From NCBI RefSeq assembly GCF_900166595.1, contig NZ_LT745763.1:884969-948968 (forward strand): a stretch of DNA of 64,000 nucleotides, in the 5' to 3' direction. Both the position numbers and the translations under genes were made by a program. The stretch's first letter is position 1; the number at the start of each line of letters is the position of its first letter. The stretch is from Virgibacillus dokdonensis. Its GTDB lineage: Bacteria; Bacillota; Bacilli; Bacillales; Amphibacillaceae. Below the pieces are notes generated by a model that was given only the letters and a program-made list of their open reading frames with translations, ran no database searches and was not told the DNA's origin. This document shows positions 1-64,000 of the stretch, piece after piece.

Positions 1-82
1 AGCCCGAAATAAAAAATGCGCACCTTTTTGGTACGCATGACAAATAACCGTATAATCTTGATTTTTTAAATCAAATTTACGG

Positions 83-1699
83 TTATTTACTACATTCGGC
101 TTGAATCATTTTTGACCAAGGCATATATTCATTTAAAACCTCTGGATTTCTATGTATATGTAAATTTGGCAAATCCGTTAGTAATTTCACCAGATAGCGA
201 TAGAAATCTATACCATTTACCTTAGCCGTTTCTGCGATACTTAAACAGATCGCATTGGCTTTGGCGCCAGCCTCACTCACGGAAAAAAGCCAATTTTTTC
301 GCCCGATTACACTTGGGCGGATGGCGTTTTCCGCTGGATTATTATCCATTTCAATACGACCATCTTTCAAAAATGCTTTTAGTCCATTTATCCGGTTTAG
401 CGTGTAATCGGCAGCTTTGGCGAGTGCGCTTTTCCCATAGAATGGTGATTTATCAACCCAGTCCAGAAACTTATCTACAATGGGTCTTGAGAATTTGTTC
501 CGTCTTTTTCTCCGTTCACTCGGTGATAAGTGCTTAAACTGCCTCTCCAATTGGTATAAATCATCACAATATGTTACACCAATTCGCCCATTTTTACTGT
601 CTGCTTTTAGCCAATAGCGGCGAACATGTGCCCAACAATTTGCGAAGGTCACCCCTTCGATTTTGTCATAGGCAGAATAACCATCGCACACAATGGTCCC
701 TGAATAATCTTCAATGAAGCTTTTAAGAACAGATCGTGCGCGTGATAATGCACTTTGAAACAAAACGATGGTTGGCCCTTGACAAGGGACTGTTCGATAA
801 ACCCAATTGTAAGCGTTGGATTGACCGGATTTTCCATCGGATCGGTTGATGATTTGTCCATGCGTTTCATCGACATGTAAAATCGATTTAGACATCATCT
901 TATGCTTCATATGGTCATAAATAAGCAATAGCCAATCATGCGATGTTCGGATAACCCAATTAGAAAGATTTTTATCATTTGTATTCAGGCCGTAACGTTC
1001 CCATTCTTTTACTTGCCGGTAAAGGGGTACGTATTGCATGAATTTATCATAGATGACTTTGGCTAGAACGCTGGGACTAGCGATACTTCGCTGAATGACT
1101 GGTTGCGGTGCTTTGCCACGTTCAATTTGCGCTGGCTGGAATGCATCACCTTTACAGTTTTTACATTCATAGGCATGTTCTACGTGTTGCACTTTCCTCA
1201 TTTTCGCAGGAATAAAGGTTGCTTCTTCACGCACCATGGTGCCGTCAATCTCAACCATTTGACGATTGCAACACGTACAGTTTGTATTTTTTGGATGATG
1301 GTGGATCACTTCTACCTCGACATCAGCACGTAATGAATCATTTCGTTTTTTTTGAACCTTTCGTACAACAGTATAAGAAATCGTCTGTTGGCTTTGTTCT
1401 TCTGTCTGCTCAGAATCGGTAAAAGTTGAATCATCATCAAATAAGGAGGTCTGCCCATCAGGCGCATTATATTTCGATTTCTCTGTTTTAGCTCCATATA
1501 AAAGCTTTGTTAAATGGCGAACTTGCTCGGTTAACACTTTAACCTGTTCCGATAATTCTTTGTTTTGTTGATTAGAAAGATCCAATTGTTCTTCAAGAAG
1601 CCGAATTAATTTATCGGATGGATTCTCATGATTAGAAGAAGTATTAACCATCCAGTTCACCACTTTCCGTTCGAATTTAAGGTAGTTATAGTATACCAT
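83..1699 (-). CDS. tnpC: IS66 family transposase (TnpC), 538 aa
   Basis: DDE transposase of the IS66 element. The N-terminal 75 residues include a heptad-rich coiled coil (runs such as LDLSNQQNKELSEQVKVL). A zinc-finger-like block follows, with paired cysteines (CTCC and later CKNC). The catalytic core shows the IS66 acidic residues in HVDETHGQ, CDGYSAYD and DNNPAENAIRP, and a C-terminal IS66 tail follows. Length is normal for the family. It lies 33 bases after tnpB and is probably cotranscribed with it. The start is uncertain: the upstream ATG gives 538 aa, and an internal Met at residue 17 (MVNTSS) could be the real one. It is 72% of the element and shows no frameshift or stop. Confidence 0.93.
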   Translation of the reverse strand: MVYYNYLKFERKVVNWMVNTSSNHENPSDKLIRLLEEQLDLSNQQNKELSEQVKVLTEQVRHLTKLLYGAKTEKSKYNAPDGQTSLFDDDSTFTDSEQTEEQSQQTISYTVVRKVQKKRNDSLRADVEVEVIHHHPKNTNCTCCNRQMVEIDGTMVREEATFIPAKMRKVQHVEHAYECKNCKGDAFQPAQIERGKAPQPVIQRSIASPSVLAKVIYDKFMQYVPLYRQVKEWERYGLNTNDKNLSNWVIRTSHDWLLLIYDHMKHKMMSKSILHVDETHGQIINRSDGKSGQSNAYNWVYRTVPCQGPTIVLFQSALSRARSVLKSFIEDYSGTIVCDGYSAYDKIEGVTFANCWAHVRRYWLKADSKNGRIGVTYCDDLYQLERQFKHLSPSERRKRRNKFSRPIVDKFLDWVDKSPFYGKSALAKAADYTLNRINGLKAFLKDGRIEMDNNPAENAIRPSVIGRKNWLFSVSEAGAKANAICLSIAETAKVNGIDFYRYLVKLLTDLPNLHIHRNPEVLNEYMPWSKMIQAECSK

Positions 1700-1732
1700 G
1701 TTGAACGTAAGAGTGAAGCATTTGTAGTAATT

Positions 1733-2086
1733 TTAGAACAAACTTTTTGGTGATTGTTGAATCGCCTTTGGCTGCTGCATGGATAAACCTTCGAGTAACC
1801 ATCGAAGTTCTTGTTGCGATAGATTTCGCATCTCATTTTCGTTTTTGGGCCATTGAAGTTTTCCGTTATCTAAACGTTTATACAGCATGGCAAAGCCATT
1901 GCCATCAAAATATAAACATTTATATCGGTCCTTACTCCAGCCGGAAAATAAGAAGATAGAATCTCCGTAAGGGTCAAGGTCAAAAGAATCCTGAACCAAC
2001 GTCGCTAGTCCATCAATGCCCTTTCTCATATCTGTCTTACCACAGATGATGTAAATATTTTTGACATTTGTATAATCGTATTTCAT
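1733..2086 (-). CDS. tnpB: IS66 family accessory protein TnpB, 117 aa
   Basis: The IS66 Orf2 protein. The N-terminal signature IIC-GKTDMRKGIDGLA is diagnostic of the family, followed by DPYGDSIFLFSG and the aromatic-rich KCLYFDGNGFAMLYKRL. It is required for transposition of IS66 elements, but its biochemical role is not settled. Its start overlaps the tnpA stop by 4 bases (ATGA type), so the two are translationally coupled. Length is typical (115-120 aa). The paralogue at 31485-31835 carries the same signature but differs in sequence, so the two IS66 copies are different subtypes. Confidence 0.93.
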   Translation of the reverse strand: MKYDYTNVKNIYIICGKTDMRKGIDGLATLVQDSFDLDPYGDSIFLFSGWSKDRYKCLYFDGNGFAMLYKRLDNGKLQWPKNENEMRNLSQQELRWLLEGLSMQQPKAIQQSPKSLF

Positions 2087-2277
2087 AGGTTTTTCAACTC
2101 CCTCATAATGGTTTGAATGATGTGCTCATCTACGCCGTTAGAGAAGGAAATATCAACTTTGCCCATTTTGATTGTGCAAGTTGAATAGAAAGAGGGCCCC
2201 TCTGGATAGGATGCCGTACTATTTTCATTTTTGGAATGTAATGTAACGGGGACAATGGTAAGTTTTTGTTCAGGCAT
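2083..2277 (-). CDS. tnpA: IS66 TnpA-like small protein, 64 aa
   Basis: First gene of the IS66 operon. It has a strong ribosome binding site (AAAGGAGGTGC) 6-7 bases before the ATG. The product is short and lacks the N-terminal helix-turn-helix of long TnpA proteins. What remains matches the C-terminal TnpA portion, with KVDISFSNGVDEHIIQTIMREL resembling the IEV...I..L end of other copies (shown as two parts: KVDISFSNGV and DEHIIQTIMREL). Such short forms are common in Bacillota IS66 elements. It overlaps tnpB by 4 bases. Confidence 0.75.
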   Translation of the reverse strand: MPEQKLTIVPVTLHSKNENSTASYPEGPSFYSTCTIKMGKVDISFSNGVDEHIIQTIMRELKNL

Positions 2278-2361
2278 ATAAAAGCACCTCCTTTTATTGA
2301 TATCTATATCTTACCAAGGAGGTGCTGGGATTTTATATGCGTGGTTTGAATGGGGGTTTAC

Positions 2362-2757
2362 TTCATAAAAGAATACTTCCATCTTTTCTTGATGTTCACC
2401 CTATATGAAGATGTAATACGTTGAAATACATCGTGATAACCCTCCTGCAGATGAGCAATCGCTTGATTTGATTTTTCAATAGTTATCATACGTTTGTTGT
2501 ACTTGCGTCATTTGTTGTGTGATTTTTTGTAATGCTAGCCCTTTCTTTTGCTCCATCAACTGTTCCCTCCCAACCATAATATATTGGGAAGATGTCATAA
2601 GCTTACTAATTTCTTGATCGGCAGCTTCGAATTCTTCAGCTGCAAGTTGGAGATTCTCTCCAGAATGACGAATGACTTCAACAATATTTTTGACGAGCAT
2701 GTAATGCTGTGTCAATTGCTTCATATGCCGATTCATTCCCAGCCACCGTTGTGCCTA
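2362..2757 (-). pseudogene. Broken gene for a small helical, possibly WXG100/YwqI-like protein, truncated by IS66
   Basis: A longest open segment (2476-2736, 86 aa) is helical and Glu/Gln-rich, and contains GENLQLAAEEFEAADQEIS. This resembles the C-terminal helix of small type VII secretion substrates. Plausible protein continues on both sides in other frames: GTTVAGNESAYEAIDTALHA upstream and EKSNQAIAHLQEGYHDVFQ downstream. At least two frameshifts are therefore needed to read it through. The downstream frame runs to the IS66 tip at 2361, where the GTAA of the element supplies its stop, so IS66 truncated it. The family assignment is a guess from helix pattern alone; that it is a relic is more certain. 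Confidence 0.4.
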
Positions 2758-3126
2758 TATACTTCGTTACGATACCATTTTCATAGACTTAGAAATAGTA
2801 TAGGAGTTTGATATAAATCATAAATCAGTTAATTCTCTTGACTTGTTGGAGCGCCTTCAAATGATAATAACTCTAAATACATATTGTTCAATAAAAAAGC
2901 ATTATTTCTCACAATAAAATCCCAGTAATTAGATTCCTTCTATTTTATAATTTTTGTAATGAAAAAGTAATAAGGAGGGATAGCGCTATAGTAGTGGTTA
3001 TTTCACATGAATAAGTCCATGGATTCACAAGAAGAGGTCTTCTAGTATTCAATTGGGGTTCATTAATCCTCAATCAAAGTCCACTTATGACAATAATGAT
3101 TTATATTACTGGAGTATGACTATTTT
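2758..3126. other. Intergenic stretch without recognisable gene
   Basis: AT-rich sequence between the broken helical gene and the repeat block. No open frame of useful length, no clear hairpin followed by a T-run, and no repeat shared with the rest of the window were recognised. Confidence 0.5.
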
Positions 3127-3278
3127 TAACCACAGTTTTAACTGCTTGTTCTTTACCGTCGTGTCAATTTTTGGTGATCGTTGGAAGAAAGGAGACTCTC
3201 GCCAGTAGAGCTTAGAATGGATTGTCCGTAGTACACTATTAATGCGGATAAAGCCATAAAAGTCTTCTTTTTTCTATT
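3127..3278 (+). repeat. Repeat R, copy 1, left half
   Basis: This stretch matches 28958-29107 (copy 3) with moderate divergence. Shared landmarks are the ttttaactgct start, GCTTAGAATGGATTGTCCGT and the run before TTCTATT. It also matches the reverse complement of about 3490-3635 (copy 2). It is separated from its other half (3744-3969) by a 465-bp insertion. Copy 3 is uninterrupted and so shows the pre-insertion state. Confidence 0.75.
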
Positions 3279-3743
3279 TGAGTACGGCGAATGATTTTTA
3301 CCACTTGTGCGGTCTTTTTTACCACCTTTTGCGAAGAAATGTACCACCCATTGCGGAGCTTTTTACCATCTGTACAGAGTTTAGACATGGGAGCTAATCT
3401 AGTAGTTTCATTCTTGATATAGCAACAATCCCACCACCCTTGACCTTGTTTGTGTCTGTGGTGATAGTGAACTTTGTAGCGGATAGCAAAAAAGAAGCCT
3501 TTTATGGCTCCATCCGCATCAATAGCGTACCACGGACAATCACTTCTAAGTTCCGCTGGCGGGGCCCCGACCCCTTCCAACGATCACTAAGAAGTGGCAT
3601 GGCGGTAAAGGGCAAGCAGTTAACACTGTGGTTAATAAGTGCTTATTCTTCAGTGGTAAAGCTTTCCGCAATAGGTGGTAAAATCCCCCGCATTTAGTGG
3701 TAAAAAAGATTGCAAGGCTGGTACATATTGAATGCCATACTCA
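3279..3743. mobile_element. 465-bp miniature transposon with arrayed end repeats and 7-bp target duplication
   Basis: Both ends begin TGAGTAYGGC (left TGAGTACGGC, right, on the other strand, TGAGTATGGC). The element is flanked by TTCTATT on both sides (3272-3278 and 3744-3750), and the unoccupied copy 3 has a single TTCTATT at the matching point. Each end carries about four iterations, spaced about 22 bases apart, of a motif like TTTTACCAC-N4-TGCGG. Arrayed transposase-binding repeats with TG...CA termini are known for IS21-family and Tn7-like transposons. The interior (about 3380-3640) is an inverted, diverged copy of repeat R. No transposase is encoded, so this would be a non-autonomous derivative. 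Confidence 0.7.
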
Positions 3744-3969
3744 TTCTATTCGCTAAAAAATTCACTATCACGGACACAAACAAGGTCAAGGATGGTGGGG
3801 TATTGCTCTATTTCTAAGCTGAAACAACGAGCTAATTTTATCTCAGTTTTTTGGTGGACTTGAACTATGAAACAGTGGACTCTATGTGCATATTCAATTT
3901 TAGTACAAACGAACCTTATTGGAAAACACGATGGACTCGATATGGATATTGGTGGATCTGTTTATGTGA
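3744..3969 (+). repeat. Repeat R, copy 1, right half; left member of the island-flanking direct repeat
   Basis: 226 bases matching 29101-29326 in the same orientation with only three differences seen by eye (C/T, A/G and G/A). No open frame. It ends just before the first AraC gene of the biosynthetic island, and its partner lies just beyond the last island gene, so the two bracket about 25 kb. Confidence 0.9.
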
Positions 3970-4054
3970 AATAATCAATTAGCTTCAGAAAAGTAAATGA
4001 TATGAAAAATTGATGTGTGTTTTCGATAATAGTTGTTTTTCGAGGAGGTTAACA

Positions 4055-4687
4055 ATGAAAATAGTAACCTTTTTATATGATCCATCAAATAGTATAAGAA
4101 TTAAACAAGATTTTATATTAAAGTTAAAAGAGGTTAAAGATGTAGATTTTATTAAAAATACAGAAATGATAATAGTTTTCTCCGAAGAAAAAGAAATTCC
4201 AAATATTTATTTAAATTTTCTTTCCAAAATTAAGATACCGATTATTTATTTCTTGGGGATTGAGAAGTTAACAGAATCTAGTATTAAGCACATGGTGGAT
4301 TTTGTGGAGTCAGGTAATATATTTTCTATATTTATTGAAAGTAATAGTAATATATTCAAAGACTCACTAACATTTATACATGAAAATATGTTTAACTATG
4401 ATTTTAAAATTACAGATGTTGGTAATGAGTTTCACATTTCTCCAACATATTATTCTAAATTATTTAAAGAAAATGTGGGAATGGGATTTAAATTATATGT
4501 AACAAAAAAAAGAATTGAACAAGCTAGGCTTCTTTTAGAAAAAGATTATTCTGTAACTGAAGTTAGTAACGAGGTTGGTTATTCAAATCTATCTCACTTT
4601 ATAAAGATATTTAAAAAGAGAGTTGGACTTACACCTACTCAATATAAAAAGAAAACAATCATTAATGGTTTTACAAATAATTTATAA
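4055..4687 (+). CDS. AraC-family transcriptional regulator (AraC-1), 210 aa
   Basis: The C-terminal 100 residues form two helix-turn-helix units of AraC/XylS type: ISPTYYSKLFKENVGMGFKLYV, continuing into KRIEQARLLL, then SVTEVSNEVGYSNLSHFIKIF and the closing P-x-x-Y (the first is given here as ISPTYYSKLF plus KENVGMGFK). The N-terminal 110 residues are unlike sugar-binding AraC domains and fit a short alpha/beta fold. The ATG at 4055 follows GAGGAGG with good spacing, whereas a longer frame from 4010 has no such site. It is clearly paralogous to the protein at 14848-15486. As first gene of the island, facing into it, it is a likely pathway activator. Confidence 0.9.
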   Translation: MKIVTFLYDPSNSIRIKQDFILKLKEVKDVDFIKNTEMIIVFSEEKEIPNIYLNFLSKIKIPIIYFLGIEKLTESSIKHMVDFVESGNIFSIFIESNSNIFKDSLTFIHENMFNYDFKITDVGNEFHISPTYYSKLFKENVGMGFKLYVTKKRIEQARLLLEKDYSVTEVSNEVGYSNLSHFIKIFKKRVGLTPTQYKKKTIINGFTNNL

Positions 4688-4737
4688 GTTGCTTTTTTGG
4701 TGATAAGAAATTTATTTTAAATAAAAAATGTAATGAG

Positions 4738-5493
4738 GTGACTATATTGAAAGAAGAATATCCCTGGAAAACGTTCTTTGGAGAAAAATATTTGAATTTT
4801 TCTCCTTATATACTTAATAAGACAAGAACAGTTGAGGAAATTGAAGGAATAAAAAAATTATTATGTATGTCAGAGAAATCGGTCATATTAGATTTAGGAT
4901 CTGGAAATGGAAGAATAGCAATGCCATTAGCTAAAGAAGGGCATAATTTATTCTGTTTAGATGGTTCTAAAACAGCAATTGAGTCAGGAAAGACAATATC
5001 AGCTCAGCAAAACATGAATAATATTAACTGGATATTATCTGAAATGGCTGATATGTCATTTAATAATGATATGTTTGATTTTATTATTAATATTTCAACT
5101 GCTCTTGGTTATGTTTCTGAATATGAAGATAGAATTGCTTTAAAAAAGGTATTCAAATATTTAAAACAAGGAGGAAAATTATTAATAGAAACTGAGAATA
5201 GAGATTATAAAATCAAAAATTTCAATCCTAAGTTGTGGAACTTTATGGGAGATCAGCCTGTATTCTCCACAAGACATTTTAATTCTGTTAGTGGAAGATG
5301 GAAAGAAGTCACCATGTGGTATGAGAAAGATAAAATGGAGGAAGCTGTACTTGACATAAGATTATATACAGCTACTGAATTAAGAGGCATTTTACAAAGT
5401 ATAGGTTTTAAGAATATAGAAATATATGGAGGATGGAATAATGAGAAACTGACAATCGATTCCCCTAGAATGTTAATAATTGCAGATAAATAA
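4738..5493 (+). CDS. Class I SAM-dependent methyltransferase, 251 aa (248 from TTG)
   Basis: A Rossmann methyltransferase. Motif I is ILDLGSGNGRIAMPLA (about residue 55-70). The acidic end of strand 2 is LFCLDGS, motif IV is FDFIINISTALGYV, and a KYLKQGGKLLIE motif follows. The C-terminal WKEVTMWYEKD segment would help form the substrate pocket. Length and motifs fit small-molecule O-, N- or C-methyltransferases (Methyltransf_25-like). The acceptor cannot be told. GTG at 4738 opens the frame, but GAGGTG at 4735-4740 sits correctly for the TTG at 4747, which I prefer as the real start. It lies 50 bases after the AraC gene. Confidence 0.88.
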   Translation: MTILKEEYPWKTFFGEKYLNFSPYILNKTRTVEEIEGIKKLLCMSEKSVILDLGSGNGRIAMPLAKEGHNLFCLDGSKTAIESGKTISAQQNMNNINWILSEMADMSFNNDMFDFIINISTALGYVSEYEDRIALKKVFKYLKQGGKLLIETENRDYKIKNFNPKLWNFMGDQPVFSTRHFNSVSGRWKEVTMWYEKDKMEEAVLDIRLYTATELRGILQSIGFKNIEIYGGWNNEKLTIDSPRMLIIADK

Positions 5494-5569
5494 GCAGAAT
5501 AATATAAAAACAGTAATTTTAATTATAAAAAAACAAGGATTATACTAAAAAATACGATAAATTTAAAGT

Positions 5570-5583
5570 ATCTTGATCAAGAT
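5570..5583. promoter_or_regulatory. Perfect 14-bp palindrome, candidate operator
   Basis: ATCTTGATCAAGAT is a perfect palindrome, and the flanks extend it imperfectly (AAGT- / -ATCTT). It lies 14 bases before the AAAGGAGG ribosome site of the 173-aa gene, in the only sizeable gap of this part of the island. Position and symmetry suit a dimeric regulator. Which one is unknown; AraC proteins usually prefer direct repeats. Confidence 0.3.
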
Positions 5584-5611
5584 ATCTTAATTTTAAAGGA
5601 GGAGCAAGCTT

Positions 5612-6133
5612 ATGATTAAAAGTTTAGTAAGAAGTGTTGAGATGACATTGCCTAATTCAAAAAGTAGCACAATTTTAGAGTTAGAAAATGGTAAAACAGA
5701 AGAATTATTCTTTACCCAAGTCGAGCCGACTAAATTTAAAGTTTTAGATGCAGACTACTCTAGAAAAAGTGGGATTTCAGTAGATATTGATATAGATAAT
5801 GTTTATCTGAAAACCACGTCAAAAGTATTATGGCCAGGAGAATCAATTATTGTTCGAGGAGGGCTTCGAGCAAATGAAGAGCCAATGAGGGCGTCCTTTA
5901 ATATTCCAAAAGGAAAAAAACTAAAGGACGGAGTACCAGGGGAAAGCTGGTTGTACTGGTCTATTGAAACACCTGCAGGGACTTTCAAAAATTTAGTTCC
6001 TATTCATATGAAAGGAACTATTACTAGCTTACCACCAAAAGATACTACTTTTACAAGCGCAGTTGCAGTAGATCTATATGATTTAGAAGGAAAACAAAAA
6101 GCAAAAATTTATAACTGTGCACAGACTAATTAA
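5612..6133 (+). CDS. Hypothetical protein, 173 aa, beta-rich, family not recognised
   Basis: I do not recognise this family. It has a strong ribosome site (AAAGGAGGAGC) and the ATG at 5612. There is no signal peptide and no membrane segment. The sequence alternates short hydrophobic and charged stretches, as in an all-beta sandwich, with VDIDIDNVYL, ESIIVRGGLRA and ESWLYWSIETPAGTF as recognisable blocks. It has its own palindromic upstream element and is followed by a strong hairpin terminator, so it is probably a single-gene transcript and perhaps highly expressed. A role as a binding or self-protection protein would be speculation. Confidence 0.7.
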   Translation: MIKSLVRSVEMTLPNSKSSTILELENGKTEELFFTQVEPTKFKVLDADYSRKSGISVDIDIDNVYLKTTSKVLWPGESIIVRGGLRANEEPMRASFNIPKGKKLKDGVPGESWLYWSIETPAGTFKNLVPIHMKGTITSLPPKDTTFTSAVAVDLYDLEGKQKAKIYNCAQTN

Positions 6134-6141
6134 AAGTTGGA

Positions 6142-6170
6142 GAGGGCAAAAATATTTTTGCCCTCTTTAT
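6142..6170 (+). terminator. Rho-independent terminator after the 173-aa gene
   Basis: Perfect hairpin: GAGGGCAAAAAT pairs with ATTTTTGCCCTC with almost no loop (6142-6165), followed by TTTATT. It lies 8 bases after the stop codon. Confidence 0.8.
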
Positions 6171-6190
6171 TAAAAGAAAGGAAAATATGA

Positions 6191-7375
6191 ATGTTTGATG
6201 TAATCATTATTGGGTCAAGATGTGCAGGAAGTTCTCTTGCTGTAAGATTAGCTAAATTGGATTGTAGAATATTGATAATTGATAAGGCTGATTTTCCTAG
6301 TGATACAAATTCAACACATATTTTTGGTGAGACAGATTTTTTTCTTGAAAACAACTTGGTAAGTTCCTTTAATCAAATAAATTCTCCTCAAATAAAACGA
6401 ATGCGTATTAATATCAATAGGTCATCATTTGAATCGAATATAACTATGACTGAAAGATTATCTGCAATGGATAGATATAGTCTAGATAATTTACTTATAA
6501 ATAAATTAGATGATTATCACAACGTAATATTCAGAAAAAAAAGTAAACTGGTAAGTGTTCAAGAAAATGATGATGGCTATACAGTAAGATATCAGTATGA
6601 AGATAAAATTCATATTGTTTCATGTAAAGTATTAATTGGTGCCGATGGTAAAAACTCTACAGTTGCAAGAAAAGTAAAAGCGTCTATGGCTAAGGAGACT
6701 GATAAAACGTATCCATGCTTGTACGGGTATTTTGAAAATGTATTCCCATTGATGCCACATTGCCTTGAATGGCATTATAACTCGGGTGATATCATAATCT
6801 GTGCTCCAACAAACGATAAGCTGCATGTAGTCTTATTAATACCAATGGATAATAGGGAGTTAACTAAATATAACAAAGTAGAAGCCTTCATAAATAGAAT
6901 CACTTCATTTCCCTGTATTGAAGACAGATTTAAAAATGCTAATTTAGTTGGAAAATTAAAAGGGATTGGTGATCAGAATATGTTTATTAGAAAGCCATTT
7001 GGAAAAAGGTGGGCACTGGTAGGTGATGCATGCAGTTGGGTTCATCCAATATCTGGAAGTGGTATTGATGATGCATTTGAAGGTTCAAGGCTATTAGCGA
7101 AATATTTAGAAGGTTATTTAAAAGGAGAAGAAAGCTGGGAAAGTTCTATGAACAAGTATTCTATTGCAATAGAGGGTTATATGGAAAATCAAATTAGTAG
7201 AGTATTATCAACTTTTGATAATTTCAATGTAGACTTACCTAATTATAATGAAGAAATATTACAGCTTTTTTGTACATTTCCAAGTTTAATATATAGTTTT
7301 GCATTTAAAGCAGAGCAAATATTAAAAGAATTTGATGGAAATCATTTGAATTTTTTAAAAACTATAGTAAAATAG
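6191..7375 (+). CDS. FAD-dependent oxidoreductase, geranylgeranyl-reductase / aromatic-hydroxylase type, 394 aa
   Basis: A flavoprotein of the FAD_binding_3 / GGR group. The FAD Rossmann motif at the N-terminus is VIIIGSRCAGSSLAVRLA, with the GSRCAGS variant common in this subgroup. The middle motif VLIGADGKNSTVARK is near residue 150. The ribityl-binding GD motif is RWALVGDACSWVHPISGSGI near 275-295, followed by DDAFEGSRLLA. Likely chemistry is hydroxylation or reduction of an unsaturated chain or ring. A separate flavin reductase is encoded at 18928. The ATG is preceded by AAGAAAGGAAAAT. The gene starts a run that includes the SRPBCC-PDZ gene 17 bases downstream. Confidence 0.88.
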   Translation: MFDVIIIGSRCAGSSLAVRLAKLDCRILIIDKADFPSDTNSTHIFGETDFFLENNLVSSFNQINSPQIKRMRININRSSFESNITMTERLSAMDRYSLDNLLINKLDDYHNVIFRKKSKLVSVQENDDGYTVRYQYEDKIHIVSCKVLIGADGKNSTVARKVKASMAKETDKTYPCLYGYFENVFPLMPHCLEWHYNSGDIIICAPTNDKLHVVLLIPMDNRELTKYNKVEAFINRITSFPCIEDRFKNANLVGKLKGIGDQNMFIRKPFGKRWALVGDACSWVHPISGSGIDDAFEGSRLLAKYLEGYLKGEESWESSMNKYSIAIEGYMENQISRVLSTFDNFNVDLPNYNEEILQLFCTFPSLIYSFAFKAEQILKEFDGNHLNFLKTIVK

Positions 7376-7392
7376 ATAAGGAGATATCACTT

Positions 7393-8256
7393 ATGCAAAA
7401 TAAATATATTCTTAAAACAGTTAATAAAATATATATTGAGGCCCCTATTGATGAAGTATGGTGGTTGATAGTTAGTCCAGAAGGTTCAAATTTATATCAA
7501 AGTGATTTTTGTGAGTCTACAGGTGACCCAATTAATCCTAAAGAAGGAGATAGGTATCATTATTTATATGGTGATATAGAAAACCACGCAGTTGTGCTGG
7601 AATCAATCAAAAATGAAATGTTCTTATTGAAAGACGAATACAAGTCTCTTTTACCTGATGGAAAGGAAATCGTTTACAATCTTCAAACTTCCTATTTCTT
7701 AGAAAAAATAGATAATCAATTTATTAAATTAACTATTGAAATAAGAGGATATGAAAATAATCCTCTCGGTTTATGGATTAAAGATTGTATGGAGCACAGC
7801 TGGAGAAGAGCTATGATGAATATAAAAACTGTACTTGAATTAGGACAAGATTTACAAAAAAAATTCTTCACTTATCCAAAAATTGGAGCTACTATTGCAA
7901 CAAATAATGCATTATATAGTAATAATGTAGATGGAGGTGTTGTAATTAGAGAATGTTTCAAAGAAGGACCAGCGTACAAAGCTGGATTACGAGAAGGGGA
8001 TGTTATTTTAAAACTATCTGAAACAGAAGTTAATAGTTATGAAGAATTTGTTAAAACAATTTGCTTACTTCAATCAAAAGGTGAAAATCAAGCTACAATT
8101 GGATTCAATAATGGAACACTTAATAAAGAAGTTACTATTTCATTTTCATACGATTCCTTATTTACTGGGATAGTAAATGTCGATTCACCCGAGTCATATG
8201 AATTATTAAGAAGGAAGCGAAAAAAGTCTAGACAAAGTACTCATAATAATGAATGA
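7393..8256 (+). CDS. SRPBCC (START/cyclase-like) domain fused to a PDZ domain, 287 aa
   Basis: Residues about 10-150 look like an SRPBCC helix-grip fold: IYIEAPIDEVWWLIVSPEG at the start, a long beta region, and a final helix with DCMEHSWRRAMMNIKTVLE. This fold includes polyketide aromatases and cyclases. Residues about 160-265 form a PDZ domain, with the carboxylate-binding and ligand loops in GVVIRECFKEGPAYKAGLREGDVILKLSETEV (shown as two parts: GVVIRECFKEGPAYKAG and LREGDVILKLSETEV). No signal peptide or membrane helix is visible, so it is cytoplasmic. The combination is unusual, because PDZ domains normally accompany proteases or secretion proteins. The PDZ part might dock the enzyme to a C-terminal tail of a pathway partner. 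The fold calls are by pattern, the PDZ one being firmer. Confidence 0.75.
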   Translation: MQNKYILKTVNKIYIEAPIDEVWWLIVSPEGSNLYQSDFCESTGDPINPKEGDRYHYLYGDIENHAVVLESIKNEMFLLKDEYKSLLPDGKEIVYNLQTSYFLEKIDNQFIKLTIEIRGYENNPLGLWIKDCMEHSWRRAMMNIKTVLELGQDLQKKFFTYPKIGATIATNNALYSNNVDGGVVIRECFKEGPAYKAGLREGDVILKLSETEVNSYEEFVKTICLLQSKGENQATIGFNNGTLNKEVTISFSYDSLFTGIVNVDSPESYELLRRKRKKSRQSTHNNE

Positions 8257-8317
8257 TTCATATGCATTATTTTGTTATGCTGCTTAGTTGTAAATTAGAA
8301 AGGAGATTTAATGTATA

Positions 8318-9517
8318 GTGAATAAAAAAATAATATCATTATATGTTACTGGTATTGGTTTTTCAGAGATAGGTAAGTGGGTTTTTTTGGTTGCAATAAA
8401 TTTAAAAGTCTTAGCAATATCAAATTCTCCTTTCTCTATAGCAATACTTTATTCTTTAACACCACTAAGTAGTTTATTAACAAACATATGGAGTGGAAGA
8501 GTTATAGATAGAATTGATAAAAAAATCATTCTCATGACAATTAATGTTTTGAGATCAATATTAATAATTATGGTGTTTTTCACAGATAATATTTATTTAA
8601 TTTATTTATTCGTTTTTTTTGTAGGAGTGGCGGGCGCGTTTTTTGGGCCGACATCTAATGTTTTCATCACAAATAACGTTCCTCAAGATTTTAGAAAGAA
8701 ATTTAACAGTATACTCTCCAGTGTAACTACTGGAGCTTTAATGACAGGACCCGCTTTGGCAGGAATTATTATAGCTGGTTACAATATTGACTTTGCAATA
8801 TTTATAACTAGCTTATTATTTTTAGTTTGTTCATTCTTTATATTTTTAATTCCAAACAATGAATCAAGGAAGGAAATAGAAAGAGTAGCATCAAGTAAAC
8901 TAGCAATTTTGTTAAGTGATTTTAGGACAGTAAGAGGGTATTTTATTGAAAACAAATATTTATTAAAAATTATTGTTTTGTTCAATGTGTCAATGGTATT
9001 AATTTTCTCCTTAGATTCTCAAGAGGCCACTTATATAAAGAATAATTTGCTTGCTACTGAAAGAGATTATGGATTATTGATGAGTTTAGCTGGAATAGGA
9101 TCAGTAGTCGGATCGATTGTTAGTACCTATACACCAAATAGTATAAGTATTAAACATTACTTAGGGATAGGTAGTATGCTAGGCTCTATAGGATATATAT
9201 TATTTTACAGCTCCCCTAATATTATAATAGCTGGAATCAGTTTTGTTGTTTTAGGTTTCTTTTTAGCATATGCTTCAATTGGATATATGACCTTCTTTCA
9301 AAATAATATTCCTAAAGAAGTAATGGGAAGAGTAGGAAGTGTTATTGCAATGATACAAGGAGCTTTTCAAATAATTATTACATTTATTATTGGTGTATTT
9401 TCTACGTTGATTTCTTTAAAGGTAACTACAGTTTTATTTTCATTAGTTGCATTAATTATAGCTATTAAACTATATTCTATTATCATGAATAGAAGTAATA
9501 AAGGTGTTATTTTTTGA
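8318..9517 (+). CDS. MFS transporter, probable pathway exporter, 399 aa
   Basis: Twelve hydrophobic segments with the MFS loop 2-3 signature (SGRVIDRIDKK) and a second-half helix pair near SLAGIGSVVGSIVS. The closest type is the MFS_3 / macrolide-efflux-like (MefA) group. It starts at GTG 8318, because the ATG at 8311 is followed by an in-frame stop; AAAGGAGA lies about 12 bases upstream. The position between pathway enzymes and the VOC gene suggests product export or self-resistance. Codon usage is as AT-rich as the neighbours. Confidence 0.9.
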   Translation: MNKKIISLYVTGIGFSEIGKWVFLVAINLKVLAISNSPFSIAILYSLTPLSSLLTNIWSGRVIDRIDKKIILMTINVLRSILIIMVFFTDNIYLIYLFVFFVGVAGAFFGPTSNVFITNNVPQDFRKKFNSILSSVTTGALMTGPALAGIIIAGYNIDFAIFITSLLFLVCSFFIFLIPNNESRKEIERVASSKLAILLSDFRTVRGYFIENKYLLKIIVLFNVSMVLIFSLDSQEATYIKNNLLATERDYGLLMSLAGIGSVVGSIVSTYTPNSISIKHYLGIGSMLGSIGYILFYSSPNIIIAGISFVVLGFFLAYASIGYMTFFQNNIPKEVMGRVGSVIAMIQGAFQIIITFIIGVFSTLISLKVTTVLFSLVALIIAIKLYSIIMNRSNKGVIF

Positions 9518-9552
9518 ATATAAATAAGAAAAATCAAAAGGGAGTGTATTTA

Positions 9553-9903
9553 ATGAATCCACTAGTAAAAAAAATTGATACAGTATTTATTCAAGTAGAT
9601 AATTTGGAAAATTCATTGAACTGGTACGAAAAAATTTTTAATCTTGAAATCGATTTTAGAGAAGATTACTATCTAGCATTAAAAGTTGGCGAAACTCCAC
9701 TTACATTAATCGAAACAGAAAACGTTACAACAAACAAATTAGATCATGCAATACTATACTTTTATTCGAAAAATATAGAAGACATATTTGATATTATAAA
9801 AAAGAATACGGAACATTATACGGAAATTAAATTTGAAGACGGAGTTTCTTTTTTTGAATTTAAAGATAACAGTGGTAATCCCTTGGGAATATGCTCATAT
9901 TAG
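9553..9903 (+). CDS. VOC (glyoxalase/bleomycin-resistance) family protein, 116 aa
   Basis: Single-chain VOC protein with two beta-alpha-beta-beta-beta repeats: IDTVFIQVDNLENSLNWYEKIF (as IDTVFIQVDN and LENSLNWYEKIF), then LDHAILYFYSKNIEDIFDII and FFEFKDNSGNPLGICSY at the end. The last block, with D-x-x-G-N, is the usual VOC ending. A TTG at 9514 opens the frame, but AAAGGGAGTG precedes the ATG at 9553 and fixes the start. Relatives act as metal enzymes or as drug-binding immunity proteins. Next to an exporter, an immunity role is plausible but unproven. A strong terminator follows. Confidence 0.85.
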   Translation: MNPLVKKIDTVFIQVDNLENSLNWYEKIFNLEIDFREDYYLALKVGETPLTLIETENVTTNKLDHAILYFYSKNIEDIFDIIKKNTEHYTEIKFEDGVSFFEFKDNSGNPLGICSY

Positions 9904-9925
9904 TGGTTTCATTTTTTTCTAGCTT

Positions 9926-9994
9926 ACTGATAGTTACAATTAATTTTTGCTTTTTAATTAGGCGAGATTAATTGTAACTATCAGTATTTTTTTT
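9926..9994 (+). terminator. Strong hairpin terminator after the VOC gene
   Basis: A 19-base arm (9926-9944) pairs perfectly with 9967-9985, followed by ATTTTTTTT. It ends the 6191-9903 gene run. Confidence 0.9.
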
Positions 9995-10050
9995 GAGTAT
10001 GAAATTATACTTTTTTGAGTGGATTAAGAATACCAAGAAATTACTGATAT

Positions 10051-10085
10051 TAATCAAAAAAACAATATAATATATTGTTTGATTA
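10051..10085. promoter_or_regulatory. Imperfect 35-bp inverted repeat upstream of the aminotransferase
   Basis: The arms TAATCAAA...ACAATATA and TATATTGTTTGATTA face each other about 35 bases before the aminotransferase start. There is no T-run, so it is more likely an operator or a promoter-proximal structure than a terminator. Confidence 0.35.
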
Positions 10086-10130
10086 ACCTATAATTGATTT
10101 AAATATAATTAAAAGGAGAAGGTGATTTTT

Positions 10131-11414
10131 TTGGATTATCATGTTTTACATCCATTTACATTGATGCCTGATATAACTAATTTAAGCGAGAAGGAAATAA
10201 ATAACAAATTAATAATATCAGAATCTTCAACTAGTTCGTGGATAAAGGATAAGAAAGGGGAGTTTTATTATAATATCAGTAATGCTGCTTTATCTTTAGG
10301 TTCTGGACAGGAAGATATAATAAATGCTGCTATTAAACAGTATAAAAAACTGTCAACAGGTACTTTATTTGCGCAAGGACATGATAAGGCTAATGAATTA
10401 GCAAGAAAATTAGTAGAAAAAATGCCAGATTATAATATGGCATTTTATTCAATTGATGGTACAGGAACAACTGAAACGGCTTTAAAAATTGCTAGGCAAC
10501 ATTTTTTATCCAAAGGTAAAACAAGAAAGAAAAAATATATTAGTCTAAATGGGGGATTTCATGGGAATAGCTATGGAAGTTTATCAGTAACAAATGTTGG
10601 ACTCCATGATCTATTTGGGCCAATCCTTAAAGGGATGCTTTCAGTTAACCCGCCAGTTTTTAATAGTGACGAGCAAGATTTAGAAATCGAGAAAAAGTGT
10701 AAAGAGTTACAAGACTTAATAGAGGATGAGAATTCAGAAACAATTGCAGCTATGATAATAGAACCGATTCAAGGTGTATCAGGTGTTCAAGTAATTCCAA
10801 AAAAATATCTACAAAAAGTTAGGGAACTAACAAAAAAACACGATATTTTATTAATTGTTGATGAAGTAACAACTGGTATTGGTAGGTTAGGGGATTGGAG
10901 CGCGAATGAATTAATGAATATTAATGGGGATATCGTAACGTTCTCAAAGAGTTTAACATCTGGATATTTTCCATTAGGAGTTACAATGATGAAACAAAAT
11001 ATTGCTGAGTCTTTTCTAGGTGAAAAAAATGGTGGCTTTCCTCATGGGTCTACTTTAAGTGGACATCCAGTAGGATGTGCAATAGGATTAGCAGTTATCA
11101 ATAAGATTGATGAGGAAAATCTGTTAGACAATGTACTCAAATATGAATACATTCTTAAATCAGAGTTGAAAAATAAGTTGGCACAAACTTCAAGTTTTAA
11201 AGAAATTAGAGGAAAAGGGCTAATGATAGGAATTGAGTTTTTTTCTGATAGTACTTTTTCTGAAAAATTTGTAAAGAATCTTTTAAATGAAGGATTATTA
11301 GGAACTTATGGTAATGGTACATTAATTATTTATCCCCCATTTAACTTAACTGAATTAGATGCTGAATTTATTATTGACTCAATTACGAAAGCAGCAATAT
11401 CAGCAAGTAATTGA
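10131..11414 (+). CDS. Class III PLP-dependent aminotransferase, 427 aa
   Basis: Fold-type I aminotransferase of class III (ornithine/omega-amino type). Visible motifs are SIDGTGTTETALKIARQH for phosphate binding, AMIIEPIQGVSGVQVIP, the PLP-ring aspartate in LIVDEVTTGIGRLGDW, and the Schiff-base lysine in TFSKSLTSGYFPLG. PHGSTLSGHPVGCAIG closes the cofactor site. The substrate could be an amino acid, an aldehyde or a pathway ketone. GTG at 10122 opens the frame, but AAAGGAG is only 3 bases before it and 12 before the TTG at 10131, so TTG is preferred. It stands alone between a terminator and IS debris and is the only aminotransferase in the island. Confidence 0.9.
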   Translation: MDYHVLHPFTLMPDITNLSEKEINNKLIISESSTSSWIKDKKGEFYYNISNAALSLGSGQEDIINAAIKQYKKLSTGTLFAQGHDKANELARKLVEKMPDYNMAFYSIDGTGTTETALKIARQHFLSKGKTRKKKYISLNGGFHGNSYGSLSVTNVGLHDLFGPILKGMLSVNPPVFNSDEQDLEIEKKCKELQDLIEDENSETIAAMIIEPIQGVSGVQVIPKKYLQKVRELTKKHDILLIVDEVTTGIGRLGDWSANELMNINGDIVTFSKSLTSGYFPLGVTMMKQNIAESFLGEKNGGFPHGSTLSGHPVGCAIGLAVINKIDEENLLDNVLKYEYILKSELKNKLAQTSSFKEIRGKGLMIGIEFFSDSTFSEKFVKNLLNEGLLGTYGNGTLIIYPPFNLTELDAEFIIDSITKAAISASN

Positions 11415-11606
11415 TATCATAGTAAATCTATAATTGATTGCTATTATATTAATAACCTTTAACTTTGCAATTTTCAAAAGTAAGCGGGAAATAATATGAC
11501 GCCATGACAAATAGCCCTAAAAGGAGTAAACTTTTCGTAAAGATGCTCTATTAGGGCTATTATGCTCGTTTTATATATTTTGAAAGTGGCTTCACCTTGG
11601 CAATAA

Positions 11607-11966
11607 TCACTGGCTTTCCAGCTGGCGTTGTTGTAACCGTTCCTTTGGAGATAAAGTTTTCCATTTTCTTTCCAGCTTAAAAAGCTGGTCACAGTAATGG
11701 ACGCCAACGGCGCCTTGTCTGTTTGGATCATTGGTCTCTAAAAACTTTCTCCGAACATGTTCCCAACACGTTTGAAGCTGCCCTTTAAGAAAGGTTTCTG
11801 CTATTTCAAACCGGCGTGTCTCGGAAGAATGATAAAGAGTAATGGGATGTTTTGCGGTTGCTGCTGTGCGAAATAACCATATTCTTTCATCGGTTATAGC
11901 TAGCTTTTTGTCTACCCGGCGTAATTTTGTAGGTCGTTTCATCAGCTTCTTTTCCAATTCTGTCAA
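11607..11966 (-). pseudogene. IS66 transposase fragment (TnpC)
   Basis: An internal piece of an IS66 transposase. TCWEHVRRKFLE matches the conserved CWAHVRRxF block, followed by the linker YCDQLFKLERKWKTLSPKER seen in intact copies (YCDDLYQLERQFKHLSPSER in copy 1). The catalytic acidic motifs and the C-terminus are absent. Confidence 0.85.
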
Positions 11967-12086
11967 CGCATTAACCCCAGTGTCTAAACAATTTCTTTTA
12001 TCGTACTACATTTTATTAAAAAGGGAAGAAAAATAAAAAAAGATTTCTCTCCTCCATGATTAAGTGAGGACACCTAATTTGGCAGG

Positions 12087-12314
12087 TTAAATTTTTTGTT
12101 TTTGATAGATGTAGAATCCATCGAATAGCCACTCGATTTGTTTTGATGTCAGTTTTTCAACTCTTCTCCCGCAGAATAAGAAAACAGATTCGTCTAAAAG
12201 ATCCAATTGAAATTGACTGGTGATTACGGAAGCCAGACCATCAATGCCTTTGCGAAGATCTGTATAGCCACAGACTAAATAACAATTTTTCATCTGGGAG
12301 AAGTCAACGAGCAT
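12087..12314 (-). pseudogene. IS66 TnpB fragment with internal deletion
   Basis: Begins with CYLVCGYTDLRKGIDGLASV, the TnpB signature, and jumps from SVFLFCGRRVEKL to the C-terminal IEWLFDGFYI. It has thus lost the central aromatic segment: 75 aa instead of about 117. Confidence 0.85.
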
Positions 12315-12486
12315 GGCGGCACACCTCCTTTATCAAGGCTACTGCCAAAGATTCCTGACAACCTTCCAAAATCGTTACATGCAGAGCGTGGCAAGAAACT
12401 TCTGCCACAGGATTTGCAGGTATAGAAGAAGGTGTTGTTGGGATTGTTACGAGAACAATCGGGTTTTCCTTCATAAAAACCTCCAT
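12304..12486 (-). pseudogene. IS66 TnpA-like remnant
   Basis: A short frame upstream of and overlapping the tnpB fragment. MEVFMKENPIVLVTIPT resembles the basic-plus-valine start of small TnpA proteins (compare KLTIVPVTLH in copy 1). The rest is not conserved. Assigned mainly by position. Confidence 0.45.
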
Positions 12487-12559
12487 CTCGACTCGCTCCG
12501 CTCCTCGAGTCAAATAGTAATGAAAACGAATGCGGATTTTCGTTTATAATAGAGTTAGG

Positions 12560-12765
12560 AGAGGCACACTACAAAGCACGGTGAGGTGAGTTGTAAGAAA
12601 CCTCGAATGTTTGAACCAGCATAAAAACCAGTGTAAGGTTGGGGCTCTCAAGCGCAAATGAGTGGATTAGAGTCCGCACACTAATCATTGTTTTAACAAA
12701 TCCTGTTAAATGCTGCCCCGATCAGTCACTGCCTCTTCGCTACCTATAGAAAGGAGCGAAGTCCC
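12560..12765 (+). ncRNA. Structured leader of an IS110 element, candidate bridge RNA
   Basis: About 200 bases without a gene lie between the IS66 relic and the IS110 transposase. In the IS110 group the long noncoding left end is known to give a bridge RNA that pairs with target and donor DNA. This stretch has short complementary segments and ends at the ribosome site GAAAGGAGCG. No loop assignment was attempted; this is a family-based expectation. Confidence 0.4.
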
Positions 12766-14046
12766 ATGAAAGTCGTGTATCCCGTTTGTTGTGGTATTGA
12801 TGTGCACAAACGCTTCTTAATTGCGACCATCATTACCACCAAAGCTGATGAGTTAACACCACACTATCAAAGGAAACGATTTTCAACGTTTAATAACCAG
12901 ATTCTAGCATTGAAAAACTGGTTATTGGAACACAACTGTTACGATGTCTGTATGGAAAGTACCGGGAAATATTGGGTCCCCGTTTCCAATTTACTTGAAG
13001 GTGAGATGAATATTACCATTGCGAATCCAAAATGGGTTCGTGCAGTAAAAGGAAATAAAGATGATAAAAAGGACTCCAAATGGATTGCCGAACTTTTCCG
13101 TATGGGTTTAGTCAGAGGCAGCTTTATTCCCACGAAAGATATTTGAGTATTTCGAGAATTTACACGCTACCGCACTCGCTTAATTAGCCATCGTTCCAGT
13201 GAGAAGAATCGACTCCAAAACGCATTTACCGTTGGGAATGTTGCGATGGACTCCGTCGTTTCTGATATGTTTGGTGTTAGCTCGAAGAAAGTCCGAGATT
13301 ACCTCATTTCAACCGATAAATTTAATCCTGATCACGTCCTTTCTTTACTTCACAGTCGTATGCAATCAAAAGGACAAGAATTAATTGAATCCATTGAGGG
13401 TTACAGCTTTACACCAGAATAAATTATACGGATTCAACTCATCGAAAGACACAAAACATATCTCGATTATTCCATTGAGCTTCTAGATTATCAGCTGGAT
13501 GAGATGATTAAACCATATAACCCAGCTGTTCAGCTTTTAGAAACGATCCCAGGAATTCGTCGTCAATCAGCGATTCAGATTATCTCAGAAATCGGTGTGG
13601 ACATGTCGCAATTTTCCTCTTCCAAAAGACTCTGTTCTTGGGCTGGACTTGCCCCAAGCAGTAATGAATCGGCTGGAAAAAAGAAATCAGTCAAAATTTC
13701 ACGAGCAGGTGTTTATCTCAAACCAGCACTTGTCCAGTGTGCTCATGCGGCAGTTAAATCAACGGAAAACCAGCCATATTACCGCAAGAAATATGAACGC
13801 ATCTACAAACGGCGTGGGAAGAAACGTGCCATTATTGCGATTGCCCGTATGATACTCACGGCAATCTACCATATGCTTTCCACAGGTGAAATATGGAATC
13901 CAACTGATTTGTACAAAATGGATATGCCAGTCAATTTAGTGCAGAAACAGAAGGAAAAAGCAATCAAACAGGCGACAAGACTATTAATTGTAGAAGGGTT
14001 CTTACCTAAAGATTTTGCCAAGGAAGAACAGTCATCTACAGGTTAA
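12766..14046 (+). pseudogene. IS110-family transposase with two in-frame stops
   Basis: One continuous frame encodes an IS110 DEDD transposase of about 426 aa, interrupted by TGA at 13144-13146 and TAA at 13420-13422. The N-terminal RuvC-like part has CGIDVHKRFLIATI with the first Asp, YDVCMESTGKYWVP with the Glu, and KGNKDDKKDSKWIAELFRMG with the later Asp residues. The C-terminal Transposase_20 part has IPGIRRQSAIQIISEIG and SWAGLAPSSNESAGKKKS, including the nucleophilic serine region. Both stops look like simple C-to-T changes (CGA to TGA, CAA to TAA). The element is therefore inactive unless rescued in trans. Confidence 0.9.
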
Positions 14047-14238
14047 TAAACAGATAATCACCATAAAAAGTGCATTTTTTTTATGGTTTATTTGGTGTGC
14101 CTTCTGAAATATTTTACATAGAAGTTTCCACTGATTTTGTTTTCACACTAAAACTACCTCTTGTTACTGGGTAACTCCAAGTATAGAGGTAGTTCCGTTA
14201 TAATAAAATTCGGTCTATTATTTTCCTGCTTACTTATT

Positions 14239-14275
14239 AAAAGGCGATTCTCAAAAAAAGAATCGCCTTTTACAA
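14239..14275. terminator. Bidirectional terminator between the IS110 relic and the cupin gene
   Basis: AAAAGGCGATTCT pairs with AGAATCGCCTTTT (about 14239-14271). It has T-rich sequence on the plus side and A-rich sequence on the minus side, so it can stop transcripts from both convergent directions. It lies about 20 bases after the cupin stop. Confidence 0.85.
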
Positions 14276-14294
14276 ATAATACATCTATTTAATT

Positions 14295-14627
14295 TTAATC
14301 TTCACCAATTATTTCAATATCATTTTCTATAATACTTAAGAAAGTTACCCCTGTTTTAGTTGATACAGTGTGTATTTCTCCTGAACCAGCAGTTAGAAAG
14401 TCTCCTTTTACTAATTTTTTACCATCTACAATCATTTCCCCTTCTAACACATAAGCGTATTCTCGTCCTGGATGATCATGTTTAGGAATATAACCGTTAG
14501 GACCGAAACGTACAATAATAGCTTGTTTATGGGTGGATTCAGTTTTTTCATTCCAAAGAAATCTATATTCCGAGTTTTTGAAACCTCCTTCTTTCCATTC
14601 TGTGTCCTCTTTATGAATAATTGGCAT
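14295..14627 (-). CDS. Small cupin (ChrR-like) protein, 110 aa
   Basis: Single-domain cupin. Motif 1 is YIPKHDHPGREYAYVLEGEM, with the two histidines and the glutamate of the metal site. Motif 2 ends in KGDFLTAGSGEIHTVST, with the last histidine. Length and motifs fit metal-binding cupins such as the ChrR cupin domain or small dioxygenase-like proteins. The ATG follows GGAGG. It is the only minus-strand gene within the island apart from IS genes, and its codon use matches that of the island. The role is unknown: it could be an enzyme acting on the product or unrelated cargo. Confidence 0.85.
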   Translation of the reverse strand: MPIIHKEDTEWKEGGFKNSEYRFLWNEKTESTHKQAIIVRFGPNGYIPKHDHPGREYAYVLEGEMIVDGKKLVKGDFLTAGSGEIHTVSTKTGVTFLSIIENDIEIIGED

Positions 14628-14847
14628 TTATCATATCCTCCAATCTAAATTTTATAAAACAATTTTATAATTATTTCGCCTATTAAACTCGGGTAATATT
14701 GATTTATTTTGACAATTTTATACGAATTATTCAAAAAAATAAAAAAAAGCATAGGATATGTAAATAAAACCCGTAGTCATATTTATATGTAGATTTATAC
14801 TTATTATATAAATAAAAAATCTTAAAATGTGCTTGAGGAGGATGTTT

Positions 14848-15486
14848 ATGGATATTCTGGTTGGTATTCATCAGTATAGTTCCACTACTTATGCTAATGA
14901 TTTAATGCATGAGGACATTCCAGATAACGCTAAAACGAAGAAAATAAGTGATTTTAAAACTCTTCTTATGTACACAAAAGAAAAGGTATACGATTTAATT
15001 GTAATTCTTACTAAGCAAGCCTCTTTACCTTGTAATTGGAATTTAGAAAAAATACATCCAGAATCTCCACCCTCAATTATGATTATAACTAATTTCAATT
15101 GTAATAGTTCAATTCTCATTGAATCTTTTCTACAATCCATTTTTGGTTTTGGATTTATAGAAGAAAAAAACTCAATAGTAAAAGACTCATTGAAGTATAT
15201 ATCTGAGAACTTATGTGAAAGTGAACTATCATTAGAAAAAGTAGCAAGTAAATTTTATTTAAATAAATCTCATTACTCAAGAGTATTTAAAGAGAAAGTA
15301 GGGGTAGGTTTTAAAACTTATGTAATTCAAAAAAGGATTGAGAAGGCTAAAATACTATTACAACATAATTATTCAGTAACAGATGTTTGTTTTACAATTG
15401 GGTATAATGATCTTACACATTTTTCTAGAACATTTAAAAAAATTGTAGGAATTAGTCCGTCAGAATATCGACGTAGAGCCAGATAA
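14848..15486 (+). CDS. AraC-family transcriptional regulator (AraC-2), 212 aa
   Basis: Paralogue of the regulator at 4055, with the same architecture. It has an N-terminal region of about 110 residues of unknown type, then the AraC double helix-turn-helix (LSLEKVASKFYLNKSHYSRV, FKEKVGVGFKTYVIQKRIEK, SVTDVCFTIGYNDLTHFSRT) and the final SPSEYRR. GAGGAGG at 14835-14841 fixes the ATG at 14848; the frame can be opened at 14827 without a site. The ACP gene follows after 30 bases, so this regulator heads the polyketide half of the island. Two paralogous regulators at the heads of two gene sets suggest either a dual activator pair or an old tandem duplication. Confidence 0.92.
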   Translation: MDILVGIHQYSSTTYANDLMHEDIPDNAKTKKISDFKTLLMYTKEKVYDLIVILTKQASLPCNWNLEKIHPESPPSIMIITNFNCNSSILIESFLQSIFGFGFIEEKNSIVKDSLKYISENLCESELSLEKVASKFYLNKSHYSRVFKEKVGVGFKTYVIQKRIEKAKILLQHNYSVTDVCFTIGYNDLTHFSRTFKKIVGISPSEYRRRAR

Positions 15487-15516
15487 ACTAAAATGATATA
15501 GTGGGAGGAATAACTA

Positions 15517-15750
15517 ATGGTAATGGAAAATAAAAAGAACGCAATCGTTAGTTTAGTACAGGAGTTTGTGGAGTTTCGAATTGAAGAAAGTCATTTTAAT
15601 GAACCTTTTGATAGTTTAGGTGTTGATTCATTGATGATGTTAGAAGTAGCGGTGGATATTGAGAGAGATTTTGACATTCATATTTCTGATGAAGATTTAT
15701 CAGAAATTTCTACTCTATCTGATTTGATAGAGATAATAAATAAAGGATAA
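15517..15750 (+). CDS. Discrete acyl carrier protein, 77 aa
   Basis: Type II acyl carrier protein. The phosphopantetheine serine is Ser38 in FDSLGVDSLMMLEV, followed by the acidic helix III region ISDEDLSEISTLSDLIEII. Length is standard. The ribosome site GGGAGGAAT is good, and a second ATG two codons in is possible. It would carry the growing chain for the ketosynthases at 20694 and 23390. No phosphopantetheinyl transferase lies in the island; the one at 44398 or a genomic AcpS would have to load it. Confidence 0.95.
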   Translation: MVMENKKNAIVSLVQEFVEFRIEESHFNEPFDSLGVDSLMMLEVAVDIERDFDIHISDEDLSEISTLSDLIEIINKG

Positions 15751-15764
15751 ACCTTATATAAATT

Positions 15765-16754
15765 ATGGTAAAAAAACTATTATTTTATAAAATCATTATT
15801 TTGACAATTATATTTTCAATTTTTTATTTTATTTCAAGAGGAGGAAGATTAAAACTTCGCTATTTATTTTTAATTCGATATTGGAAAATACTTTATTCAT
15901 TCTTTTCTGGAGTTGTATTAACTTTGAAAGTAAAAGACATGAATAAACTAAATGTAAAGTTGAATACAAAATTCTCTCCATTTTATAGAGGGTTCGCCTT
16001 TGAAGGAGCTGGTCTTGGAATAGCAATTCTTGCATTTAGTTTGGAGAAAGGAAAAAGCTTTGAAGAAATGACTAAACAGCTCTCTAAAAAGTCAATATAT
16101 CAGTATTATGTAGGATTAGGATGGTTTTTATGGTTTCTATATGGAAGAAAAAAAGGGAAATATGAATTATGGTTAAAACAAATAGATTTAAGACATGGAA
16201 TAATTCTATTTGATGGAGTTGGTTTTAGTTCTTGTTTTAAATTATATAAAAGTAATCCTCAAGTTATCAACAACTTTAAAAACTTTAATAATAATCAACA
16301 AAGGGTTTGTTACCAAGGTTTTGGTAGAAGTTTATGGTTTATTTCAAGATTTGATATCATTTATGTTAATAAAGAAATTGAAAAAGTAGATTTACAGTTT
16401 CAAGAAGATGTTTATAGCGGAGTTGGAATTGCAGTAGCTTATAGTTGGTTTGATAGAATTGAACAAGCTTTTATGCTGTTAGATAAAGTTCCGGAAGAAT
16501 TTAAAGGTCCTTTTTGTCAAGGTATGGCTTTTGGATATGAGGCAAGAAGATTACAAGATGAAGCGCTATGGAATAAGCACATAAAAGCAATAAATAAGTC
16601 GACTAGACAAACAATCTTAAAATGGCTTTTTGTTTTAAAACATACTGAAATAACTGTTGCTAATGAAAAAGAAAAAGATAATTTCTATCTAGAATGGGTA
16701 GATCTTTTAAGAGAAAATATATATATAAAAAGATTCAATAGTAAGAAAAATTGA
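15765..16754 (+). CDS. DUF1702 (UnbL-like) protein, 329 aa
   Basis: The family is recognised from its repeated glycine-aromatic motifs: FYRGFAFEGAGLGIAILAF, YYVGLGWFLWFLYGRKKG, LFDGVGFSSCFKL, CYQGFGRSLWFISRF, YSGVGIAVAYSWF and FCQGMAFGYEARR. These look like six iterations of one repeat unit. An N-terminal hydrophobic segment (residues 3-24) probably anchors it in the membrane. DUF1702 proteins are the UnbL members of enediyne clusters; their biochemical role is not established. It starts 14 bases after the ACP gene and is surely cotranscribed with it. Finding it with the UnbU- and UnbV-like genes downstream makes the assignment firm. Confidence 0.88.
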   Translation: MVKKLLFYKIIILTIIFSIFYFISRGGRLKLRYLFLIRYWKILYSFFSGVVLTLKVKDMNKLNVKLNTKFSPFYRGFAFEGAGLGIAILAFSLEKGKSFEEMTKQLSKKSIYQYYVGLGWFLWFLYGRKKGKYELWLKQIDLRHGIILFDGVGFSSCFKLYKSNPQVINNFKNFNNNQQRVCYQGFGRSLWFISRFDIIYVNKEIEKVDLQFQEDVYSGVGIAVAYSWFDRIEQAFMLLDKVPEEFKGPFCQGMAFGYEARRLQDEALWNKHIKAINKSTRQTILKWLFVLKHTEITVANEKEKDNFYLEWVDLLRENIYIKRFNSKKN

Positions 16755-17236
16755 GATATTGAATGGGAACGTTAGAGTGAGCAGCTGCAGTAAGGAGAGC
16801 TGTGATTATTTTCCTATTATCCAGAGTAAATATCTTGGTCTGCACCATTGAATCTCTAGATTTTTTATTAACTTCTGGATTGATAGATCAATTTATTTGC
16901 ATAAATAGAAAAGTATTGGATATGGAGAAATAGGTATGGTTTAGAATTTCATATTAGTATTAGTGATGTTTAATTTTAATACCTAGTTGAAGTCGTTATT
17001 TGAAGTTTTAAAAAATTGGTAGCTTATAGAGAAAATCTAATTACACTCTATAAGCTTTTTTGCTGATAAGTACCTTAAGAAGAGTAGCGGTATAATGTCA
17101 AGCACTGATAAAAAAACTTGCTGCCTTAGCTTCAATACAGTTAAAAAAGACAATAGAAAACTAAACCCACCCTAATTAGTTTATATTTAATTCCATTTAA
17201 ACTAATTAATAAGTGAAGAGAAAGCGTGATAAAAAT
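16755..17236. other. Gap after the DUF1702 gene
   Basis: No gene was recognised. The only structure seen is the hairpin terminator at 17021-17061. The right end abuts the IS110 relic on the minus strand. Confidence 0.6.
17021..17061 (+). terminator. Terminator downstream of the DUF1702 gene
   Basis: AGCTTATAGAG (17021-17031) pairs with CTCTATAAGCT (17046-17056), followed by TTTTT. It lies about 270 bases after the stop codon. Confidence 0.75.
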
Positions 17237-18458
17237 CTATTTATGATTTTGTGGCATCCCTCCTTCTGGTTGATAAATTTGGTTGTTCTTCAGCAGATAA
17301 AAAATCAACCTCATAAGTTTTCGAGCTGTAAGCGCAAGGGCAAACTCTTTCGGTTCTGCCCGCTTTTTGGCATAGTACTGGGCAAAAACAGGGGCGTGCC
17401 CCCCGAACACTGCTTGCGGCCTCAAAGAGATAGTACTTGAGATAGCGGTTTACCGATTAAATTAGCCGGGTTCGCTTGGCAGTAAAGTCACCGGATTGAT
17501 CCTGATTCCAGGCAATCCCTCCGAATTGAGCCAGCTGCTGCTGTTTTTGAAATTGATGAATGTCTACTTCAGCCAGAATACCGGATGTGAAGATGGGACC
17601 AATGCTAGGAACGGAATCCAACGTTTGTGGAATGGTTTCTAAATGATTCATAATCGCTTTTTTCAGGACTTTTAATTCCTGTTGAATGGTGCGAATCACC
17701 TGAATACTGGAAGCCATCGCCAAGTTTACGGAATCTGCCATGGAATCAGATAGACGGTAAGAAGATCGTGCTGCCTTTTTTAAGGAACGGGCAGCAGCTT
17801 CGGTATTATCAAAACGATTTTTGCCATGGTACATTAGGAAGTCAATGAGCTCGTCCAAAGACACATCAACCACCTCTTCGACAGATGCAAATTCTTCTAT
17901 GACTGCCATGGATGTCGCACCGAGCTTGTTTTTTGAAATTGTCCGGTGATGGTATATTCGCTGAACTTTAAATATAAGTTGGTCAGGAGAAAGTTACTCT
18001 CTTGTGTTAAATCCTGCACCAAGTGATACCGTGCACGTGTAAGCCGTTGTAAAGCCATTTGTGGTTCACTCCACGTATAAGGATGCGGTAAATTGGCTGC
18101 ACGGAGTTTCGCAGCGATATACCGGGCATCCACCCGGTCATTCTTGGGAGCATAGAGAAAATTAGCTTTTTAAATTCTTTGATGAGGCCGGGCTCAATGC
18201 ATAAACCAGTTTATCCGATACGCCAAAATCCAGGTGCTGCCGAAGATAGATTGCCGTGTGTGTCGAGTAACTTCCGGTGTGTTCCAGACCGAATAAAACC
18301 TGTTCAAACCCATGTTTTTTGACGAGTTTGGAGATGAGGTCTTTCAACTCTTGAATTCCGGGACGATTGTTGGTAATAGTAAATGGGCTCAGAGCTCGTT
18401 TCGCTTTGTCCCGGGTTAAGTAACAGACGACGTTATGCACGTCAATTCCGACGAACAA
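17237..18458 (-). pseudogene. IS110-family transposase broken by frameshifts
   Basis: Read on the minus strand, the pieces join into an IS110 protein. They are an N-terminal DEDD part (FVGIDVHNVVCYLTRDKAKR, VLFGLEHTGSYSTHTAIYL), a middle part (NDRVDARYIAAKLRAANLPH), and a C-terminal part (VPSIGPIFTSGILAEVD, LAQFGGIAWNQDQSGDF, RYLKYYLFEAA, then AKKRAEPKEFALALTARKLM). At least three frame changes are needed, near 18160, 17900 and 17430. It is a different subgroup from the IS110 relic at 12766. It separates the ACP/DUF1702 genes from the rest of the polyketide operon. The N-terminal start is uncertain because the frame stays open upstream of the TTG at 18458. Confidence 0.88.
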
Positions 18459-18850
18459 GGAGAAGTCATGGTTTGGTGTAAGGAAATAGCGCCTACGATG
18501 CTGAGGTGCCCCTGGGAAACCTATGAACGACAGCCTTGCGAGCTATTGGAATATACCAGGAGTCAGTCAACGTGTAGGTCTATAACATAGGGCCAGGGCA
18601 ACACTCTTTTTTTGGAAGACACTCAAGTGTTTGCTTGGGGCAACGAGAGGAATTGGAACAATCCCTTGGTAGGAAAGCTACCTATGGCTATTTTCCCAAA
18701 GACAGATCAGCATTGTAAACACTTTTGTTTGAGGGCTACCGCGCTGGTGCTTACTTCTTTCTAATTCGCGGTATACTTGTCTTGGCAAGCATACGCTCAT
18801 TACGAAGCTGCGCCCTCCAACAATGAATAAAGTAACTAACTATTATTATT
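18459..18850 (-). other. Noncoding left end of the second IS110 relic
   Basis: About 390 bases upstream of the broken transposase (minus strand) hold no gene. They are clearly less AT-rich than the island and so probably belong to the element, including any bridge-RNA region. No exact tip or target duplication was identified. Confidence 0.45.
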
Positions 18851-18927
18851 TCATTTTTAAGGTACAAGTGAATGCCTAAAATCTATTTATTATTAGGCTT
18901 AAACATAATATACAAGGAGGATTAGTA

Positions 18928-19500
18928 ATGAGAGTTCTTGGTATTATAGGAACAACAACTGGAACAAAAACTAAGCTTACAATGAATTATATAAATAATC
19001 TATTATTAAAGCAGTTTTCAAAATCCAATATAGAGATTATAGATTTAAGTGAGTTAAATATATCGTATAGTGATGGAAGAAATTATATAGATTATGTAGG
19101 AGATACCAGGTATGTTGCAGAATTAATCATGTCTGCAGACATAATTATTATTGGAACTTCTATATTCCAAGCTTCTATACCCGGAGTTTTAAAAAATGTT
19201 TTTGATTTACTACCTTCAAATGCTTTTTATGGAAAAATTGTTGGAACTTATATAACTGCAGGTACTAGTAAACATTTTCTAGTGATTGAACAACAACTAA
19301 AACCTATCTTATCTTTTATGCAAGCTGCAATTGTACCAACTTACGTTTTTATAGAAAATCAAGACTTCTTTAATAATAAAATTATAAGTTCAGATGTATT
19401 AACACGATTAGATAAGATGGTCGAAGAAATTGCTCAGATTATTAAATATCAATATGCTTTCGACGATGATAATAAAAAAAGGGTTGTACACAAGGATTAG
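18928..19500 (+). CDS. NAD(P)H-dependent FMN reductase, 190 aa
   Basis: Flavodoxin-like fold of the NADPH_dep_FMN_red family. The N-terminal phosphate loop is LGIIGTTTGTKTKLTM, and the central motif GTSIFQASIPGVLKNVFDLLP matches the conserved TPxYxGSxPGxLKNxxD pattern (written here in two parts: GTSIFQASIPG and VLKNVFDLLP). A C-terminal alpha-beta unit follows. It would supply reduced flavin to a pathway oxygenase, for example a relative of the FAD enzyme at 6191, or act as a quinone/azo-type reductase. AAGGAGGATT precedes the ATG. A terminator hairpin lies shortly after. Confidence 0.9.
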   Translation: MRVLGIIGTTTGTKTKLTMNYINNLLLKQFSKSNIEIIDLSELNISYSDGRNYIDYVGDTRYVAELIMSADIIIIGTSIFQASIPGVLKNVFDLLPSNAFYGKIVGTYITAGTSKHFLVIEQQLKPILSFMQAAIVPTYVFIENQDFFNNKIISSDVLTRLDKMVEEIAQIIKYQYAFDDDNKKRVVHKD

Positions 19501-19564
19501 ATATGAAAAGGGCTAATTTTGGGGGTTAATTTTTTCCTTGAACCTTAAAGACCAATAAATGATT

Positions 19565-19612
19565 TGCTGGAATATCAGTCTTGAACTGAATCTATTCCAG
19601 CATTTTTATTAT
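19565..19612 (+). terminator. Terminator after the FMN reductase gene
   Basis: TGCTGGAATA (19565-19574) pairs with TATTCCAGCA (19593-19602), followed by TTTTTATTATTTG. The rest of the 19501-19857 gap is AT-rich and must contain the promoter of the next operon; no element could be picked with confidence. Confidence 0.8.
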
Positions 19613-19857
19613 TTGTTTTAGAAGAAAAATTACAAGTTTTAAAATATAAAATGAAAATTAAGTTCTATAATTTTATATCTTCAAAATTCAAAAGCACATA
19701 TAACTGTTGGATTCTCCAATAAATAAAATCAGTCACATATAATCTTTTGATAATTAATTAAAAAAGATTATAAAAACCAACTATAGTAATCAAAAAAAGC
19801 AGAGTTAGTTTTTTAACTAAAGTACATAATTAGGATTAAGAAAGGAAGGAGATAATA

Positions 19858-20682
19858 ATGAGTATTAAGAAAGTAATGATATTTGGAAGTATAATAATAG
19901 CTTTACTAATATTATTTTACTGTATTTGGTTCTTTTTCATCAATATTAAGTATGAATTACCAGAAATTGATTCATCTTTGACAGAAGAAGAATTAGGAAT
20001 TAATTTTAGCGAAGAAATTTCTACCAGTATTAGTAATAATACTGAAAATGAATTAAAACAATTAGTCGAAAGTAGCCCTAAAAATATGAAATATTTAAAT
20101 GATCTTCGTTTGGTAATGAAAGATGAATTGGATGAGTATATTAACTATCTGGAAGAATTAGAAATTAATAATGAGGAAATTCATTTACAAAAAGCGTTAG
20201 CTTACGTAGACAAATTACAAGATCCACAATTAGGAACAGGGAGATTAGGACAGATATCTAATTTATCAATTAATGAATTACAGGAAGTACTAAGTATTAA
20301 TGAAAATAATTGGTTTGCTTACTATGCTAGGGGCCTAAATAATCTATATTGGCCAATTGGGTTAAAAAGAATTGATAATGCTATCCAAGAACTTGCATTC
20401 TGTGTGTCAATTTCAATTGAATATAACCATATTGACAATCCCCTATGGCCAGATGCGTATGTGGCTTATGGTGATGCGTTAATTAAGAAAGGAGAAATTG
20501 AAGAAGGTATTCAAGTCTGGAAAGATGGTTTAAATAGATTTCCAAATCATGAAGAATTGCTGAATAGAGAAAATTTAGATAGTGATCAAGCTTACTCTTT
20601 AGTGAAATCAGAAAGAGGAATAGATTCTTTCCAAAGGCCAAAAGAGCATATTACAGATTTAGGGATACTATGGGGAAATTAG
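19858..20682 (+). CDS. Membrane-anchored TPR-like protein, 274 aa
   Basis: One N-terminal membrane helix (about residues 8-29) with lysines before it, so the bulk faces outside. The outer part is acidic. It ends in TPR-like helical pairs: NWFAYYARGLNNLYWPIGLK with the N-x-x-x-Y-A-R-G pattern, and PDAYVAYGDALIKKGEIEEG leading to WKDGLNRFPNHEELL. A good ribosome site (AAGGAAGGAG) precedes the ATG. It is the first gene of the seven-gene ketosynthase/Unb operon. TPR proteins are frequent partners of VCBS/ASPIC proteins, so it may work with the lipoprotein at 25415. It ends 11 bases before the ketosynthase start. Confidence 0.75.
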   Translation: MSIKKVMIFGSIIIALLILFYCIWFFFINIKYELPEIDSSLTEEELGINFSEEISTSISNNTENELKQLVESSPKNMKYLNDLRLVMKDELDEYINYLEELEINNEEIHLQKALAYVDKLQDPQLGTGRLGQISNLSINELQEVLSINENNWFAYYARGLNNLYWPIGLKRIDNAIQELAFCVSISIEYNHIDNPLWPDAYVAYGDALIKKGEIEEGIQVWKDGLNRFPNHEELLNRENLDSDQAYSLVKSERGIDSFQRPKEHITDLGILWGN

Positions 20683-20693
20683 GAGGAGATGAA

Positions 20694-21851
20694 ATGAGAG
20701 AAATAGCTATATCAGGTCTTGGTTTAATTTCATCAATAGGTACTGATTTGAATAGTAGCTGGAACAATATTTTGGAAGGAGCCAGTGGTGCTGATAAGGT
20801 GAAAAAATTTTCAGAAACCCCTTTTCATAATTATAATGCTTGCGAAATTAAAAAGTTGACATCAATAGTTAGTAAGAATAGCTACATGGGGAGTGCAACG
20901 TCCCTTTTTTTTGAAACAGTGAAACAAGCTTTAGAAGACGCCTCTCTTTCTATAAATAATACAATGAGTGTAGGAATATCTATTGGTACAACTATGGGAG
21001 AGATTGATAGTCTAGAAAATCATTTATTAAATAATTCAAAGTGGAAAGGAAAAGCGGGACCCAATGTAATTGCTGATCAAATATACGAAAAGTTGAATTT
21101 ACAAGGACCTAAATGGACTATAACAAACGCTTGTGCTGCTGGTAATATTGCTATTTCAAGAGCTATGGAAGACATAATAAAAGGAAATGCGGATGTGATG
21201 ATAGCTGGTGGAGTTGATATTCTTTCTTGGGTGGCACTTTCTGGATTTAATAGTTTAAAAGCGTTGAGTCCGGACCAATGTAGACCCTTTGATAAGAACA
21301 GAAGAGGACTATTATTAGGAGAAGGTTCCGGTGTTGTGATTTTAGAAAGTAAAGAACATTTAAGAAAAAGGGCTAAAAAAAGAAAGGCTCTTCTTGTAGG
21401 ATATGGATTAAGTTCAGATGCTCATCATATTACTCAACCAGATCCAGAGGGAGATGGGGCATCATTGGCAATGAAAAAAGCTATTGAGATGGGGAATATA
21501 TCTAAAGAGGATATTGGTTATATCAGTGCACATGGTACTGGTACAGTAGCAAATGATTTAATGGAAAATGTAGCAATTAAAAAAGTTTTTGGAACTAATA
21601 ATCCTTTAGTAAGCTCAATAAAGGGACATATTGGTCATACTTTAGGAGCTGCAAGTGCTATCGAGGCGATTATATCAGTGAAAATCTTGAATACAGGAAT
21701 GATTCCTCATACACTAAATTTAAAAAAAGTTGATCCAAATATAAATTTAAATTTAGTAAAAGGGGCTCCATTTAAAAAAAGTATAGACTATGTTTTGTCG
21801 AATTCTTATGCCTTTGGAGGCGTAAATTCCTCATTATTAATTAGGAGGTAA
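20694..21851 (+). CDS. Discrete beta-ketoacyl synthase (KS-1, FabF/KS-alpha type), 385 aa
   Basis: A thiolase-fold ketosynthase with a complete catalytic triad: Cys147 in WTITNACAAGNIAISRAM, the first His in YISAHGTGTVANDL, and the second His in SSIKGHIGHTLGAASAIEAI. SNSYAFGGVNSSLLI is the usual C-terminal motif. It would condense malonyl units on the ACP at 15517. The ATG at 20694 follows AGGAGGAGATG; the frame can be opened at 20670 but without a site. Length is slightly short for the family (about 410). It is followed by the RnfD-like gene after 5 bases. Confidence 0.93.
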   Translation: MREIAISGLGLISSIGTDLNSSWNNILEGASGADKVKKFSETPFHNYNACEIKKLTSIVSKNSYMGSATSLFFETVKQALEDASLSINNTMSVGISIGTTMGEIDSLENHLLNNSKWKGKAGPNVIADQIYEKLNLQGPKWTITNACAAGNIAISRAMEDIIKGNADVMIAGGVDILSWVALSGFNSLKALSPDQCRPFDKNRRGLLLGEGSGVVILESKEHLRKRAKKRKALLVGYGLSSDAHHITQPDPEGDGASLAMKKAIEMGNISKEDIGYISAHGTGTVANDLMENVAIKKVFGTNNPLVSSIKGHIGHTLGAASAIEAIISVKILNTGMIPHTLNLKKVDPNINLNLVKGAPFKKSIDYVLSNSYAFGGVNSSLLIRR

Positions 21852-21856
21852 AGTAA

Positions 21857-22678
21857 GTGACAAAATTTAAAGCAGTTATAGACTGGGGAGATTATAAAAT
21901 TGACCCCAGATATTGCATAATATTATTTTTAGGTGCTTTTATTATTGCTGGACAAACATATTTAAACTTTCAACAAGGAATTCCTCAAGTTATTGCATCA
22001 ATTGTTACAACAGTAACCACAGAGATTATTTTAGGGAAACTCATTTTGAAAAAATGGATATATCCATTAAGTCCTTTAATAACAGGTATGGGATTAAGTT
22101 TATTATTAAGTTCTAATTTAATTTGGCCATATATATTAGCAGGATTTCTTTCAATTGTTTTTAAATATGTACTAAGGTTTAAGGGGAGTCATATATTTAA
22201 TCCTAATAATATAGCAGTTGTTTTCATGATTACCCTTCTACCATCGTATGTGTTAATTTCACCTAAACAGTGGTCAAATGGTTATTTGATGATGTTTATT
22301 ATTCTTATATTAGGAATAATCGTAGTAATTATAGCTAAAAGATTAGCGATCACTCTAACATTTATAATTTCTTTCATGATTATTGGTATTTTAAGGCACT
22401 TTATTTTTGGAGCACCTTTATTGGTAGCATTAGGACCAATTATGGGAGCATCAATGCAATTGTTCTTTTTCTTCATGGTGACAGATCCAAAAACTACTCC
22501 AAATTCTAGAAAAGATCAAATATATTTTGGAATAGTTGTGGCAATTTTAGATGGAGTGCTTCGTTTATATAGAATACCTTTTGCTCCTTTCTATGCTTTA
22601 TTTTTAACTAGCATTGTGTTCATGATTCCATATCGTTATTTGATTAATCGAAGAGTGTTAAAAGAAGGAGAGATATAA
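21857..22678 (+). CDS. RnfD-like / UnbU-like integral membrane protein, 273 aa
   Basis: Eight to nine hydrophobic helices with the RnfD/NqrB family landmarks: GSHIFNPNNIAVVFMITLLP (the F-N-P helix start), and the cytoplasmic motif FFMVTDPKTTPNSRKDQIYF near the C-terminus. RnfD/NqrB proteins are flavin-binding subunits of ion-translocating oxidoreductases. UnbU of enediyne clusters belongs to the same superfamily and has no partner Rnf subunits, as here. GTG start with GGAGGTAAAG upstream. It lies between two ketosynthase genes with gaps of 5 and 2 bases, so it is tied to the pathway rather than to respiration. Confidence 0.85.
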   Translation: MTKFKAVIDWGDYKIDPRYCIILFLGAFIIAGQTYLNFQQGIPQVIASIVTTVTTEIILGKLILKKWIYPLSPLITGMGLSLLLSSNLIWPYILAGFLSIVFKYVLRFKGSHIFNPNNIAVVFMITLLPSYVLISPKQWSNGYLMMFIILILGIIVVIIAKRLAITLTFIISFMIIGILRHFIFGAPLLVALGPIMGASMQLFFFFMVTDPKTTPNSRKDQIYFGIVVAILDGVLRLYRIPFAPFYALFLTSIVFMIPYRYLINRRVLKEGEI

Positions 22679-22680
22679 TT

Positions 22681-23376
22681 ATGCAACCAATAACTATAAG
22701 TGGATATGATGTGATGACACCTTATGGTGATGTTAAATCATTACCAGGTAAGACCGTTTATGATTTTATAGATTCTAATAAAATCTATATCACACCTAAC
22801 TCTATCGTTGAAATAGCTAAATTAAGAAGAGTACCCAAGGAAATTAGATTACCATGTATTTCAATGTATAAAGCATTGAAAAAGGCAAAGGTAAAGATTG
22901 AAGAAACCGAAAAAAATCCCAATATTAGTATTGTAGTAGGATCTTCTTTTTCAAACTTACAAGCAATTTCAGAACTTTATTTAGACGCTGAAAAATACGG
23001 ACATGATAAGTTGAATCCCAAATTTTTCCCTAATACTGTTCTAAATTCAATCAGTGGGTATGCTTCAATTGTTTTGAATTGTGTTGGAGCAAACATTACT
23101 ATTTCACAGGGGCGTGAATCGGGGAAGAAAGCATTAGAATTTGCAACAGATTTACTTGAAGGGAACAAAACTCACAAAGTTGTATTATGTGAAGTGAATT
23201 TGAACGTTCCTGATGCTTTTCAAGATGTTATAGATAGTGATATTAAACCTGAAAGTATAAGCAGTTTGGTATTAGAATTGGGTGGGAATGGAGACAAATT
23301 AGCCTCTCTAACTAGTCAACAATTTTATACATTGCTTGATTTAATTTATCAATTAAAAACAATAAATAGTATATAG
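22681..23376 (+). CDS. Stand-alone N-terminal ketosynthase-like domain, 231 aa, no catalytic cysteine
   Basis: Matches only the first half of a ketosynthase (ketoacyl-synt_2 type). Landmarks are ISGYDVMTPYGDV at the start, NISIVVGSSFSNLQAISELY, and FPNTVLNSISGYASIVLNCV, then ITISQGRESGKKALEFA where the nucleophile Cys would be. Here the position reads Q-G-R-E, so it cannot condense. The C-terminal half with both histidines is absent, and the next gene begins 14 bases later in another frame with its own start. Such a protein could play the chain-length-factor role by pairing with KS-1 or KS-2. Similar truncated KS-like proteins occur in aryl-polyene-type loci. It is not a simple frameshift relic, because the next gene is a full ketosynthase. 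Confidence 0.82.
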   Translation: MQPITISGYDVMTPYGDVKSLPGKTVYDFIDSNKIYITPNSIVEIAKLRRVPKEIRLPCISMYKALKKAKVKIEETEKNPNISIVVGSSFSNLQAISELYLDAEKYGHDKLNPKFFPNTVLNSISGYASIVLNCVGANITISQGRESGKKALEFATDLLEGNKTHKVVLCEVNLNVPDAFQDVIDSDIKPESISSLVLELGGNGDKLASLTSQQFYTLLDLIYQLKTINSI

Positions 23377-23389
23377 AGTGGTGATTTAT

Positions 23390-24634
23390 ATGAAAACGTT
23401 AATTACTGGGTCAAGTATATTATGTTCAGCTGGAATCAGTATGGAGGAAGCTTGGTCATCTTTTTTAAATCAAAAAAATACTATGAGTAGGCGCTATTAT
23501 AATTTAGGAACAGAATACACTCAAAATTTTCCTGTATACCCAATTAGAGAATTAGATTTATCGACTTGGTTTAGTAGTAAAGAATTAAATTTAATAAAGA
23601 AAATTCCTTTTTTTAACGACAAAGACTTTCAATTCTTATTAGTAGCAATTAAACAATTAATAATTGAATCAAATTTAGAAGTTAGCAATAATAACAGAAT
23701 TAGTTTAGTTATTGCTCATGAAAATCCAGGTGTGAATAATTTAACTGATTCATTACTGAAAGAAGATTTTTATAATAAGAATCTAAAAGAATCATTTCAA
23801 AATTATCAAGAGGATTTTTTCCATATACAAACCTTTCCGCATATATTTTATTTAGCAAAAATTTTTGGGTTTAAAGGTCAAAATTATATTGTTAATAATG
23901 CCTGTGCATCTGGAAGTTACGGATTAGATTTAGCTAATTCATTAATTAAAAGCAAAAAATCTGATATAGCTATTGTAGTTTCATCTGATTATGCACATCC
24001 AACTGAATTTCTTTGGTTGAATAAAAAAGGTTTTTGTTCTAATAAAGAGACAATATTGCCATTTTCACTTTCGGGAGATGGAACCGTTCTAGGTGATGGT
24101 GCATCAGCAATTTTGTTAGAGTCAGAAGAACACGCTTTTAATCGAACAGCTAATGTAAAGTGTGAATACGTAGGGGGGGCTTTCCAGCAAGAGACATGGA
24201 GAATGACATTGCCAAATGTAAAGGAAAATTCTTATTCACAAGTTATTGATCAAGTTATTAAGGATTCTAAGGTAAATACTATTGATTTAATTATCCCCCA
24301 TGGAACGGGTAATTACCTTTGGGATAAATATGAGATGAAGGAAATTATAAAATCTTTCAGTGGAAAACAACAACCATTTATAAGTGGATTTAAACAGTAT
24401 ATAGGGCATACTTTGGGAGCAAGCAGTTTATTAGAAATTACAATTTTAATAGAATGTTTGTGTAAAAATATTATTTTACCAATTCATTATAAAGTAAGAG
24501 ATGAGAGTTCTCCAAAATTCATGACAAAGAATATTATAAAGCAAAAAGTTAGACAAGAAAATTTAAAAACAGTAATGAAAACAGTTTCTGCGTATGGAGG
24601 TTTTACATCAGCTTCCATTTTCAAAAAAGTTTAG
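23390..24634 (+). CDS. Second discrete beta-ketoacyl synthase (KS-2), 414 aa
   Basis: Complete but diverged ketosynthase: Cys172 in YIVNNACASGSYGLDLANSL, His in LIIPHGTGNYLWDKYEM, His in GFKQYIGHTLGASSLLEI, and VSAYGGFTSASIF at the C-terminus. The fold is full length. Because the Cys-His-His triad is present it is a real condensing enzyme rather than a chain-length factor. It may initiate, or may handle a different chain length. The ATG at 23390 is chosen over GTGs at 23378 and 23381 because those leave no ribosome site; the site itself is weak (GAGTGGTG). It is followed by the ketoreductase after 12 bases. Confidence 0.9.
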   Translation: MKTLITGSSILCSAGISMEEAWSSFLNQKNTMSRRYYNLGTEYTQNFPVYPIRELDLSTWFSSKELNLIKKIPFFNDKDFQFLLVAIKQLIIESNLEVSNNNRISLVIAHENPGVNNLTDSLLKEDFYNKNLKESFQNYQEDFFHIQTFPHIFYLAKIFGFKGQNYIVNNACASGSYGLDLANSLIKSKKSDIAIVVSSDYAHPTEFLWLNKKGFCSNKETILPFSLSGDGTVLGDGASAILLESEEHAFNRTANVKCEYVGGAFQQETWRMTLPNVKENSYSQVIDQVIKDSKVNTIDLIIPHGTGNYLWDKYEMKEIIKSFSGKQQPFISGFKQYIGHTLGASSLLEITILIECLCKNIILPIHYKVRDESSPKFMTKNIIKQKVRQENLKTVMKTVSAYGGFTSASIFKKV

Positions 24635-24646
24635 GAGGAGGTTATA

Positions 24647-25390
24647 ATGAATGATTTTTCATTTGATTTTAAAGGTAAAACAGCATTGGTTACTGGAGGA
24701 ACAAGAGGTATAGGTGAGCAATTAGTATATGATTTGGTTGAATCAGGATGTAATGTGATATTCACTTATTCGCAAAGCAAAAGTAAAGCAATAGAAATGG
24801 TTCTAGAATTAACCAAAACTACAGCAGTATCTATTAGATGTTTAAAAGTTGATTTTACGAAAAATACAGAAATTGACGAGCTAATGATTTTTTTGAAAAG
24901 TATAGATAAAATTGATTTTCTTGTTAATAATGTTGGGGTTATACATGACAAACCTCTCATGTATCTTTCTAATTCAGATTGGAATAATGTTCTTGCTGTA
25001 AATTTAACGATTCCATTTATTCTAAGTAGAGAGTTAAGTAGAAAATTAGCAGTTAATAAAGGCGCCATTGTCAATTTATCATCTATTTCTGGAGTAATGG
25101 GTAAAGAAGGTCAATCTAATTATGCAGCTTCAAAAGCTGGAATAATTGGTTTTACCAAAAGCATTAGCAAAGAGTTGGGACCGATGGGTGTACGAGTAAA
25201 TTCAGTAGCTCCGGGATATATTTTAACTGAGATGACAGAAGATAAAATTAAAGATCGTGTAATTAAAGAAATTTCTCTTAGGAGAATAGGACATACTCAT
25301 GAAATATCATCTATTATAATGTTTTTGTTATCCAGTGCATCGTCTTATATAACAGGCAAAGTAATAGTCCCTGATGGGGGAATTATTTAA
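24647..25390 (+). CDS. 3-oxoacyl-ACP reductase (FabG-type SDR), 247 aa
   Basis: Classical short-chain dehydrogenase: cofactor motif LVTGGTRGIGEQ, NNVGV after strand 4, catalytic Ser in IVNLSSISGVMG, Tyr and Lys in SNYAASKAGIIGF, and the PG motif in VNSVAPGYILTEM. It ends in ASSYITGKVIVPDGG, which is typical of FabG. It would reduce the beta-keto group made by KS-1/KS-2 on the ACP. AGGAGGTTATA precedes the ATG. With one ketoreductase and no recognised dehydratase, enoyl reductase or malonyltransferase in the island, those steps would come from primary metabolism or from unrecognised genes. Confidence 0.94.
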   Translation: MNDFSFDFKGKTALVTGGTRGIGEQLVYDLVESGCNVIFTYSQSKSKAIEMVLELTKTTAVSIRCLKVDFTKNTEIDELMIFLKSIDKIDFLVNNVGVIHDKPLMYLSNSDWNNVLAVNLTIPFILSRELSRKLAVNKGAIVNLSSISGVMGKEGQSNYAASKAGIIGFTKSISKELGPMGVRVNSVAPGYILTEMTEDKIKDRVIKEISLRRIGHTHEISSIIMFLLSSASSYITGKVIVPDGGII

Positions 25391-25414
25391 GCTAGTAAAG
25401 GAGAGTGAGTAAGC

Positions 25415-27178
25415 ATGAAATTTAGATATATATTGATTGTTTTAGTAGTATTATGTGTTGGCTGCAGTAGTAATGAAAAATCGAACACATTAGGAAAATC
25501 TGATACAAAAAATAAGCACGATATCTCTTTTAAATATGCAGATATAACAGAAGAAGCAGGTGTTAAATTTCAGCACACAAAACCTCAGTTTGATTCTAAG
25601 GTAGATAATATTATGCCATGGATAGCTTCAATTGGGTCATCTGTTGCTGTTGTTGATTACAACCAAGATGGGTATTATGATTTATATTTTACTAATTCTG
25701 AAATTGGAACTGAGAATGCTTTATTTGAAAATGATGGGAATGGTAGTTTTAAAAAGGTTGAGAGTGAAATAAATAATATTAATCAAGATGGTATTTCTAC
25801 TACTGCTCTATTTTTTGATTATGATAATGATGGATTTCCAGATTTATTTGTTGGTAGCTGGGGACATAGTAAGTTATTTAAAAACAATGGAGATGGATCA
25901 TTTACCGATGTAACCGAGGAATCAGGTATTAATGAATTTGGGTATCCAGCTAAAGCTATTGCTATAGATTATAATCAAGATGGTTATTTGGATATATATG
26001 TTGGCAACTATTTCAGAAGTGAAAATAACTTATGGGATCTTGATACAACAAAAATAATGCATGATGATTTTGAGACAGCTTTGAATGGCGGAGATAATTA
26101 TCTTTATAGAAATAATGGAGATGGTACATTCACTGAAGTAGCTAATGAAATGAGTGTAGATGATACTGGTTGGACTTTAGCTACGGGGTCAGTTGATTTA
26201 AATGGTGATGGGTATCCAGATATATATAATGCTAATGACTTTGGTCCGGACTCAATATATATTAATCAGGAAGGGGAAGGATTTGAAAAAATTACTCAAT
26301 CAAATAACTTTGGAAATGATACTCACAAAGGAATGAATGTTGATTTTGCCGATATTTTTCATGAAGGGGAATATGGAATATATGTAAGTAATGTTAGCAA
26401 AGAGTCTTATATAATTGAAGGAAATGATTTTTGGTATCCCAAAGAAAATGGAGAGTATGAAAACATAGCAGATAAGCTTAATATTAACTATGCTGGTTTT
26501 TCATGGGGAGCGAAATTTTTTGATGTAGACAATTCTGGAGAATTTAGTTTAATAGTCACAAATGGATTCATAACTGGTGAGAGTAGTGAAGATTATTGGT
26601 TTGATTTAGGAACTCTTGTAACTACGCCAGGAAATGTAGTAGAGGATACTAAAAATTGGCCTACTATTGGAGATAAAGATTTGTCAGGAGATGAAAGCAA
26701 ATTTTTATTTTTAAATCAAGGAGATAATAAAGAATTTATAGATGTTGCAGAGGAAGCAGGGATTAATTTTACTTATGATGGTAGAGGAGTATCCCCAATA
26801 GATATAGACAACTCAGGAGAATTAGATTTGGTTTTCGCTAATCAAAATGCTCCAGCAAAGGTTTATAAAAATGAAATTAGTAATGATAATAATTGGATAA
26901 ATATTGAACTCGAAGGTAGTTTTCCAAGTAACATAGATGCAATTGGAGCAAAAGTAACTATCACTACTGAAAATAAAGAAACTCTAATTGAAAAGGATGG
27001 TGGAAATGGTTTTGGAGGACAAAGTGATCCACGTATTCATTTTGGAACAGGGTCTGAAGAAATAATTAATGAGATAAAAATAGAATGGCCAAGCGGTAGA
27101 ACACAATCATTAGAAGATGTAAAAACAAATCAATTTCTTTATATTAAAGAAGACTCTTCTCTCACTTTAAAGAATTAA
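25415..27178 (+). CDS. VCBS/FG-GAP repeat lipoprotein with C-terminal ASPIC domain (UnbV-like), 587 aa
   Basis: The N-terminus is a lipoprotein signal (MKFRYILIVLVVLCVGCSS, with the lipidated Cys in the VGC box), so the protein is anchored outside. The body has repeats with EF-like calcium loops: DYNQDGYYDLYF, DYDNDGFPDLFV, DYNQDGYLDIYV, DLNGDGYPDIYN, DVDNSGEFSLIV and DIDNSGELDLVF, which fit a beta-propeller. The C-terminal 80 residues match ASPIC/UnbV: NWINIELEG, AIGAKVTITT, GNGFGGQSDPRIHFGTG, and IKIEWPSGRTQSL. UnbV proteins are conserved in enediyne clusters; their function is unknown. It is the last gene of the operon, 24 bases after the ketoreductase. Confidence 0.93.
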   Translation: MKFRYILIVLVVLCVGCSSNEKSNTLGKSDTKNKHDISFKYADITEEAGVKFQHTKPQFDSKVDNIMPWIASIGSSVAVVDYNQDGYYDLYFTNSEIGTENALFENDGNGSFKKVESEINNINQDGISTTALFFDYDNDGFPDLFVGSWGHSKLFKNNGDGSFTDVTEESGINEFGYPAKAIAIDYNQDGYLDIYVGNYFRSENNLWDLDTTKIMHDDFETALNGGDNYLYRNNGDGTFTEVANEMSVDDTGWTLATGSVDLNGDGYPDIYNANDFGPDSIYINQEGEGFEKITQSNNFGNDTHKGMNVDFADIFHEGEYGIYVSNVSKESYIIEGNDFWYPKENGEYENIADKLNINYAGFSWGAKFFDVDNSGEFSLIVTNGFITGESSEDYWFDLGTLVTTPGNVVEDTKNWPTIGDKDLSGDESKFLFLNQGDNKEFIDVAEEAGINFTYDGRGVSPIDIDNSGELDLVFANQNAPAKVYKNEISNDNNWINIELEGSFPSNIDAIGAKVTITTENKETLIEKDGGNGFGGQSDPRIHFGTGSEEIINEIKIEWPSGRTQSLEDVKTNQFLYIKEDSSLTLKN

Positions 27179-27191
27179 GTATTCAATAAAT

Positions 27192-27245
27192 ATGATATAA
27201 GTAATTTATCGGGTATTGGGTAATTTACTTATATCATTAATTTGT
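27192..27245 (+). terminator. Hairpin after the UnbV-like gene
   Basis: ATGATATAAGTAA (27192-27204) pairs with TTACTTATATCAT (27225-27237), followed by the T-rich stretch TAATTTGT. It probably ends the 19858-27178 operon. Confidence 0.65.
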
Positions 27246-27295
27246 AAGTCAAGAATAAATTATTGGATTATATAGAAAGGAAGTGTTGAATTAAA

Positions 27296-28330
27296 GTGGC
27301 AGAAAATACTCTCTTTTCACAAGAATACCATCAAGCATATAAATATGCATCATACTATACAGGAAAAAAGATAATGAAGATTTTCAATCAATTGGGTTTA
27401 TTTACTAAAACAAATGATTGGATTACTATTAACGAAGTATTAAATAGAATAAATTGTGATTATTCTTTTGTGCCCAGTGTTAAGTGGGCATTAGAATTCG
27501 TAGTTCAAGAAGGTTTTATTAGAAAAAATAAAATAGAATACTCGTTGATTAACAATAAGACATCTATTAAAAAACCTACAAATTTTAATTTAAAGGTATC
27601 TCTAAATACAATAGATTTTATTAGCAAGAACTGGTTAGATGTTGTGAGAGGAAATATTTCTCCATTACATTTACTTTTCAGAAATAATAATGGTGAAATC
27701 TGGAGAACATATTTTGGGCAAAGTAATTCTTTATATAAAGTTCATAATGAATGGATAGCAAATTATCTCTCTGGACAGAAACTGGCAAGCAATATGACTA
27801 TTTTAGAGCTGGGTGCTGGTTATGGTTCTGGGACAAGAGAAGCTATTAATAAAATATTAGATAAAAAAATAAACTATCTTGCTTCTGATTTAAGTAATGC
27901 TATGTGTAAATTTATCAAAGATAAAACTTCGTATGATTATCTAGATACTTTAATTGTTAATTTTGATAAAGATATAGCTCTGCAAGTTAATAATCGAGAG
28001 TTTGATTACATTTTAGCTATAAATGCTTTGCATTGTTCTAAAGATATTTTAGCTACTTTGAATAGCATTAAAAAATCTTTGAAAAAAGGTGGGTCACTTA
28101 TTTTATCAGAATGTATAAGGGACTTTCGTTCACCATTAATGCATCAAGAGTTTATTTTTAATTTATTACCAGGGTACACTCAAAAACGAAATAATGAATA
28201 CTTTATTCAAGGTTTTTATTATGAGGATGATTGGATTAATGTTCTAAAAGATGCTGGATTTATAGATATTAATATTGATTTGAATTCCGGCCCCAAAAAA
28301 CTAGGAGCTATTATTAAGGGGACTATATAA
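27296..28330 (+). CDS. SAM-dependent methyltransferase with N-terminal helical domain, 344 aa
   Basis: The N-terminal 150 residues resemble the helical/winged dimerisation part of O-methyltransferases (HQAYKYASYYTGKKIMKIFN, FVPSVKWALEFVVQEGFIRK). The catalytic Rossmann part starts at ILELGAGYGSGTREAI (motif I), then SDLSNAMCKFIKD, YILAINALHCSKDILATL and KKSLKKGGSLILSE. The last three blocks are close to methyltransferase domains embedded in polyketide synthases. It is a likely C- or O-methylating tailoring enzyme. GTG start, with AAGGAAGTG about 12 bases upstream. It is the last island gene before the repeat R copy 3. Confidence 0.87.
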   Translation: MAENTLFSQEYHQAYKYASYYTGKKIMKIFNQLGLFTKTNDWITINEVLNRINCDYSFVPSVKWALEFVVQEGFIRKNKIEYSLINNKTSIKKPTNFNLKVSLNTIDFISKNWLDVVRGNISPLHLLFRNNNGEIWRTYFGQSNSLYKVHNEWIANYLSGQKLASNMTILELGAGYGSGTREAINKILDKKINYLASDLSNAMCKFIKDKTSYDYLDTLIVNFDKDIALQVNNREFDYILAINALHCSKDILATLNSIKKSLKKGGSLILSECIRDFRSPLMHQEFIFNLLPGYTQKRNNEYFIQGFYYEDDWINVLKDAGFIDINIDLNSGPKKLGAIIKGTI

Positions 28331-28864
28331 TTTTGTAAAAGTTCTATGTGGTTTTTATGATATGATAAACTATACTATTACAATCAGTATAATCTTTAGT
28401 ATAGTAAAAAAGACAGTCAAATAATTTGTATAATTTATGCTGAATGCGTTTAAAACATGCTCATTCAAATAATCTTAAAAAGAAATTGATTCACGGAATA
28501 GTGGCTTTTTGTAAGTGACAAATTTAAAAAATGTATTTGATTATAATTTTCTATCGATATGATTCTATCAGGAATCATTAGTAATACATGCTGATAGTGA
28601 GTGACCTGCGGCAAGCTTAATTCTATCAATGTAATCAATCTGCTGTTTAGTCAACAGGATGGGATTATAACAATGGATAAAAAGAAATTCTTAAAGAATA
28701 TTTATTACAAACATTTCAAAAAATACGCTATTATCAATACAGTAACCGTAGCCTGCATTCACGCTGCAGTTTAATATTGTTTATTTCCTATCTATTATTT
28801 GGCTATTCTTGAATTCATTTAAAAATCAAAAAATATATAATTTTCAACTGTTTACTACTACTTT
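28331..28864. other. Gap after the last island gene
   Basis: AT-rich, without a recognised gene. A 33-codon frame at 28673-28774 begins MDKKKFLKNIYYKHFKK; it has no convincing ribosome site and is probably chance. A weak hairpin (28370-28404) follows the methyltransferase. Confidence 0.5.
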
Positions 28865-29326
28865 TGATTACGACATTCAATATGTACCAGCTTTCAATCT
28901 TTTTTACTACCTGTTGTGGTGCGGAAGGCTTTACCATTGAAGGAGAAGCATTTATCAACCACGGTTTTAACTGCTCGCTCTTTACCGCCATGTCAATTCT
29001 TAGTGAATGCTGGGAGGGTAAGAGGCCCCGCCAGCAGAGCTTAGAATGGATTGTCCGTGGTACGTTATTGATGCGGATAGAGCCATAAAAGTCTTCTTTT
29101 TTCTATTCGCTAAAAAATTCACTATCACGGACACAAACAAGGTTAAGGATGGTGGGGTATTGCTCTATTTCTAAGCTGAAACAACGAGCTAATTTTATCT
29201 CAGTTTTTTGGTGGACTTGAACTATGAAACAGTGGACTCTATGTGCATATTCAATTTTAGTACAGACGAACCTTATTGGAAAACACGATAGACTCGATAT
29301 GGATATTGGTGGATCTGTTTATGTGA
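28865..29326 (+). repeat. Repeat R, copy 3, with a transposon-type end; right member of the island-flanking direct repeat
   Basis: The left edge TGATTACGAC and the following TTTTTTACTACCTG...TGCGG blocks match one end of the 465-bp miniature transposon, so repeat R appears to be the subterminal part of the same transposon family. From 28958 it matches the left half of copy 1. From 29101 to 29326 it matches 3744-3969 with three differences. It is uninterrupted at the TTCTATT site where copy 1 carries an insertion. Confidence 0.75.
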
Positions 29327-29501
29327 TATAATCACTTGGCCGTAATTTTTAGTATTAATTGTATTTTTCTTTATACTTTCAGTAAAACGACATATTGATT
29401 TGATTCAATCATTTTCTTTTCACTCTACAAAGATATTATTTTACAATATTACATTTAGATTTCTGATGGGTATTTGATAAAACTAATTGTTTGAAAATTA
29501 C

Positions 29502-29529
29502 TTGACATTTACGGGTCATTTGTTACTAT
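29502..29529 (+). promoter_or_regulatory. Sigma-A-type promoter candidate
   Basis: TTGACA at 29502-29507 and TACTAT at 29524-29529 are separated by 16 bases. No open frame follows before the terminator at 29703. Confidence 0.55.
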
Positions 29530-29534
29530 GAAGA

Positions 29535-29745
29535 TATATTTATCTAATTTATTAGTTGCTTTCTAAGCAGAAGTCGTTACACCTTCATCTACTAGAAGGA
29601 GATTCGACATAAAGAGTTATTACCCTTGTATTCCTTAAAAAGGTTATGTTGGGTGGACGTCATGTCACAAAAGGGCAGTCATGCCTATTATATAGTATAT
29701 TTAAAGCCAATTTATCTCATAATTATGGGGTTAGTTGGCTTTTTA
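29535..29745 (+). ncRNA. Candidate small RNA between a promoter and a terminator
   Basis: A consensus promoter is followed about 200 bases later by a good terminator hairpin, with no gene in between. The segment contains an AGAAGGAGATT ribosome-like site but no usable frame after it. I do not recognise a known riboswitch or T-box. It may also be the leader of a gene removed by the IS66 insertion just downstream. Confidence 0.35.
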
Positions 29746-29747
29746 TT
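29703..29747 (+). terminator. Hairpin terminator before IS66 copy 2
   Basis: AAAGCCAA (29703-29710) pairs with TTGGCTTT (29735-29742), followed by TTATTT. Confidence 0.65.
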
Positions 29748-29860
29748 TGAAATTTAAATAGTTATTTTAAAAGGCAATAGCTTATCAGATTAAAATGGTG
29801 CTGCTATGTAAGCGTTAAACAGCCCACACCTATTATGTAGATGTGGGCCTATGTTAAGAT

Positions 29861-31480
29861 TTACTTAGATTTCGTAGGAACGCGACACTCTTGAGGCATC
29901 GTGGTTGACCACGGTAAGAGTTGGGCTAGTTGTTCCCTATCTGTTGTATCTATATTGGGAAGTCGTTCAAATAAGTAGCTAAGATAATGGAATGGATTTA
30001 ATCCGTTTTCCTTGGCTGTTTCCACTATGCTATAAACAGTGGCGCTGGATGTAGCTCCTTTGGCGGTATTACTAAAAAGCCAAGCTTTTCTTCCGATCAC
30101 AAAAGGCTTGATCGACCGCTCTGCGCAGTTGTTGTCTATCTCCAATCTTCCATCCTTTAAAAATCCTTCTAAGCGATCCCATTGTTTACGGCAATAGGTA
30201 ACAGCTTTGCCTAGTTTACTCTTCGGAAGAACACGCGGCGTTTGCTGTTTTAGCCATGCTGAAAAAGCATCCAGCACGGGCTGACTGCGCTCCAAACGTT
30301 GTTCATAACGTTCCTGTGGGCTAACGCTCTTTAGGTCGCGTTCGATATCGAATAATTGATTACAAAAGTCTAAGCCTTCTTTCGCTTTTACCGCTGTAGT
30401 GGTCGAAGATTCGGGAAGCGATTGTAATGCTTCTGTGAATTTACGACGTGCATGCGCCCAGCAACCAATCAGAACGACATTCTTTATTCCATTATAACCA
30501 GGGTAACCGTCTACTGTTAAGTAGCCCTGATATCCCTGTAGGAATCGTCGTGGATGTTTGGATGCTCTTGTTTGCTGGTACTCATACAAAATGATTGGCA
30601 CATCCGTGTGTCCAGAGCGATACAGCCACATATACGAATTGGAAGTAGCTTTTCTACCTGGTTCAGATAAAACTTGTACAACTGTTTCATCTGCATGTAT
30701 GGTATCCAATTCTAATAGGGCGGTATGCATCTCTTTGTAAATGAGTGTAAGCCAAGTGGTCGCACCATATATGACCCAATTAGCTAGTGTTTGACGTGGA
30801 ATAAAGACGCCAAATCGTTCGAATTGCTTCTCTTGGCGATACAACGGCATTCCTTCCACGTATTTTTGCGACATCGTATAGGCCATGGCGGAAGGAGAGG
30901 CTAAACTCCCTGGAAACACAGGCGCTGGCATTTTAGCTGTTTGAATAGGCGTTTGTATCTCATGTTGTTCACAATGGCGACAGCTATAGACGTACTGGAC
31001 ATGTTCCACCACTTTCACCTGCGCAGGAATAACCTTTAATTCTTTACGCACTTGCGTGCTCATTTCATGCAGTTCACCAGCGCAACACGAACACACCTGT
31101 TCCTCAGCAGGTAAACGGTATTCTACCGTTTCCGTAGGCAGGTTGTCTAATTGCTTCTTGCGTTTATATGTAATCGTCTCCACCGTAGGCTCTTCATGGT
31201 TGGAATCCGAAGTGTCCTCTACCTCGTTAAAAAGAGACAGTTGGTCAGAATTGGTCTTCTCGCTAGAAGAGCCGAATTTTTGTTGTTGAAGCAATCTAAA
31301 TTGTTCTTCATACCATTTTAATTTTGCTTCTAGCTCTTCTTTTTCCAACTCTAGCTTTTCGTTGAGCTCTTGATAATATTCCATTGTGTTCTTGTTTGTT
31401 TCCGCTGTTTTATCCATAAAATTAGTATACGAAAAAGAACCCGACTTGCCTAGTCGAATTCCCGTATTTCTATATTTCAA
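29861..31480 (-). CDS. tnpC: IS66 family transposase (TnpC), 539 aa
   Basis: Full-length IS66 DDE transposase of a different subtype from copy 1. It has a coiled-coil N-terminus ([20 protein letters not shown]), a four-cysteine zinc-finger-like part ([15 protein letters not shown]), and catalytic motifs in [21 protein letters not shown] and [24 protein letters not shown] lies between the second and third acidic residue. The first residues before the coiled coil ([13 protein letters not shown]) may be untranslated; an internal Met in FMDKTAE is an alternative start. The stop lies 53 bases inside the left tip. Confidence 0.94.
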
Positions 31481-31484
31481 TTTT

Positions 31485-31835
31485 TTATAGAATGGTGCGC
31501 GCTAGTACTTCTCTGTGTGCTTGGTGCTGGTTCATCGACATACCATCCAACAACCAGCGAAATTGACGTGGGCTAATAGATATAGGCGTTGTGTCTTTAT
31601 CGGATGGCCATTGAAATGTTCCTTTTTCAAGCCGACGATAATACAGCCAAAATCCGTTGACTTCCCATTGCAGTATTTTTAACTTATCACGCTTTCGGTT
31701 ACAAAATACAAACAGGCAAGGAGAAAAAGGGTCTAAATCGAAGCATTCTATCACAATGGCAGCAAGTCCATCAATCGATTTACGCATATCTGTGCTACCG
31801 CAAGCTAAATACACTTTTTCAAATGTCATATTCAT
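31485..31835 (-). CDS. tnpB: IS66 family accessory protein TnpB, 116 aa
   Basis: IS66 Orf2 with the signature [20 protein letters not shown], then [20 protein letters not shown] and [15 protein letters not shown]. It ends in [14 protein letters not shown], as usual. It ends 4 bases before the longest tnpC frame. Intact. Confidence 0.94.
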
Positions 31836-31843
31836 GAACGTGA

Positions 31844-32178
31844 TTACTTCCCTAAAACATGAATAATATCCGAGAGTAAGTTCATATCCGTTCCTGATCG
31901 CACTTCAATGGAGGTAGAACCAACGTGAATAAAGATCGGTTCTTTCTCGTGAGGTGGTACAAGTGGAGAATCACCCATTTGAACGGTTAGCCATTGTGTT
32001 TCCCTGGATGTGCTTTTCTTTATGGAGGTTTTGTCGTGCTCACGAAATTGTTGCACCCAATAATACATCTGATGCGTTTTAATTCTTTCCCCCGGTACCA
32101 TTCAGATATACTTTGTCCGCTTTCCTTCCAGGCATCATACCGCGCTTTCCATTCTATTCGCTTGTCTTTTAGGGTCAT
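31844..32178 (-). pseudogene. tnpA: IS66 TnpA with a one-base frameshift
   Basis: The N-terminal part (MTLKDKRIEWKARYDAWKES, GQSISEWYRG) and the C-terminal part (ERIKTHQMYYWVQQFRE, ..., SIEVRSGTDMNLLSDIIHVL) are in different frames. They join exactly at a run of five G near 32100, where six G would restore one frame. So a single base has been lost, or ribosomal or transcriptional slippage on the G run is used. The helix-turn-helix typical of long TnpA spans the junction. Confidence 0.8.
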
Positions 32179-32221
32179 CGCATAATCTCCTAATTTATTT
32201 TCTAAGAAGATTATCACATAG

Positions 32222-32554
32222 ATGCCCTGTGATTGTTATGTGTATTTTATTTTACGCTTACCTTTAGAAGAGCAAAGAACATATTTTCTTGAGGCGTTAA
32301 AATACGGATTTGCTGCTAAGGAAGAATTGCTATTATTTTTAGAAGAACCTGAACAATATGGGTTAAAACTTGAAGAAGACTCTTACATTTATGAGTTTCT
32401 AGATGGGGTAATTAATAATATTAATCATAATCTAGAATATGATGCTAATGATATTGATTTTAGTATAGATATATCAAGTGGAGAAGATGATGATGTAGAT
32501 TATTACTTGTATTCAGTAGTTGAAAAAGTTAATAAGAGGTTAAATGAAAAGTAA
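32222..32554 (+). pseudogene. Chimeric frame: gene 3' part fused to the IS66 tip
   Basis: The first 13 codons (MPCDCYVYFILRL) lie inside the IS66 tip that ends at 32261. The remaining about 97 residues are acidic and helical (LEEQRTYFLEALKYGFAAKE, ELLLFLEEPEQYGLKLEEDS, then an Asp/Glu-rich tail). The resident gene has therefore lost its own start to the insertion or a following deletion. No ribosome site precedes the ATG. The family is not recognised; small acidic Bacillota immunity-type proteins look similar, but that is only an impression. Confidence 0.55.
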
Positions 32555-32925
32555 TTTGCATCTCGTTGATTTTAATAAATTAGTATTTTTTAGTGATAAT
32601 ACATTAAAGAATCATTGATTATTTATTGAAAAGATTAATATATTCGGTAGTTAGGCAATAACTTTACATTGGAAACTCAATGGTTATTCATTTCCGGGTA
32701 AATAATTCTATATCAGCCATAATCTATTTTTATCATGTAACAAAAATAGGTTATGGCTTTAATTATAAGTTATTTATTTAGAATAAAGTTTATTGCAATA
32801 ATTGCGAAATATTATGATATAATAAGATTGATAAGAGTATTATGAAACAATTCAACAATCGGGCCATATTGTAGAATGACATATCTGGGCAACAAGGCCT
32901 AAACTAAACTTGTGGGGTTAAAAAT
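32555..32925. other. Gap with terminator and cassette-like motif
   Basis: No gene is seen. It contains the hairpin at 32715-32758 and, near 32862-32880, a motif ATCGGGCCAT-TTGTAGAA that recurs in diverged form between the following small genes. Confidence 0.5.
32715..32765 (+). terminator. Hairpin terminator
   Basis: AGCCATAATCTATTTTT (32715-32731) pairs with AAAAATAGGTTATGGCT (32742-32758), with one G-T pair, followed by TTAATT. It would end the transcript of the chimeric frame. Confidence 0.7.
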
Positions 32926-33422
32926 ATGAAACAAAGTGGGAATTTATACTTTTTCTGCGGAAAAATGGGTGCAGGAAAATCAACTAAATCAAAAGAAATA
33001 GCAGTAATAAAAATGCGGTACTGTTATCTGAGGATAAATGGCTTTCATCCCTTTATCCCAATCAAATCGAATCATTTGAGGATTATCTAAAATTTTCGGC
33101 ACAGATCAAGCCGTTGGTAAAAAAGCATGTCCAAAACATATTAAGTGTCGGTACAGATGTAGTAATGGATTTTCCAGCTAATACTCAAGGGCAGCGAAAA
33201 TGGTTTTTGGAATTAGCTTTAGATGTCAATTCAAGCCATCAACTAATTTACCTTAATTTAACTAACGAGTAATGCTTACGTCAAATTGCATAAAGACTAA
33301 TAGAACAACCCGAAAGAGCAGAGTTTGACACGGAAGAGATGTTTACTCATGTTACTAACTTTTTTGAAGCACCTGAAGTATCAGAGGGTTTAAATATTTT
33401 AGAGTTCAGTGGAAAAGAATAA
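32926..33422 (+). pseudogene. Broken P-loop nucleotide kinase/ATPase (AAA_33-like)
   Basis: Starts MKQSGNLYFFCGKMGAGKST with a clean Walker A. A frame change near 33015 is then needed to continue with VLLSEDKWLSSLYPNQIE and VVMDFPANTQGQRKWFLEL. Two further stops (near 33270 and 33300) interrupt the C-terminal part, which ends in FFEAPEVSEGLNILEFSG. The pattern fits small kinase-like ATPases of the AAA_33/zeta-toxin-like group often found near resistance-type acetyltransferases. Non-functional. Confidence 0.8.
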
Positions 33423-33532
33423 CAAGGAGTTCGACATAAAAATGTCGCATCTTCATCAATCGGGCGCAGTTGTGGAGGAAGCACTGTGCTTGTATCGGGC
33501 GAGATTGTTTAAATAAATAAAACAAATAAAGG

Positions 33533-34090
33533 ATGGGGGAACGGATGAGAATTGATCAGCAAGAATTTATTGTAAGCGATACAACCTATGTAATTAGATC
33601 TGCTAAAAATATAGACGCAAAGGAATTGTCTGAAATCAGATTGCAAATCGATGGAGAGACTGAAAACCTTGACAGAGAAAAAGGTGAAGCATTTATAGAC
33701 ATTCAAGGTTTTGAAGAACTAATTAAAACAGATACAGAAAATAAGAAGAACCTTTTTTTAGTTGCTGTAATTCATGACAAGATTGTCGGCTTTTCAAGAT
33801 GCGAAGGCAATCGTTTGAAAAGGTTTGCACACAAAGTAGAGTTTGGGGTTTGTATCCTAAAAGATTATTGGGGTTATGGAATTGGTAAGAATCTACTAAA
33901 AGAATCAATTGCCTGGGCTGACTCAAACGGAATAAAAAAAATAACCTTAAATGTTCTTGAGACAAATGAGAAAGCAATAAATCTCTATGAGAATTTCGGC
34001 TTCAAAACCGAAGGGATTTTGAAAAATGACAAACTTTTATCGGATAAAGAATACTACAATACCATTGTAATGGGAAGATTTAATGGATGA
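33533..34090 (+). CDS. GNAT family N-acetyltransferase, 185 aa
   Basis: Acetyltransf_1 fold. The acetyl-CoA loop is CILKDYWGYGIGKNLLKESI (the G-x-G-x-G/A region), followed by ITLNVLETNEKAINLYENFG and FKTEGIL, a typical motif B ending. The N-terminal half carries TYVIRSAKNIDAKELSEIR. The substrate cannot be told; relatives acetylate ribosomal-protein N-termini, spermidine or drugs. The start may be the ATG at 33533 or, with better spacing to GGGGGAA, the ATG at 33545. It is the only intact gene in a run of relics and is flanked by the ATCGGGC-type motif. Confidence 0.9.
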   Translation: MGERMRIDQQEFIVSDTTYVIRSAKNIDAKELSEIRLQIDGETENLDREKGEAFIDIQGFEELIKTDTENKKNLFLVAVIHDKIVGFSRCEGNRLKRFAHKVEFGVCILKDYWGYGIGKNLLKESIAWADSNGIKKITLNVLETNEKAINLYENFGFKTEGILKNDKLLSDKEYYNTIVMGRFNG

Positions 34091-34199
34091 TGCCTATGCG
34101 CTGTTCCGTAAAAGGAAGCAGTTGTAGAAGAAGCATTGAGCTTGAATTAGGCCATTTTGTGGAAAAACACTTGGAGTGAGCAGTGTATGCGGGGATAGG

Positions 34200-34627
34200 A
34201 GATAAGAAAAATTATTAATCTGTTTTTAAATTTTAGACACTTTAGTAGAGCAAAGCAAAGAAGAAGGTTTTCCTTTGTAGAACGGTTATTGAATGATTAA
34301 AAAAATGGTATTAATACGTTTAGCCATTTTGGAGAAGGGATCTTTGGTGTATTTAATGAAAAAGGTTTAGTTATCTCTATTGGCAAACTAAACAAGGACC
34401 CGTTTTCTAATGAACAACATATAGGCAGACTGAAAAGGTTTTATGTTGATATGGATTATAGAAGGAATGGCATCGGTAGTATTCTTGTAACAAATATAAT
34501 TAACGAAGCCAGAAAGCATTATAAAATTTTAGTGCTTCATACAGATACAAAGCAAGCGGATAAATTTTACAACTCAATCTAAAAGGGCGATATTTATCCA
34601 AAACCAAGTCACTTTATGGAGCTTTAA
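34200..34627 (+). pseudogene. Broken GNAT acetyltransferase
   Basis: Readable as KRFYVDMDYRRNGIGSILVT, then IINEARKHYKILVLHTDTKQ and ADKFYNSI in one frame, with the acetyl-CoA loop R-R-N-G-I-G. In-frame stops occur before the core (near 34300) and after YNSI (near 34580); KGDIYPKPSHFMEL follows the second stop. No proper start was found. Confidence 0.75.
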
Positions 34628-34714
34628 AGCAAAAGTATTTATTAAGCTGTCGAAGATATTTAAGGTTGAGTTTCATCAAATAGGCCATTCAGTTGAACAT
34701 TGGAAGGAGAAGTT

Positions 34715-35017
34715 ATGTCTAAGAATATTGCTGTACTAACGGATATACATGGGAACAGTTCTGCACTTAATGCCGTACTTAAAGATATAGATGAACAAGG
34801 AAATATAGAGCATATCTATTGCTTAGGAGATTTGATTGCCATTGGACATGAGATGTTCACCGTTGAAGACATTGACGAAATGGTGGCCAAACTTACTAAG
34901 TATGGTGCCCAGCTCGTAGGCGAAGTGGTTCAGTACGAGAACTCGTATCGGCTCTGTTACATTCGTGGAACCGAAGGACTTTTAATCGGTTTGGCGGAAC
35001 AACTCGGTAACAAATAA
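34715..35017 (+). CDS. Chimeric 100-aa protein: metallophosphoesterase head fused to a VOC-domain tail
   Basis: Residues 1-about 44 are the start of a calcineurin-like phosphoesterase: IAVLTDIHGNSSALNAVL with D-x-H and N, then HIYCLGDLIAIG with the GD motif. From about residue 45 the sequence switches to the C-terminal half of a glyoxalase/VOC protein: HEMFTVEDIDEMVAKLTKYG, AQLVGEVVQYENSYRLCYIR, GTEGLLIGLAEQLG. Neither fold is complete, so it is probably a non-functional fusion made by a deletion between two genes. The ATG at 34715 has AAGGAGA 5 bases before it and the frame is clean. Confidence 0.7.
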   Translation: MSKNIAVLTDIHGNSSALNAVLKDIDEQGNIEHIYCLGDLIAIGHEMFTVEDIDEMVAKLTKYGAQLVGEVVQYENSYRLCYIRGTEGLLIGLAEQLGNK

Positions 35018-35196
35018 GTGAGTGACGTTTTATAAGTATACTGAAATGTTATATGCCAATTCGTCTCGATTTGAAAAAAATTCTTATTCAATAAAAGGGC
35101 GCAAATCTAGAATAAAATCATTTTTGAATCAGAAAATCACTTTGGAAATTAAAGGAGCATTTGGAAGATATTTTAATTATATAGAGGGAGGAAGTA

Positions 35197-35823
35197 ATGA
35201 CTAATATCATACTGCTATTTTCTTCTTTAGCCTCTAGTTATTTTTTAGGTAGCCTTAACTCTGCTGTCATTGTTGGTAAATTATATGGGAAGGACATAAG
35301 GAACTGTGGAAGTAGAAGCGCGGGGCTAACCAATACGTTGAGGGTATTAGGTAAAACCGCTGCGGTATTTGTTCTTGTCGGAGATGTATTAAAAGGGATA
35401 ATTGCTTGTTTTATAGGTCTAATTTTCTTTGAAGTTTACTTCTATACGGGAGATGCTCAAGATAGTTTAAGCCTTTTAGTCGCAGGTTTAGGAGCAGTTA
35501 TTGGGCATAACTGGCCTTTATTTTTTAAATTTAGAGGGGGGAAGGGAGCATTAACAGCAGTGTCTGTGCTGTTTATGGTTAATTGGATTCTGGCTCTTTT
35601 ATGCATTGCTTTTTTTATATTAATTGTAGCTATGACACGGTATGTATCTTTAGGAACAATTAGTGCTACTGGACTTATTCCAGTTGTCTCATTTATTTCT
35701 GTTTTTGGACATACCTTTTATTTTAATATATTTGCTTGTTTAATGGCTGCCATTATTATTATTAAACACAGAGAAAATATACAAAGGTTACTTTCAGGCA
35801 CAGAAAATAAACTTATATTTTGA
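35197..35823 (+). CDS. plsY: Glycerol-3-phosphate acyltransferase PlsY-like, 208 aa
   Basis: Integral membrane acyl-phosphate:glycerol-3-phosphate acyltransferase. It shows the three PlsY motifs: YFLGSLNSAVIVGKLYGKDI, then GSRSAGLTNTLRVLGKTAAV, and GLGAVIGHNWPLFFKFRGGK with the glycine-rich GGKG. There are five or more membrane helices. Length is normal. A strong site GAGGGAGGAAG precedes the ATG. As the second motif reads G-S-R-S-A-G-L-T-N rather than G-S-G-N-P-G-A-T-N, this is a diverged paralogue, and the housekeeping plsY may be elsewhere. Confidence 0.85.
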   Translation: MTNIILLFSSLASSYFLGSLNSAVIVGKLYGKDIRNCGSRSAGLTNTLRVLGKTAAVFVLVGDVLKGIIACFIGLIFFEVYFYTGDAQDSLSLLVAGLGAVIGHNWPLFFKFRGGKGALTAVSVLFMVNWILALLCIAFFILIVAMTRYVSLGTISATGLIPVVSFISVFGHTFYFNIFACLMAAIIIIKHRENIQRLLSGTENKLIF

Positions 35824-36447
35824 TTTTAATGGTAGTGGATTTACCATTAAGGTTATAGTTTTGGGTGAGTGCTATTGGGAGTTGAAATACATGTAACGTA
35901 ACGAAATGTGCATGCTTTTCGAGAAAGAACTTCGCAACCTTTAAAGATTCTATTGGAATTGTTTTATAAGTTGATAAAATTTTAAACATGGATATTACGT
36001 TTTGGTGGGCTAAAATAAAGGCGTACTGCTGGTGGCATCCCATTAAGTGATAAAAGTAGGGATAATGTAAATATTTAAATGATACAGAAATAGGTTGACT
36101 AAAGAAAGAATATTTGTTAAATTATAAAAAATTCAACATTTTAGAGCTGCTTAATCTAATAGACTCTATTCCAGAAATAGAGCATTCCTTAGATAAAACC
36201 AGTAATAAAAATGGAGGTATATTATTTTATACTCCTTTTTATTACTGGTTTTAATTTTTATTAGAGAAGGTAGCGATTCCATAACTAAGATTTTAATTAT
36301 AAGAGGTCACTAGCATTGCATTAAATAAACCTGATGATTCAAAATACTGAAAATGTTCAATAATTACGTGTTCATGAAACAAAAAAATCCTTTACAATGG
36401 AAGTACAGGTGGTTCCTGCCCAAATCCAAAAGTAAAGGATAATCCGT
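35824..36447. other. Gap between plsY and the IS4 relic
   Basis: No gene was recognised. A terminator lies at 36195-36262, and the right 80 bases probably belong to the IS4 element. Confidence 0.5.
36195..36262 (+). terminator. Long hairpin terminator
   Basis: AAAACCAGTAATAAAAA (36195-36211) pairs with TTTTTATTACTGGTTTT (about 36236-36252), with a further inner TGGAG/CTCC-type pairing, followed by AATTTTTATT. Confidence 0.85.
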
Positions 36448-37030
36448 ATGGACAAGAATACACTAAAATCATCATTTGGTAAATGGGTTTCACCTATAAA
36501 TACGAAAAAACTATTTGAACAAGTAGAAGAAAATAAACAAGATTACTACACAAAAAAGCTAACAACTGCAGCGTATATAAAGCTTATGTTACTTGCCCAA
36601 CTGCAAGGATTCGAGAGCTTGGAAGAAATGAGCGATGCCCTAATAGATGATGGACTTCAAAAAGCACTGGGGTTTGAATCGATTAGTACATCTCAGCTAT
36701 CAAGGAAGAATAATGAAATGAATCCAATGATCCTTTCCCATTTATTCTTGGACGAGGTAAAAGTTTTACAAAATAAAACATTTCATTTTCTTAATCAGCA
36801 GTAAATCAGCTTTTCTCCTTGTTGGTAAATACATACAAAGTAAGCAGAATCGCGTAGAATATGATTTACGAAAATCTATGTATTATCGTGGTACATCACC
36901 ATCTAACAACGATACAACAGACTTATTGGAAACTTACTTGTCCTTGGCAGTTAAGATGTTATTGAGCTTATTCAAATTATTAACAAACGTTTTCTTCAGA
37001 TCAAATGTGCCATCCACGGGCGCTAAATGA
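36448..37030 (+). pseudogene. IS4-family transposase relic (DUF4372 head plus tail fragment)
   Basis: The intact part (36448-36804, 118 aa) is the DUF4372 N-terminal domain of IS4-type transposases: WVSPINTKKLFEQVEENKQD, TAAYIKLMLLAQLQGFESLE and ISTSQLSRKNNEMNP. It stops after FHFLNQQ. A tail piece, VIELIQIINKRFLQIKCAIHGR-like, is readable before 37030 (as VIELIQIINKRF), so the catalytic middle was deleted. Confidence 0.8.
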
Positions 37031-37085
37031 GTGCACGTAACGCCTATATAGTTTTAGTATATATTAAACGAAAGGAAGAAATAAA

Positions 37086-38702
37086 ATGAGATATTATTTG
37101 GAAGCGGATACAATTATTATGAATGCGAGAGTTTTTACCATGGATGACCTGCAACCGAGAGCTGAGGCAATAGCAATTAAAGATGGAAACATTGCCTACG
37201 TTGGATCTGAGGAAGAGGCTTTTTCTTGGAAAGGTGAGAATACTCAAATTGTAGATGTGAATGGAAAAACGGTATTACCAGGATTTATTGAAAGTCATAC
37301 ACATCCGGTTGAATACGGATTAAATTTACTTAAATTAGACTGTCGCCCTAACGAAACTCCATCCATAGGAGCTATCCTAAAAAAAGTTAAAGAAAAAGCG
37401 GATCGATTGCCAGAAGGTGAATGGATTAGAGGGTGGGGGTGGGATGACAGTAGAATGAAAGAAAAGCGAAATCCAACACGACGGGATTTAGATAAAGTTG
37501 CTCCAAACCATCCGGTTATTTTAGAGAGAACCTGTAAACATATGGCTGTATGTAATTCAAAAGCGCTAGAAATTAGTGGTGTTTCTGAAAATACTTCAAG
37601 TCCTGATGGTGGGCATATAGAACGTGAAAAAGATACTGGGAAATTAACAGGCCTGGTTCAAGAAAAAGCTCAAGGAATGATAGCTGTCCCTCAATACAAA
37701 GTGAAAGATATCATAAAAGGAATGAAATTAGCGCAAAAAGATTTTGCTAAATGGGGAATAACAACCGCCCATGAAATGGGTACACAGGCTAACTACTTTA
37801 GGGCTTATCAGGAAATGGATATGAATAAAGACTTACAAGTAAGAATTAGGCCATGGTTTTGGGCGATCGATCAAAATGGATTTCAAGGTTATTTTGATGA
37901 AGTTTTAGCCTTGGGTATTCAAAGTGGTTTGGGTGACGATATGATAAAAGTTCAAGGCATGAAGTTCATGCTTGATGGTAGTGTAGGGGGGAAAACGGCA
38001 GCAGTAGAAATGCCCTATGAAAATGAAGAGAACCGCGGCATCCTGTATGATAATGCAGATCACTTTTCCCCTTTTGTGAAACAAGCCTTAGAAGCTGGAT
38101 TAAGAGTGGCGATACATGGAATTGGAGAAAGAGCAATAGAAGTAGCTATTACTGCGTTTGAACGAGCAAGTACATCTGTTGATATCAAGAAAATGAAAAA
38201 TCGTATTGAACATTGTGGTCTTCCAACTCATGATCATTTAAGGAGGATGAATAATCTTGAATTAATAGCTGCTTCCTCCATAGGTTTTGTTTATTATTTG
38301 GGTGATAGTTATTTGAAAAACCTTGGAGAAGAAAGAGTAAAACGGGTTTATCCTCATCGTTACTTTAAGGAGTATAACATTGTTGCACCAGGAAATTCAG
38401 ACTTGCCTGTTACTGGTGGCAATCCATGGACGGGGATTTATGCAGCGGTAAACAGAAAAACAATATCTGGTCAAGTACTTGATGAAACGCAAAACATTAC
38501 TATACACGATGCGATTAAAGCATACACAGCCGATGCAGCATATAGTTCAGGGGAAGAACATTTAATTGGTGTAATTAGACCTTCCGCAAAAGCAGATATT
38601 ATTGTTGTTTCTGAGAATCCGTACGAAATAGATGTAGAGAACCTAATAGATATCAATGTGGAATATACGTTTTTAAATGGAAAATTAATCTACAATCAAT
38701 AA
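37086..38702 (+). CDS. Amidohydrolase (YtcJ-like), 538 aa
   Basis: Metal-dependent hydrolase of the amidohydrolase superfamily, amidohydro_3 type. The N-terminal beta-sandwich ends in VNGKTVLPGFIESHTHPVEY with the H-x-H metal ligands. Later come KFMLDGSVGGKTAAVEMPYE, RVAIHGIGERAIEVAI with His, NRIEHCGLPTHDHLRRM with His, and APGNSDLPVTGGNPWTGIYA with the metal Asp. Length fits YtcJ/exoenzyme-regulatory-type proteins. AAAGGAAGAAATAA precedes the ATG. The symporter gene follows after 30 bases, suggesting uptake and hydrolysis of an amide, ester or N-acyl compound. Confidence 0.92.
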   Translation: MRYYLEADTIIMNARVFTMDDLQPRAEAIAIKDGNIAYVGSEEEAFSWKGENTQIVDVNGKTVLPGFIESHTHPVEYGLNLLKLDCRPNETPSIGAILKKVKEKADRLPEGEWIRGWGWDDSRMKEKRNPTRRDLDKVAPNHPVILERTCKHMAVCNSKALEISGVSENTSSPDGGHIEREKDTGKLTGLVQEKAQGMIAVPQYKVKDIIKGMKLAQKDFAKWGITTAHEMGTQANYFRAYQEMDMNKDLQVRIRPWFWAIDQNGFQGYFDEVLALGIQSGLGDDMIKVQGMKFMLDGSVGGKTAAVEMPYENEENRGILYDNADHFSPFVKQALEAGLRVAIHGIGERAIEVAITAFERASTSVDIKKMKNRIEHCGLPTHDHLRRMNNLELIAASSIGFVYYLGDSYLKNLGEERVKRVYPHRYFKEYNIVAPGNSDLPVTGGNPWTGIYAAVNRKTISGQVLDETQNITIHDAIKAYTADAAYSSGEEHLIGVIRPSAKADIIVVSENPYEIDVENLIDINVEYTFLNGKLIYNQ

Positions 38703-38732
38703 AAAATAAACAATAGAAGGGTAGGACCATGA

Positions 38733-40172
38733 ATGTTCCCGGAAGAACAAAAAATGGTATTAGGTTCCATAGTGATTCTTTATTTCTTCTTTTTATTCGC
38801 CCTTTCTGTTTACATTAATAAAAGTTCGATTAAAACATATGATGATTACAATTTGGCAAGCAGAAATGTATCATTATTTCCTATTATCCTAACTTTTGTT
38901 GGGACTGCTGTTGGGGGATCGACATTACTCGGTTTTATGGAAAATGGAAATGTTTTAGGGATGGGACAGCAATGGTTGAACATTAGCTTATTAGTAGTGG
39001 GAATACTTATGGCCTTCTTTCTAGTAAAAAAGATTAGAAAGATAGGAAGTAAACATAGAATGGTTACCATTGGTGACTTTACAGCACTTCGATACGGTGA
39101 ATCCGCACGTATTCCTACTGTTATAAGTATATTGATTGCCTATTGCGCAATTACAGGTATGCAATTTACTGCTATTGCCACTATATTAAATTTGACGATT
39201 GGCCTTAGCATGACCACAGGGGTTGTAATTAGTTGGGTTCTATTAACCATCAAGACATATTACGGGGGATTAAAATCTGTTATATGGCAGGATGCTGTTC
39301 ATGGGACTATACAGACAGTTGGTGTATTCTTACTATTCTTTGCCACTTTAATTGTTGCAGGAGATTTTAGTACTATTTCACAAAATGCTCAGGCAATAAA
39401 CGAAGGAAGCCACTTAAATGTTTTTGGAATACCGACAACAGAAGTTTTAATATATACTGTTACAATTGGAGGTTATCAGTTTGTTCGGCAAGATTTATGG
39501 CAAAGGTATTGGGCAGCCAGTAGTGATAGAGTAGCTCTTCGTGGATACTGGGCTTCCATCATCCTTGGTTGTTTAATTGGAGCATTTGTAATTGCTATTG
39601 GAGTCTTGGGAAAATATGGTTTACAACTTAATATGGAAAATTCAGCGTTAATTTATTATGAAGTTATTACAAACGTTTTTCATTTCCCAATAATTATAAT
39701 CATGATTACCGCGTTAATGGCAACCGTTATTTCAACTGCTGATTCCTTTTTTATGGCAAGTTCTTCTTCCGTTATCAATGATTTAATTAAACCTAGAATG
39801 AAGAATAGGGATGATACAAAGTTATTGAAATACAGTCGCTTATCCGTAATTTTAGTTTCAGTCTTTGCATTATTGCTTTCCCTGTATATTCCACAATTAG
39901 TAAATCTATGGGTAACTGGTACAGCCATGTTGGTATCGGGCTTATTGGCACCTGTTGTTTTTGGGCTATTTTGGAAAGGTGCAACTAAACAAGCAGGTAT
40001 TTCATCCATGTGGTTAGGGCTCGTTGTTGCGGTTACATGGCAAATTTCAGGTCATCCTTTTGGAGTACATCCGGTATTTCTCGGATTGCCTATTTCTATT
40101 CTAACGTTGCTTATTGTTTCATTCCTGACAAAGGACAAGGAGCAAGATAACTCTATAGATATAGCAAATTAA
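38733..40172 (+). CDS. Sodium:solute symporter (SSS family), 479 aa
   Basis: About 12-13 membrane helices with the SSS pattern. Landmarks are NVSLFPIILTFVGTAVGGST near the start, RYGESARIPTVISILIAYCA, QFVRQDLWQRYWAASSDRVA, and ATVISTADSFFMASSSSVIN in the sodium-site helix. The substrate is unknown; the upstream amidohydrolase suggests its substrate or product. The start is the ATG at 38733; another ATG at 38729 is in a different frame that closes. The site AGAAGGGTAGG is moderate. Confidence 0.92.
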   Translation: MFPEEQKMVLGSIVILYFFFLFALSVYINKSSIKTYDDYNLASRNVSLFPIILTFVGTAVGGSTLLGFMENGNVLGMGQQWLNISLLVVGILMAFFLVKKIRKIGSKHRMVTIGDFTALRYGESARIPTVISILIAYCAITGMQFTAIATILNLTIGLSMTTGVVISWVLLTIKTYYGGLKSVIWQDAVHGTIQTVGVFLLFFATLIVAGDFSTISQNAQAINEGSHLNVFGIPTTEVLIYTVTIGGYQFVRQDLWQRYWAASSDRVALRGYWASIILGCLIGAFVIAIGVLGKYGLQLNMENSALIYYEVITNVFHFPIIIIMITALMATVISTADSFFMASSSSVINDLIKPRMKNRDDTKLLKYSRLSVILVSVFALLLSLYIPQLVNLWVTGTAMLVSGLLAPVVFGLFWKGATKQAGISSMWLGLVVAVTWQISGHPFGVHPVFLGLPISILTLLIVSFLTKDKEQDNSIDIAN

Positions 40173-40885
40173 TTATTATTGGGAGGCGGTGATCACTTTG
40201 TTTTTGAAAATAACGAAAGATAGTAATACGAATTAGATAAAAAACATATCCGAATACTTGTCGTAAATCTTCTATAATTTACATAAATGAAGTATGTCCT
40301 AAAACATATTTGCTTCCTCGCTTTTAGTTTTCGTCTAATGTTTCATACTGCTGTCTATATTAAACCTTCAGCTTATAGTGGTTGTTATCGTACGGGAGAG
40401 CGTCCGAAAGTCAATGCTTCAAAACTAGTTGCAGATCGTATCAATGCCAATTAAAATTCTTAAGTCATTGTATTTGTTTAAGAGTAATTAAGAACCACTT
40501 AACAGTTTATTTTAAAAGATAAGAAAGTATAAAATTTGATGCTATGGCGTAACCAAATAACCGAATGGGCCCCGTCCGGCTCCAGCACCAACAACTAGGC
40601 GACTTCACTCCATTGCCCTACGATAAGTCATCATCGGTTCGGTCTAAATAGGAAGGCCGGCTAAAGACGGGCTTGCCGGAGGGCGCCGGCACACTCCTGT
40701 TGCAGGAGCATGATTCCTAAAACTTTAGTTGATTCGTTCTAGTCGCTACGTTGCTAAACGGGCGCTTGCGCCTTTGTTCATAGTTTTCAGTATGTTCAAG
40801 CTTATTTCATTTTAATTAGCTAAGAGGCAGAAAATAATATAAAAACACTTTTTGTATATGTCAATTTGTACTAGTCTTTAAAGTT
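40173..40885. other. Gap with gene fragment and GC-rich block
   Basis: A 40-residue open tail at about 40330-40454 (AVYIKPSAYSGCYRTGERPK, then VNASKLVADRINAN) looks like the end of a lost gene, not recognised. From 40558 to about 40705 the sequence turns abruptly GC-rich, with a GCCGG...GCGCCGGC palindromic stretch and CTCCTG/CAGGAG arms, unlike any neighbouring DNA. The rest shows nothing. Confidence 0.45.
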
Positions 40886-42127
40886 CTACGCAATATCTTT
40901 TTTTGTTTTTAATCTATAATCCTGAACGGTCCATAAGAAACCCAGTATCCCAAGGCCGCCTATCAACAAAAACAGAGCTGTCATCATAGCATTCGATAAT
41001 AAAGCACTAATCATTAGGCCTAAACTACCTAATATTTGTCCTGCATCCATGGATAATCCGCTCACTGCTATATAAGAGCCTCTTGCATCTTTATTTGCTA
41101 ATTGTGCTACATAGGTTGAACGAATAGGCTGGAAAAGAATTTCTCCTACAGTAGCTACTGCGATTGCAACTGTCAACAGGACTATCACGTTATTCCATGC
41201 TAAGAAGCTGTAACCCAATACGTACATAAACAAGCCTACGAACAAAGTAGTATTCATATTTATTTTCTGAGCTATGTTTCCAACTATACCCGATGCTAAA
41301 ATTACAATCATCGTATTAGTAACAATTAGAATGCTTAACATTTTGGGACCATCAATGATGATTCCGAAAATCGAAGTATGAATATCTTCATTTAGACGAA
41401 CAGCGATAAAGCCATATAGCTGAAATTCTAACGATAGAATGAGTAGTGTTGATACGCAAAGGACCATGAAACGAGCGTCTTTTAATACTTTTATATAATC
41501 GGAAATAAAGCCTAAAATAACACCATTCTTCTTATCATTTTTTGGCACATAATCATCTTGAATCCATCCCACTGTTAACAAGAATGTAAAGATTGAGAGG
41601 ATGGCAAATCCTAAAAATAGCTCAAATTTATGAGTTTGGAAGAATAATCCACCGAGGATGATCCCCATTGAGAATGCAAGATTGCTAGACCAATAGACAA
41701 ATCGATACATCAAGGGCTGTTCTTCCTCTGAACTAACGTCTATTAGGAGTGCTTCTGAGGCAGGATCGATAAATCTGCTGGTAATACTTAATAGAAAAAA
41801 CATAAAAAAAGTAAGCCAGACAGATTCAAACCATGGAGAATTAGCAAGAGCAATAATGACAAATGAAATTGTTTGAATTATACTTCCTGCTACCATGACT
41901 TTTTTTCTTCCAAACCGATCTGCAAAAGAACCTCCATACATACCAAAGATGATCGATACAACGGTTGTCAATGTTAAAATTGCTCCAGCCCAAGCCATTC
42001 CTAGATTACTGGAAAAATAAATGGCCATAAAGGGAAATATACTCATTTCCGCTATATCCGAAACAAATGAAACAACCATGCGAATTTTAATATTCAAATG
42101 AAATTGTTTAAAATCAGATAAATTCAT
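40886..42127 (-). CDS. MFS transporter, 413 aa
   Basis: Twelve-helix MFS permease with GGSFADRFGRKKVMVAGSII as the loop 2-3 motif (G-x-x-x-D-R-x-G-R-K-K), and a second-half EILFQPIRSTYVAQLANKDA block resembling drug/peptide exporters of the MFS_1 group (YfmO/MdtH-like). It has GGAAGGAGAAG before the ATG. The same-strand regulator 42421-44175 lies 293 bases upstream. SgrR-type regulators often sit next to an MFS efflux gene (as SgrR with SetA), so this is its likely target. The 293-base gap between them shows no gene. Confidence 0.92.
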   Translation of the reverse strand: MNLSDFKQFHLNIKIRMVVSFVSDIAEMSIFPFMAIYFSSNLGMAWAGAILTLTTVVSIIFGMYGGSFADRFGRKKVMVAGSIIQTISFVIIALANSPWFESVWLTFFMFFLLSITSRFIDPASEALLIDVSSEEEQPLMYRFVYWSSNLAFSMGIILGGLFFQTHKFELFLGFAILSIFTFLLTVGWIQDDYVPKNDKKNGVILGFISDYIKVLKDARFMVLCVSTLLILSLEFQLYGFIAVRLNEDIHTSIFGIIIDGPKMLSILIVTNTMIVILASGIVGNIAQKINMNTTLFVGLFMYVLGYSFLAWNNVIVLLTVAIAVATVGEILFQPIRSTYVAQLANKDARGSYIAVSGLSMDAGQILGSLGLMISALLSNAMMTALFLLIGGLGILGFLWTVQDYRLKTKKDIA

Positions 42128-42420
42128 TGCTTTTCTTCTCCTTCCCCAATTAATATTGTATATTGGAAATTAAGAAGGAAAAAGTGCAATGTATGTTTTT
42201 ATATTTCACATTTTTTAGAGAATTTGTTTTTCTAAATGAGAAAAGTCCAACAGTAAAAAATAAAGCAGTCCATATTCTAACCTACTAGCTATAATTATTA
42301 TTAAAGGGTTATCATATATTAATTATACAATTTCTTCTTTAACTCTACCTTAATTTATATAACTTCTTTCAAAAAAACTCTTCTGAAAATCATTTTATTA
42401 GCTATTTATAAAGTATAAAC

Positions 42421-44175
42421 TTATTCTTTTTTTAACCATAACTTCCGAAATATTGGCCAGCCATATCCACTTATATGAATTCCTTGTAAATTTGATTGGA
42501 AGGTATCCTGTTCAGATGCATGAACGGTAAAAATAATGGTGCCATCTTCTTTTAATTTTTCTTCAACTGCTTGAAATGCTAGAAGAAACCCCTCATAATG
42601 GGGCTGTTTTATTATGGCATTGAAACCTTTGTCTAATTCGTCAAGTTGAGAAGGACTAAGAAATCTACGAATTCCATATTCATTGCGAAGGAGTATTAGA
42701 ATCGCTAACTCTATATTATCTTCAAAACCTTCTCCTGTGTAAACGGCATCAAAAGATAACATGAAGTCTTCATTGTAGATATCCGCCAACTCAATTGGGT
42801 GAACCTTAACCTTAATGCCGATCTCCTTTAGTTTGTGTGCCATCCAATTGGCATCCTCTAAAAAATCTTCAAAACGTAATGCAGCTAAATGGATAATTTC
42901 ACCTTTGTATTTCGATTTATTAAGAAGTTGTTTTGCCTTCATAGTCGAATGCTTCATGTTCTTGTAATTGCTCTTACTTGGAATAAAACTTGTGGAAGGT
43001 GCTTCTCTTGCTCCCCCCAAGTCCTGTACCATTTTTCGAGAATCAATCATTTCACTCACTGCTTGTTTAAAGAAACAACTTTGGTGGGCACCTGACTTTT
43101 TCATGTTAAATATTAAGTAATTACTTCCATTATCATAAATGGTATAAGTTAAGCCTTTCGTTTTATCTTTTCCTAGATTATCATGGGTAAAAAAATTCAA
43201 TGGATTAAGGTTAGTTTCAGGTAGTTTCCACATTTGAATTTGGTCTAAAAAAGGTCTTCCTTGAAAATGATATTCAAAAGCCTTTAAAACAATTTTTTTA
43301 TCATTAACAAAGTCAATTTTGAAAGGTCCGGTTCCTATAAGAATGGAGTTATTAATATCATATCCTATAGGGATAATGGATGTGAAAATAGCACTTAAAA
43401 AATTGGAAAATACACGATTCCCATCTTTTAAGTGAAATGAGATGATGTATTTGTTTTGAATCGTAATATCTTGTATCCCCTCCAACAACCATTTATTTGG
43501 AATATCTATGCCACTATTTATAAGTGATTGAAATGTCCATTGAACGTCTTTACTAGTTAAAGTTTTTCCATCATGAAATCGAACCCCTTTGCGAATATAA
43601 AAGGTCCAAATGGAGTAGTCCTCGTTAACTTCCCATCCATGTGCAAGATGGGGTTCGATCGTTTTGCTAACAGCATTATAACGAACCAGTGTGTCAAAGA
43701 CCTCATTAAGGATATGAGCCTCTGTAGCAATTGTTACAAAAAAAGGGTTCATATTATACATACTGTGTTGGAATGGCATATGTAAAATATCATTCATTTC
43801 CTCTTGTTTTTCTATATGTTGAATACCAAATGCATTTTTTATGGTAGATAAAAGATTCTCTTTTAGGCTAGAGGAAAAATTACTTTGTATTGCAAAGTTT
43901 ACTGCTTCTTTCACTTTCTCCTTTTTAACCAAATTTTCAACATGAAGAAGTGCTGCTTCGTCGAAAGACTTTAAAAATGTTAAGGTTGATTTTTTGCCAC
44001 GACCACGTTGACCTTTCCAAGCAACATACCCTTTTTCAATCCATTTTTGCAATATATAGTGAGCATTTCTAGAAGAACAGAAAAGAATATCTGCTATTTC
44101 TTGTTTGGATATAAGTATTTTGTCCGCCTGTTGATATTTAAATTTTAAATCAATATAATACTCTAAAACCTCCAT
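42421..44175 (-). CDS. SgrR-like regulator: DNA-binding head plus solute-binding-protein body, 584 aa
   Basis: The N-terminal 110 residues form the SgrR_N helix-turn-helix region (SKQEIADILFCSSRNAHYIL, VAWKGQRGRGKKSTLTFLK). The rest is an SBP_bac_5 (oligopeptide-binding) domain without a signal peptide: ATEAHILNEVFDTLVRYNAV, IEPHLAHGWEVNEDYSIWTF and GVRFHDGKTLTSKDVQWTFQ. The protein is therefore cytoplasmic and probably binds a small ligand to control an adjacent efflux gene. A start at 44217 is possible, but GAAGGAG lies correctly only for the ATG at 44175 (MEVLEY). It is divergent from the phosphopantetheinyl transferase, with which it shares the 44176-44397 gap. Confidence 0.9.
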   Translation of the reverse strand: MEVLEYYIDLKFKYQQADKILISKQEIADILFCSSRNAHYILQKWIEKGYVAWKGQRGRGKKSTLTFLKSFDEAALLHVENLVKKEKVKEAVNFAIQSNFSSSLKENLLSTIKNAFGIQHIEKQEEMNDILHMPFQHSMYNMNPFFVTIATEAHILNEVFDTLVRYNAVSKTIEPHLAHGWEVNEDYSIWTFYIRKGVRFHDGKTLTSKDVQWTFQSLINSGIDIPNKWLLEGIQDITIQNKYIISFHLKDGNRVFSNFLSAIFTSIIPIGYDINNSILIGTGPFKIDFVNDKKIVLKAFEYHFQGRPFLDQIQMWKLPETNLNPLNFFTHDNLGKDKTKGLTYTIYDNGSNYLIFNMKKSGAHQSCFFKQAVSEMIDSRKMVQDLGGAREAPSTSFIPSKSNYKNMKHSTMKAKQLLNKSKYKGEIIHLAALRFEDFLEDANWMAHKLKEIGIKVKVHPIELADIYNEDFMLSFDAVYTGEGFEDNIELAILILLRNEYGIRRFLSPSQLDELDKGFNAIIKQPHYEGFLLAFQAVEEKLKEDGTIIFTVHASEQDTFQSNLQGIHISGYGWPIFRKLWLKKE

Positions 44176-44397
44176 TTGAAAACAAACTCCTTCAAAATAT
44201 GAAAAATAAAATTTCATATTTCACTTTTTTCTTATTATTTTCCAATATACAATAAAACATAGATAATGAAAAGGAAAAAAATTACTTTCATAGCATGATT
44301 ATACTATAATATAGGAAATTACAAATTTTTTATAGTTCTATTATATTAAGGGATTGATTTTAGTTTTTAATAGTTATTAAAAAGTAGGGTGTGATAT

Positions 44398-45084
44398 ATG
44401 TTAGATATTTATCTAATAAAGTTGCCGAAAAAAATACATAATTTTTCTCGTTTATTAAATATTATTGATTTAGATAAAAAAGAAAAAATTAGATCTTTTG
44501 CTAGAATATCCGATTCTTATAGAACATTGATTTCTGATTTGTTAGTTAGATATATATTGTCAAAAAGGTTACATGTCAGCTACAATGATTTAACTTTTGG
44601 GTTAGGGGAATTTGGTAAACCTTTTTGTTCTTCTCACCATGTTCATTATAATGTTTCACACTCCGGTGATTGGGTAGTTATGGCAGTTGGAGAATACGGG
44701 ATAGGAATTGATATAGAAAAAGTGAATAGATGTGATTTTGACGATATAGTACTAACATTTTTTTCAAGCATGGAGATACAATATTATCTTCGAACGCCTG
44801 CTGCAGAGAGGAAAGAAACTTTTTTTGAAATATGGACATTGAAGGAATCTTTTGTTAAAAATATGGGACTAGGGTTAAATTTGCCTTTAGATCGGTTTTC
44901 AATATGGAAATACAAGGAAGATATATATATTAAACAAGATTTTGATGATAATCAGTACTATTTTAAACAATATGATGCTGTAGCTAACTATAAATTATCA
45001 GTTTGTTATAGAGATGATTCTTTTCCAAAAGAGTGCCAACTAAACGAAGTTAATATAGGCTTGCTAGAAAATTTTTTTGTTTAA
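44398..45084 (+). CDS. Sfp-type 4'-phosphopantetheinyl transferase, 228 aa
   Basis: Loads phosphopantetheine on carrier proteins. Diagnostic motifs are FGKPFCSSHHVHYNVSHSGD (P1a/P1), GEYGIGIDIEKVNRCDFDD (P2 with the metal Asp residues), and FFEIWTLKESFVKNMGLGL (P3 W-x-x-K-E-S/A-x-x-K). Length matches Sfp (224). The ribosome site is weak (AGGGTGTG). It starts the hybrid PKS-NRPS cluster, 17 bases before the first megasynthase, and would activate all carrier domains there. It could also serve the discrete ACP of the other island. Confidence 0.95.
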   Translation: MLDIYLIKLPKKIHNFSRLLNIIDLDKKEKIRSFARISDSYRTLISDLLVRYILSKRLHVSYNDLTFGLGEFGKPFCSSHHVHYNVSHSGDWVVMAVGEYGIGIDIEKVNRCDFDDIVLTFFSSMEIQYYLRTPAAERKETFFEIWTLKESFVKNMGLGLNLPLDRFSIWKYKEDIYIKQDFDDNQYYFKQYDAVANYKLSVCYRDDSFPKECQLNEVNIGLLENFFV

Positions 45085-45101
45085 TGATAGGAGGTCATTG
45101 A

Positions 45102-48100
45102 ATGAGCAAATTAAAACCGTTAATCTTAAATCTTCTGAAAGAGAAAGAAATTTCAAAGAATGCTGCTAAAGAAATTATTCAATCTGTAAATGAAATATCG
45201 GAAACAACCGTTCAAAATGTAGACAGGAAGGTTGCAATTATTGGAATCTCATCTGAATTACCAGGAGCGAAAACATTTGATGATTTTTGGGAAGTTTTAA
45301 TGAATCAGGACGATAAAATAACGGAATTAAACGATTCAAGAAAGTCCCTATGTAATAATTTCATTAAGAATAATCAGGAAAGATTAGAAATCTCTTCCGC
45401 AAAACCTTTTTGGGATGCAGCTTGGTTAGATGATATAGAAAAATTTGAACCTGAATTTTTTGGTATCTCAGAAGCTGAGGCAAAAGTTATGGATCCTCAA
45501 CAAAGAAGGTTTCTTCAAATTGCTTACAACTGTTTTGAAGATGCAGGGTATGCTGGTGATAGAATGAAGGGATCTAATACTGGAGTGTATTTGTCTGCGG
45601 CAATGACGAATTACGCTGAATCCTTCCTAGAATATACGCCACTTAGTGTTCCTGGAAATGTCCCTGCATTTATTGCATCTCGATTATCCTATATTTTTGA
45701 TTTAAAAGGACCTTCTTATGTTATAAATTCTACATGTGCTTCTTCTATGTTGGCAATTCACGAAGCGTGCGTTGGATTGATGAATAATGATTGTGACACA
45801 GCTTTAGTTGGAGGAGTAAATATATTTCCTTTTCCAATTAATAGCAACAAACTATTTATGAATGCAGCGGGTATTATGTCCGAACAACAAAAGAGCAAGC
45901 CTTTTGATAATTCAGCTAATGGAATCGGGAGAGGGGAAGGAGTTATATCACTTCTGTTAAAGCCTTTAGATAAAGCGTTAGATGATCGGGATCATATTCA
46001 TGCTGTTATCTCTGCATCGAAAGTAAACAATGATGGAACTTCAGCTGGGATTACAGCACCTAACCCAAAAGCACATGCTGATTTATTGCAAGAAGCTTGG
46101 AAGTTAGCAGGGATAACTCCAGAACAACTTGACTATATTGAAACACATGGTACCGGTACATATCTTGGAGACCCAATTGAAATAAAAGGTATCGAAGAAG
46201 TAATTGAGCGGTATACAGATCGTAAACAATTTATTCCTATTGGATCAGTTAAAGGTAATATTGGGCACTTATTAGATGGTGCGGCTGGCCTATCCGGCAT
46301 TATAAAAGCTATTCACGTTATGAAAAGAGGTGTGGTTCCTCCAACAGTTAATATGCTGGAACCAAATGAACATATTGATTTTGTTGATTCCCCAGTTTTT
46401 ATTCCTACGACACCCTACTATCTGAGAGAAAATAAATATGATGAAGCTCCAATTAGAACTGGAATAAGTTGTTTTGGTTTTAATGGTACAAATGTTCATA
46501 TTGTTTTAGAGGAGCCACCTAACATAGATTATAACATCCAACAAATAACAGAAGGGCATAAAAAATATGTATTACCAATTTCCGCAAAAACGACCGAGTC
46601 ATTAGAAAAGATTATTAATCGTTACGCGTTTATAGATGAATCTGAGTATTATTTACAGAACATTGCTTTTACATTATGTACAGGTAGAGAACACCATGTT
46701 CATCGATTAGCTATTATTGCAAGCAATACAAAAGAATTTGTGAAAATTTGTAAAGATTTATCAACTACCAACTTTGAAAATTGGACAAAAATTATATGTG
46801 AGGTAAACGTAGAAGATGATTTACTTCAACTAGCAAAGTCCTATGTAGACGGAGGTAAATGTAGTTGGCATAAACAATTTGGTAACATTACAATAAATAA
46901 GGTTTCATTACCGACCTATTCTTTTTATGAAAAATCTTATTGGACAAATAATTTAATAAATCATAAACACGATCATGATACTCACCAAAGGTCTAATCTG
47001 GAAGAAATTATTCATGTAGCTGAAAATATTTTGGAAATTACACATATCAAAAAAGAAGATAGTTTCATATCTGTAGGAGGGAACTCCCTATCAGGATTAC
47101 AATTTATTTCCCGATTAAAATCTAAGTTTAATAGTGAAGTAGAAATGGAAGATTTATTTACTTCTTTTGCAGAAATAGAGAAGAAAATCTTTAAAACAGA
47201 TGTTATATCCATGAAAGATATTCCCAAAGTGATGGTGAATGAGGATAAATTATTCCCTGTGTCTTATGGTCAAAAAAGGTTAAGTATTATTGATCAAATA
47301 ACAGAACAGAAAATGGTGTATAATACGCCATTTGTCTTTAAAGTAGCTGGTCCTATTAACAATAATAAGTTAAAGAAAACTTTCGATTTATTATCAATAA
47401 GGCACGAAATGCTAAGAACTATTTTTGTAAGAAGTGAATCGGAAACAAAACAGAAGGTATTGGACAAACCAAATTATTTATATGAGTTTAAAGACTTTGC
47501 ATTATATAACGATGCGGAAGCAAATGCTTTTGCTCAAATTGATAAGTGGAAAGAAACTCCTTATGACTTGGAAAAGGGTCCACTAATTAGAGTATTAGTC
47601 TATAAAATTTCAGATACTGAAACCATTTTCTCACTTATGATGCACCATATCATTATGGATGGGTGGTCGCTAGCTATATTATCAGATGAATTATTCACTT
47701 TATATAATAGTGATAATAAAATAATGGATGAACTACAGAAAATAGAATACACATATATTGATTACACGATATGGCAACATCAACTTTTAGCAAGTGAGAC
47801 CTTTGAAGAGCATGAAAAATATTGGTTAAATAAATTTACTGATGATCTTCCCGTTACAGAAATTGTAGGGGATAAAATCAGACCGAATATTTTTGAATTT
47901 ACTGGAAAAATAAAAAAGTTCTCTTTTAGTTCTAGTCAGGCAAGAAGATTACGAGAGTATGCTAGTAAAGAAGAAAGCACACTCTATATGCTATTGGTTT
48001 CTAGTATATTTAAGTTAATTAATAGTATGACAGGACAAGAGGATATGGTGATTGGTTCTCCAATTTCTGGTAGATTTAACGAAGCTTTGGAGAAAATAGT

Positions 48101-51100
48101 TGGTCTATTTACAAATACAATTCCGGTAAGGGTTAACTATAATTCTAAAGATGATTTTTGTACGCTTTTATCAAGCGTAAAAGAAGTTTTACTAGAGGAT
48201 TTTCAGCACCAGGATTATCCATTTAATTTATTAGTTGAAAAACTACAGTTACCAAGAGATGCAAGTCGATCGCCAATTTTTAATATAAATGTCGCACTAC
48301 AGAACTTTAAATTCAAGAATACGGAAACCCATCTTAATAGTTATGAATTAACACCAATACTGACAGCACACAAAACAACGAAATGGGATTTAGAATTTGA
48401 ATTTGTAGAAATGCCAGATGGTGAATTGATTTGTAATATAGAATATTACGATAAAATATATTCTGATGAATTTATCGATACATTAATTAACAATTATCAT
48501 ACTATATTGGATGATATTCTAAATGGAGAGCAAATAATAGACCATAACATTGTGGATAATGGAAACAGTATAATTGGAGAAACGGTTCATACAAAATATT
48601 CCTTTATTGAAATGATTCAAGAGAGTGCTAACAAATATCCAAATCATGTTGCAATTGAAGATGAGAATGGTACCGTATCTTATCAAGAACTTTTACATAT
48701 AAGTATGGGAATAGCTAGCGAACTTCAAAACATGGATTATCCTATTACTAGTACTTTGATCATAACTGATAATAATCGTTACACAATAATGAGCATTTTA
48801 GCAAGTTTGTTAGCTAATGTTACCTTTGTACCTATTTCTCCTAATACCCCTAAATCTAAAATTGAATCGATTGTTGAGCAAACAAATGCAGAATGTATTT
48901 TAACAGTGGAAAATTTCTACTCTCTAACTAACAAAATTTTATATGAAAGTAAAGATATAAGAGTAGTGAAGGTCCTTGACTCAGATAAGCTAGAAGAATC
49001 CGCTATAGGTGAAAAAAGTGAATTGATGGACGAGTCACTATGGAACTTTTTTGCCGAGGAACAAAAGACCGATATAGGGGCAAGTGGCTGGAATAGTAGT
49101 TATACAGGGGAACCATTTAGTGATTTAGAAATGGATGAATACGTGACTAACGCAGTGAGTAAAATACTTGATCTCTTACCAAATCATTCAAAGGTACTTG
49201 AAATTGGCTGTGGTTCAGGGTTGACAACATTTTCGTTAGCTGCACATGTAGATTCATATATAGCAACAGATTTATCCCCTTCTATTATTAATAGAAATAA
49301 GAATAAAGCAAAAGAAGAGGATATTAATCATATAGATTTTCGAGTAGCTAAAGCACACGAAATTAATTATAAAGGCAAGGATTTAGACGCTGTTATTATC
49401 AATAGTGTTGTACATTGTTTTCCAAATTATGATTACTTGAAAATAGTATTAAAAAATGCAGTAGAGTCCTTAAAAGAAGGTGGGTTTGTTTTTTTAGGAG
49501 ATCTACTACATTTAGATAAAAATAAGGATTTCCTAAGTTCATTAAGAACATATAAAGAAAATCATCCAAATAGGAACACAAAGCTAGATTGGGAAACAGA
49601 TTTATTTGTAAATGATTTTATATTAGAAAATATCGTAAAAGATATTGAAGCAGATGTGGAATTAATAAGTTCAAATAAAACTTACACAATTCCAAATGAA
49701 CTTAATCAGTATAGATTTGATGTGATCATAAAGATTAGAAAGAAAAATACTGGCGTAAAGGGAAATTCCTTAAATAGAATGTTAGGAAAAACCTCTGTAC
49801 TAGAAAGTAATGCTAGTAGTTTGGATAAGACAGTAAGTGGCAAACCAGCGTATGTATTATTTACATCCGGAAGCACTGGGATACCTAAAGGGGTAGTAAT
49901 CTCAAGGAAAAATCTCAATAACTACCTTACTTGGGCAAAACGTTATTATTCTAATGAAAGACTATTAAATATGCCACTCTTTACATCTATTTCGGTTGAT
50001 TTAACGATAACATCGATGTTTTTACCATTACTTACTGGCGGAAAAATAATATCTTGTGAAGGTGAGATTGACCAAAAGTTTGAAAAGCTCACGAATATTA
50101 GGGAAAAGATATCGATTAAAGGAACGCCTAAGCAAATAAAACTTCTAATAGAGAATAAAAAGGAATTACCAGATATACAGAACTTTATTCTTGGAGGAGA
50201 AGCATTAGATGTATCCTTATGCAGAGAAATATATTCTAGATTTCCCAATTCCAGAATATTTAATGAATATGGCCCCACTGAAGCCACGGTGGGTACGATT
50301 ATTCGTGAAGTAACTAAAGAGGATTTCGTCTCTAGTTACATTCCAATCGGGATTCCAATCCAGAATACATCTATTTATATCGTTGATAATCAGGGTAATC
50401 TAGCTCCACCTCATGCAATTGGAGAGATCGTGTTATCTGGGGAAAGTGTAGCGTTAGGTTACTTAGGTAACAGAAATTTAACTAGAGAAAAATTTGTTCC
50501 AAATACAATAGAGTACTTGCAACCTGGTTATATCTATAAAACAGGCGATATAGGCCAAATCTTGCCAAATGGTGAAGTGGTTTGTTTTGGGCGAAAAGAT
50601 AATATGGTCAAGCTACGCGGACATCGAGTGGAATTAGAGGAAATAGAGAGGTACTTACGTGATTTACCAACGGTTCAAGATGCTGCTGTTCGTCTTCATA
50701 CGAATAGCAATCAAGACGAAAGGTTATGTGCTTATCTTGTAACGAATAGAGAGATCAATCAAACAGAGATTGATAAACTACTTCTACAAAATATACCAGA
50801 AACCTTGTTGCCATCTCATTATGAAAGATTGGATTCGATTCCAGTTACTACAAGCGGAAAAGTTGACAGAGCTTCGTTACCTAAACCTAGAATAAAGAAG
50901 TTTTCCGATGATACTGAATATGATTTAGAGTTAACGAATTTGGAAAAAGAATTGTTAGAAATTATGAAAAGTATTTTGGGAGATGAAGAGGTTGGTGTTA
51001 ATTCCGATTTCTTTAGAGTTGGTGGGGACTCCATAAAAGCACTAAGACTAATATCAAGGGCTAAAGAAAGAAATATCCCTATTCGAATTAACCAAATCTT

Positions 51101-52502
51101 CAACTTAAGGACTGTTCGAAAAATTGCGAAGGAGTCTAGCAAGCAGTATCTTCAATCCGAGAACAGACATATAGAAGCTAAAGAGATTCATCTAGCGCCA
51201 ATGCAGAAATGGTTCTTTGAACAATCCTTTATACACCCACACTATTGGAACTTACTAATGACAGTAGAATTACCAAAGGATGTTAATCTAGAAACTTTAC
51301 AAAACGCTTTTAGATGGATCATTTCTAAAAATGAAAGTTTAGTTACGTGGTTCGACCTGACTGATCATGAACCTAGAGCATTTGTAGAACCTGATCTTGC
51401 TAACAATTTTCAATTAGTTTTGAAGGATTTTAGAACAATATCCAAGGAGAAGTTGAATAAAGAGATGGAGAAGGTGCAATTCACTTTACAACATGAATTC
51501 AAATTTGGAAAGGAATTACCTATAAAAGGACTCGTTTCATTAACAAATTCTCAGCCATTATTAACTTTATTCGTACATCACTTAGTTGTAGATGGTATTT
51601 CTTGGAGGGTATTAATGGACGAATTAGAGAGAACATACTCCGATATGCTTGCTGGAAAAGAAATCAATCGTGTATTCGTAGAGCCTTTTTCTGGTTGGGT
51701 TAATCGCCTAAGGAATATAAACGTAAGCAAAGAAGATACGGCCTATTGGGATAACCTGAACATTGATCATGTGCACCCTCTATGCGTTACTCCAGTGAGA
51801 GAGGATTATATTTTTAGTGAGAGATATCATACTATTAGTAAAATAGATCGTGATAAAACGACATTAATTCTGGGAGCAAAAAATATAAATGAGGATTTCC
51901 GTACAGATGCCATGATAGTAACTGCGTTCTCAAAAGCATTTATGAAAGTCTTCGGGGAAAGAGACATATTATTTAATTTTGAAGGACATGGTCGTAATGA
52001 TACAAAAATAGATTTAGATTTAAGTAACACGATTGGATGGTTTACAACGATGTATCCACTTCTTGTATCATCTAATTCTGAGTCTATATCGTTACTAAAA
52101 TCTGTTAATGAGTCAATAGCGAATACTGGAAGCGGTATAAGTTATATGGTTGCTAGATGGTTTCAAGAAAAGGAAAGTTTGAAAAAAATAAATTCTAATA
52201 TTTTGGTGAATTACTTGGGTGAGTTTGATAATGATATTGGCACACATACCAATATATCAAACGAAAAAGAAAGACTGTTTAAATATGCGGAAGATCTTCC
52301 ACAAGCACCTGCAATTCATCCAGATAATAAATTGAATTACTTATTGGAGATAAACATTTATGTGCTAAATGGACAATTCACTATAAGTCTAGAGGCTGAC
52401 CAAAAGAAAATTAGTAAAAGTGAAGTTGATTTGCTAATTGCAAATTTCAGGGAATATATGGATGAACTTGTAGATGGAGTAAAGAATGTTCAGAGAGTAT
52501 GA
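45102..52502 (+). CDS. Hybrid PKS-NRPS: KS-ACP-C-A(MT)-PCP-E, 2466 aa
   Basis: Domains by residue: KS 42-470 (Cys212 in NSTCASSMLAI, His in ETHGTGT and KGNIGHLLDGAAG). ACP near 630-705 (Ser662 in VGGNSLSGLQF), with no AT between. Condensation 715-1130 (HHIIMDGWS). Adenylation from 1166, interrupted at about 1305-1555 by a methyltransferase (VLEIGCGSGLTTFSLA) placed between core motifs a2 and a3, then FTSGSTGIPKG, YKTGD, GRKDNMVKLRGHRVELEEIE, TSGKVDR. PCP (Ser near 1976, GGDSIKAL). Epimerisation 2030-2460 (HHLVVDGISW, EGHGR). The hand-read pocket code DLTKIGEVGK is close to asparagine codes. Product step: a polyketide acyl chain joined to Asn, possibly methylated and converted to D. There is no thioesterase. 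GAGGTCATTG site and ATG start. Confidence 0.93.
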   Translation: MSKLKPLILNLLKEKEISKNAAKEIIQSVNEISETTVQNVDRKVAIIGISSELPGAKTFDDFWEVLMNQDDKITELNDSRKSLCNNFIKNNQERLEISSAKPFWDAAWLDDIEKFEPEFFGISEAEAKVMDPQQRRFLQIAYNCFEDAGYAGDRMKGSNTGVYLSAAMTNYAESFLEYTPLSVPGNVPAFIASRLSYIFDLKGPSYVINSTCASSMLAIHEACVGLMNNDCDTALVGGVNIFPFPINSNKLFMNAAGIMSEQQKSKPFDNSANGIGRGEGVISLLLKPLDKALDDRDHIHAVISASKVNNDGTSAGITAPNPKAHADLLQEAWKLAGITPEQLDYIETHGTGTYLGDPIEIKGIEEVIERYTDRKQFIPIGSVKGNIGHLLDGAAGLSGIIKAIHVMKRGVVPPTVNMLEPNEHIDFVDSPVFIPTTPYYLRENKYDEAPIRTGISCFGFNGTNVHIVLEEPPNIDYNIQQITEGHKKYVLPISAKTTESLEKIINRYAFIDESEYYLQNIAFTLCTGREHHVHRLAIIASNTKEFVKICKDLSTTNFENWTKIICEVNVEDDLLQLAKSYVDGGKCSWHKQFGNITINKVSLPTYSFYEKSYWTNNLINHKHDHDTHQRSNLEEIIHVAENILEITHIKKEDSFISVGGNSLSGLQFISRLKSKFNSEVEMEDLFTSFAEIEKKIFKTDVISMKDIPKVMVNEDKLFPVSYGQKRLSIIDQITEQKMVYNTPFVFKVAGPINNNKLKKTFDLLSIRHEMLRTIFVRSESETKQKVLDKPNYLYEFKDFALYNDAEANAFAQIDKWKETPYDLEKGPLIRVLVYKISDTETIFSLMMHHIIMDGWSLAILSDELFTLYNSDNKIMDELQKIEYTYIDYTIWQHQLLASETFEEHEKYWLNKFTDDLPVTEIVGDKIRPNIFEFTGKIKKFSFSSSQARRLREYASKEESTLYMLLVSSIFKLINSMTGQEDMVIGSPISGRFNEALEKIVGLFTNTIPVRVNYNSKDDFCTLLSSVKEVLLEDFQHQDYPFNLLVEKLQLPRDASRSPIFNINVALQNFKFKNTETHLNSYELTPILTAHKTTKWDLEFEFVEMPDGELICNIEYYDKIYSDEFIDTLINNYHTILDDILNGEQIIDHNIVDNGNSIIGETVHTKYSFIEMIQESANKYPNHVAIEDENGTVSYQELLHISMGIASELQNMDYPITSTLIITDNNRYTIMSILASLLANVTFVPISPNTPKSKIESIVEQTNAECILTVENFYSLTNKILYESKDIRVVKVLDSDKLEESAIGEKSELMDESLWNFFAEEQKTDIGASGWNSSYTGEPFSDLEMDEYVTNAVSKILDLLPNHSKVLEIGCGSGLTTFSLAAHVDSYIATDLSPSIINRNKNKAKEEDINHIDFRVAKAHEINYKGKDLDAVIINSVVHCFPNYDYLKIVLKNAVESLKEGGFVFLGDLLHLDKNKDFLSSLRTYKENHPNRNTKLDWETDLFVNDFILENIVKDIEADVELISSNKTYTIPNELNQYRFDVIIKIRKKNTGVKGNSLNRMLGKTSVLESNASSLDKTVSGKPAYVLFTSGSTGIPKGVVISRKNLNNYLTWAKRYYSNERLLNMPLFTSISVDLTITSMFLPLLTGGKIISCEGEIDQKFEKLTNIREKISIKGTPKQIKLLIENKKELPDIQNFILGGEALDVSLCREIYSRFPNSRIFNEYGPTEATVGTIIREVTKEDFVSSYIPIGIPIQNTSIYIVDNQGNLAPPHAIGEIVLSGESVALGYLGNRNLTREKFVPNTIEYLQPGYIYKTGDIGQILPNGEVVCFGRKDNMVKLRGHRVELEEIERYLRDLPTVQDAAVRLHTNSNQDERLCAYLVTNREINQTEIDKLLLQNIPETLLPSHYERLDSIPVTTSGKVDRASLPKPRIKKFSDDTEYDLELTNLEKELLEIMKSILGDEEVGVNSDFFRVGGDSIKALRLISRAKERNIPIRINQIFNLRTVRKIAKESSKQYLQSENRHIEAKEIHLAPMQKWFFEQSFIHPHYWNLLMTVELPKDVNLETLQNAFRWIISKNESLVTWFDLTDHEPRAFVEPDLANNFQLVLKDFRTISKEKLNKEMEKVQFTLQHEFKFGKELPIKGLVSLTNSQPLLTLFVHHLVVDGISWRVLMDELERTYSDMLAGKEINRVFVEPFSGWVNRLRNINVSKEDTAYWDNLNIDHVHPLCVTPVREDYIFSERYHTISKIDRDKTTLILGAKNINEDFRTDAMIVTAFSKAFMKVFGERDILFNFEGHGRNDTKIDLDLSNTIGWFTTMYPLLVSSNSESISLLKSVNESIANTGSGISYMVARWFQEKESLKKINSNILVNYLGEFDNDIGTHTNISNEKERLFKYAEDLPQAPAIHPDNKLNYLLEINIYVLNGQFTISLEADQKKISKSEVDLLIANFREYMDELVDGVKNVQRV

Positions 52503-52579
52503 CCATGGATCGTTTTCAGCTTAGAAGTGTAGAGATAAAAAATAGTATTTGTCTCATTGAATCTAGCAGTACATGTTAA
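52499..52579 (+). other. Micro-frame of 26 codons overlapping the 2466-aa gene stop
   Basis: ATGA overlap with the previous stop allows translational coupling. The product begins MTMDRFQLRSVEIKNS and ends after ISSSTC-like residues. Not recognised. It may be the remaining 5' end of a lost downstream gene, or chance. Confidence 0.25.
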
Positions 52580-52828
52580 AGTTTAATACAAATATAAATT
52601 TCTAGATTTTATCAAGGATATAAGGTGCTGTAAGATTCCCACTTCAAGAATTGGGAGTTAGCTAACAAGTCTAAGCGGGAGATAACAGCACAAATTCCTT
52701 TTCGGAAAAGGACTTTAGGTCATATCCTTTAGTACTAACAATCAGTGGAGGATGATAGAATTTGAAGATTCACTTTATATATGTATCTTTATGTTAGCTT
52801 ATTAAATTGGAGGGAGTCTTAGCAGATT
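52580..52828 (+). other. Intergenic segment with a structured-RNA-like block
   Basis: GTGCTGT (52625-52631) pairs with ACAGCAC (52685-52691) around an inner TCCCA...TGGGA hairpin, and a GGACTTTAGG...CCTTTAG segment follows. The layout recalls right ends of IS200/IS605-type transposons with their guide-RNA scaffold, but no TnpB remains. It ends in the target-site sequence AGCAGATT of the IS256 copy. Confidence 0.3.
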
Positions 52829-54324
52829 GAGAGTATAAAATATTTTGTGTAAATGATTTTTAGAACATAGAAAAAGGAAGACCCTTTTTGTAGAATTAAG
52901 TTAGCCGACAAAATTCACAGAAAAGAGGTCTTCCCTATGAACCATGTTACTACAGATTTAATTGAAGCTCTAGTCCAAAAACAGGATATCCAAGAAGTTT
53001 TTCGCCAACATCTTGAGTCAGCAGTCAATCAATTACTCAAAAATGAATTGACAGCTTTCTTAGATTATGAACCTTATGATCGAAAAGGTTTTAATTCTGG
53101 CAATTCACGTAATGGCACTTACCCTCGTTCAATTAAAACGGAATATGGGGAATTAAATATTGATATTCCACGCGATCGTAACGGTGAATTTAAGCAACAA
53201 ACTCTGGGCTCTTATAATCGCACGAATGATACTCTTGAAAGTTATATCATTCATATGTATCAAAAAGGCATCACGACAGACGAAATCGTTCAACTTATTG
53301 AGCGAATGTACGGCCATCACTATACGAAACAGACCATTTCCAATATCACTCAGCGTGTATCAGAGGATTTAGAAGCGTTCCACAGCCGAAGGCTCAACGA
53401 GCGCTATGTTTGTGTCTATTTAGATGCTACGCATATTCCAATTAGACGCGATACTGTCCAAAAAGAAGCTGTCTATATATCGATTGGCATTACCGAAGAT
53501 GGCACAAAGGAAGTTTTGGATTATACGATTGCCCCAACGGAATCAGCTCACGTTTGGGAAGAGATGCTTTCGTCCCTTCGTGAACGAGGCGTTAAAAACG
53601 TTCTGTTGTTTGTCTCTGATGGGCTTAAAGGAATGACCGATTCGATTCATCGTGTTTACTCTAAAGCGAAACATCAGGTTTGCTGCGTACATGTTTCTCG
53701 AAATATTTCTAAAAAAGTACGCGTCAGCGATCGTGAAGACATCTCTAATGACTTTAAAAAGGTATATCAAGCTGAAAATCGTACTGAAGCTGAATCTCAA
53801 CTCGAACAATTTCGGGAGAAATGGCAAAAGCTTTATCCATCTGTCATTAAAAATGTGATGGGGCATGAACAACTCCTAACGTTTTTTGATTTTCCGGCTT
53901 CTATTCGAAGAAGTATTTACTCCACGAATTTAATAGAGTCTTTTAATAAGCAAATCAAACGCCATATCAAAGCCAAAGAGCAATTTCCGAATGAGGAATC
54001 GCTCAAACGTTATTTAGTCACGCAATTCCATCATTATATTGAAAAACATAGTATGCGATGTCATAGAGGGTTTGAAAAAGCTAAACCAGAACTACTTAAA
54101 ATGTTTGAAGCTATCGAAACTTAATCTTCTTCAGTTTTGGAAGTTTAGCTGGTTCTCACCAAGCATCAAGCCAAATACGCTTGACCCTTGGTGAGAACCA
54201 GCTATGGGGTTAGTAACTGAAGAAGAAAGTCACAGTCCGACCTGCAAGGTCGTTTATAATAAATAACTAGCTTAATTCTTACAAAAGGGCTTAGTGTCAT
54301 TTACACAAAATTATTGACACTCCC
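52829..54324 (+). mobile_element. IS256-family insertion sequence with 8-bp target duplication
   Basis: Terminal inverted repeats are GAGAGTATAAAATATTTTGT on the left and GGGAGTGTCAATAATTTTGT on the right (other strand). The direct duplication AGCAGATT lies at 52821-52828 and 54325-54332. Length is 1496 bp. With an intact transposase and an intact duplication this is a recent insertion. It separates the first two megasynthase genes; without it the gap would be about 430 bases. Confidence 0.95.
52937..54124 (+). CDS. IS256-family (mutator-type) transposase, 395 aa
   Basis: DDE transposase of the mutator class. GFNSGNSRNGTYPRSIKTEY is the N-terminal N-G motif and VCVYLDATHIPIRRD has the first Asp. 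NVLLFVSDGLKGMTDSIHRV has the second Asp, CVHVSRNISKKV is the C-x-x-H-x-x-R signature, and RRSIYSTNLIESFNKQIKRH has the final Glu region. Length is normal. The ATG follows AGAGGTCTTCCCT. It appears intact and active. Confidence 0.95.
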   Translation: MNHVTTDLIEALVQKQDIQEVFRQHLESAVNQLLKNELTAFLDYEPYDRKGFNSGNSRNGTYPRSIKTEYGELNIDIPRDRNGEFKQQTLGSYNRTNDTLESYIIHMYQKGITTDEIVQLIERMYGHHYTKQTISNITQRVSEDLEAFHSRRLNERYVCVYLDATHIPIRRDTVQKEAVYISIGITEDGTKEVLDYTIAPTESAHVWEEMLSSLRERGVKNVLLFVSDGLKGMTDSIHRVYSKAKHQVCCVHVSRNISKKVRVSDREDISNDFKKVYQAENRTEAESQLEQFREKWQKLYPSVIKNVMGHEQLLTFFDFPASIRRSIYSTNLIESFNKQIKRHIKAKEQFPNEESLKRYLVTQFHHYIEKHSMRCHRGFEKAKPELLKMFEAIET

Positions 54325-54442
54325 AGCAGATTAATTAGTAATGCATTATATGATTGAATTTTCTTTTAAGAAATAATATTACTGAATAATCGCAACATAT
54401 TTCCTTAATAAGAACATCATTAAAACTTTGGGAGTGATAACC

Positions 54443-57400
54443 TTGAAACAAAGTAATATATCACGGAAAATACTGAGTCTGGTGGGTGACGAAAAACTGG
54501 ATACCCAAATAGCACATGACTTATTAAATGAAGTAGAACAATTCCAATCTGAACCAATTGCAATAGTCGGAATGTCGTTAAAATTCCCGAATACTAACAA
54601 TGTTGATGAACTATGGGATGGTCTTACTGAAAAGCAAGATTATATAACAAAATTTCCTCGAGAACGCTTTGATCTTGTTATGAACTCAAACAAAAAGCTT
54701 AGAAATAAGTATAGTCATATAGCTGATGATATCGAGGGAGACAGCAGGTCATATGGATCCTGGTTAACTGATATAGAGCAGTTTGACCCTGACTATTTTG
54801 ATTTGAGTGAGCACGAGGCTAAATTTATGGGACCATCCGAGCGGTTATTTTTACAAACTGCAATAGAGTCCCTTAAAAGAGCAGGGTATGGAGAAGAGGA
54901 TTTAAAAGGTTCCAATACAGGAGTATACGTTGCACATACCCCGCACCCTGCTTTTGACTATTTACGACTGTTCAACGATGTTGATGAACGTGCATTTTTA
55001 TCCAATATCCCAGCAAATCTTGGTTATCATCTGTCATATGCCCTAGATTTAAGGGGACCAGTTATGGCAGTCAATACAACATGCTCCTCTTCTTTAACGG
55101 CAATTCACACGGCCAAAAATGCCTTGCGACAAGGAGATTGTGATTTAGCAGTAGTAAGTGGTGTTAATTTAGACTTATTTCCTTATTGGGAAAAGGAAGC
55201 CCCTGATTATGTGGTCAGAAGTAATAACTATCGCTGTAAACCTTTCGATAAGGACGCGGATGGAATTATTGGGGGCGAGGGTATTGCTGTTGTTGTAGTA
55301 AAGAGGTTATCTGATGCGATTCGTGAAGGAAACCATATTCATAGTGTAATAAAAGGCTCTAGTGTTAGTAGTGATGGCATGTCAAACGGTATGCAAGTAC
55401 CTAATCCAGATGCGCAGTCAAAAGCCATAGTTGCTGCTTTGGATGAAGCAGGATTAACATTTGACCAAATTAACTTTGTGGAAGCACATGGAGCTGGTAC
55501 ACAAGTGGGTGATTTAATAGAAGTTGAGGGGTTAAATAAAGCATATACAAAGAGGGCGAAAAAGAAGAAAGATTGCTACTTAGGTTCTATAAAATCTAAT
55601 TTCGGTCATATGGGCGATGCAGCCGGAATTTCTGGACTAATTAAAGCTGCACTTTCTATTGAAAAACGGATGATACCAGGGGTGAATCATTTTAAAGAAG
55701 TGAATCCAAAGATTGACTTAAATAAAACAGCTTTTAAAGTGAGTGCTGATAATCAAGTTATTTCAGAGGCAGGTATATTAAGAGCGGGTGTTAATTCGAT
55801 TGGAATAAGTGGAACGAATGTTCATGTTGTAATAGAAGAGTATAGGGATGACGACCTTCGTCAGGATATTCAAGTTGAACAAGAATTACCTTTATTAATC
55901 TCTAGTAAAACAAGACGTGCACTTTGGGAGCAATTAGGAGTTCTTTCAAAACACCTTCAAAATAATAAGCACTACGCCATAGGAAGTTTAGCATATACGC
56001 TCAATAATTGTAGAAATCATGAGAAATCAAGGGTATGTATTTTTGCAAAAGGGATTGAAGATCTAATAGAGAAAATTGGAAGGGTACTACATGTTAGAAC
56101 CTTTGAGAAAGTCCCTCTTAACTTTTATCAACAGGGAATCTTCTTAGCTGACGAAGAAGAGACCCAGTTAGAAAGCATCAGGAACCTGGATCACTTTCTT
56201 CAGCAAGAAGATTCGTATACAGGATTAGTGAAGAAATACCTTGATGGAGATTGTGTGGATGATATATGTAAAGAACTTTTTACGCACCAAAAAATAGCTC
56301 CATTGCCAGTAAGTATTTTCAATACAAAACGGATTTGGCCAGCAGATAAAGAGGTTTTGCAGGAACAGACGAAAGAATTATTTTATGAGAAGAAGTGGAT
56401 TTACCATTACCTTGATTCAGGAAAAGATAATGTAAACATAAATGGAAAATGGTTAATTTTAATGAATGAAAATGATCCAATTCTTCTTGAATTAAAGAAT
56501 ATCCTTATAGAAAATGGGGCAGAAGTTATCGAAATTAATAAAGATAATAATTTCAGGAAAAAATCATCTGCTCAATATGGTATTAATATTCAATCAGAAG
56601 ATGACTTTCAGCATCTATTTGAGGATATAGGTGCAGACGTACTCAAAGAATTAAAGGGAATAGTTCATGGTTTTACTTTAAAACCATTTGATAAAACAAT
56701 GAATGATAAAGAAGATATAGAGTTAACGCAAGAGGAGGGAGTATTTTCTCTTTTCAATCTAACAAAGATTTTATTTAGGTTTGATGTTACGCATCCAATC
56801 CAAATTAATACACTTTCTTCCTTCACTGAACAAGTGAATGAAAATGAAGAAGTTATTCCAGCAAGGGTTACATTATTTGGTTTAGCGAAAGTAATTTCAC
56901 AGGAACAGCCAACGATTAGTTCCTTCCTAATTGATCATGATTTAAAAGGAGATCCTATAGAAATCGCTAAACAGTTAGTAGAGGAATTACGTACACCAAA
57001 AGAAGTAAGACCAGAGTTAATAGCTTATCGAACAAATCAAAGATATACGAAAGTAATTGAAAGACAACGTGAGAATATAAAGGCTAATCCAATTACATTG
57101 AGAGAAAACGGGAACTATGTCATTGCAGGAGGTACTGGTTATTTAGGAGTACAGCTAGGAAGCTTTTTGAGTGAAAAAAATAAAGTGAATATTATTTTGT
57201 TAGCTAGAAATTTACTGCCTAACCGTTCTGAATGGGATGAAATTATTAATAGAAATAATGCGGATGATGAAATGCTCATTTATAAAATAAAGATGATCCG
57301 ATCGATTGAGCAAAATGGTTCCAAAGTAAATATAATGAAATGTGATGTTACAGACGAACTTGCCGTTAAGAATACATTTACAATAATTAAAAATAAATAC

Positions 57401-58294
57401 GGAGATATTAACGGAGCTTTTATGTTAGCGAAGCAGCTGTACCATTTATGGATAAAGGAGCTAAATATTAATCAGTTCAAAAAAGGGATTTACAATAGAG
57501 TTTTGAGCACTCATTTTATTGAAAGAGAGTTAGATACGAATACATTGGATTTCTTTATTTTATTCTCATCCATTTCTTCTTTAATGGGTACTAAATCGGC
57601 GAGTGAATGTTGTGCTGTAAATCAATATTTGGACTCTATGGCAGGTTATTTAAACCATAAAGGGATTAACGGTAATACAATTAATCTTACATTGATTTTA
57701 GATGATAAGAAAGATTTTGGAAATGATACAGCAATTCCTCCAATAGATTTTGTTGAATTCCAGAATGCACTAAAGTGTTTTTTTCAGAATGGTTACCAAT
57801 GGAGCTTGGTTTCTAAATTTGATTTAGAGCAAGTTCATTATTTGAAACCAGTGTTAAAGATTCCGTTTGGAGAAACGTTTTGGAAAGAAGTCGATGATTA
57901 TCATTACGACAAGCAAAAGGTGAATATGGATGTTCAAATAGAGGACGAAAGTATACAGAAAGAATTAAATAAGGAAGAGATCGAATTAATATTATATGAT
58001 ATTTGGGATAAAGTCTTGGGAGTAGTTGATGTTGGAGAAAGTGATAATTTCTTTAGTAGCGGAGGGAGTTCACTCAGTGCCTTGAGATTTGTGCAACTGA
58101 TGAATCAGAATTTCAAAGGAATAAATTTTGAGGTGCCTGATTTGTATAGTAACCCTACTTTTGAAAATCAGCTATCCTATTGTGACCGTTTCTTCAACGG
58201 TACTGATAAAGATGAATTAGACGATATACTTGAAGCTCTAACAAATGATGACATTTCCTCAGAGGAAGCACTTCATTTATTAAATAGGAAATGA
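54443..58294 (+). CDS. PKS module KS-KR-ACP without AT, 1283 aa
   Basis: KS about 40-470 with Cys214 in AVNTTCSSSLTAIH, His in VEAHGAGTQVGDL and His in KSNFGHMGDAAGISGL. A linker and the structural KR half follow, then the catalytic KR near 890-1130, with cofactor motif VIAGGTGYLGVQLGSFLSE. The position of the catalytic Tyr (normally Y-A-A-A-N) reads Cys1056 in SECCAVNQYLDSMAG, so the KR is probably inactive. ACP near 1170-1245 (Ser about 1209, SSGGSSLSALRFVQLM). The last 30 residues (DELDDILEALTNDDISSEEA) look like a docking tail. TTG at 54443, with GGGAGTG before it, is preferred over TTG at 54428. It ends 14 bases before the free AT gene. Confidence 0.92.
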   Translation: MKQSNISRKILSLVGDEKLDTQIAHDLLNEVEQFQSEPIAIVGMSLKFPNTNNVDELWDGLTEKQDYITKFPRERFDLVMNSNKKLRNKYSHIADDIEGDSRSYGSWLTDIEQFDPDYFDLSEHEAKFMGPSERLFLQTAIESLKRAGYGEEDLKGSNTGVYVAHTPHPAFDYLRLFNDVDERAFLSNIPANLGYHLSYALDLRGPVMAVNTTCSSSLTAIHTAKNALRQGDCDLAVVSGVNLDLFPYWEKEAPDYVVRSNNYRCKPFDKDADGIIGGEGIAVVVVKRLSDAIREGNHIHSVIKGSSVSSDGMSNGMQVPNPDAQSKAIVAALDEAGLTFDQINFVEAHGAGTQVGDLIEVEGLNKAYTKRAKKKKDCYLGSIKSNFGHMGDAAGISGLIKAALSIEKRMIPGVNHFKEVNPKIDLNKTAFKVSADNQVISEAGILRAGVNSIGISGTNVHVVIEEYRDDDLRQDIQVEQELPLLISSKTRRALWEQLGVLSKHLQNNKHYAIGSLAYTLNNCRNHEKSRVCIFAKGIEDLIEKIGRVLHVRTFEKVPLNFYQQGIFLADEEETQLESIRNLDHFLQQEDSYTGLVKKYLDGDCVDDICKELFTHQKIAPLPVSIFNTKRIWPADKEVLQEQTKELFYEKKWIYHYLDSGKDNVNINGKWLILMNENDPILLELKNILIENGAEVIEINKDNNFRKKSSAQYGINIQSEDDFQHLFEDIGADVLKELKGIVHGFTLKPFDKTMNDKEDIELTQEEGVFSLFNLTKILFRFDVTHPIQINTLSSFTEQVNENEEVIPARVTLFGLAKVISQEQPTISSFLIDHDLKGDPIEIAKQLVEELRTPKEVRPELIAYRTNQRYTKVIERQRENIKANPITLRENGNYVIAGGTGYLGVQLGSFLSEKNKVNIILLARNLLPNRSEWDEIINRNNADDEMLIYKIKMIRSIEQNGSKVNIMKCDVTDELAVKNTFTIIKNKYGDINGAFMLAKQLYHLWIKELNINQFKKGIYNRVLSTHFIERELDTNTLDFFILFSSISSLMGTKSASECCAVNQYLDSMAGYLNHKGINGNTINLTLILDDKKDFGNDTAIPPIDFVEFQNALKCFFQNGYQWSLVSKFDLEQVHYLKPVLKIPFGETFWKEVDDYHYDKQKVNMDVQIEDESIQKELNKEEIELILYDIWDKVLGVVDVGESDNFFSSGGSSLSALRFVQLMNQNFKGINFEVPDLYSNPTFENQLSYCDRFFNGTDKDELDDILEALTNDDISSEEALHLLNRK

Positions 58295-58308
58295 AGGAGT
58301 GAAAAAAA

Positions 58309-59553
58309 TTGAAAACAGCAATCGTATTTCCTGGACAAGGATCTCAATACACTAACATGGGAAGGTTTTTATATGAAAATCATAAGATTGCTAGAAGATT
58401 ATATGACGAAGCTAGTGAGATACTTGGTTATAATCTTTTAGTAGCATGTGAAAATAAATCTGGGGAGTTAAATGATACTAATATTACTCAACCTGCAATA
58501 CTAGTTTATAGTATTGCAAGTTGGGAGATATTTAAAGAGTTAAATCAAGTTGAGGAAATTTATTTTTCTGGCCATAGTTTGGGAGAATTAACTGCTGCTG
58601 TTTGCGGTGAGGCTATTTCATTCTCAGAAGCAGTTAAATTAGTACAATTAAGAGCAAAATTAATGAGCCAATGTGGAGCAGATGGAGGAATGATGGTTTG
58701 TTTTGGTCTTAATTACACGGAAGTGGAGTCTATTTGTAAAGAAGTAAGTACAAATAACAACCATGTAACTATCGCAAATTATAATATGAAGGACCAGCTG
58801 GTGTTAAGTGGTCATCAAGATGCATTGTATAGAGTGGCTGAAATACTTAATGGGCAAGGTGCTGTTACCAAGAAATTGGATGTTAGTGTACCTGCGCATA
58901 GTCAATTAATGCTGCCTGCAAAGGACGGTTTTCGTGAAGCATTAAGAAAAATTCAGAAGAAAGATAGTAAGTACCCCATATACTCATGTATTACCGGCGA
59001 ACCTTACATACATTCAAACGACATTGTTAATCAATTAAGCGAGCAATTAACAGAAGGTGTGCAATGGCCTGTAGTTATGGATGAATTGATTCGTGAAGGT
59101 GTTCGTCATTTTATAGAAATTGGCCCTAAAACTGTATTAACCAAGATCATTGAAGCTGAATATCCAAATGTGTTTGTTTCCCCTTACAACGAAATAAATG
59201 GGTATTATACCTTATTTCATTCAGAAACGCAATCCTACTCTATGAACGATATTATTTCGTTCTTACAAGCTAGTTTAAGAATCATAGTTGGGACCCCTAT
59301 TAAAATAAAGATAGAGCAGTCGAAATTTGAAAAAAAAATACATGCCCCATTCATAGAATTGAGGCAGGAGTTAGGGAAATTAAAGAAAAATAATCGACCT
59401 CAAATTGATTCTATTTATTCGAAAAAATTATCTAACCAGTTCTTTTCTATTCTATTTAATAAGGGCTTTAATAGGGAAGAAACAGTGGACCTATTAAAAT
59501 CATCTATTAGGGATAAAAATATCCTTGCAAGAATTCATAAACTATATATTTAA
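58309..59553 (+). CDS. Free-standing malonyl-type acyltransferase with C-terminal extension, 414 aa
   Basis: FabD-like acyltransferase: N-terminal IVFPGQGSQYTNMGRFLYE, nucleophile Ser90 in FSGHSLGELTAAVCGEA, RAKLMSQCGADGGMM, and catalytic His in VSVPAHSQLMLPAKDGF. HFIEIGPKTVLTKII is near residue 265. Residues 290-414 form an extension not usual in FabD (QSYSMNDIISFLQASLRIIV, then a basic helical tail). As both PKS genes of the cluster lack AT domains, this is the probable trans-acting AT. TTG start with AAGGAGTG upstream. Confidence 0.93.
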   Translation: MKTAIVFPGQGSQYTNMGRFLYENHKIARRLYDEASEILGYNLLVACENKSGELNDTNITQPAILVYSIASWEIFKELNQVEEIYFSGHSLGELTAAVCGEAISFSEAVKLVQLRAKLMSQCGADGGMMVCFGLNYTEVESICKEVSTNNNHVTIANYNMKDQLVLSGHQDALYRVAEILNGQGAVTKKLDVSVPAHSQLMLPAKDGFREALRKIQKKDSKYPIYSCITGEPYIHSNDIVNQLSEQLTEGVQWPVVMDELIREGVRHFIEIGPKTVLTKIIEAEYPNVFVSPYNEINGYYTLFHSETQSYSMNDIISFLQASLRIIVGTPIKIKIEQSKFEKKIHAPFIELRQELGKLKKNNRPQIDSIYSKKLSNQFFSILFNKGFNREETVDLLKSSIRDKNILARIHKLYI

Positions 59554-59567
59554 TAAGGGGGTAGAAA

Positions 59568-62500
59568 ATGTTTTGTGAAGAAATGGTAAAAGTGGAGCAA
59601 AATTATTATGAGAAACAATGCTTATGGTTTAATAAAACGAAATATTTATTAAAAGATTTAGAGAAAAAGGCATTTCAGCTTGCAATACTTTTTAGAGAGC
59701 AAGGGATAGAACATAAAAAAGAGCAAAAGGTGCTAATCATGTTGAGGAGATCACCTGCACTCTTTGTTGCACACTATGCGACATTTTTAGCAGGAGGAGT
59801 AATTGTATCCATCGATCCAGATACACCTGAGGAACGGCTAAATACAATTATTGAAGAAACGAATCCTAATGTGATCTTGGTCCATACCAATCAGTCCTTG
59901 AATGATAAGAGCAAAATTATTTATTTAGACGATGAATTAGAAATGTTAGATGGATCGGATGCATTTCAATTAAGTGGGAATGAGAATTTTTCATTAAATG
60001 CAGCTGCATATATTGTCTTTACTTCAGGGACAACGGGTAAACCTAAGGGTGTAATTGTAGAATGGAAGTCCTTAATGAAACTAATTGAATGGCATACTAA
60101 AACCTTTCAAGTAGGCTCCGATTCAATTGTGTCATTAACAGCTTCCCCGGGATTTGATGCGTCTATATGGGAAATCTGGAGCGCTATTGGTGCAAAAGCT
60201 TCCATTCATATTACATCAGATGCACAAAGATTACTTCCAAATGAATTACAAAAAGAATGGGCAATACATAAGGTAACACATTCTTTTGTTTCTACTCCTA
60301 TTGCTGAAAGATTGCTAGATTTGCCTTGGAAAAATCATGAAACTACATTGAAACACATGCTAGTAGGGGGAGATAAATTAACAAAATTCCCATTAGATAG
60401 TGTTCCGTTTAATTTAGTTAATAATTACGGGCCAAGTGAAGCAACTGTTGTCAGTACATCTGGTACCATTCAACCAAAGAGAGACGGAGGTAATGAATTT
60501 CCTCATATTGGAAAGCCACTACCTTATATGGATTGTTTTATCCTAGATGAACACGGGAATGAAATTTCAGAAGTTGGAGAACAAGGAACACTTTGGCTTT
60601 CTGGCGTTGCATTAGCAAGGGGATACTTAAACACTAAAATAGAAACTGATAAAAAGTTCAGAAAAATAAAGGTTAGAGGGGAATTAATCAGAGCCTATAA
60701 TACAGGTGACATTGTCAGTAAAGGTAAAGATGGAAATTTTTATTTTCATGGTAGGAAAGATTTTCAGGTGAGTATTAACGGGGTCAGAATTGAGTTAGGT
60801 GAGATTGAAAAAGTATTACAAACACATGCAAAAGTTTTACATGCTATTGTGTTACCAATAGAATTTCATTCAAAGAAATTGATTGTAGCTTCTGTTGTAT
60901 TAGAGAAGAATTCGATGTTTATAGAAGAAGAAATAAAAGCATACATAAGTAAAAAACTTACAAAAAGTTTAGTCCCAATTCAAATACTTTATCATGATCA
61001 AATCCCGTTAACGGATAACGGGAAAATAGACAGAAAAAGGTTAACTGTTTTACATGAAGAACATTTACAAAACAAGCAAAAATCGAAAAACAACACTTAT
61101 TTGGAAGATGTTAATGATAGCGTGATGACTCAAATTACAAAGGTCTACTCTGATGTCCTACAAATTCAATGTTATCCTAATACAGATATATTTGAGATGG
61201 GCGGAAATTCGATGGACGCTGCTCGAATAGCTGCAACCTTGTCAAATTTGTTTAGGGTGAAATGTACCCCTCATTTTATTCAAAAGGTTAGAACACCAAT
61301 AAATGTATATCATCAAATTAGGAAACCTTTGCAAAATACATTAGATGGGCAACGTAAGGAATCTCCAGTCATAAATAGAGATGAATGGATTCGAGTAACA
61401 AGCATGAAAAAAGGATTATGGTATTTATGGAAAACAAATGAGAATAACACTTTTTATAATATTGGAGCCACTTTTCATCTGAAAGATACGATAGATATTC
61501 CTTTATTGTCGGAAATAATTGTTACTATTATCGAACGTGAACCAACGTTTTCTACTATATTTCGGGAAAATGTAAAAGGAGAAATTGAGAGAAAATATCA
61601 AAGGAAATTTGATACTACGGAATGGTTCTATCAAATGAAAGTTGATTCCAAAGAAGAGGCACTAATTCATGCTAATTCCATTTACAATACGAACTTTGAT
61701 TTGGAGAAAGATTTGCTCATTAGAGGTGCATTAATTCAAACGAATAATGATGGGACTGTTTTTGTACTAGCTACGCATCATATTGTATGCGATGGATTGT
61801 CTTTACAAAAAATATTACGTGACATTTCTACTGCATATAACGATAGAAGCTTAAATACTAGTACAAAAGAGAACATATATAGTACCGAGTATATAGCTTC
61901 AAGTGAAGAACAACTGTCAACATATTGGAAAGAAAAGGCAGGCCATTTTCATTTAGCGCAGGTATCAATGAAGGAAAATGCCGAATCTTTATTAGCTAAA
62001 GGGGAAATATACGAATGTAAAAGTAGATTAAATGTCGGCAAATCAATAGATCAATTGGCGAAAAAGCATAAAATAAGTAAGTTTATTATTTTATTAACGG
62101 GTTGGGCTATTAATCTAACAAAATACTTTAGACAAGAAACTATCACAATTGGAATTCCTTATCATGGTAGGGGGGATATTGATTTTTCCAAGGTAGGGAT
62201 GTTTGTTAATTTAATACCGGTTACAATTACTATCTCAAAAGAAAAAACATTCATCGATTTATTAACTGAGATAAATGAATTGATGCAGGAACATATGGAA
62301 CATGGGGATTTTTCCATTGTTGATATTGCTTCACTAACAGAAAATAGGAAGCAATTTGATATCGTTAATAATACATTTAGTGAAAAAATCCATTTAGATG
62401 TAGAGTTAGGAAATAAACGAGCAGAGTTCATTGAGCAAGATACAGGTGGAGCTAGATTCCCAATTAGCGGTTTTTTTCATGTGCAAGATGAAGAAATAGC

Positions 62501-64000
62501 GGGGCATGTTGAGTTCTCATATGCCAACTTTGACACATCAGAAATTAAATTACTAACGGATAGCTATTTTAATCTAATGGATTCTCTTGTGCGTTACCCT
62601 GATCAACAGTGGCAGAGTGCTTTTAAGAAGACATCTGTCATAGAGGCACAGGAATATTACAATTTGATGAAAGAAAGTAAACCACTACACCAATTATTCG
62701 AGGATTCTGTCGCAAAGCATAAAGACTTTATTGCTGTTGAAGATCATACAAGTGCATTTACGTATGGAGAATTAAATCAACATGCAAACCGATTTGCTTC
62801 ATTACTGCATTCCAAAGGTATCAGAAAGGGGGATTATGTTCCTGTTTTCATGGTGCGAAATAAGGAACTGCTTGTTGTTATTTTAGGGATTTTAAAAATA
62901 GGTGCAATCTATGTTCCTTTAGATGTGGAGCATCCAAAAGAAAGAATAAAAAATATATTAAACAGAATAGAACCTCGAGTTTTAATATCTAACAAAAAAG
63001 TTAATTATATAAGCACGGGAAGATGGGAACTAATCTATACAAATGATATGGAAACATGTCAGCAACTGCCTATATTCAAAATGGAACACATTAAAACAGA
63101 AGATCCAGCTTATTTGATGTTCACATCAGGCTCGACTGGAAACCCAAAAGGGGTGTTATGTCCTCACCTAGGGGCAAGTCTTCGAGTGTTATGGCAAAAA
63201 AATCAACAACACTTGAAGCCGAATAATCGAATTTTATTTAAAACGCCTTATACATTTGACGTATCAATATGGGAAATATTTTATACACTCTCTGTTGGTG
63301 CTACTTTAGTTATCGGAGCAAATGATTTGCATAAGGATCCTGAGAAAATATATGAGTTTATTAAAAATAAATCCATAAATTATTGTCATTTTGTCCCATC
63401 TGTTTTTCAACGAGTGTTAGATTATTTTGAAGAACTAAGTACGAATACACTCTCATTAAAATACTTGCATTTAAGCGGTGAAGCATTGTCAAAACAACTA
63501 GCCAAAAAGATACAAGAAATCTTGCCCAATACAAACATTTTAAATTTATACGGACCTACTGAAACAGGTATTGAAGTAACTGTACAGGAAGTCAGTAATG
63601 GAAACTACAATATTGGAAAACCTCTTCCATATGTTTCTTTACAAGTTATCGATGAGGATGAAAATCCAGTACCAATAGGTTATCCTGGAGAATTATTAAT
63701 TGGTGGGCCATCTTTGGCGTTAGGGTATTTTAAAGATGAGAATGAAACACAGAAGTCTTTCATTATAAAAGATTCACAACGCTTTTATAAAACAGGTGAT
63801 TTAGTAAGGATTACGAGTAATGGAAGTATCGACTTTCTTGGAAGAAAAGATGATCAAGTGAAGGTGAATGGAATTCGCATCGAAACGGAAGAAATTGAAA
63901 GATGTGTAATGAATTTGGCAAACGTGAAAGATGCCACAGTCGTTTTAGCTGAAGGGATGAGGGAAAAACAATTAGTTTGCTTCTACACCTCTGTAAATGA
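59568..64000 (+). CDS. NRPS A-PCP-C-A..., partial (1477 codons visible, runs off the right edge)
   Basis: Starts at ATG 59568, 14 bases after the AT gene stop, with AAGGGGGTAG upstream; no in-frame stop up to 64000. A1 spans about residues 20-500 (VFTSGTTGKPKG, FDASIWEIWS, NNYGPSEATVVS, NTGDIVSKGKDG, LTDNGKIDRKR). PCP: Ser about 547 in FEMGGNSMDAARIA. Condensation about 600-1020 (ATHHIVCDGLSLQ). A2 from 1037 (MFTSGSTGNPKG, FDVSIWEIFYT, NLYGPTETGIEV, YKTGDLVRITS). The A1 code read by hand is DAWFLGNVVK, the classical leucine code. The A2 code is DVWHHSLIEK, nearest to serine-type codes. A1 lacks a preceding condensation domain, so it either starts a chain or receives a C domain in trans. Confidence 0.93.
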   Translation, partial: MFCEEMVKVEQNYYEKQCLWFNKTKYLLKDLEKKAFQLAILFREQGIEHKKEQKVLIMLRRSPALFVAHYATFLAGGVIVSIDPDTPEERLNTIIEETNPNVILVHTNQSLNDKSKIIYLDDELEMLDGSDAFQLSGNENFSLNAAAYIVFTSGTTGKPKGVIVEWKSLMKLIEWHTKTFQVGSDSIVSLTASPGFDASIWEIWSAIGAKASIHITSDAQRLLPNELQKEWAIHKVTHSFVSTPIAERLLDLPWKNHETTLKHMLVGGDKLTKFPLDSVPFNLVNNYGPSEATVVSTSGTIQPKRDGGNEFPHIGKPLPYMDCFILDEHGNEISEVGEQGTLWLSGVALARGYLNTKIETDKKFRKIKVRGELIRAYNTGDIVSKGKDGNFYFHGRKDFQVSINGVRIELGEIEKVLQTHAKVLHAIVLPIEFHSKKLIVASVVLEKNSMFIEEEIKAYISKKLTKSLVPIQILYHDQIPLTDNGKIDRKRLTVLHEEHLQNKQKSKNNTYLEDVNDSVMTQITKVYSDVLQIQCYPNTDIFEMGGNSMDAARIAATLSNLFRVKCTPHFIQKVRTPINVYHQIRKPLQNTLDGQRKESPVINRDEWIRVTSMKKGLWYLWKTNENNTFYNIGATFHLKDTIDIPLLSEIIVTIIEREPTFSTIFRENVKGEIERKYQRKFDTTEWFYQMKVDSKEEALIHANSIYNTNFDLEKDLLIRGALIQTNNDGTVFVLATHHIVCDGLSLQKILRDISTAYNDRSLNTSTKENIYSTEYIASSEEQLSTYWKEKAGHFHLAQVSMKENAESLLAKGEIYECKSRLNVGKSIDQLAKKHKISKFIILLTGWAINLTKYFRQETITIGIPYHGRGDIDFSKVGMFVNLIPVTITISKEKTFIDLLTEINELMQEHMEHGDFSIVDIASLTENRKQFDIVNNTFSEKIHLDVELGNKRAEFIEQDTGGARFPISGFFHVQDEEIAGHVEFSYANFDTSEIKLLTDSYFNLMDSLVRYPDQQWQSAFKKTSVIEAQEYYNLMKESKPLHQLFEDSVAKHKDFIAVEDHTSAFTYGELNQHANRFASLLHSKGIRKGDYVPVFMVRNKELLVVILGILKIGAIYVPLDVEHPKERIKNILNRIEPRVLISNKKVNYISTGRWELIYTNDMETCQQLPIFKMEHIKTEDPAYLMFTSGSTGNPKGVLCPHLGASLRVLWQKNQQHLKPNNRILFKTPYTFDVSIWEIFYTLSVGATLVIGANDLHKDPEKIYEFIKNKSINYCHFVPSVFQRVLDYFEELSTNTLSLKYLHLSGEALSKQLAKKIQEILPNTNILNLYGPTETGIEVTVQEVSNGNYNIGKPLPYVSLQVIDEDENPVPIGYPGELLIGGPSLALGYFKDENETQKSFIIKDSQRFYKTGDLVRITSNGSIDFLGRKDDQVKVNGIRIETEEIERCVMNLANVKDATVVLAEGMREKQLVCFYTSVN

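Follow-up and report, generated by a model that had tools for sequence, protein, structure and literature searches.

Homologues of the enediyne proteins E3, E4 and E5 accompany discrete ketosynthases in a gene cluster conserved among Bacillota

The window analysed here is a stretch of 64,000 nucleotides of DNA from the spore-forming bacterium Virgibacillus dokdonensis. It contains a biosynthetic gene cluster that is conserved in Bacillota and that insertion elements have rearranged here; homologues of the enediyne proteins E3, E4 and E5 lie in it beside discrete ketosynthases (KSs). We put it at somewhat better than an even chance that a type II polyketide synthase (PKS) replaces the enediyne synthase PksE and the thioesterase E10 in this cluster, and that the polyunsaturated chain which it makes enters the membrane-associated step that E3/E4/E5 also perform in enediyne biosynthesis.

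Results

Pfam profile searches confirmed the families assigned in the initial annotation (DUF1702, RnfD/NqrB, VCBS/ASPIC, ACP, KSs, half KS and KR), and all core genes between 15517 and 27178 are encoded on the plus strand, in the single direction of transcription that it had given (Table 1). The gene set that it had described is real, but minus-strand transposase-like ORFs, putatively of IS110 type, part the ACP and DUF1702 genes from the remaining core genes, and the cluster is wider than stated, with accessory orthologues at 4010-11414 and at 14295 (minus strand) and a methyltransferase gene at 27296-28330. Every core frame is open. The trio consists of homologues of C-1027 cluster proteins: the DUF1702 protein of SgcE3 (26%, E 2.5e-17), the RnfD-like protein of SgcE5 (27%, E 1.5e-21) and the UnbV-type protein of SgcE4 (27% over 605 aa, E 8.7e-54). 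The AlphaFold2 model of the DUF1702 protein was all-alpha (pLDDT 92.1) and had no clear match in the PDB. The protein encoded at 19858 has an N-terminal hydrophobic stretch and reached 23.6 bits with TPR_11, for which the Pfam cut-off is 26.8; since all of its TPR matches are below the Pfam cut-offs, the name TPR-like is justified and nothing further.

Table 1 Features of the cluster in the window, with strand and supporting matches
Feature	Position	Strand	Evidence
AraC-family regulator 1	4010..4687	+	BLASTP to AraC of Bacillota cluster loci, 40.6% to L025
Methyltransferase MTa (c9)	4738..5493	+	PF13649 2.1e-15; 56% identity to L025; hits in 12 Bacillota loci
u173 (c54), 173-aa protein without Pfam family	5612..6133	+	60% to L025
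FAD-dependent oxidoreductase (c22)	6191..7375	+	PF01494 2e-16; 42.5% to L025
SRPBCC-like (read by eye) and PDZ (Pfam match) protein (c14)	7393..8256	+	PF13180 6.2e-7; 62% to L025
MFS transporter	8318..9517	+	PF07690 1.1e-31
VOC/glyoxalase-fold protein	9514..9903	+	PF00903 7.5e-9; relative in one locus, L013, 30%
Class III aminotransferase (c21)	10122..11414	+	PF00202 7.4e-90; 43-44% to L009/L025
Cupin (c10)	14295..14627	-	PF12973 1.3e-11; 61% to L025; hits in 12 Bacillota loci
AraC-family regulator 2	14827..15486	+	PF12833 7.9e-23; AraC in 25/25 Bacillota loci
Acyl carrier protein (ACP)	15517..15750	+	PF00550 2.6e-13; attachment-site DS in 26/26 aligned ACPs
DUF1702 protein (E3/UnbL type, clade A)	15765..16754	+	PF08012 1.5e-27, 96.7 bits vs cut-off 25
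Transposase-like ORFs, outside the pathway	17457..18458	-	ORF list
Membrane-anchored TPR-like protein	19858..20682	+	TPR matches below cut-off; orthologue in 25/25 Bacillota loci
Ketosynthase KS1, FabF type, intact Cys-His-His	20670..21851	+	PF00109 1e-36, PF02801 9e-32
RnfD/NqrB-family membrane protein (E5/UnbU type)	21857..22678	+	PF03116 3.5e-12
Half KS, N-terminal KS domain only, Cys-less, chain-length-factor (CLF)-like	22681..23376	+	PF00109 1.6e-6
Ketosynthase KS2, intact Cys-His-His	23378..24634	+	PF00109 4.4e-17, PF02801 7e-14
FabG-type ketoreductase (KR)	24647..25390	+	PF13561 7.6e-52; YxxxK in 26/26 aligned
FG-GAP and UnbV_ASPIC protein (E4/UnbV type)	25415..27178	+	FG-GAP_3 PF13517 3.1e-35; UnbV_ASPIC PF07593 5.4e-21
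Methyltransferase MTb (c13)	27296..28330	+	PF08242 9.5e-13; 44% to L009; hits in 9 Bacillota loci

The catalytic Cys-His-His motifs were present in all 26 aligned KS1 sequences and in all 25 aligned KS2 sequences. The half KS has the KS/CLF fold with the C-terminal KS domain absent; it is 231 aa long in the window and 260-333 aa in 25 relatives, and none of 26 aligned sequences has a Cys at the catalytic column, which was located by aligning the proteins with FabF (C163). It probably pairs with KS1. Six of the 25 relatives carry, within 20 kb, two hot-dog proteins, of which c19 is FabA-like and c18 was assigned by profile comparison with c19, an assignment not reached by Pfam. No cluster dehydratase was found in the window by tblastn. 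In the V. dokdonensis genome, a single c18 query from the Virgibacillus relative L025 gave no match and a single L025 c19 query one weak partial match (35%), which is weak evidence of absence for both. Judged from sequence, the KS, CLF-like half KS, KS2, KR and ACP together with the hot-dog dehydratase-like proteins of the relatives look like a chain-builder set. In common with the highly reducing (HR) type II PKSs (ishigamide KS-CLF, 6kxd; aryl polyene ApeO-ApeC, 6qsp) are a Cys-His-His KS, a Cys-less partner, a KR and an ACP, whereas the window has a KS partner that is not a full-length CLF, no cluster dehydratase that we could find, and the DUF1702, RnfD-like and UnbV proteins in addition.

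The core set of AraC regulator, TPR-like protein, KS1, RnfD-like protein, half KS, KS2, KR, ACP, DUF1702 and UnbV recurs across 25 other Bacillota loci belonging to several genera, with two exceptions: KS2 is present in 24, there being no space for the gene in L016, and 18 contain RnfD inside the 20-kb locus. For the seven loci without RnfD, PF03116 proteins were found elsewhere in six of the genomes (L023 left out); in P. tyrfis such proteins lie 38 and 53 kb ahead of the core. The gene arrangement of the window is a conserved operon. DUF1702 proteins of the other Bacillota loci are 33-43% identical to that of the window, and some of these loci nearly duplicate one another. The family is patchy, being detected in one of 398 sampled Bacillota genomes (V. 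dokdonensis) and in four of 159 within the taxonomic family, V. dokdonensis included. YqaJ exonuclease-like genes lie beside the cluster in 10 of the 25 loci and in the P. tyrfis region, and S24/LexA-like repressor genes in eight of the 25.

As the initial annotation had held, no PksE accompanies this cluster: among the matches listed, none was detected in 24 Bacillota genomes (V. dokdonensis and 23 others; L007 and L023 left out), and none of the 11 KS-like matches listed for V. dokdonensis is PksE-like. All five PksE positive controls were matched: L051, L049 and L078 gave a full-length PksE, whereas that of L028 and of L080 was recovered as two pieces. No match to the E10 thioesterase was obtained in the window or in the 25 Bacillota loci themselves, and an E10-like protein is present in 25 of 55 non-Bacillota loci. 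The recurrence of the trio with discrete KSs in loci without PksE upholds the earlier proposal that it is not tied to that synthase. The further suggestion of an undescribed Bacillota pathway also stands, in that the pathway is conserved and the accessible part of the open-licence literature yielded no description of it.

In the DUF1702 tree, a deep split separates two clades. Clade A contains all 31 discrete-KS loci and three actinomycetes, and clade B contains 30 of the 31 PksE loci; SgcE2/E3 were placed outside clade A. The three actinomycetes, Lentzea (L028/L091-L093), Plantactinospora (L098-L100) and Jidongwangia (L027/L101-L102), each have a single DUF1702, of clade A, plus a PksE, which is full length in Plantactinospora, full length with one in-frame TGA in Jidongwangia and in two pieces in Lentzea. 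Like the window they have an AraC regulator, and all three carry u173-FAD-DUF1702; they are exactly the three loci with u173 among the 55 outside Bacillota, and their FAD enzymes (c22) score 321-337 bits. In Lentzea, a homologue of the c9-family MTa (best hit 45%) adjoins PksE. One tailoring set accompanies two chain builders. The actinomycete clusters differ from the window in that PksE, together with an E10-like protein, builds the chain and, in two of them, in that the modules are split, the DUF1702 module being ~17 kb from PksE in Plantactinospora and on a separate contig in Jidongwangia. Bacillota UnbV and UnbU each fall into one clade, at a very great distance from all other sequences, whereas the three actinomycetes and L030 have PksE-type UnbV and UnbU (actinomycete UnbU being read in two of the three). 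Since the DUF1702 tree conflicts with the UnbV and UnbU trees on these three actinomycetes and L030, the three genes were not passed on together as a unit. The proposal that the trio serves a wider class of polyene-like chains is supported in part, by the chain-builder-like enzyme set and by the tailoring genes common to the actinomycete PksE clusters.

Discussion

The cluster resembles the E3/E4/E5/E/E10 cassette of C-1027 (Streptomyces globisporus, L103) in having E3, E4 and E5 homologues, an AraC regulator and chain-building enzymes together. It differs in that PksE (an iterative type I enzyme of ~1900 aa) and E10 were not found and discrete KS, CLF-like half KS, KS2, KR and ACP are present instead, in that its DUF1702 belongs to the other deep branch, and in that its UnbV and UnbU are far diverged. 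According to the available part of a 2024 source, the exact roles of E3/E4/E5 in enediyne biosynthesis are still uncertain (PMC11069151). In the mechanism that we favour, KS1 and the half KS would extend the chain on the ACP, with KS2 as a second condensing enzyme, and the KR and dehydratases, which are cluster-borne in six relatives and in V. dokdonensis perhaps represented by a housekeeping FabZ-like protein, would yield an acyl chain that is linear and polyunsaturated. Gathered with the TPR-like protein at the membrane, DUF1702, RnfD-like and UnbV would then carry out on it the conserved conversion that the PksE product undergoes through E3/E4/E5; tailoring would fall to the FAD enzyme, the methyltransferases and the aminotransferase, and export to the MFS protein. 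If the same trio conversion follows different synthases, it is the substrate chain that defines the step, whichever synthase supplies it.

Because insertion elements split the cluster and the dehydratase queries gave at best a weak partial match in the V. dokdonensis genome, the window copy may be decaying. There is some possibility, though we doubt it, that it is a dead remnant and that the pathway works only in relatives such as L025. The transposase-like ORFs between DUF1702 and the other core genes, the missing cluster dehydratases (window by tblastn, genome by one query each) and a relative in the same taxonomic family whose DUF1702 frame has two stops are consistent with this, whereas the open core frames and preserved catalytic residues speak against it.

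A rather unlikely alternative is that the trio takes no part in core chemistry and forms an envelope module for electron supply, export, retention or self-protection that serves any reactive polyene-like chain, the type II cluster making an ordinary lipid of the aryl-polyene kind. The RnfD-like protein is polytopic, an N-terminal membrane segment occurs in 17 of 26 Bacillota DUF1702 and 20 of 26 TPR-like sequences, and 19 of 26 UnbV sequences have a lipobox; in addition, KS, CLF, KR, ACP and two hot-dog proteins resemble the HR type II systems. This predicted topology hints at an envelope location; redox handling, export or storage there, as the initial annotation had suggested, are no more than candidate roles. 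SGAT is the flavinylation motif of canonical RnfD/NqrB; E. coli RsxD has it at position 276, and it was found in none of 61 RnfD-like sequences, evidence against their acting as canonical, flavinylated RnfD proteins. Moreover, tailoring genes common to PksE-bearing actinomycetes are more specific than a general module needs, and the E3/E4/E5/E/E10 cassette is termed indispensable for the enediyne skeleton in the part of PMC11069151 available.

Still less probable is a role for the half KS as an AmcG-like cyclization factor (CYF), the product of the cluster then being a small carbocyclic amino acid similar in type to cispentacin or coronafacic acid. As described in the accessible part of PMC10698177, the cispentacin system AmcF-AmcG (KS-CYF) shares with our loci a small Cys-less KS partner without functional motifs, an ACP, a KS, a hot-dog protein and an aminotransferase (c21, in five loci), and the AMP-binding enzyme c12 of ten loci likewise recalls the amc set. 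With the NCBIfam AmcF model, KS1 reached 256 bits and KS2 104.5 bits, both under the cut-off of 325, but KS1 fits FabF better (340 bits); the half KS matches no Amc model in NCBIfam, which may hold no AmcG model. The core KR (25/25) and KS2 (24/25) are absent from the amc set, and the trio is not linked to amc, in that same portion of the source. In the window, c12 queries found only an adenylation-like stretch at 62.7-64.0 kb (~25% identity), and no AMP-binding enzyme adjoins the core.

That DUF1702, RnfD-like and UnbV genes of unrelated pathways came by accident to lie beside fatty acid genes, in keeping with the reshuffling by insertion elements and the patchy distribution, is rejected as extremely improbable by the recurrence of the set in 25 of 25 other loci of several genera, unless these share one recent transfer.

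In Bacillota, the three protein families of the trio function, or did so in the past, in the company of a chain builder wholly unlike PksE and composed of separable enzymes. More tentatively, the E3/E4/E5 step may be the true enediyne-type core machinery and the PKSs interchangeable suppliers of its substrate, so that the type II PKSs of Bacillota, Chloracidobacterium and perhaps some Planctomycetota would lead to putative enediyne-like or other strained polyene-derived products without an enediyne synthase; if so, the YqaJ-like and S24/LexA-like genes would be DNA-damage companions of a genotoxic product. Comparison of the features common to both systems (DUF1702, UnbU, UnbV, u173 and FAD) allows what the trio does chemically to be told apart from what PksE does, and clade-A DUF1702 together with a discrete KS provides a search handle for this uncharacterised cluster family. 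The Bacillota cluster offers a new setting for enediyne helper genes and a small, dissectable system for the function of the trio.

Results

The DUF1702/discrete-ketosynthase (KS) gene set is a conserved cluster. The initial annotation had proposed a neighbourhood survey for loci that combine the trio of a DUF1702 protein (E3/UnbL type), an RnfD-like protein (E5/UnbU type) and UnbV (E4 type) with discrete KS but without PksE, the enediyne iterative type I synthase, and this arrangement proved to be recurrent in Bacillota. Open reading frames (ORFs) were called mechanically, with a GC3 criterion required for GC-rich loci, and the best 80 of 141 DUF1702 loci were kept; since 61 loci lie outside this set and the two peptide patterns used were derived from a Bacillota-heavy alignment, the shares are biased towards the query. 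Bacillota accounted for 25 loci among these best 80 of 141, hosted by Paenibacillus, Brevibacillus, Chengkuizengella, Fictibacillus, Longirhabdus, Virgibacillus, Oceanobacillus and uncultured Paenibacillaceae. AraC, ACP, DUF1702, the TPR-like protein, KS1, the Cys-less half KS, KR and UnbV were each found in 25/25 Bacillota loci, and KS2 in 24, the exception (L016) having no place for it between half KS and KR. RnfD was located inside the 20-kb locus in 18 of the 25, and all six genomes searched out of the remaining seven contained the family elsewhere. In Paenibacillus tyrfis, of which 80 kb was read, two RnfD genes precede the core by 38 and 53 kb, and they look like members, with the core, of one long cluster.

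The claim that no PksE accompanies the cluster was upheld on the scale of the whole V. dokdonensis genome, where none was found among the 11 KS-like matches listed: three at the cluster, one 417-aa frame taken as FabF, the two type I synthases of the window and five weak matches. A 1912-aa PksE query recovered PksE from five control genomes, at full length in three and in two pieces in the others, but yielded no match past about residue 890 among the matches listed for this genome and 23 other Bacillota genomes (those of loci L007 and L023 excluded). The best Bacillota match (378 bits, residues 2–881) was in a 1336-aa frame of the L008 genome. Nothing past residue 886 was matched in the genomes of L030, L032 and L034, whose loci belong to clade A, the DUF1702 branch containing the window. 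The L035 genome was considered as PksE-bearing and rejected, because its partial match (residues 98–464, 45%, at a contig end) stops at residue 464 despite a 1990-aa frame. Thioesterases resembling E10, the thioesterase of PksE, occurred at 25 of the 55 loci from outside Bacillota; none was detected in the window or at any of the 25 Bacillota loci.

The DUF1702 tree comprised 81 proteins and was built by a quick method with SH-aLRT support only; 13 of the 81 rows, with unclear KS architecture, were excluded from the comparison. Clade A (SH-aLRT 100) contains 31/31 discrete-KS loci, namely 26 from Bacillota (window included), Chloracidobacterium L030 and four from Planctomycetota, which have DUF1702 with two KS and, in three cases, ACP between the KS. 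The second branch contains 30 of 31 loci labelled PksE (a KS frame >800 aa in the locus, some clipped by contig or locus ends) and six loci with the trio and an E10-like thioesterase, without a nearby KS. SgcE2 and SgcE3 of the C-1027 cluster were placed outside clade A. Three actinomycetes (Lentzea, Plantactinospora and Jidongwangia) were placed inside clade A next to Bacillota, with support of 90, or 84 when the Sgc proteins were added. A discrete-KS DUF1702 clade was not rejected by the AU test (p 0.852), yet this does not establish such a clade, since the free tree nests the three actinomycetes within it.

In all three actinomycetes, the genes for u173 (a 173-aa protein without Pfam family), the FAD enzyme and DUF1702 are consecutive. 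The Lentzea stretch also contains the methyltransferase MTa, AraC, PksE, UnbV, an E10-like protein and a protein like the PDZ protein c14, and its RnfD-like protein was included in the RnfD-like tree. In Plantactinospora, PksE, RnfD, UnbV and an E10-like protein lie ~17 kb from the DUF1702 module on the same contig, and in Jidongwangia the PksE part and the module are on different contigs. PksE was detected in all three genomes, at 1477 bits in Plantactinospora, at 1502 bits in Jidongwangia, where a single in-frame TGA interrupts it, and in two pieces in Lentzea; each genome has exactly one DUF1702 match. Outside Bacillota, u173 occurred at 3 of 55 loci, solely those of these actinomycetes, where the FAD family scored 321–337 bits; two more non-Bacillota loci scored 210–215.

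The UnbV and RnfD-like trees, likewise quick ones with SH-aLRT support only, complicate this picture. Bacillota UnbV and Bacillota RnfD-like proteins each formed a single clade (99 and 96, respectively), remote from all others, at UnbV/UnbU path lengths of 5–10 changes per site that look saturated. Those of the actinomycetes (UnbV in all three, RnfD-like proteins in two) and of L030 were of the PksE kind. The occurrence of a clade-A DUF1702 but PksE-kind UnbV and RnfD in these loci indicates that the clusters are mosaics. Neither UnbV nor RnfD was found near the four Planctomycetota loci, three of whose contigs are only 5–13 kb long.

Chloracidobacterium represents a second phylum pairing the trio with discrete KS, and two of the five KS of L030 also score with the half-KS profile. 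Six Pirellula-type MAGs (L033, L036, L042, L044, L056 and L057) contain DUF1702-UnbV-RnfD with no KS nearby, together with a ~300-aa protein with an E10-like motif, in L042 a thioesterase domain by Pfam; a KS frame >469 aa was absent from four of these incomplete MAGs. Up to six DUF1702 copies occur in L047, L067 and L075 (Ktedonobacterales, Herpetosiphon and Streptomyces africanus), and the latter two multi-copy loci adjoin a ~1900-aa KS protein, with no UnbV in the locus.

The unbroken form of the cluster was found in Virgibacillus L025, which contains, in this order, the core, an aminotransferase, a methyltransferase, a cupin, c18, a second methyltransferase, FabA-like c19, u173, the FAD enzyme and the PDZ protein. 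The window has orthologues of all these accessory genes but c18 and c19, which are hot-dog, dehydratase-like proteins. Single queries against the V. dokdonensis genome gave no match for c18 and one weak partial match for c19 (35% over 66 residues), perhaps housekeeping FabZ. Pfam gives c18 no name, and profile comparison relates it to c19 (probability 93, E 3e-7). Insertion elements have thus reshuffled the copy of the cluster in the window, which may be decaying or may depend on FabZ. Several kinds of transposase-like ORF interrupt the window, which also holds a separate hybrid PKS-NRPS region whose domains, save the KS matches, were read by eye.

Features of the window and of the Chloracidobacterium locus
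Feature	Position	Content
L025 accessory orthologues	4.7–11.4 kb, 14.3 kb, 27.3 kb	
Transposase-like	1–2100	
Transposase-like	11474–14046	
Transposase-like	17457–18458	
Transposase-like	29861–32101	
Transposase-like	36448–36804	
Transposase-like	52937–54124	
Hybrid PKS-NRPS region	44398–64000, continuing towards the window's end	PPTase-like, 228 aa; KS/condensation/adenylation protein with internal methyltransferase, 2466 aa; KS-KR-ACP protein, 1288 aa; acyltransferase-like protein, 414 aa
Type I synthase	45102	
Type I synthase	54428	
Chloracidobacterium locus	L030:5078–20628	ACP, five discrete KS, KR, ABC transporter, clade-A DUF1702, UnbV, RnfD

The cluster family is patchy, being found in 1 of 398 sampled Bacillota genomes, that of V. 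dokdonensis itself. Within the taxonomic family, 4 of 159 genomes were positive: this one, two that by coordinates look like the L025 and L029 genomes, and a relative (L089) whose match fell below the cut-off and whose DUF1702 frame is interrupted by two TAA stops, so that the cluster seems to decay in places. None of the seven congeners listed was positive.

Discussion

One article gives E3, E4, E5, E and E10 as indispensable for the enediyne skeleton, with uncertain roles for E3, E4 and E5 (PMC11069151); a second names the five-gene enediyne cassette (PMC5181780), and a third describes the PksE product as a polyene and the steps onward to the core as mostly unknown (PMC8725005). We propose that the type II enzymes would produce a polyunsaturated ACP-bound chain, on which the trio would perform, at the membrane, the same conversion as in the enediyne pathway. 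A membrane site is suggested by hydrophobic N-termini on DUF1702 (17/26 Bacillota versus 4/66 others) and on the TPR-like protein (20/26 Bacillota), counted with a simple hydropathy window, and by a UnbV lipobox (19/26 Bacillota versus 1/36 others), counted with a regular expression that the window's own UnbV does not match. The NP.N and DP..TP motifs are kept in 57–58 of 59 aligned RnfD-like proteins. The SGAT motif of E. coli RsxD occurs in 0/61, so the RnfD-like protein is unlikely to reproduce the electron transfer route of Rnf. DUF1702 is predicted to be all-alpha, with conserved glycine-rich turns, and no solved structural relative was found for it. Among solved KS pairs, PDB 9s5h provides the best sequence matches of KS1 (chain B) and half KS (chain C).

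Of the 25 Bacillota loci, 10 have a YqaJ exonuclease-like protein, as does the P. tyrfis region, and eight have an S24/LexA-like repressor; both families were named from two members each, the remaining members being assigned by clustering. The YqaJ-like gene lies near the RnfD-like gene or AraC in L010, L029 and L082–L083 and, joined by the repressor, in L002, L003, L005, L006, L008, L011, L012 and L014. Such neighbours would suit a DNA-damaging product, or they may be phage residue.

Searches of open-access papers, those naming UnbV included, turned up no description of a cluster of such make-up in Bacillota, a result that over this scope does not prove novelty. The simplest account is that one tailoring set, with a clade-A DUF1702 as E3, works with two chain builders, PksE in the actinomycetes and, in Bacillota, a type II PKS.
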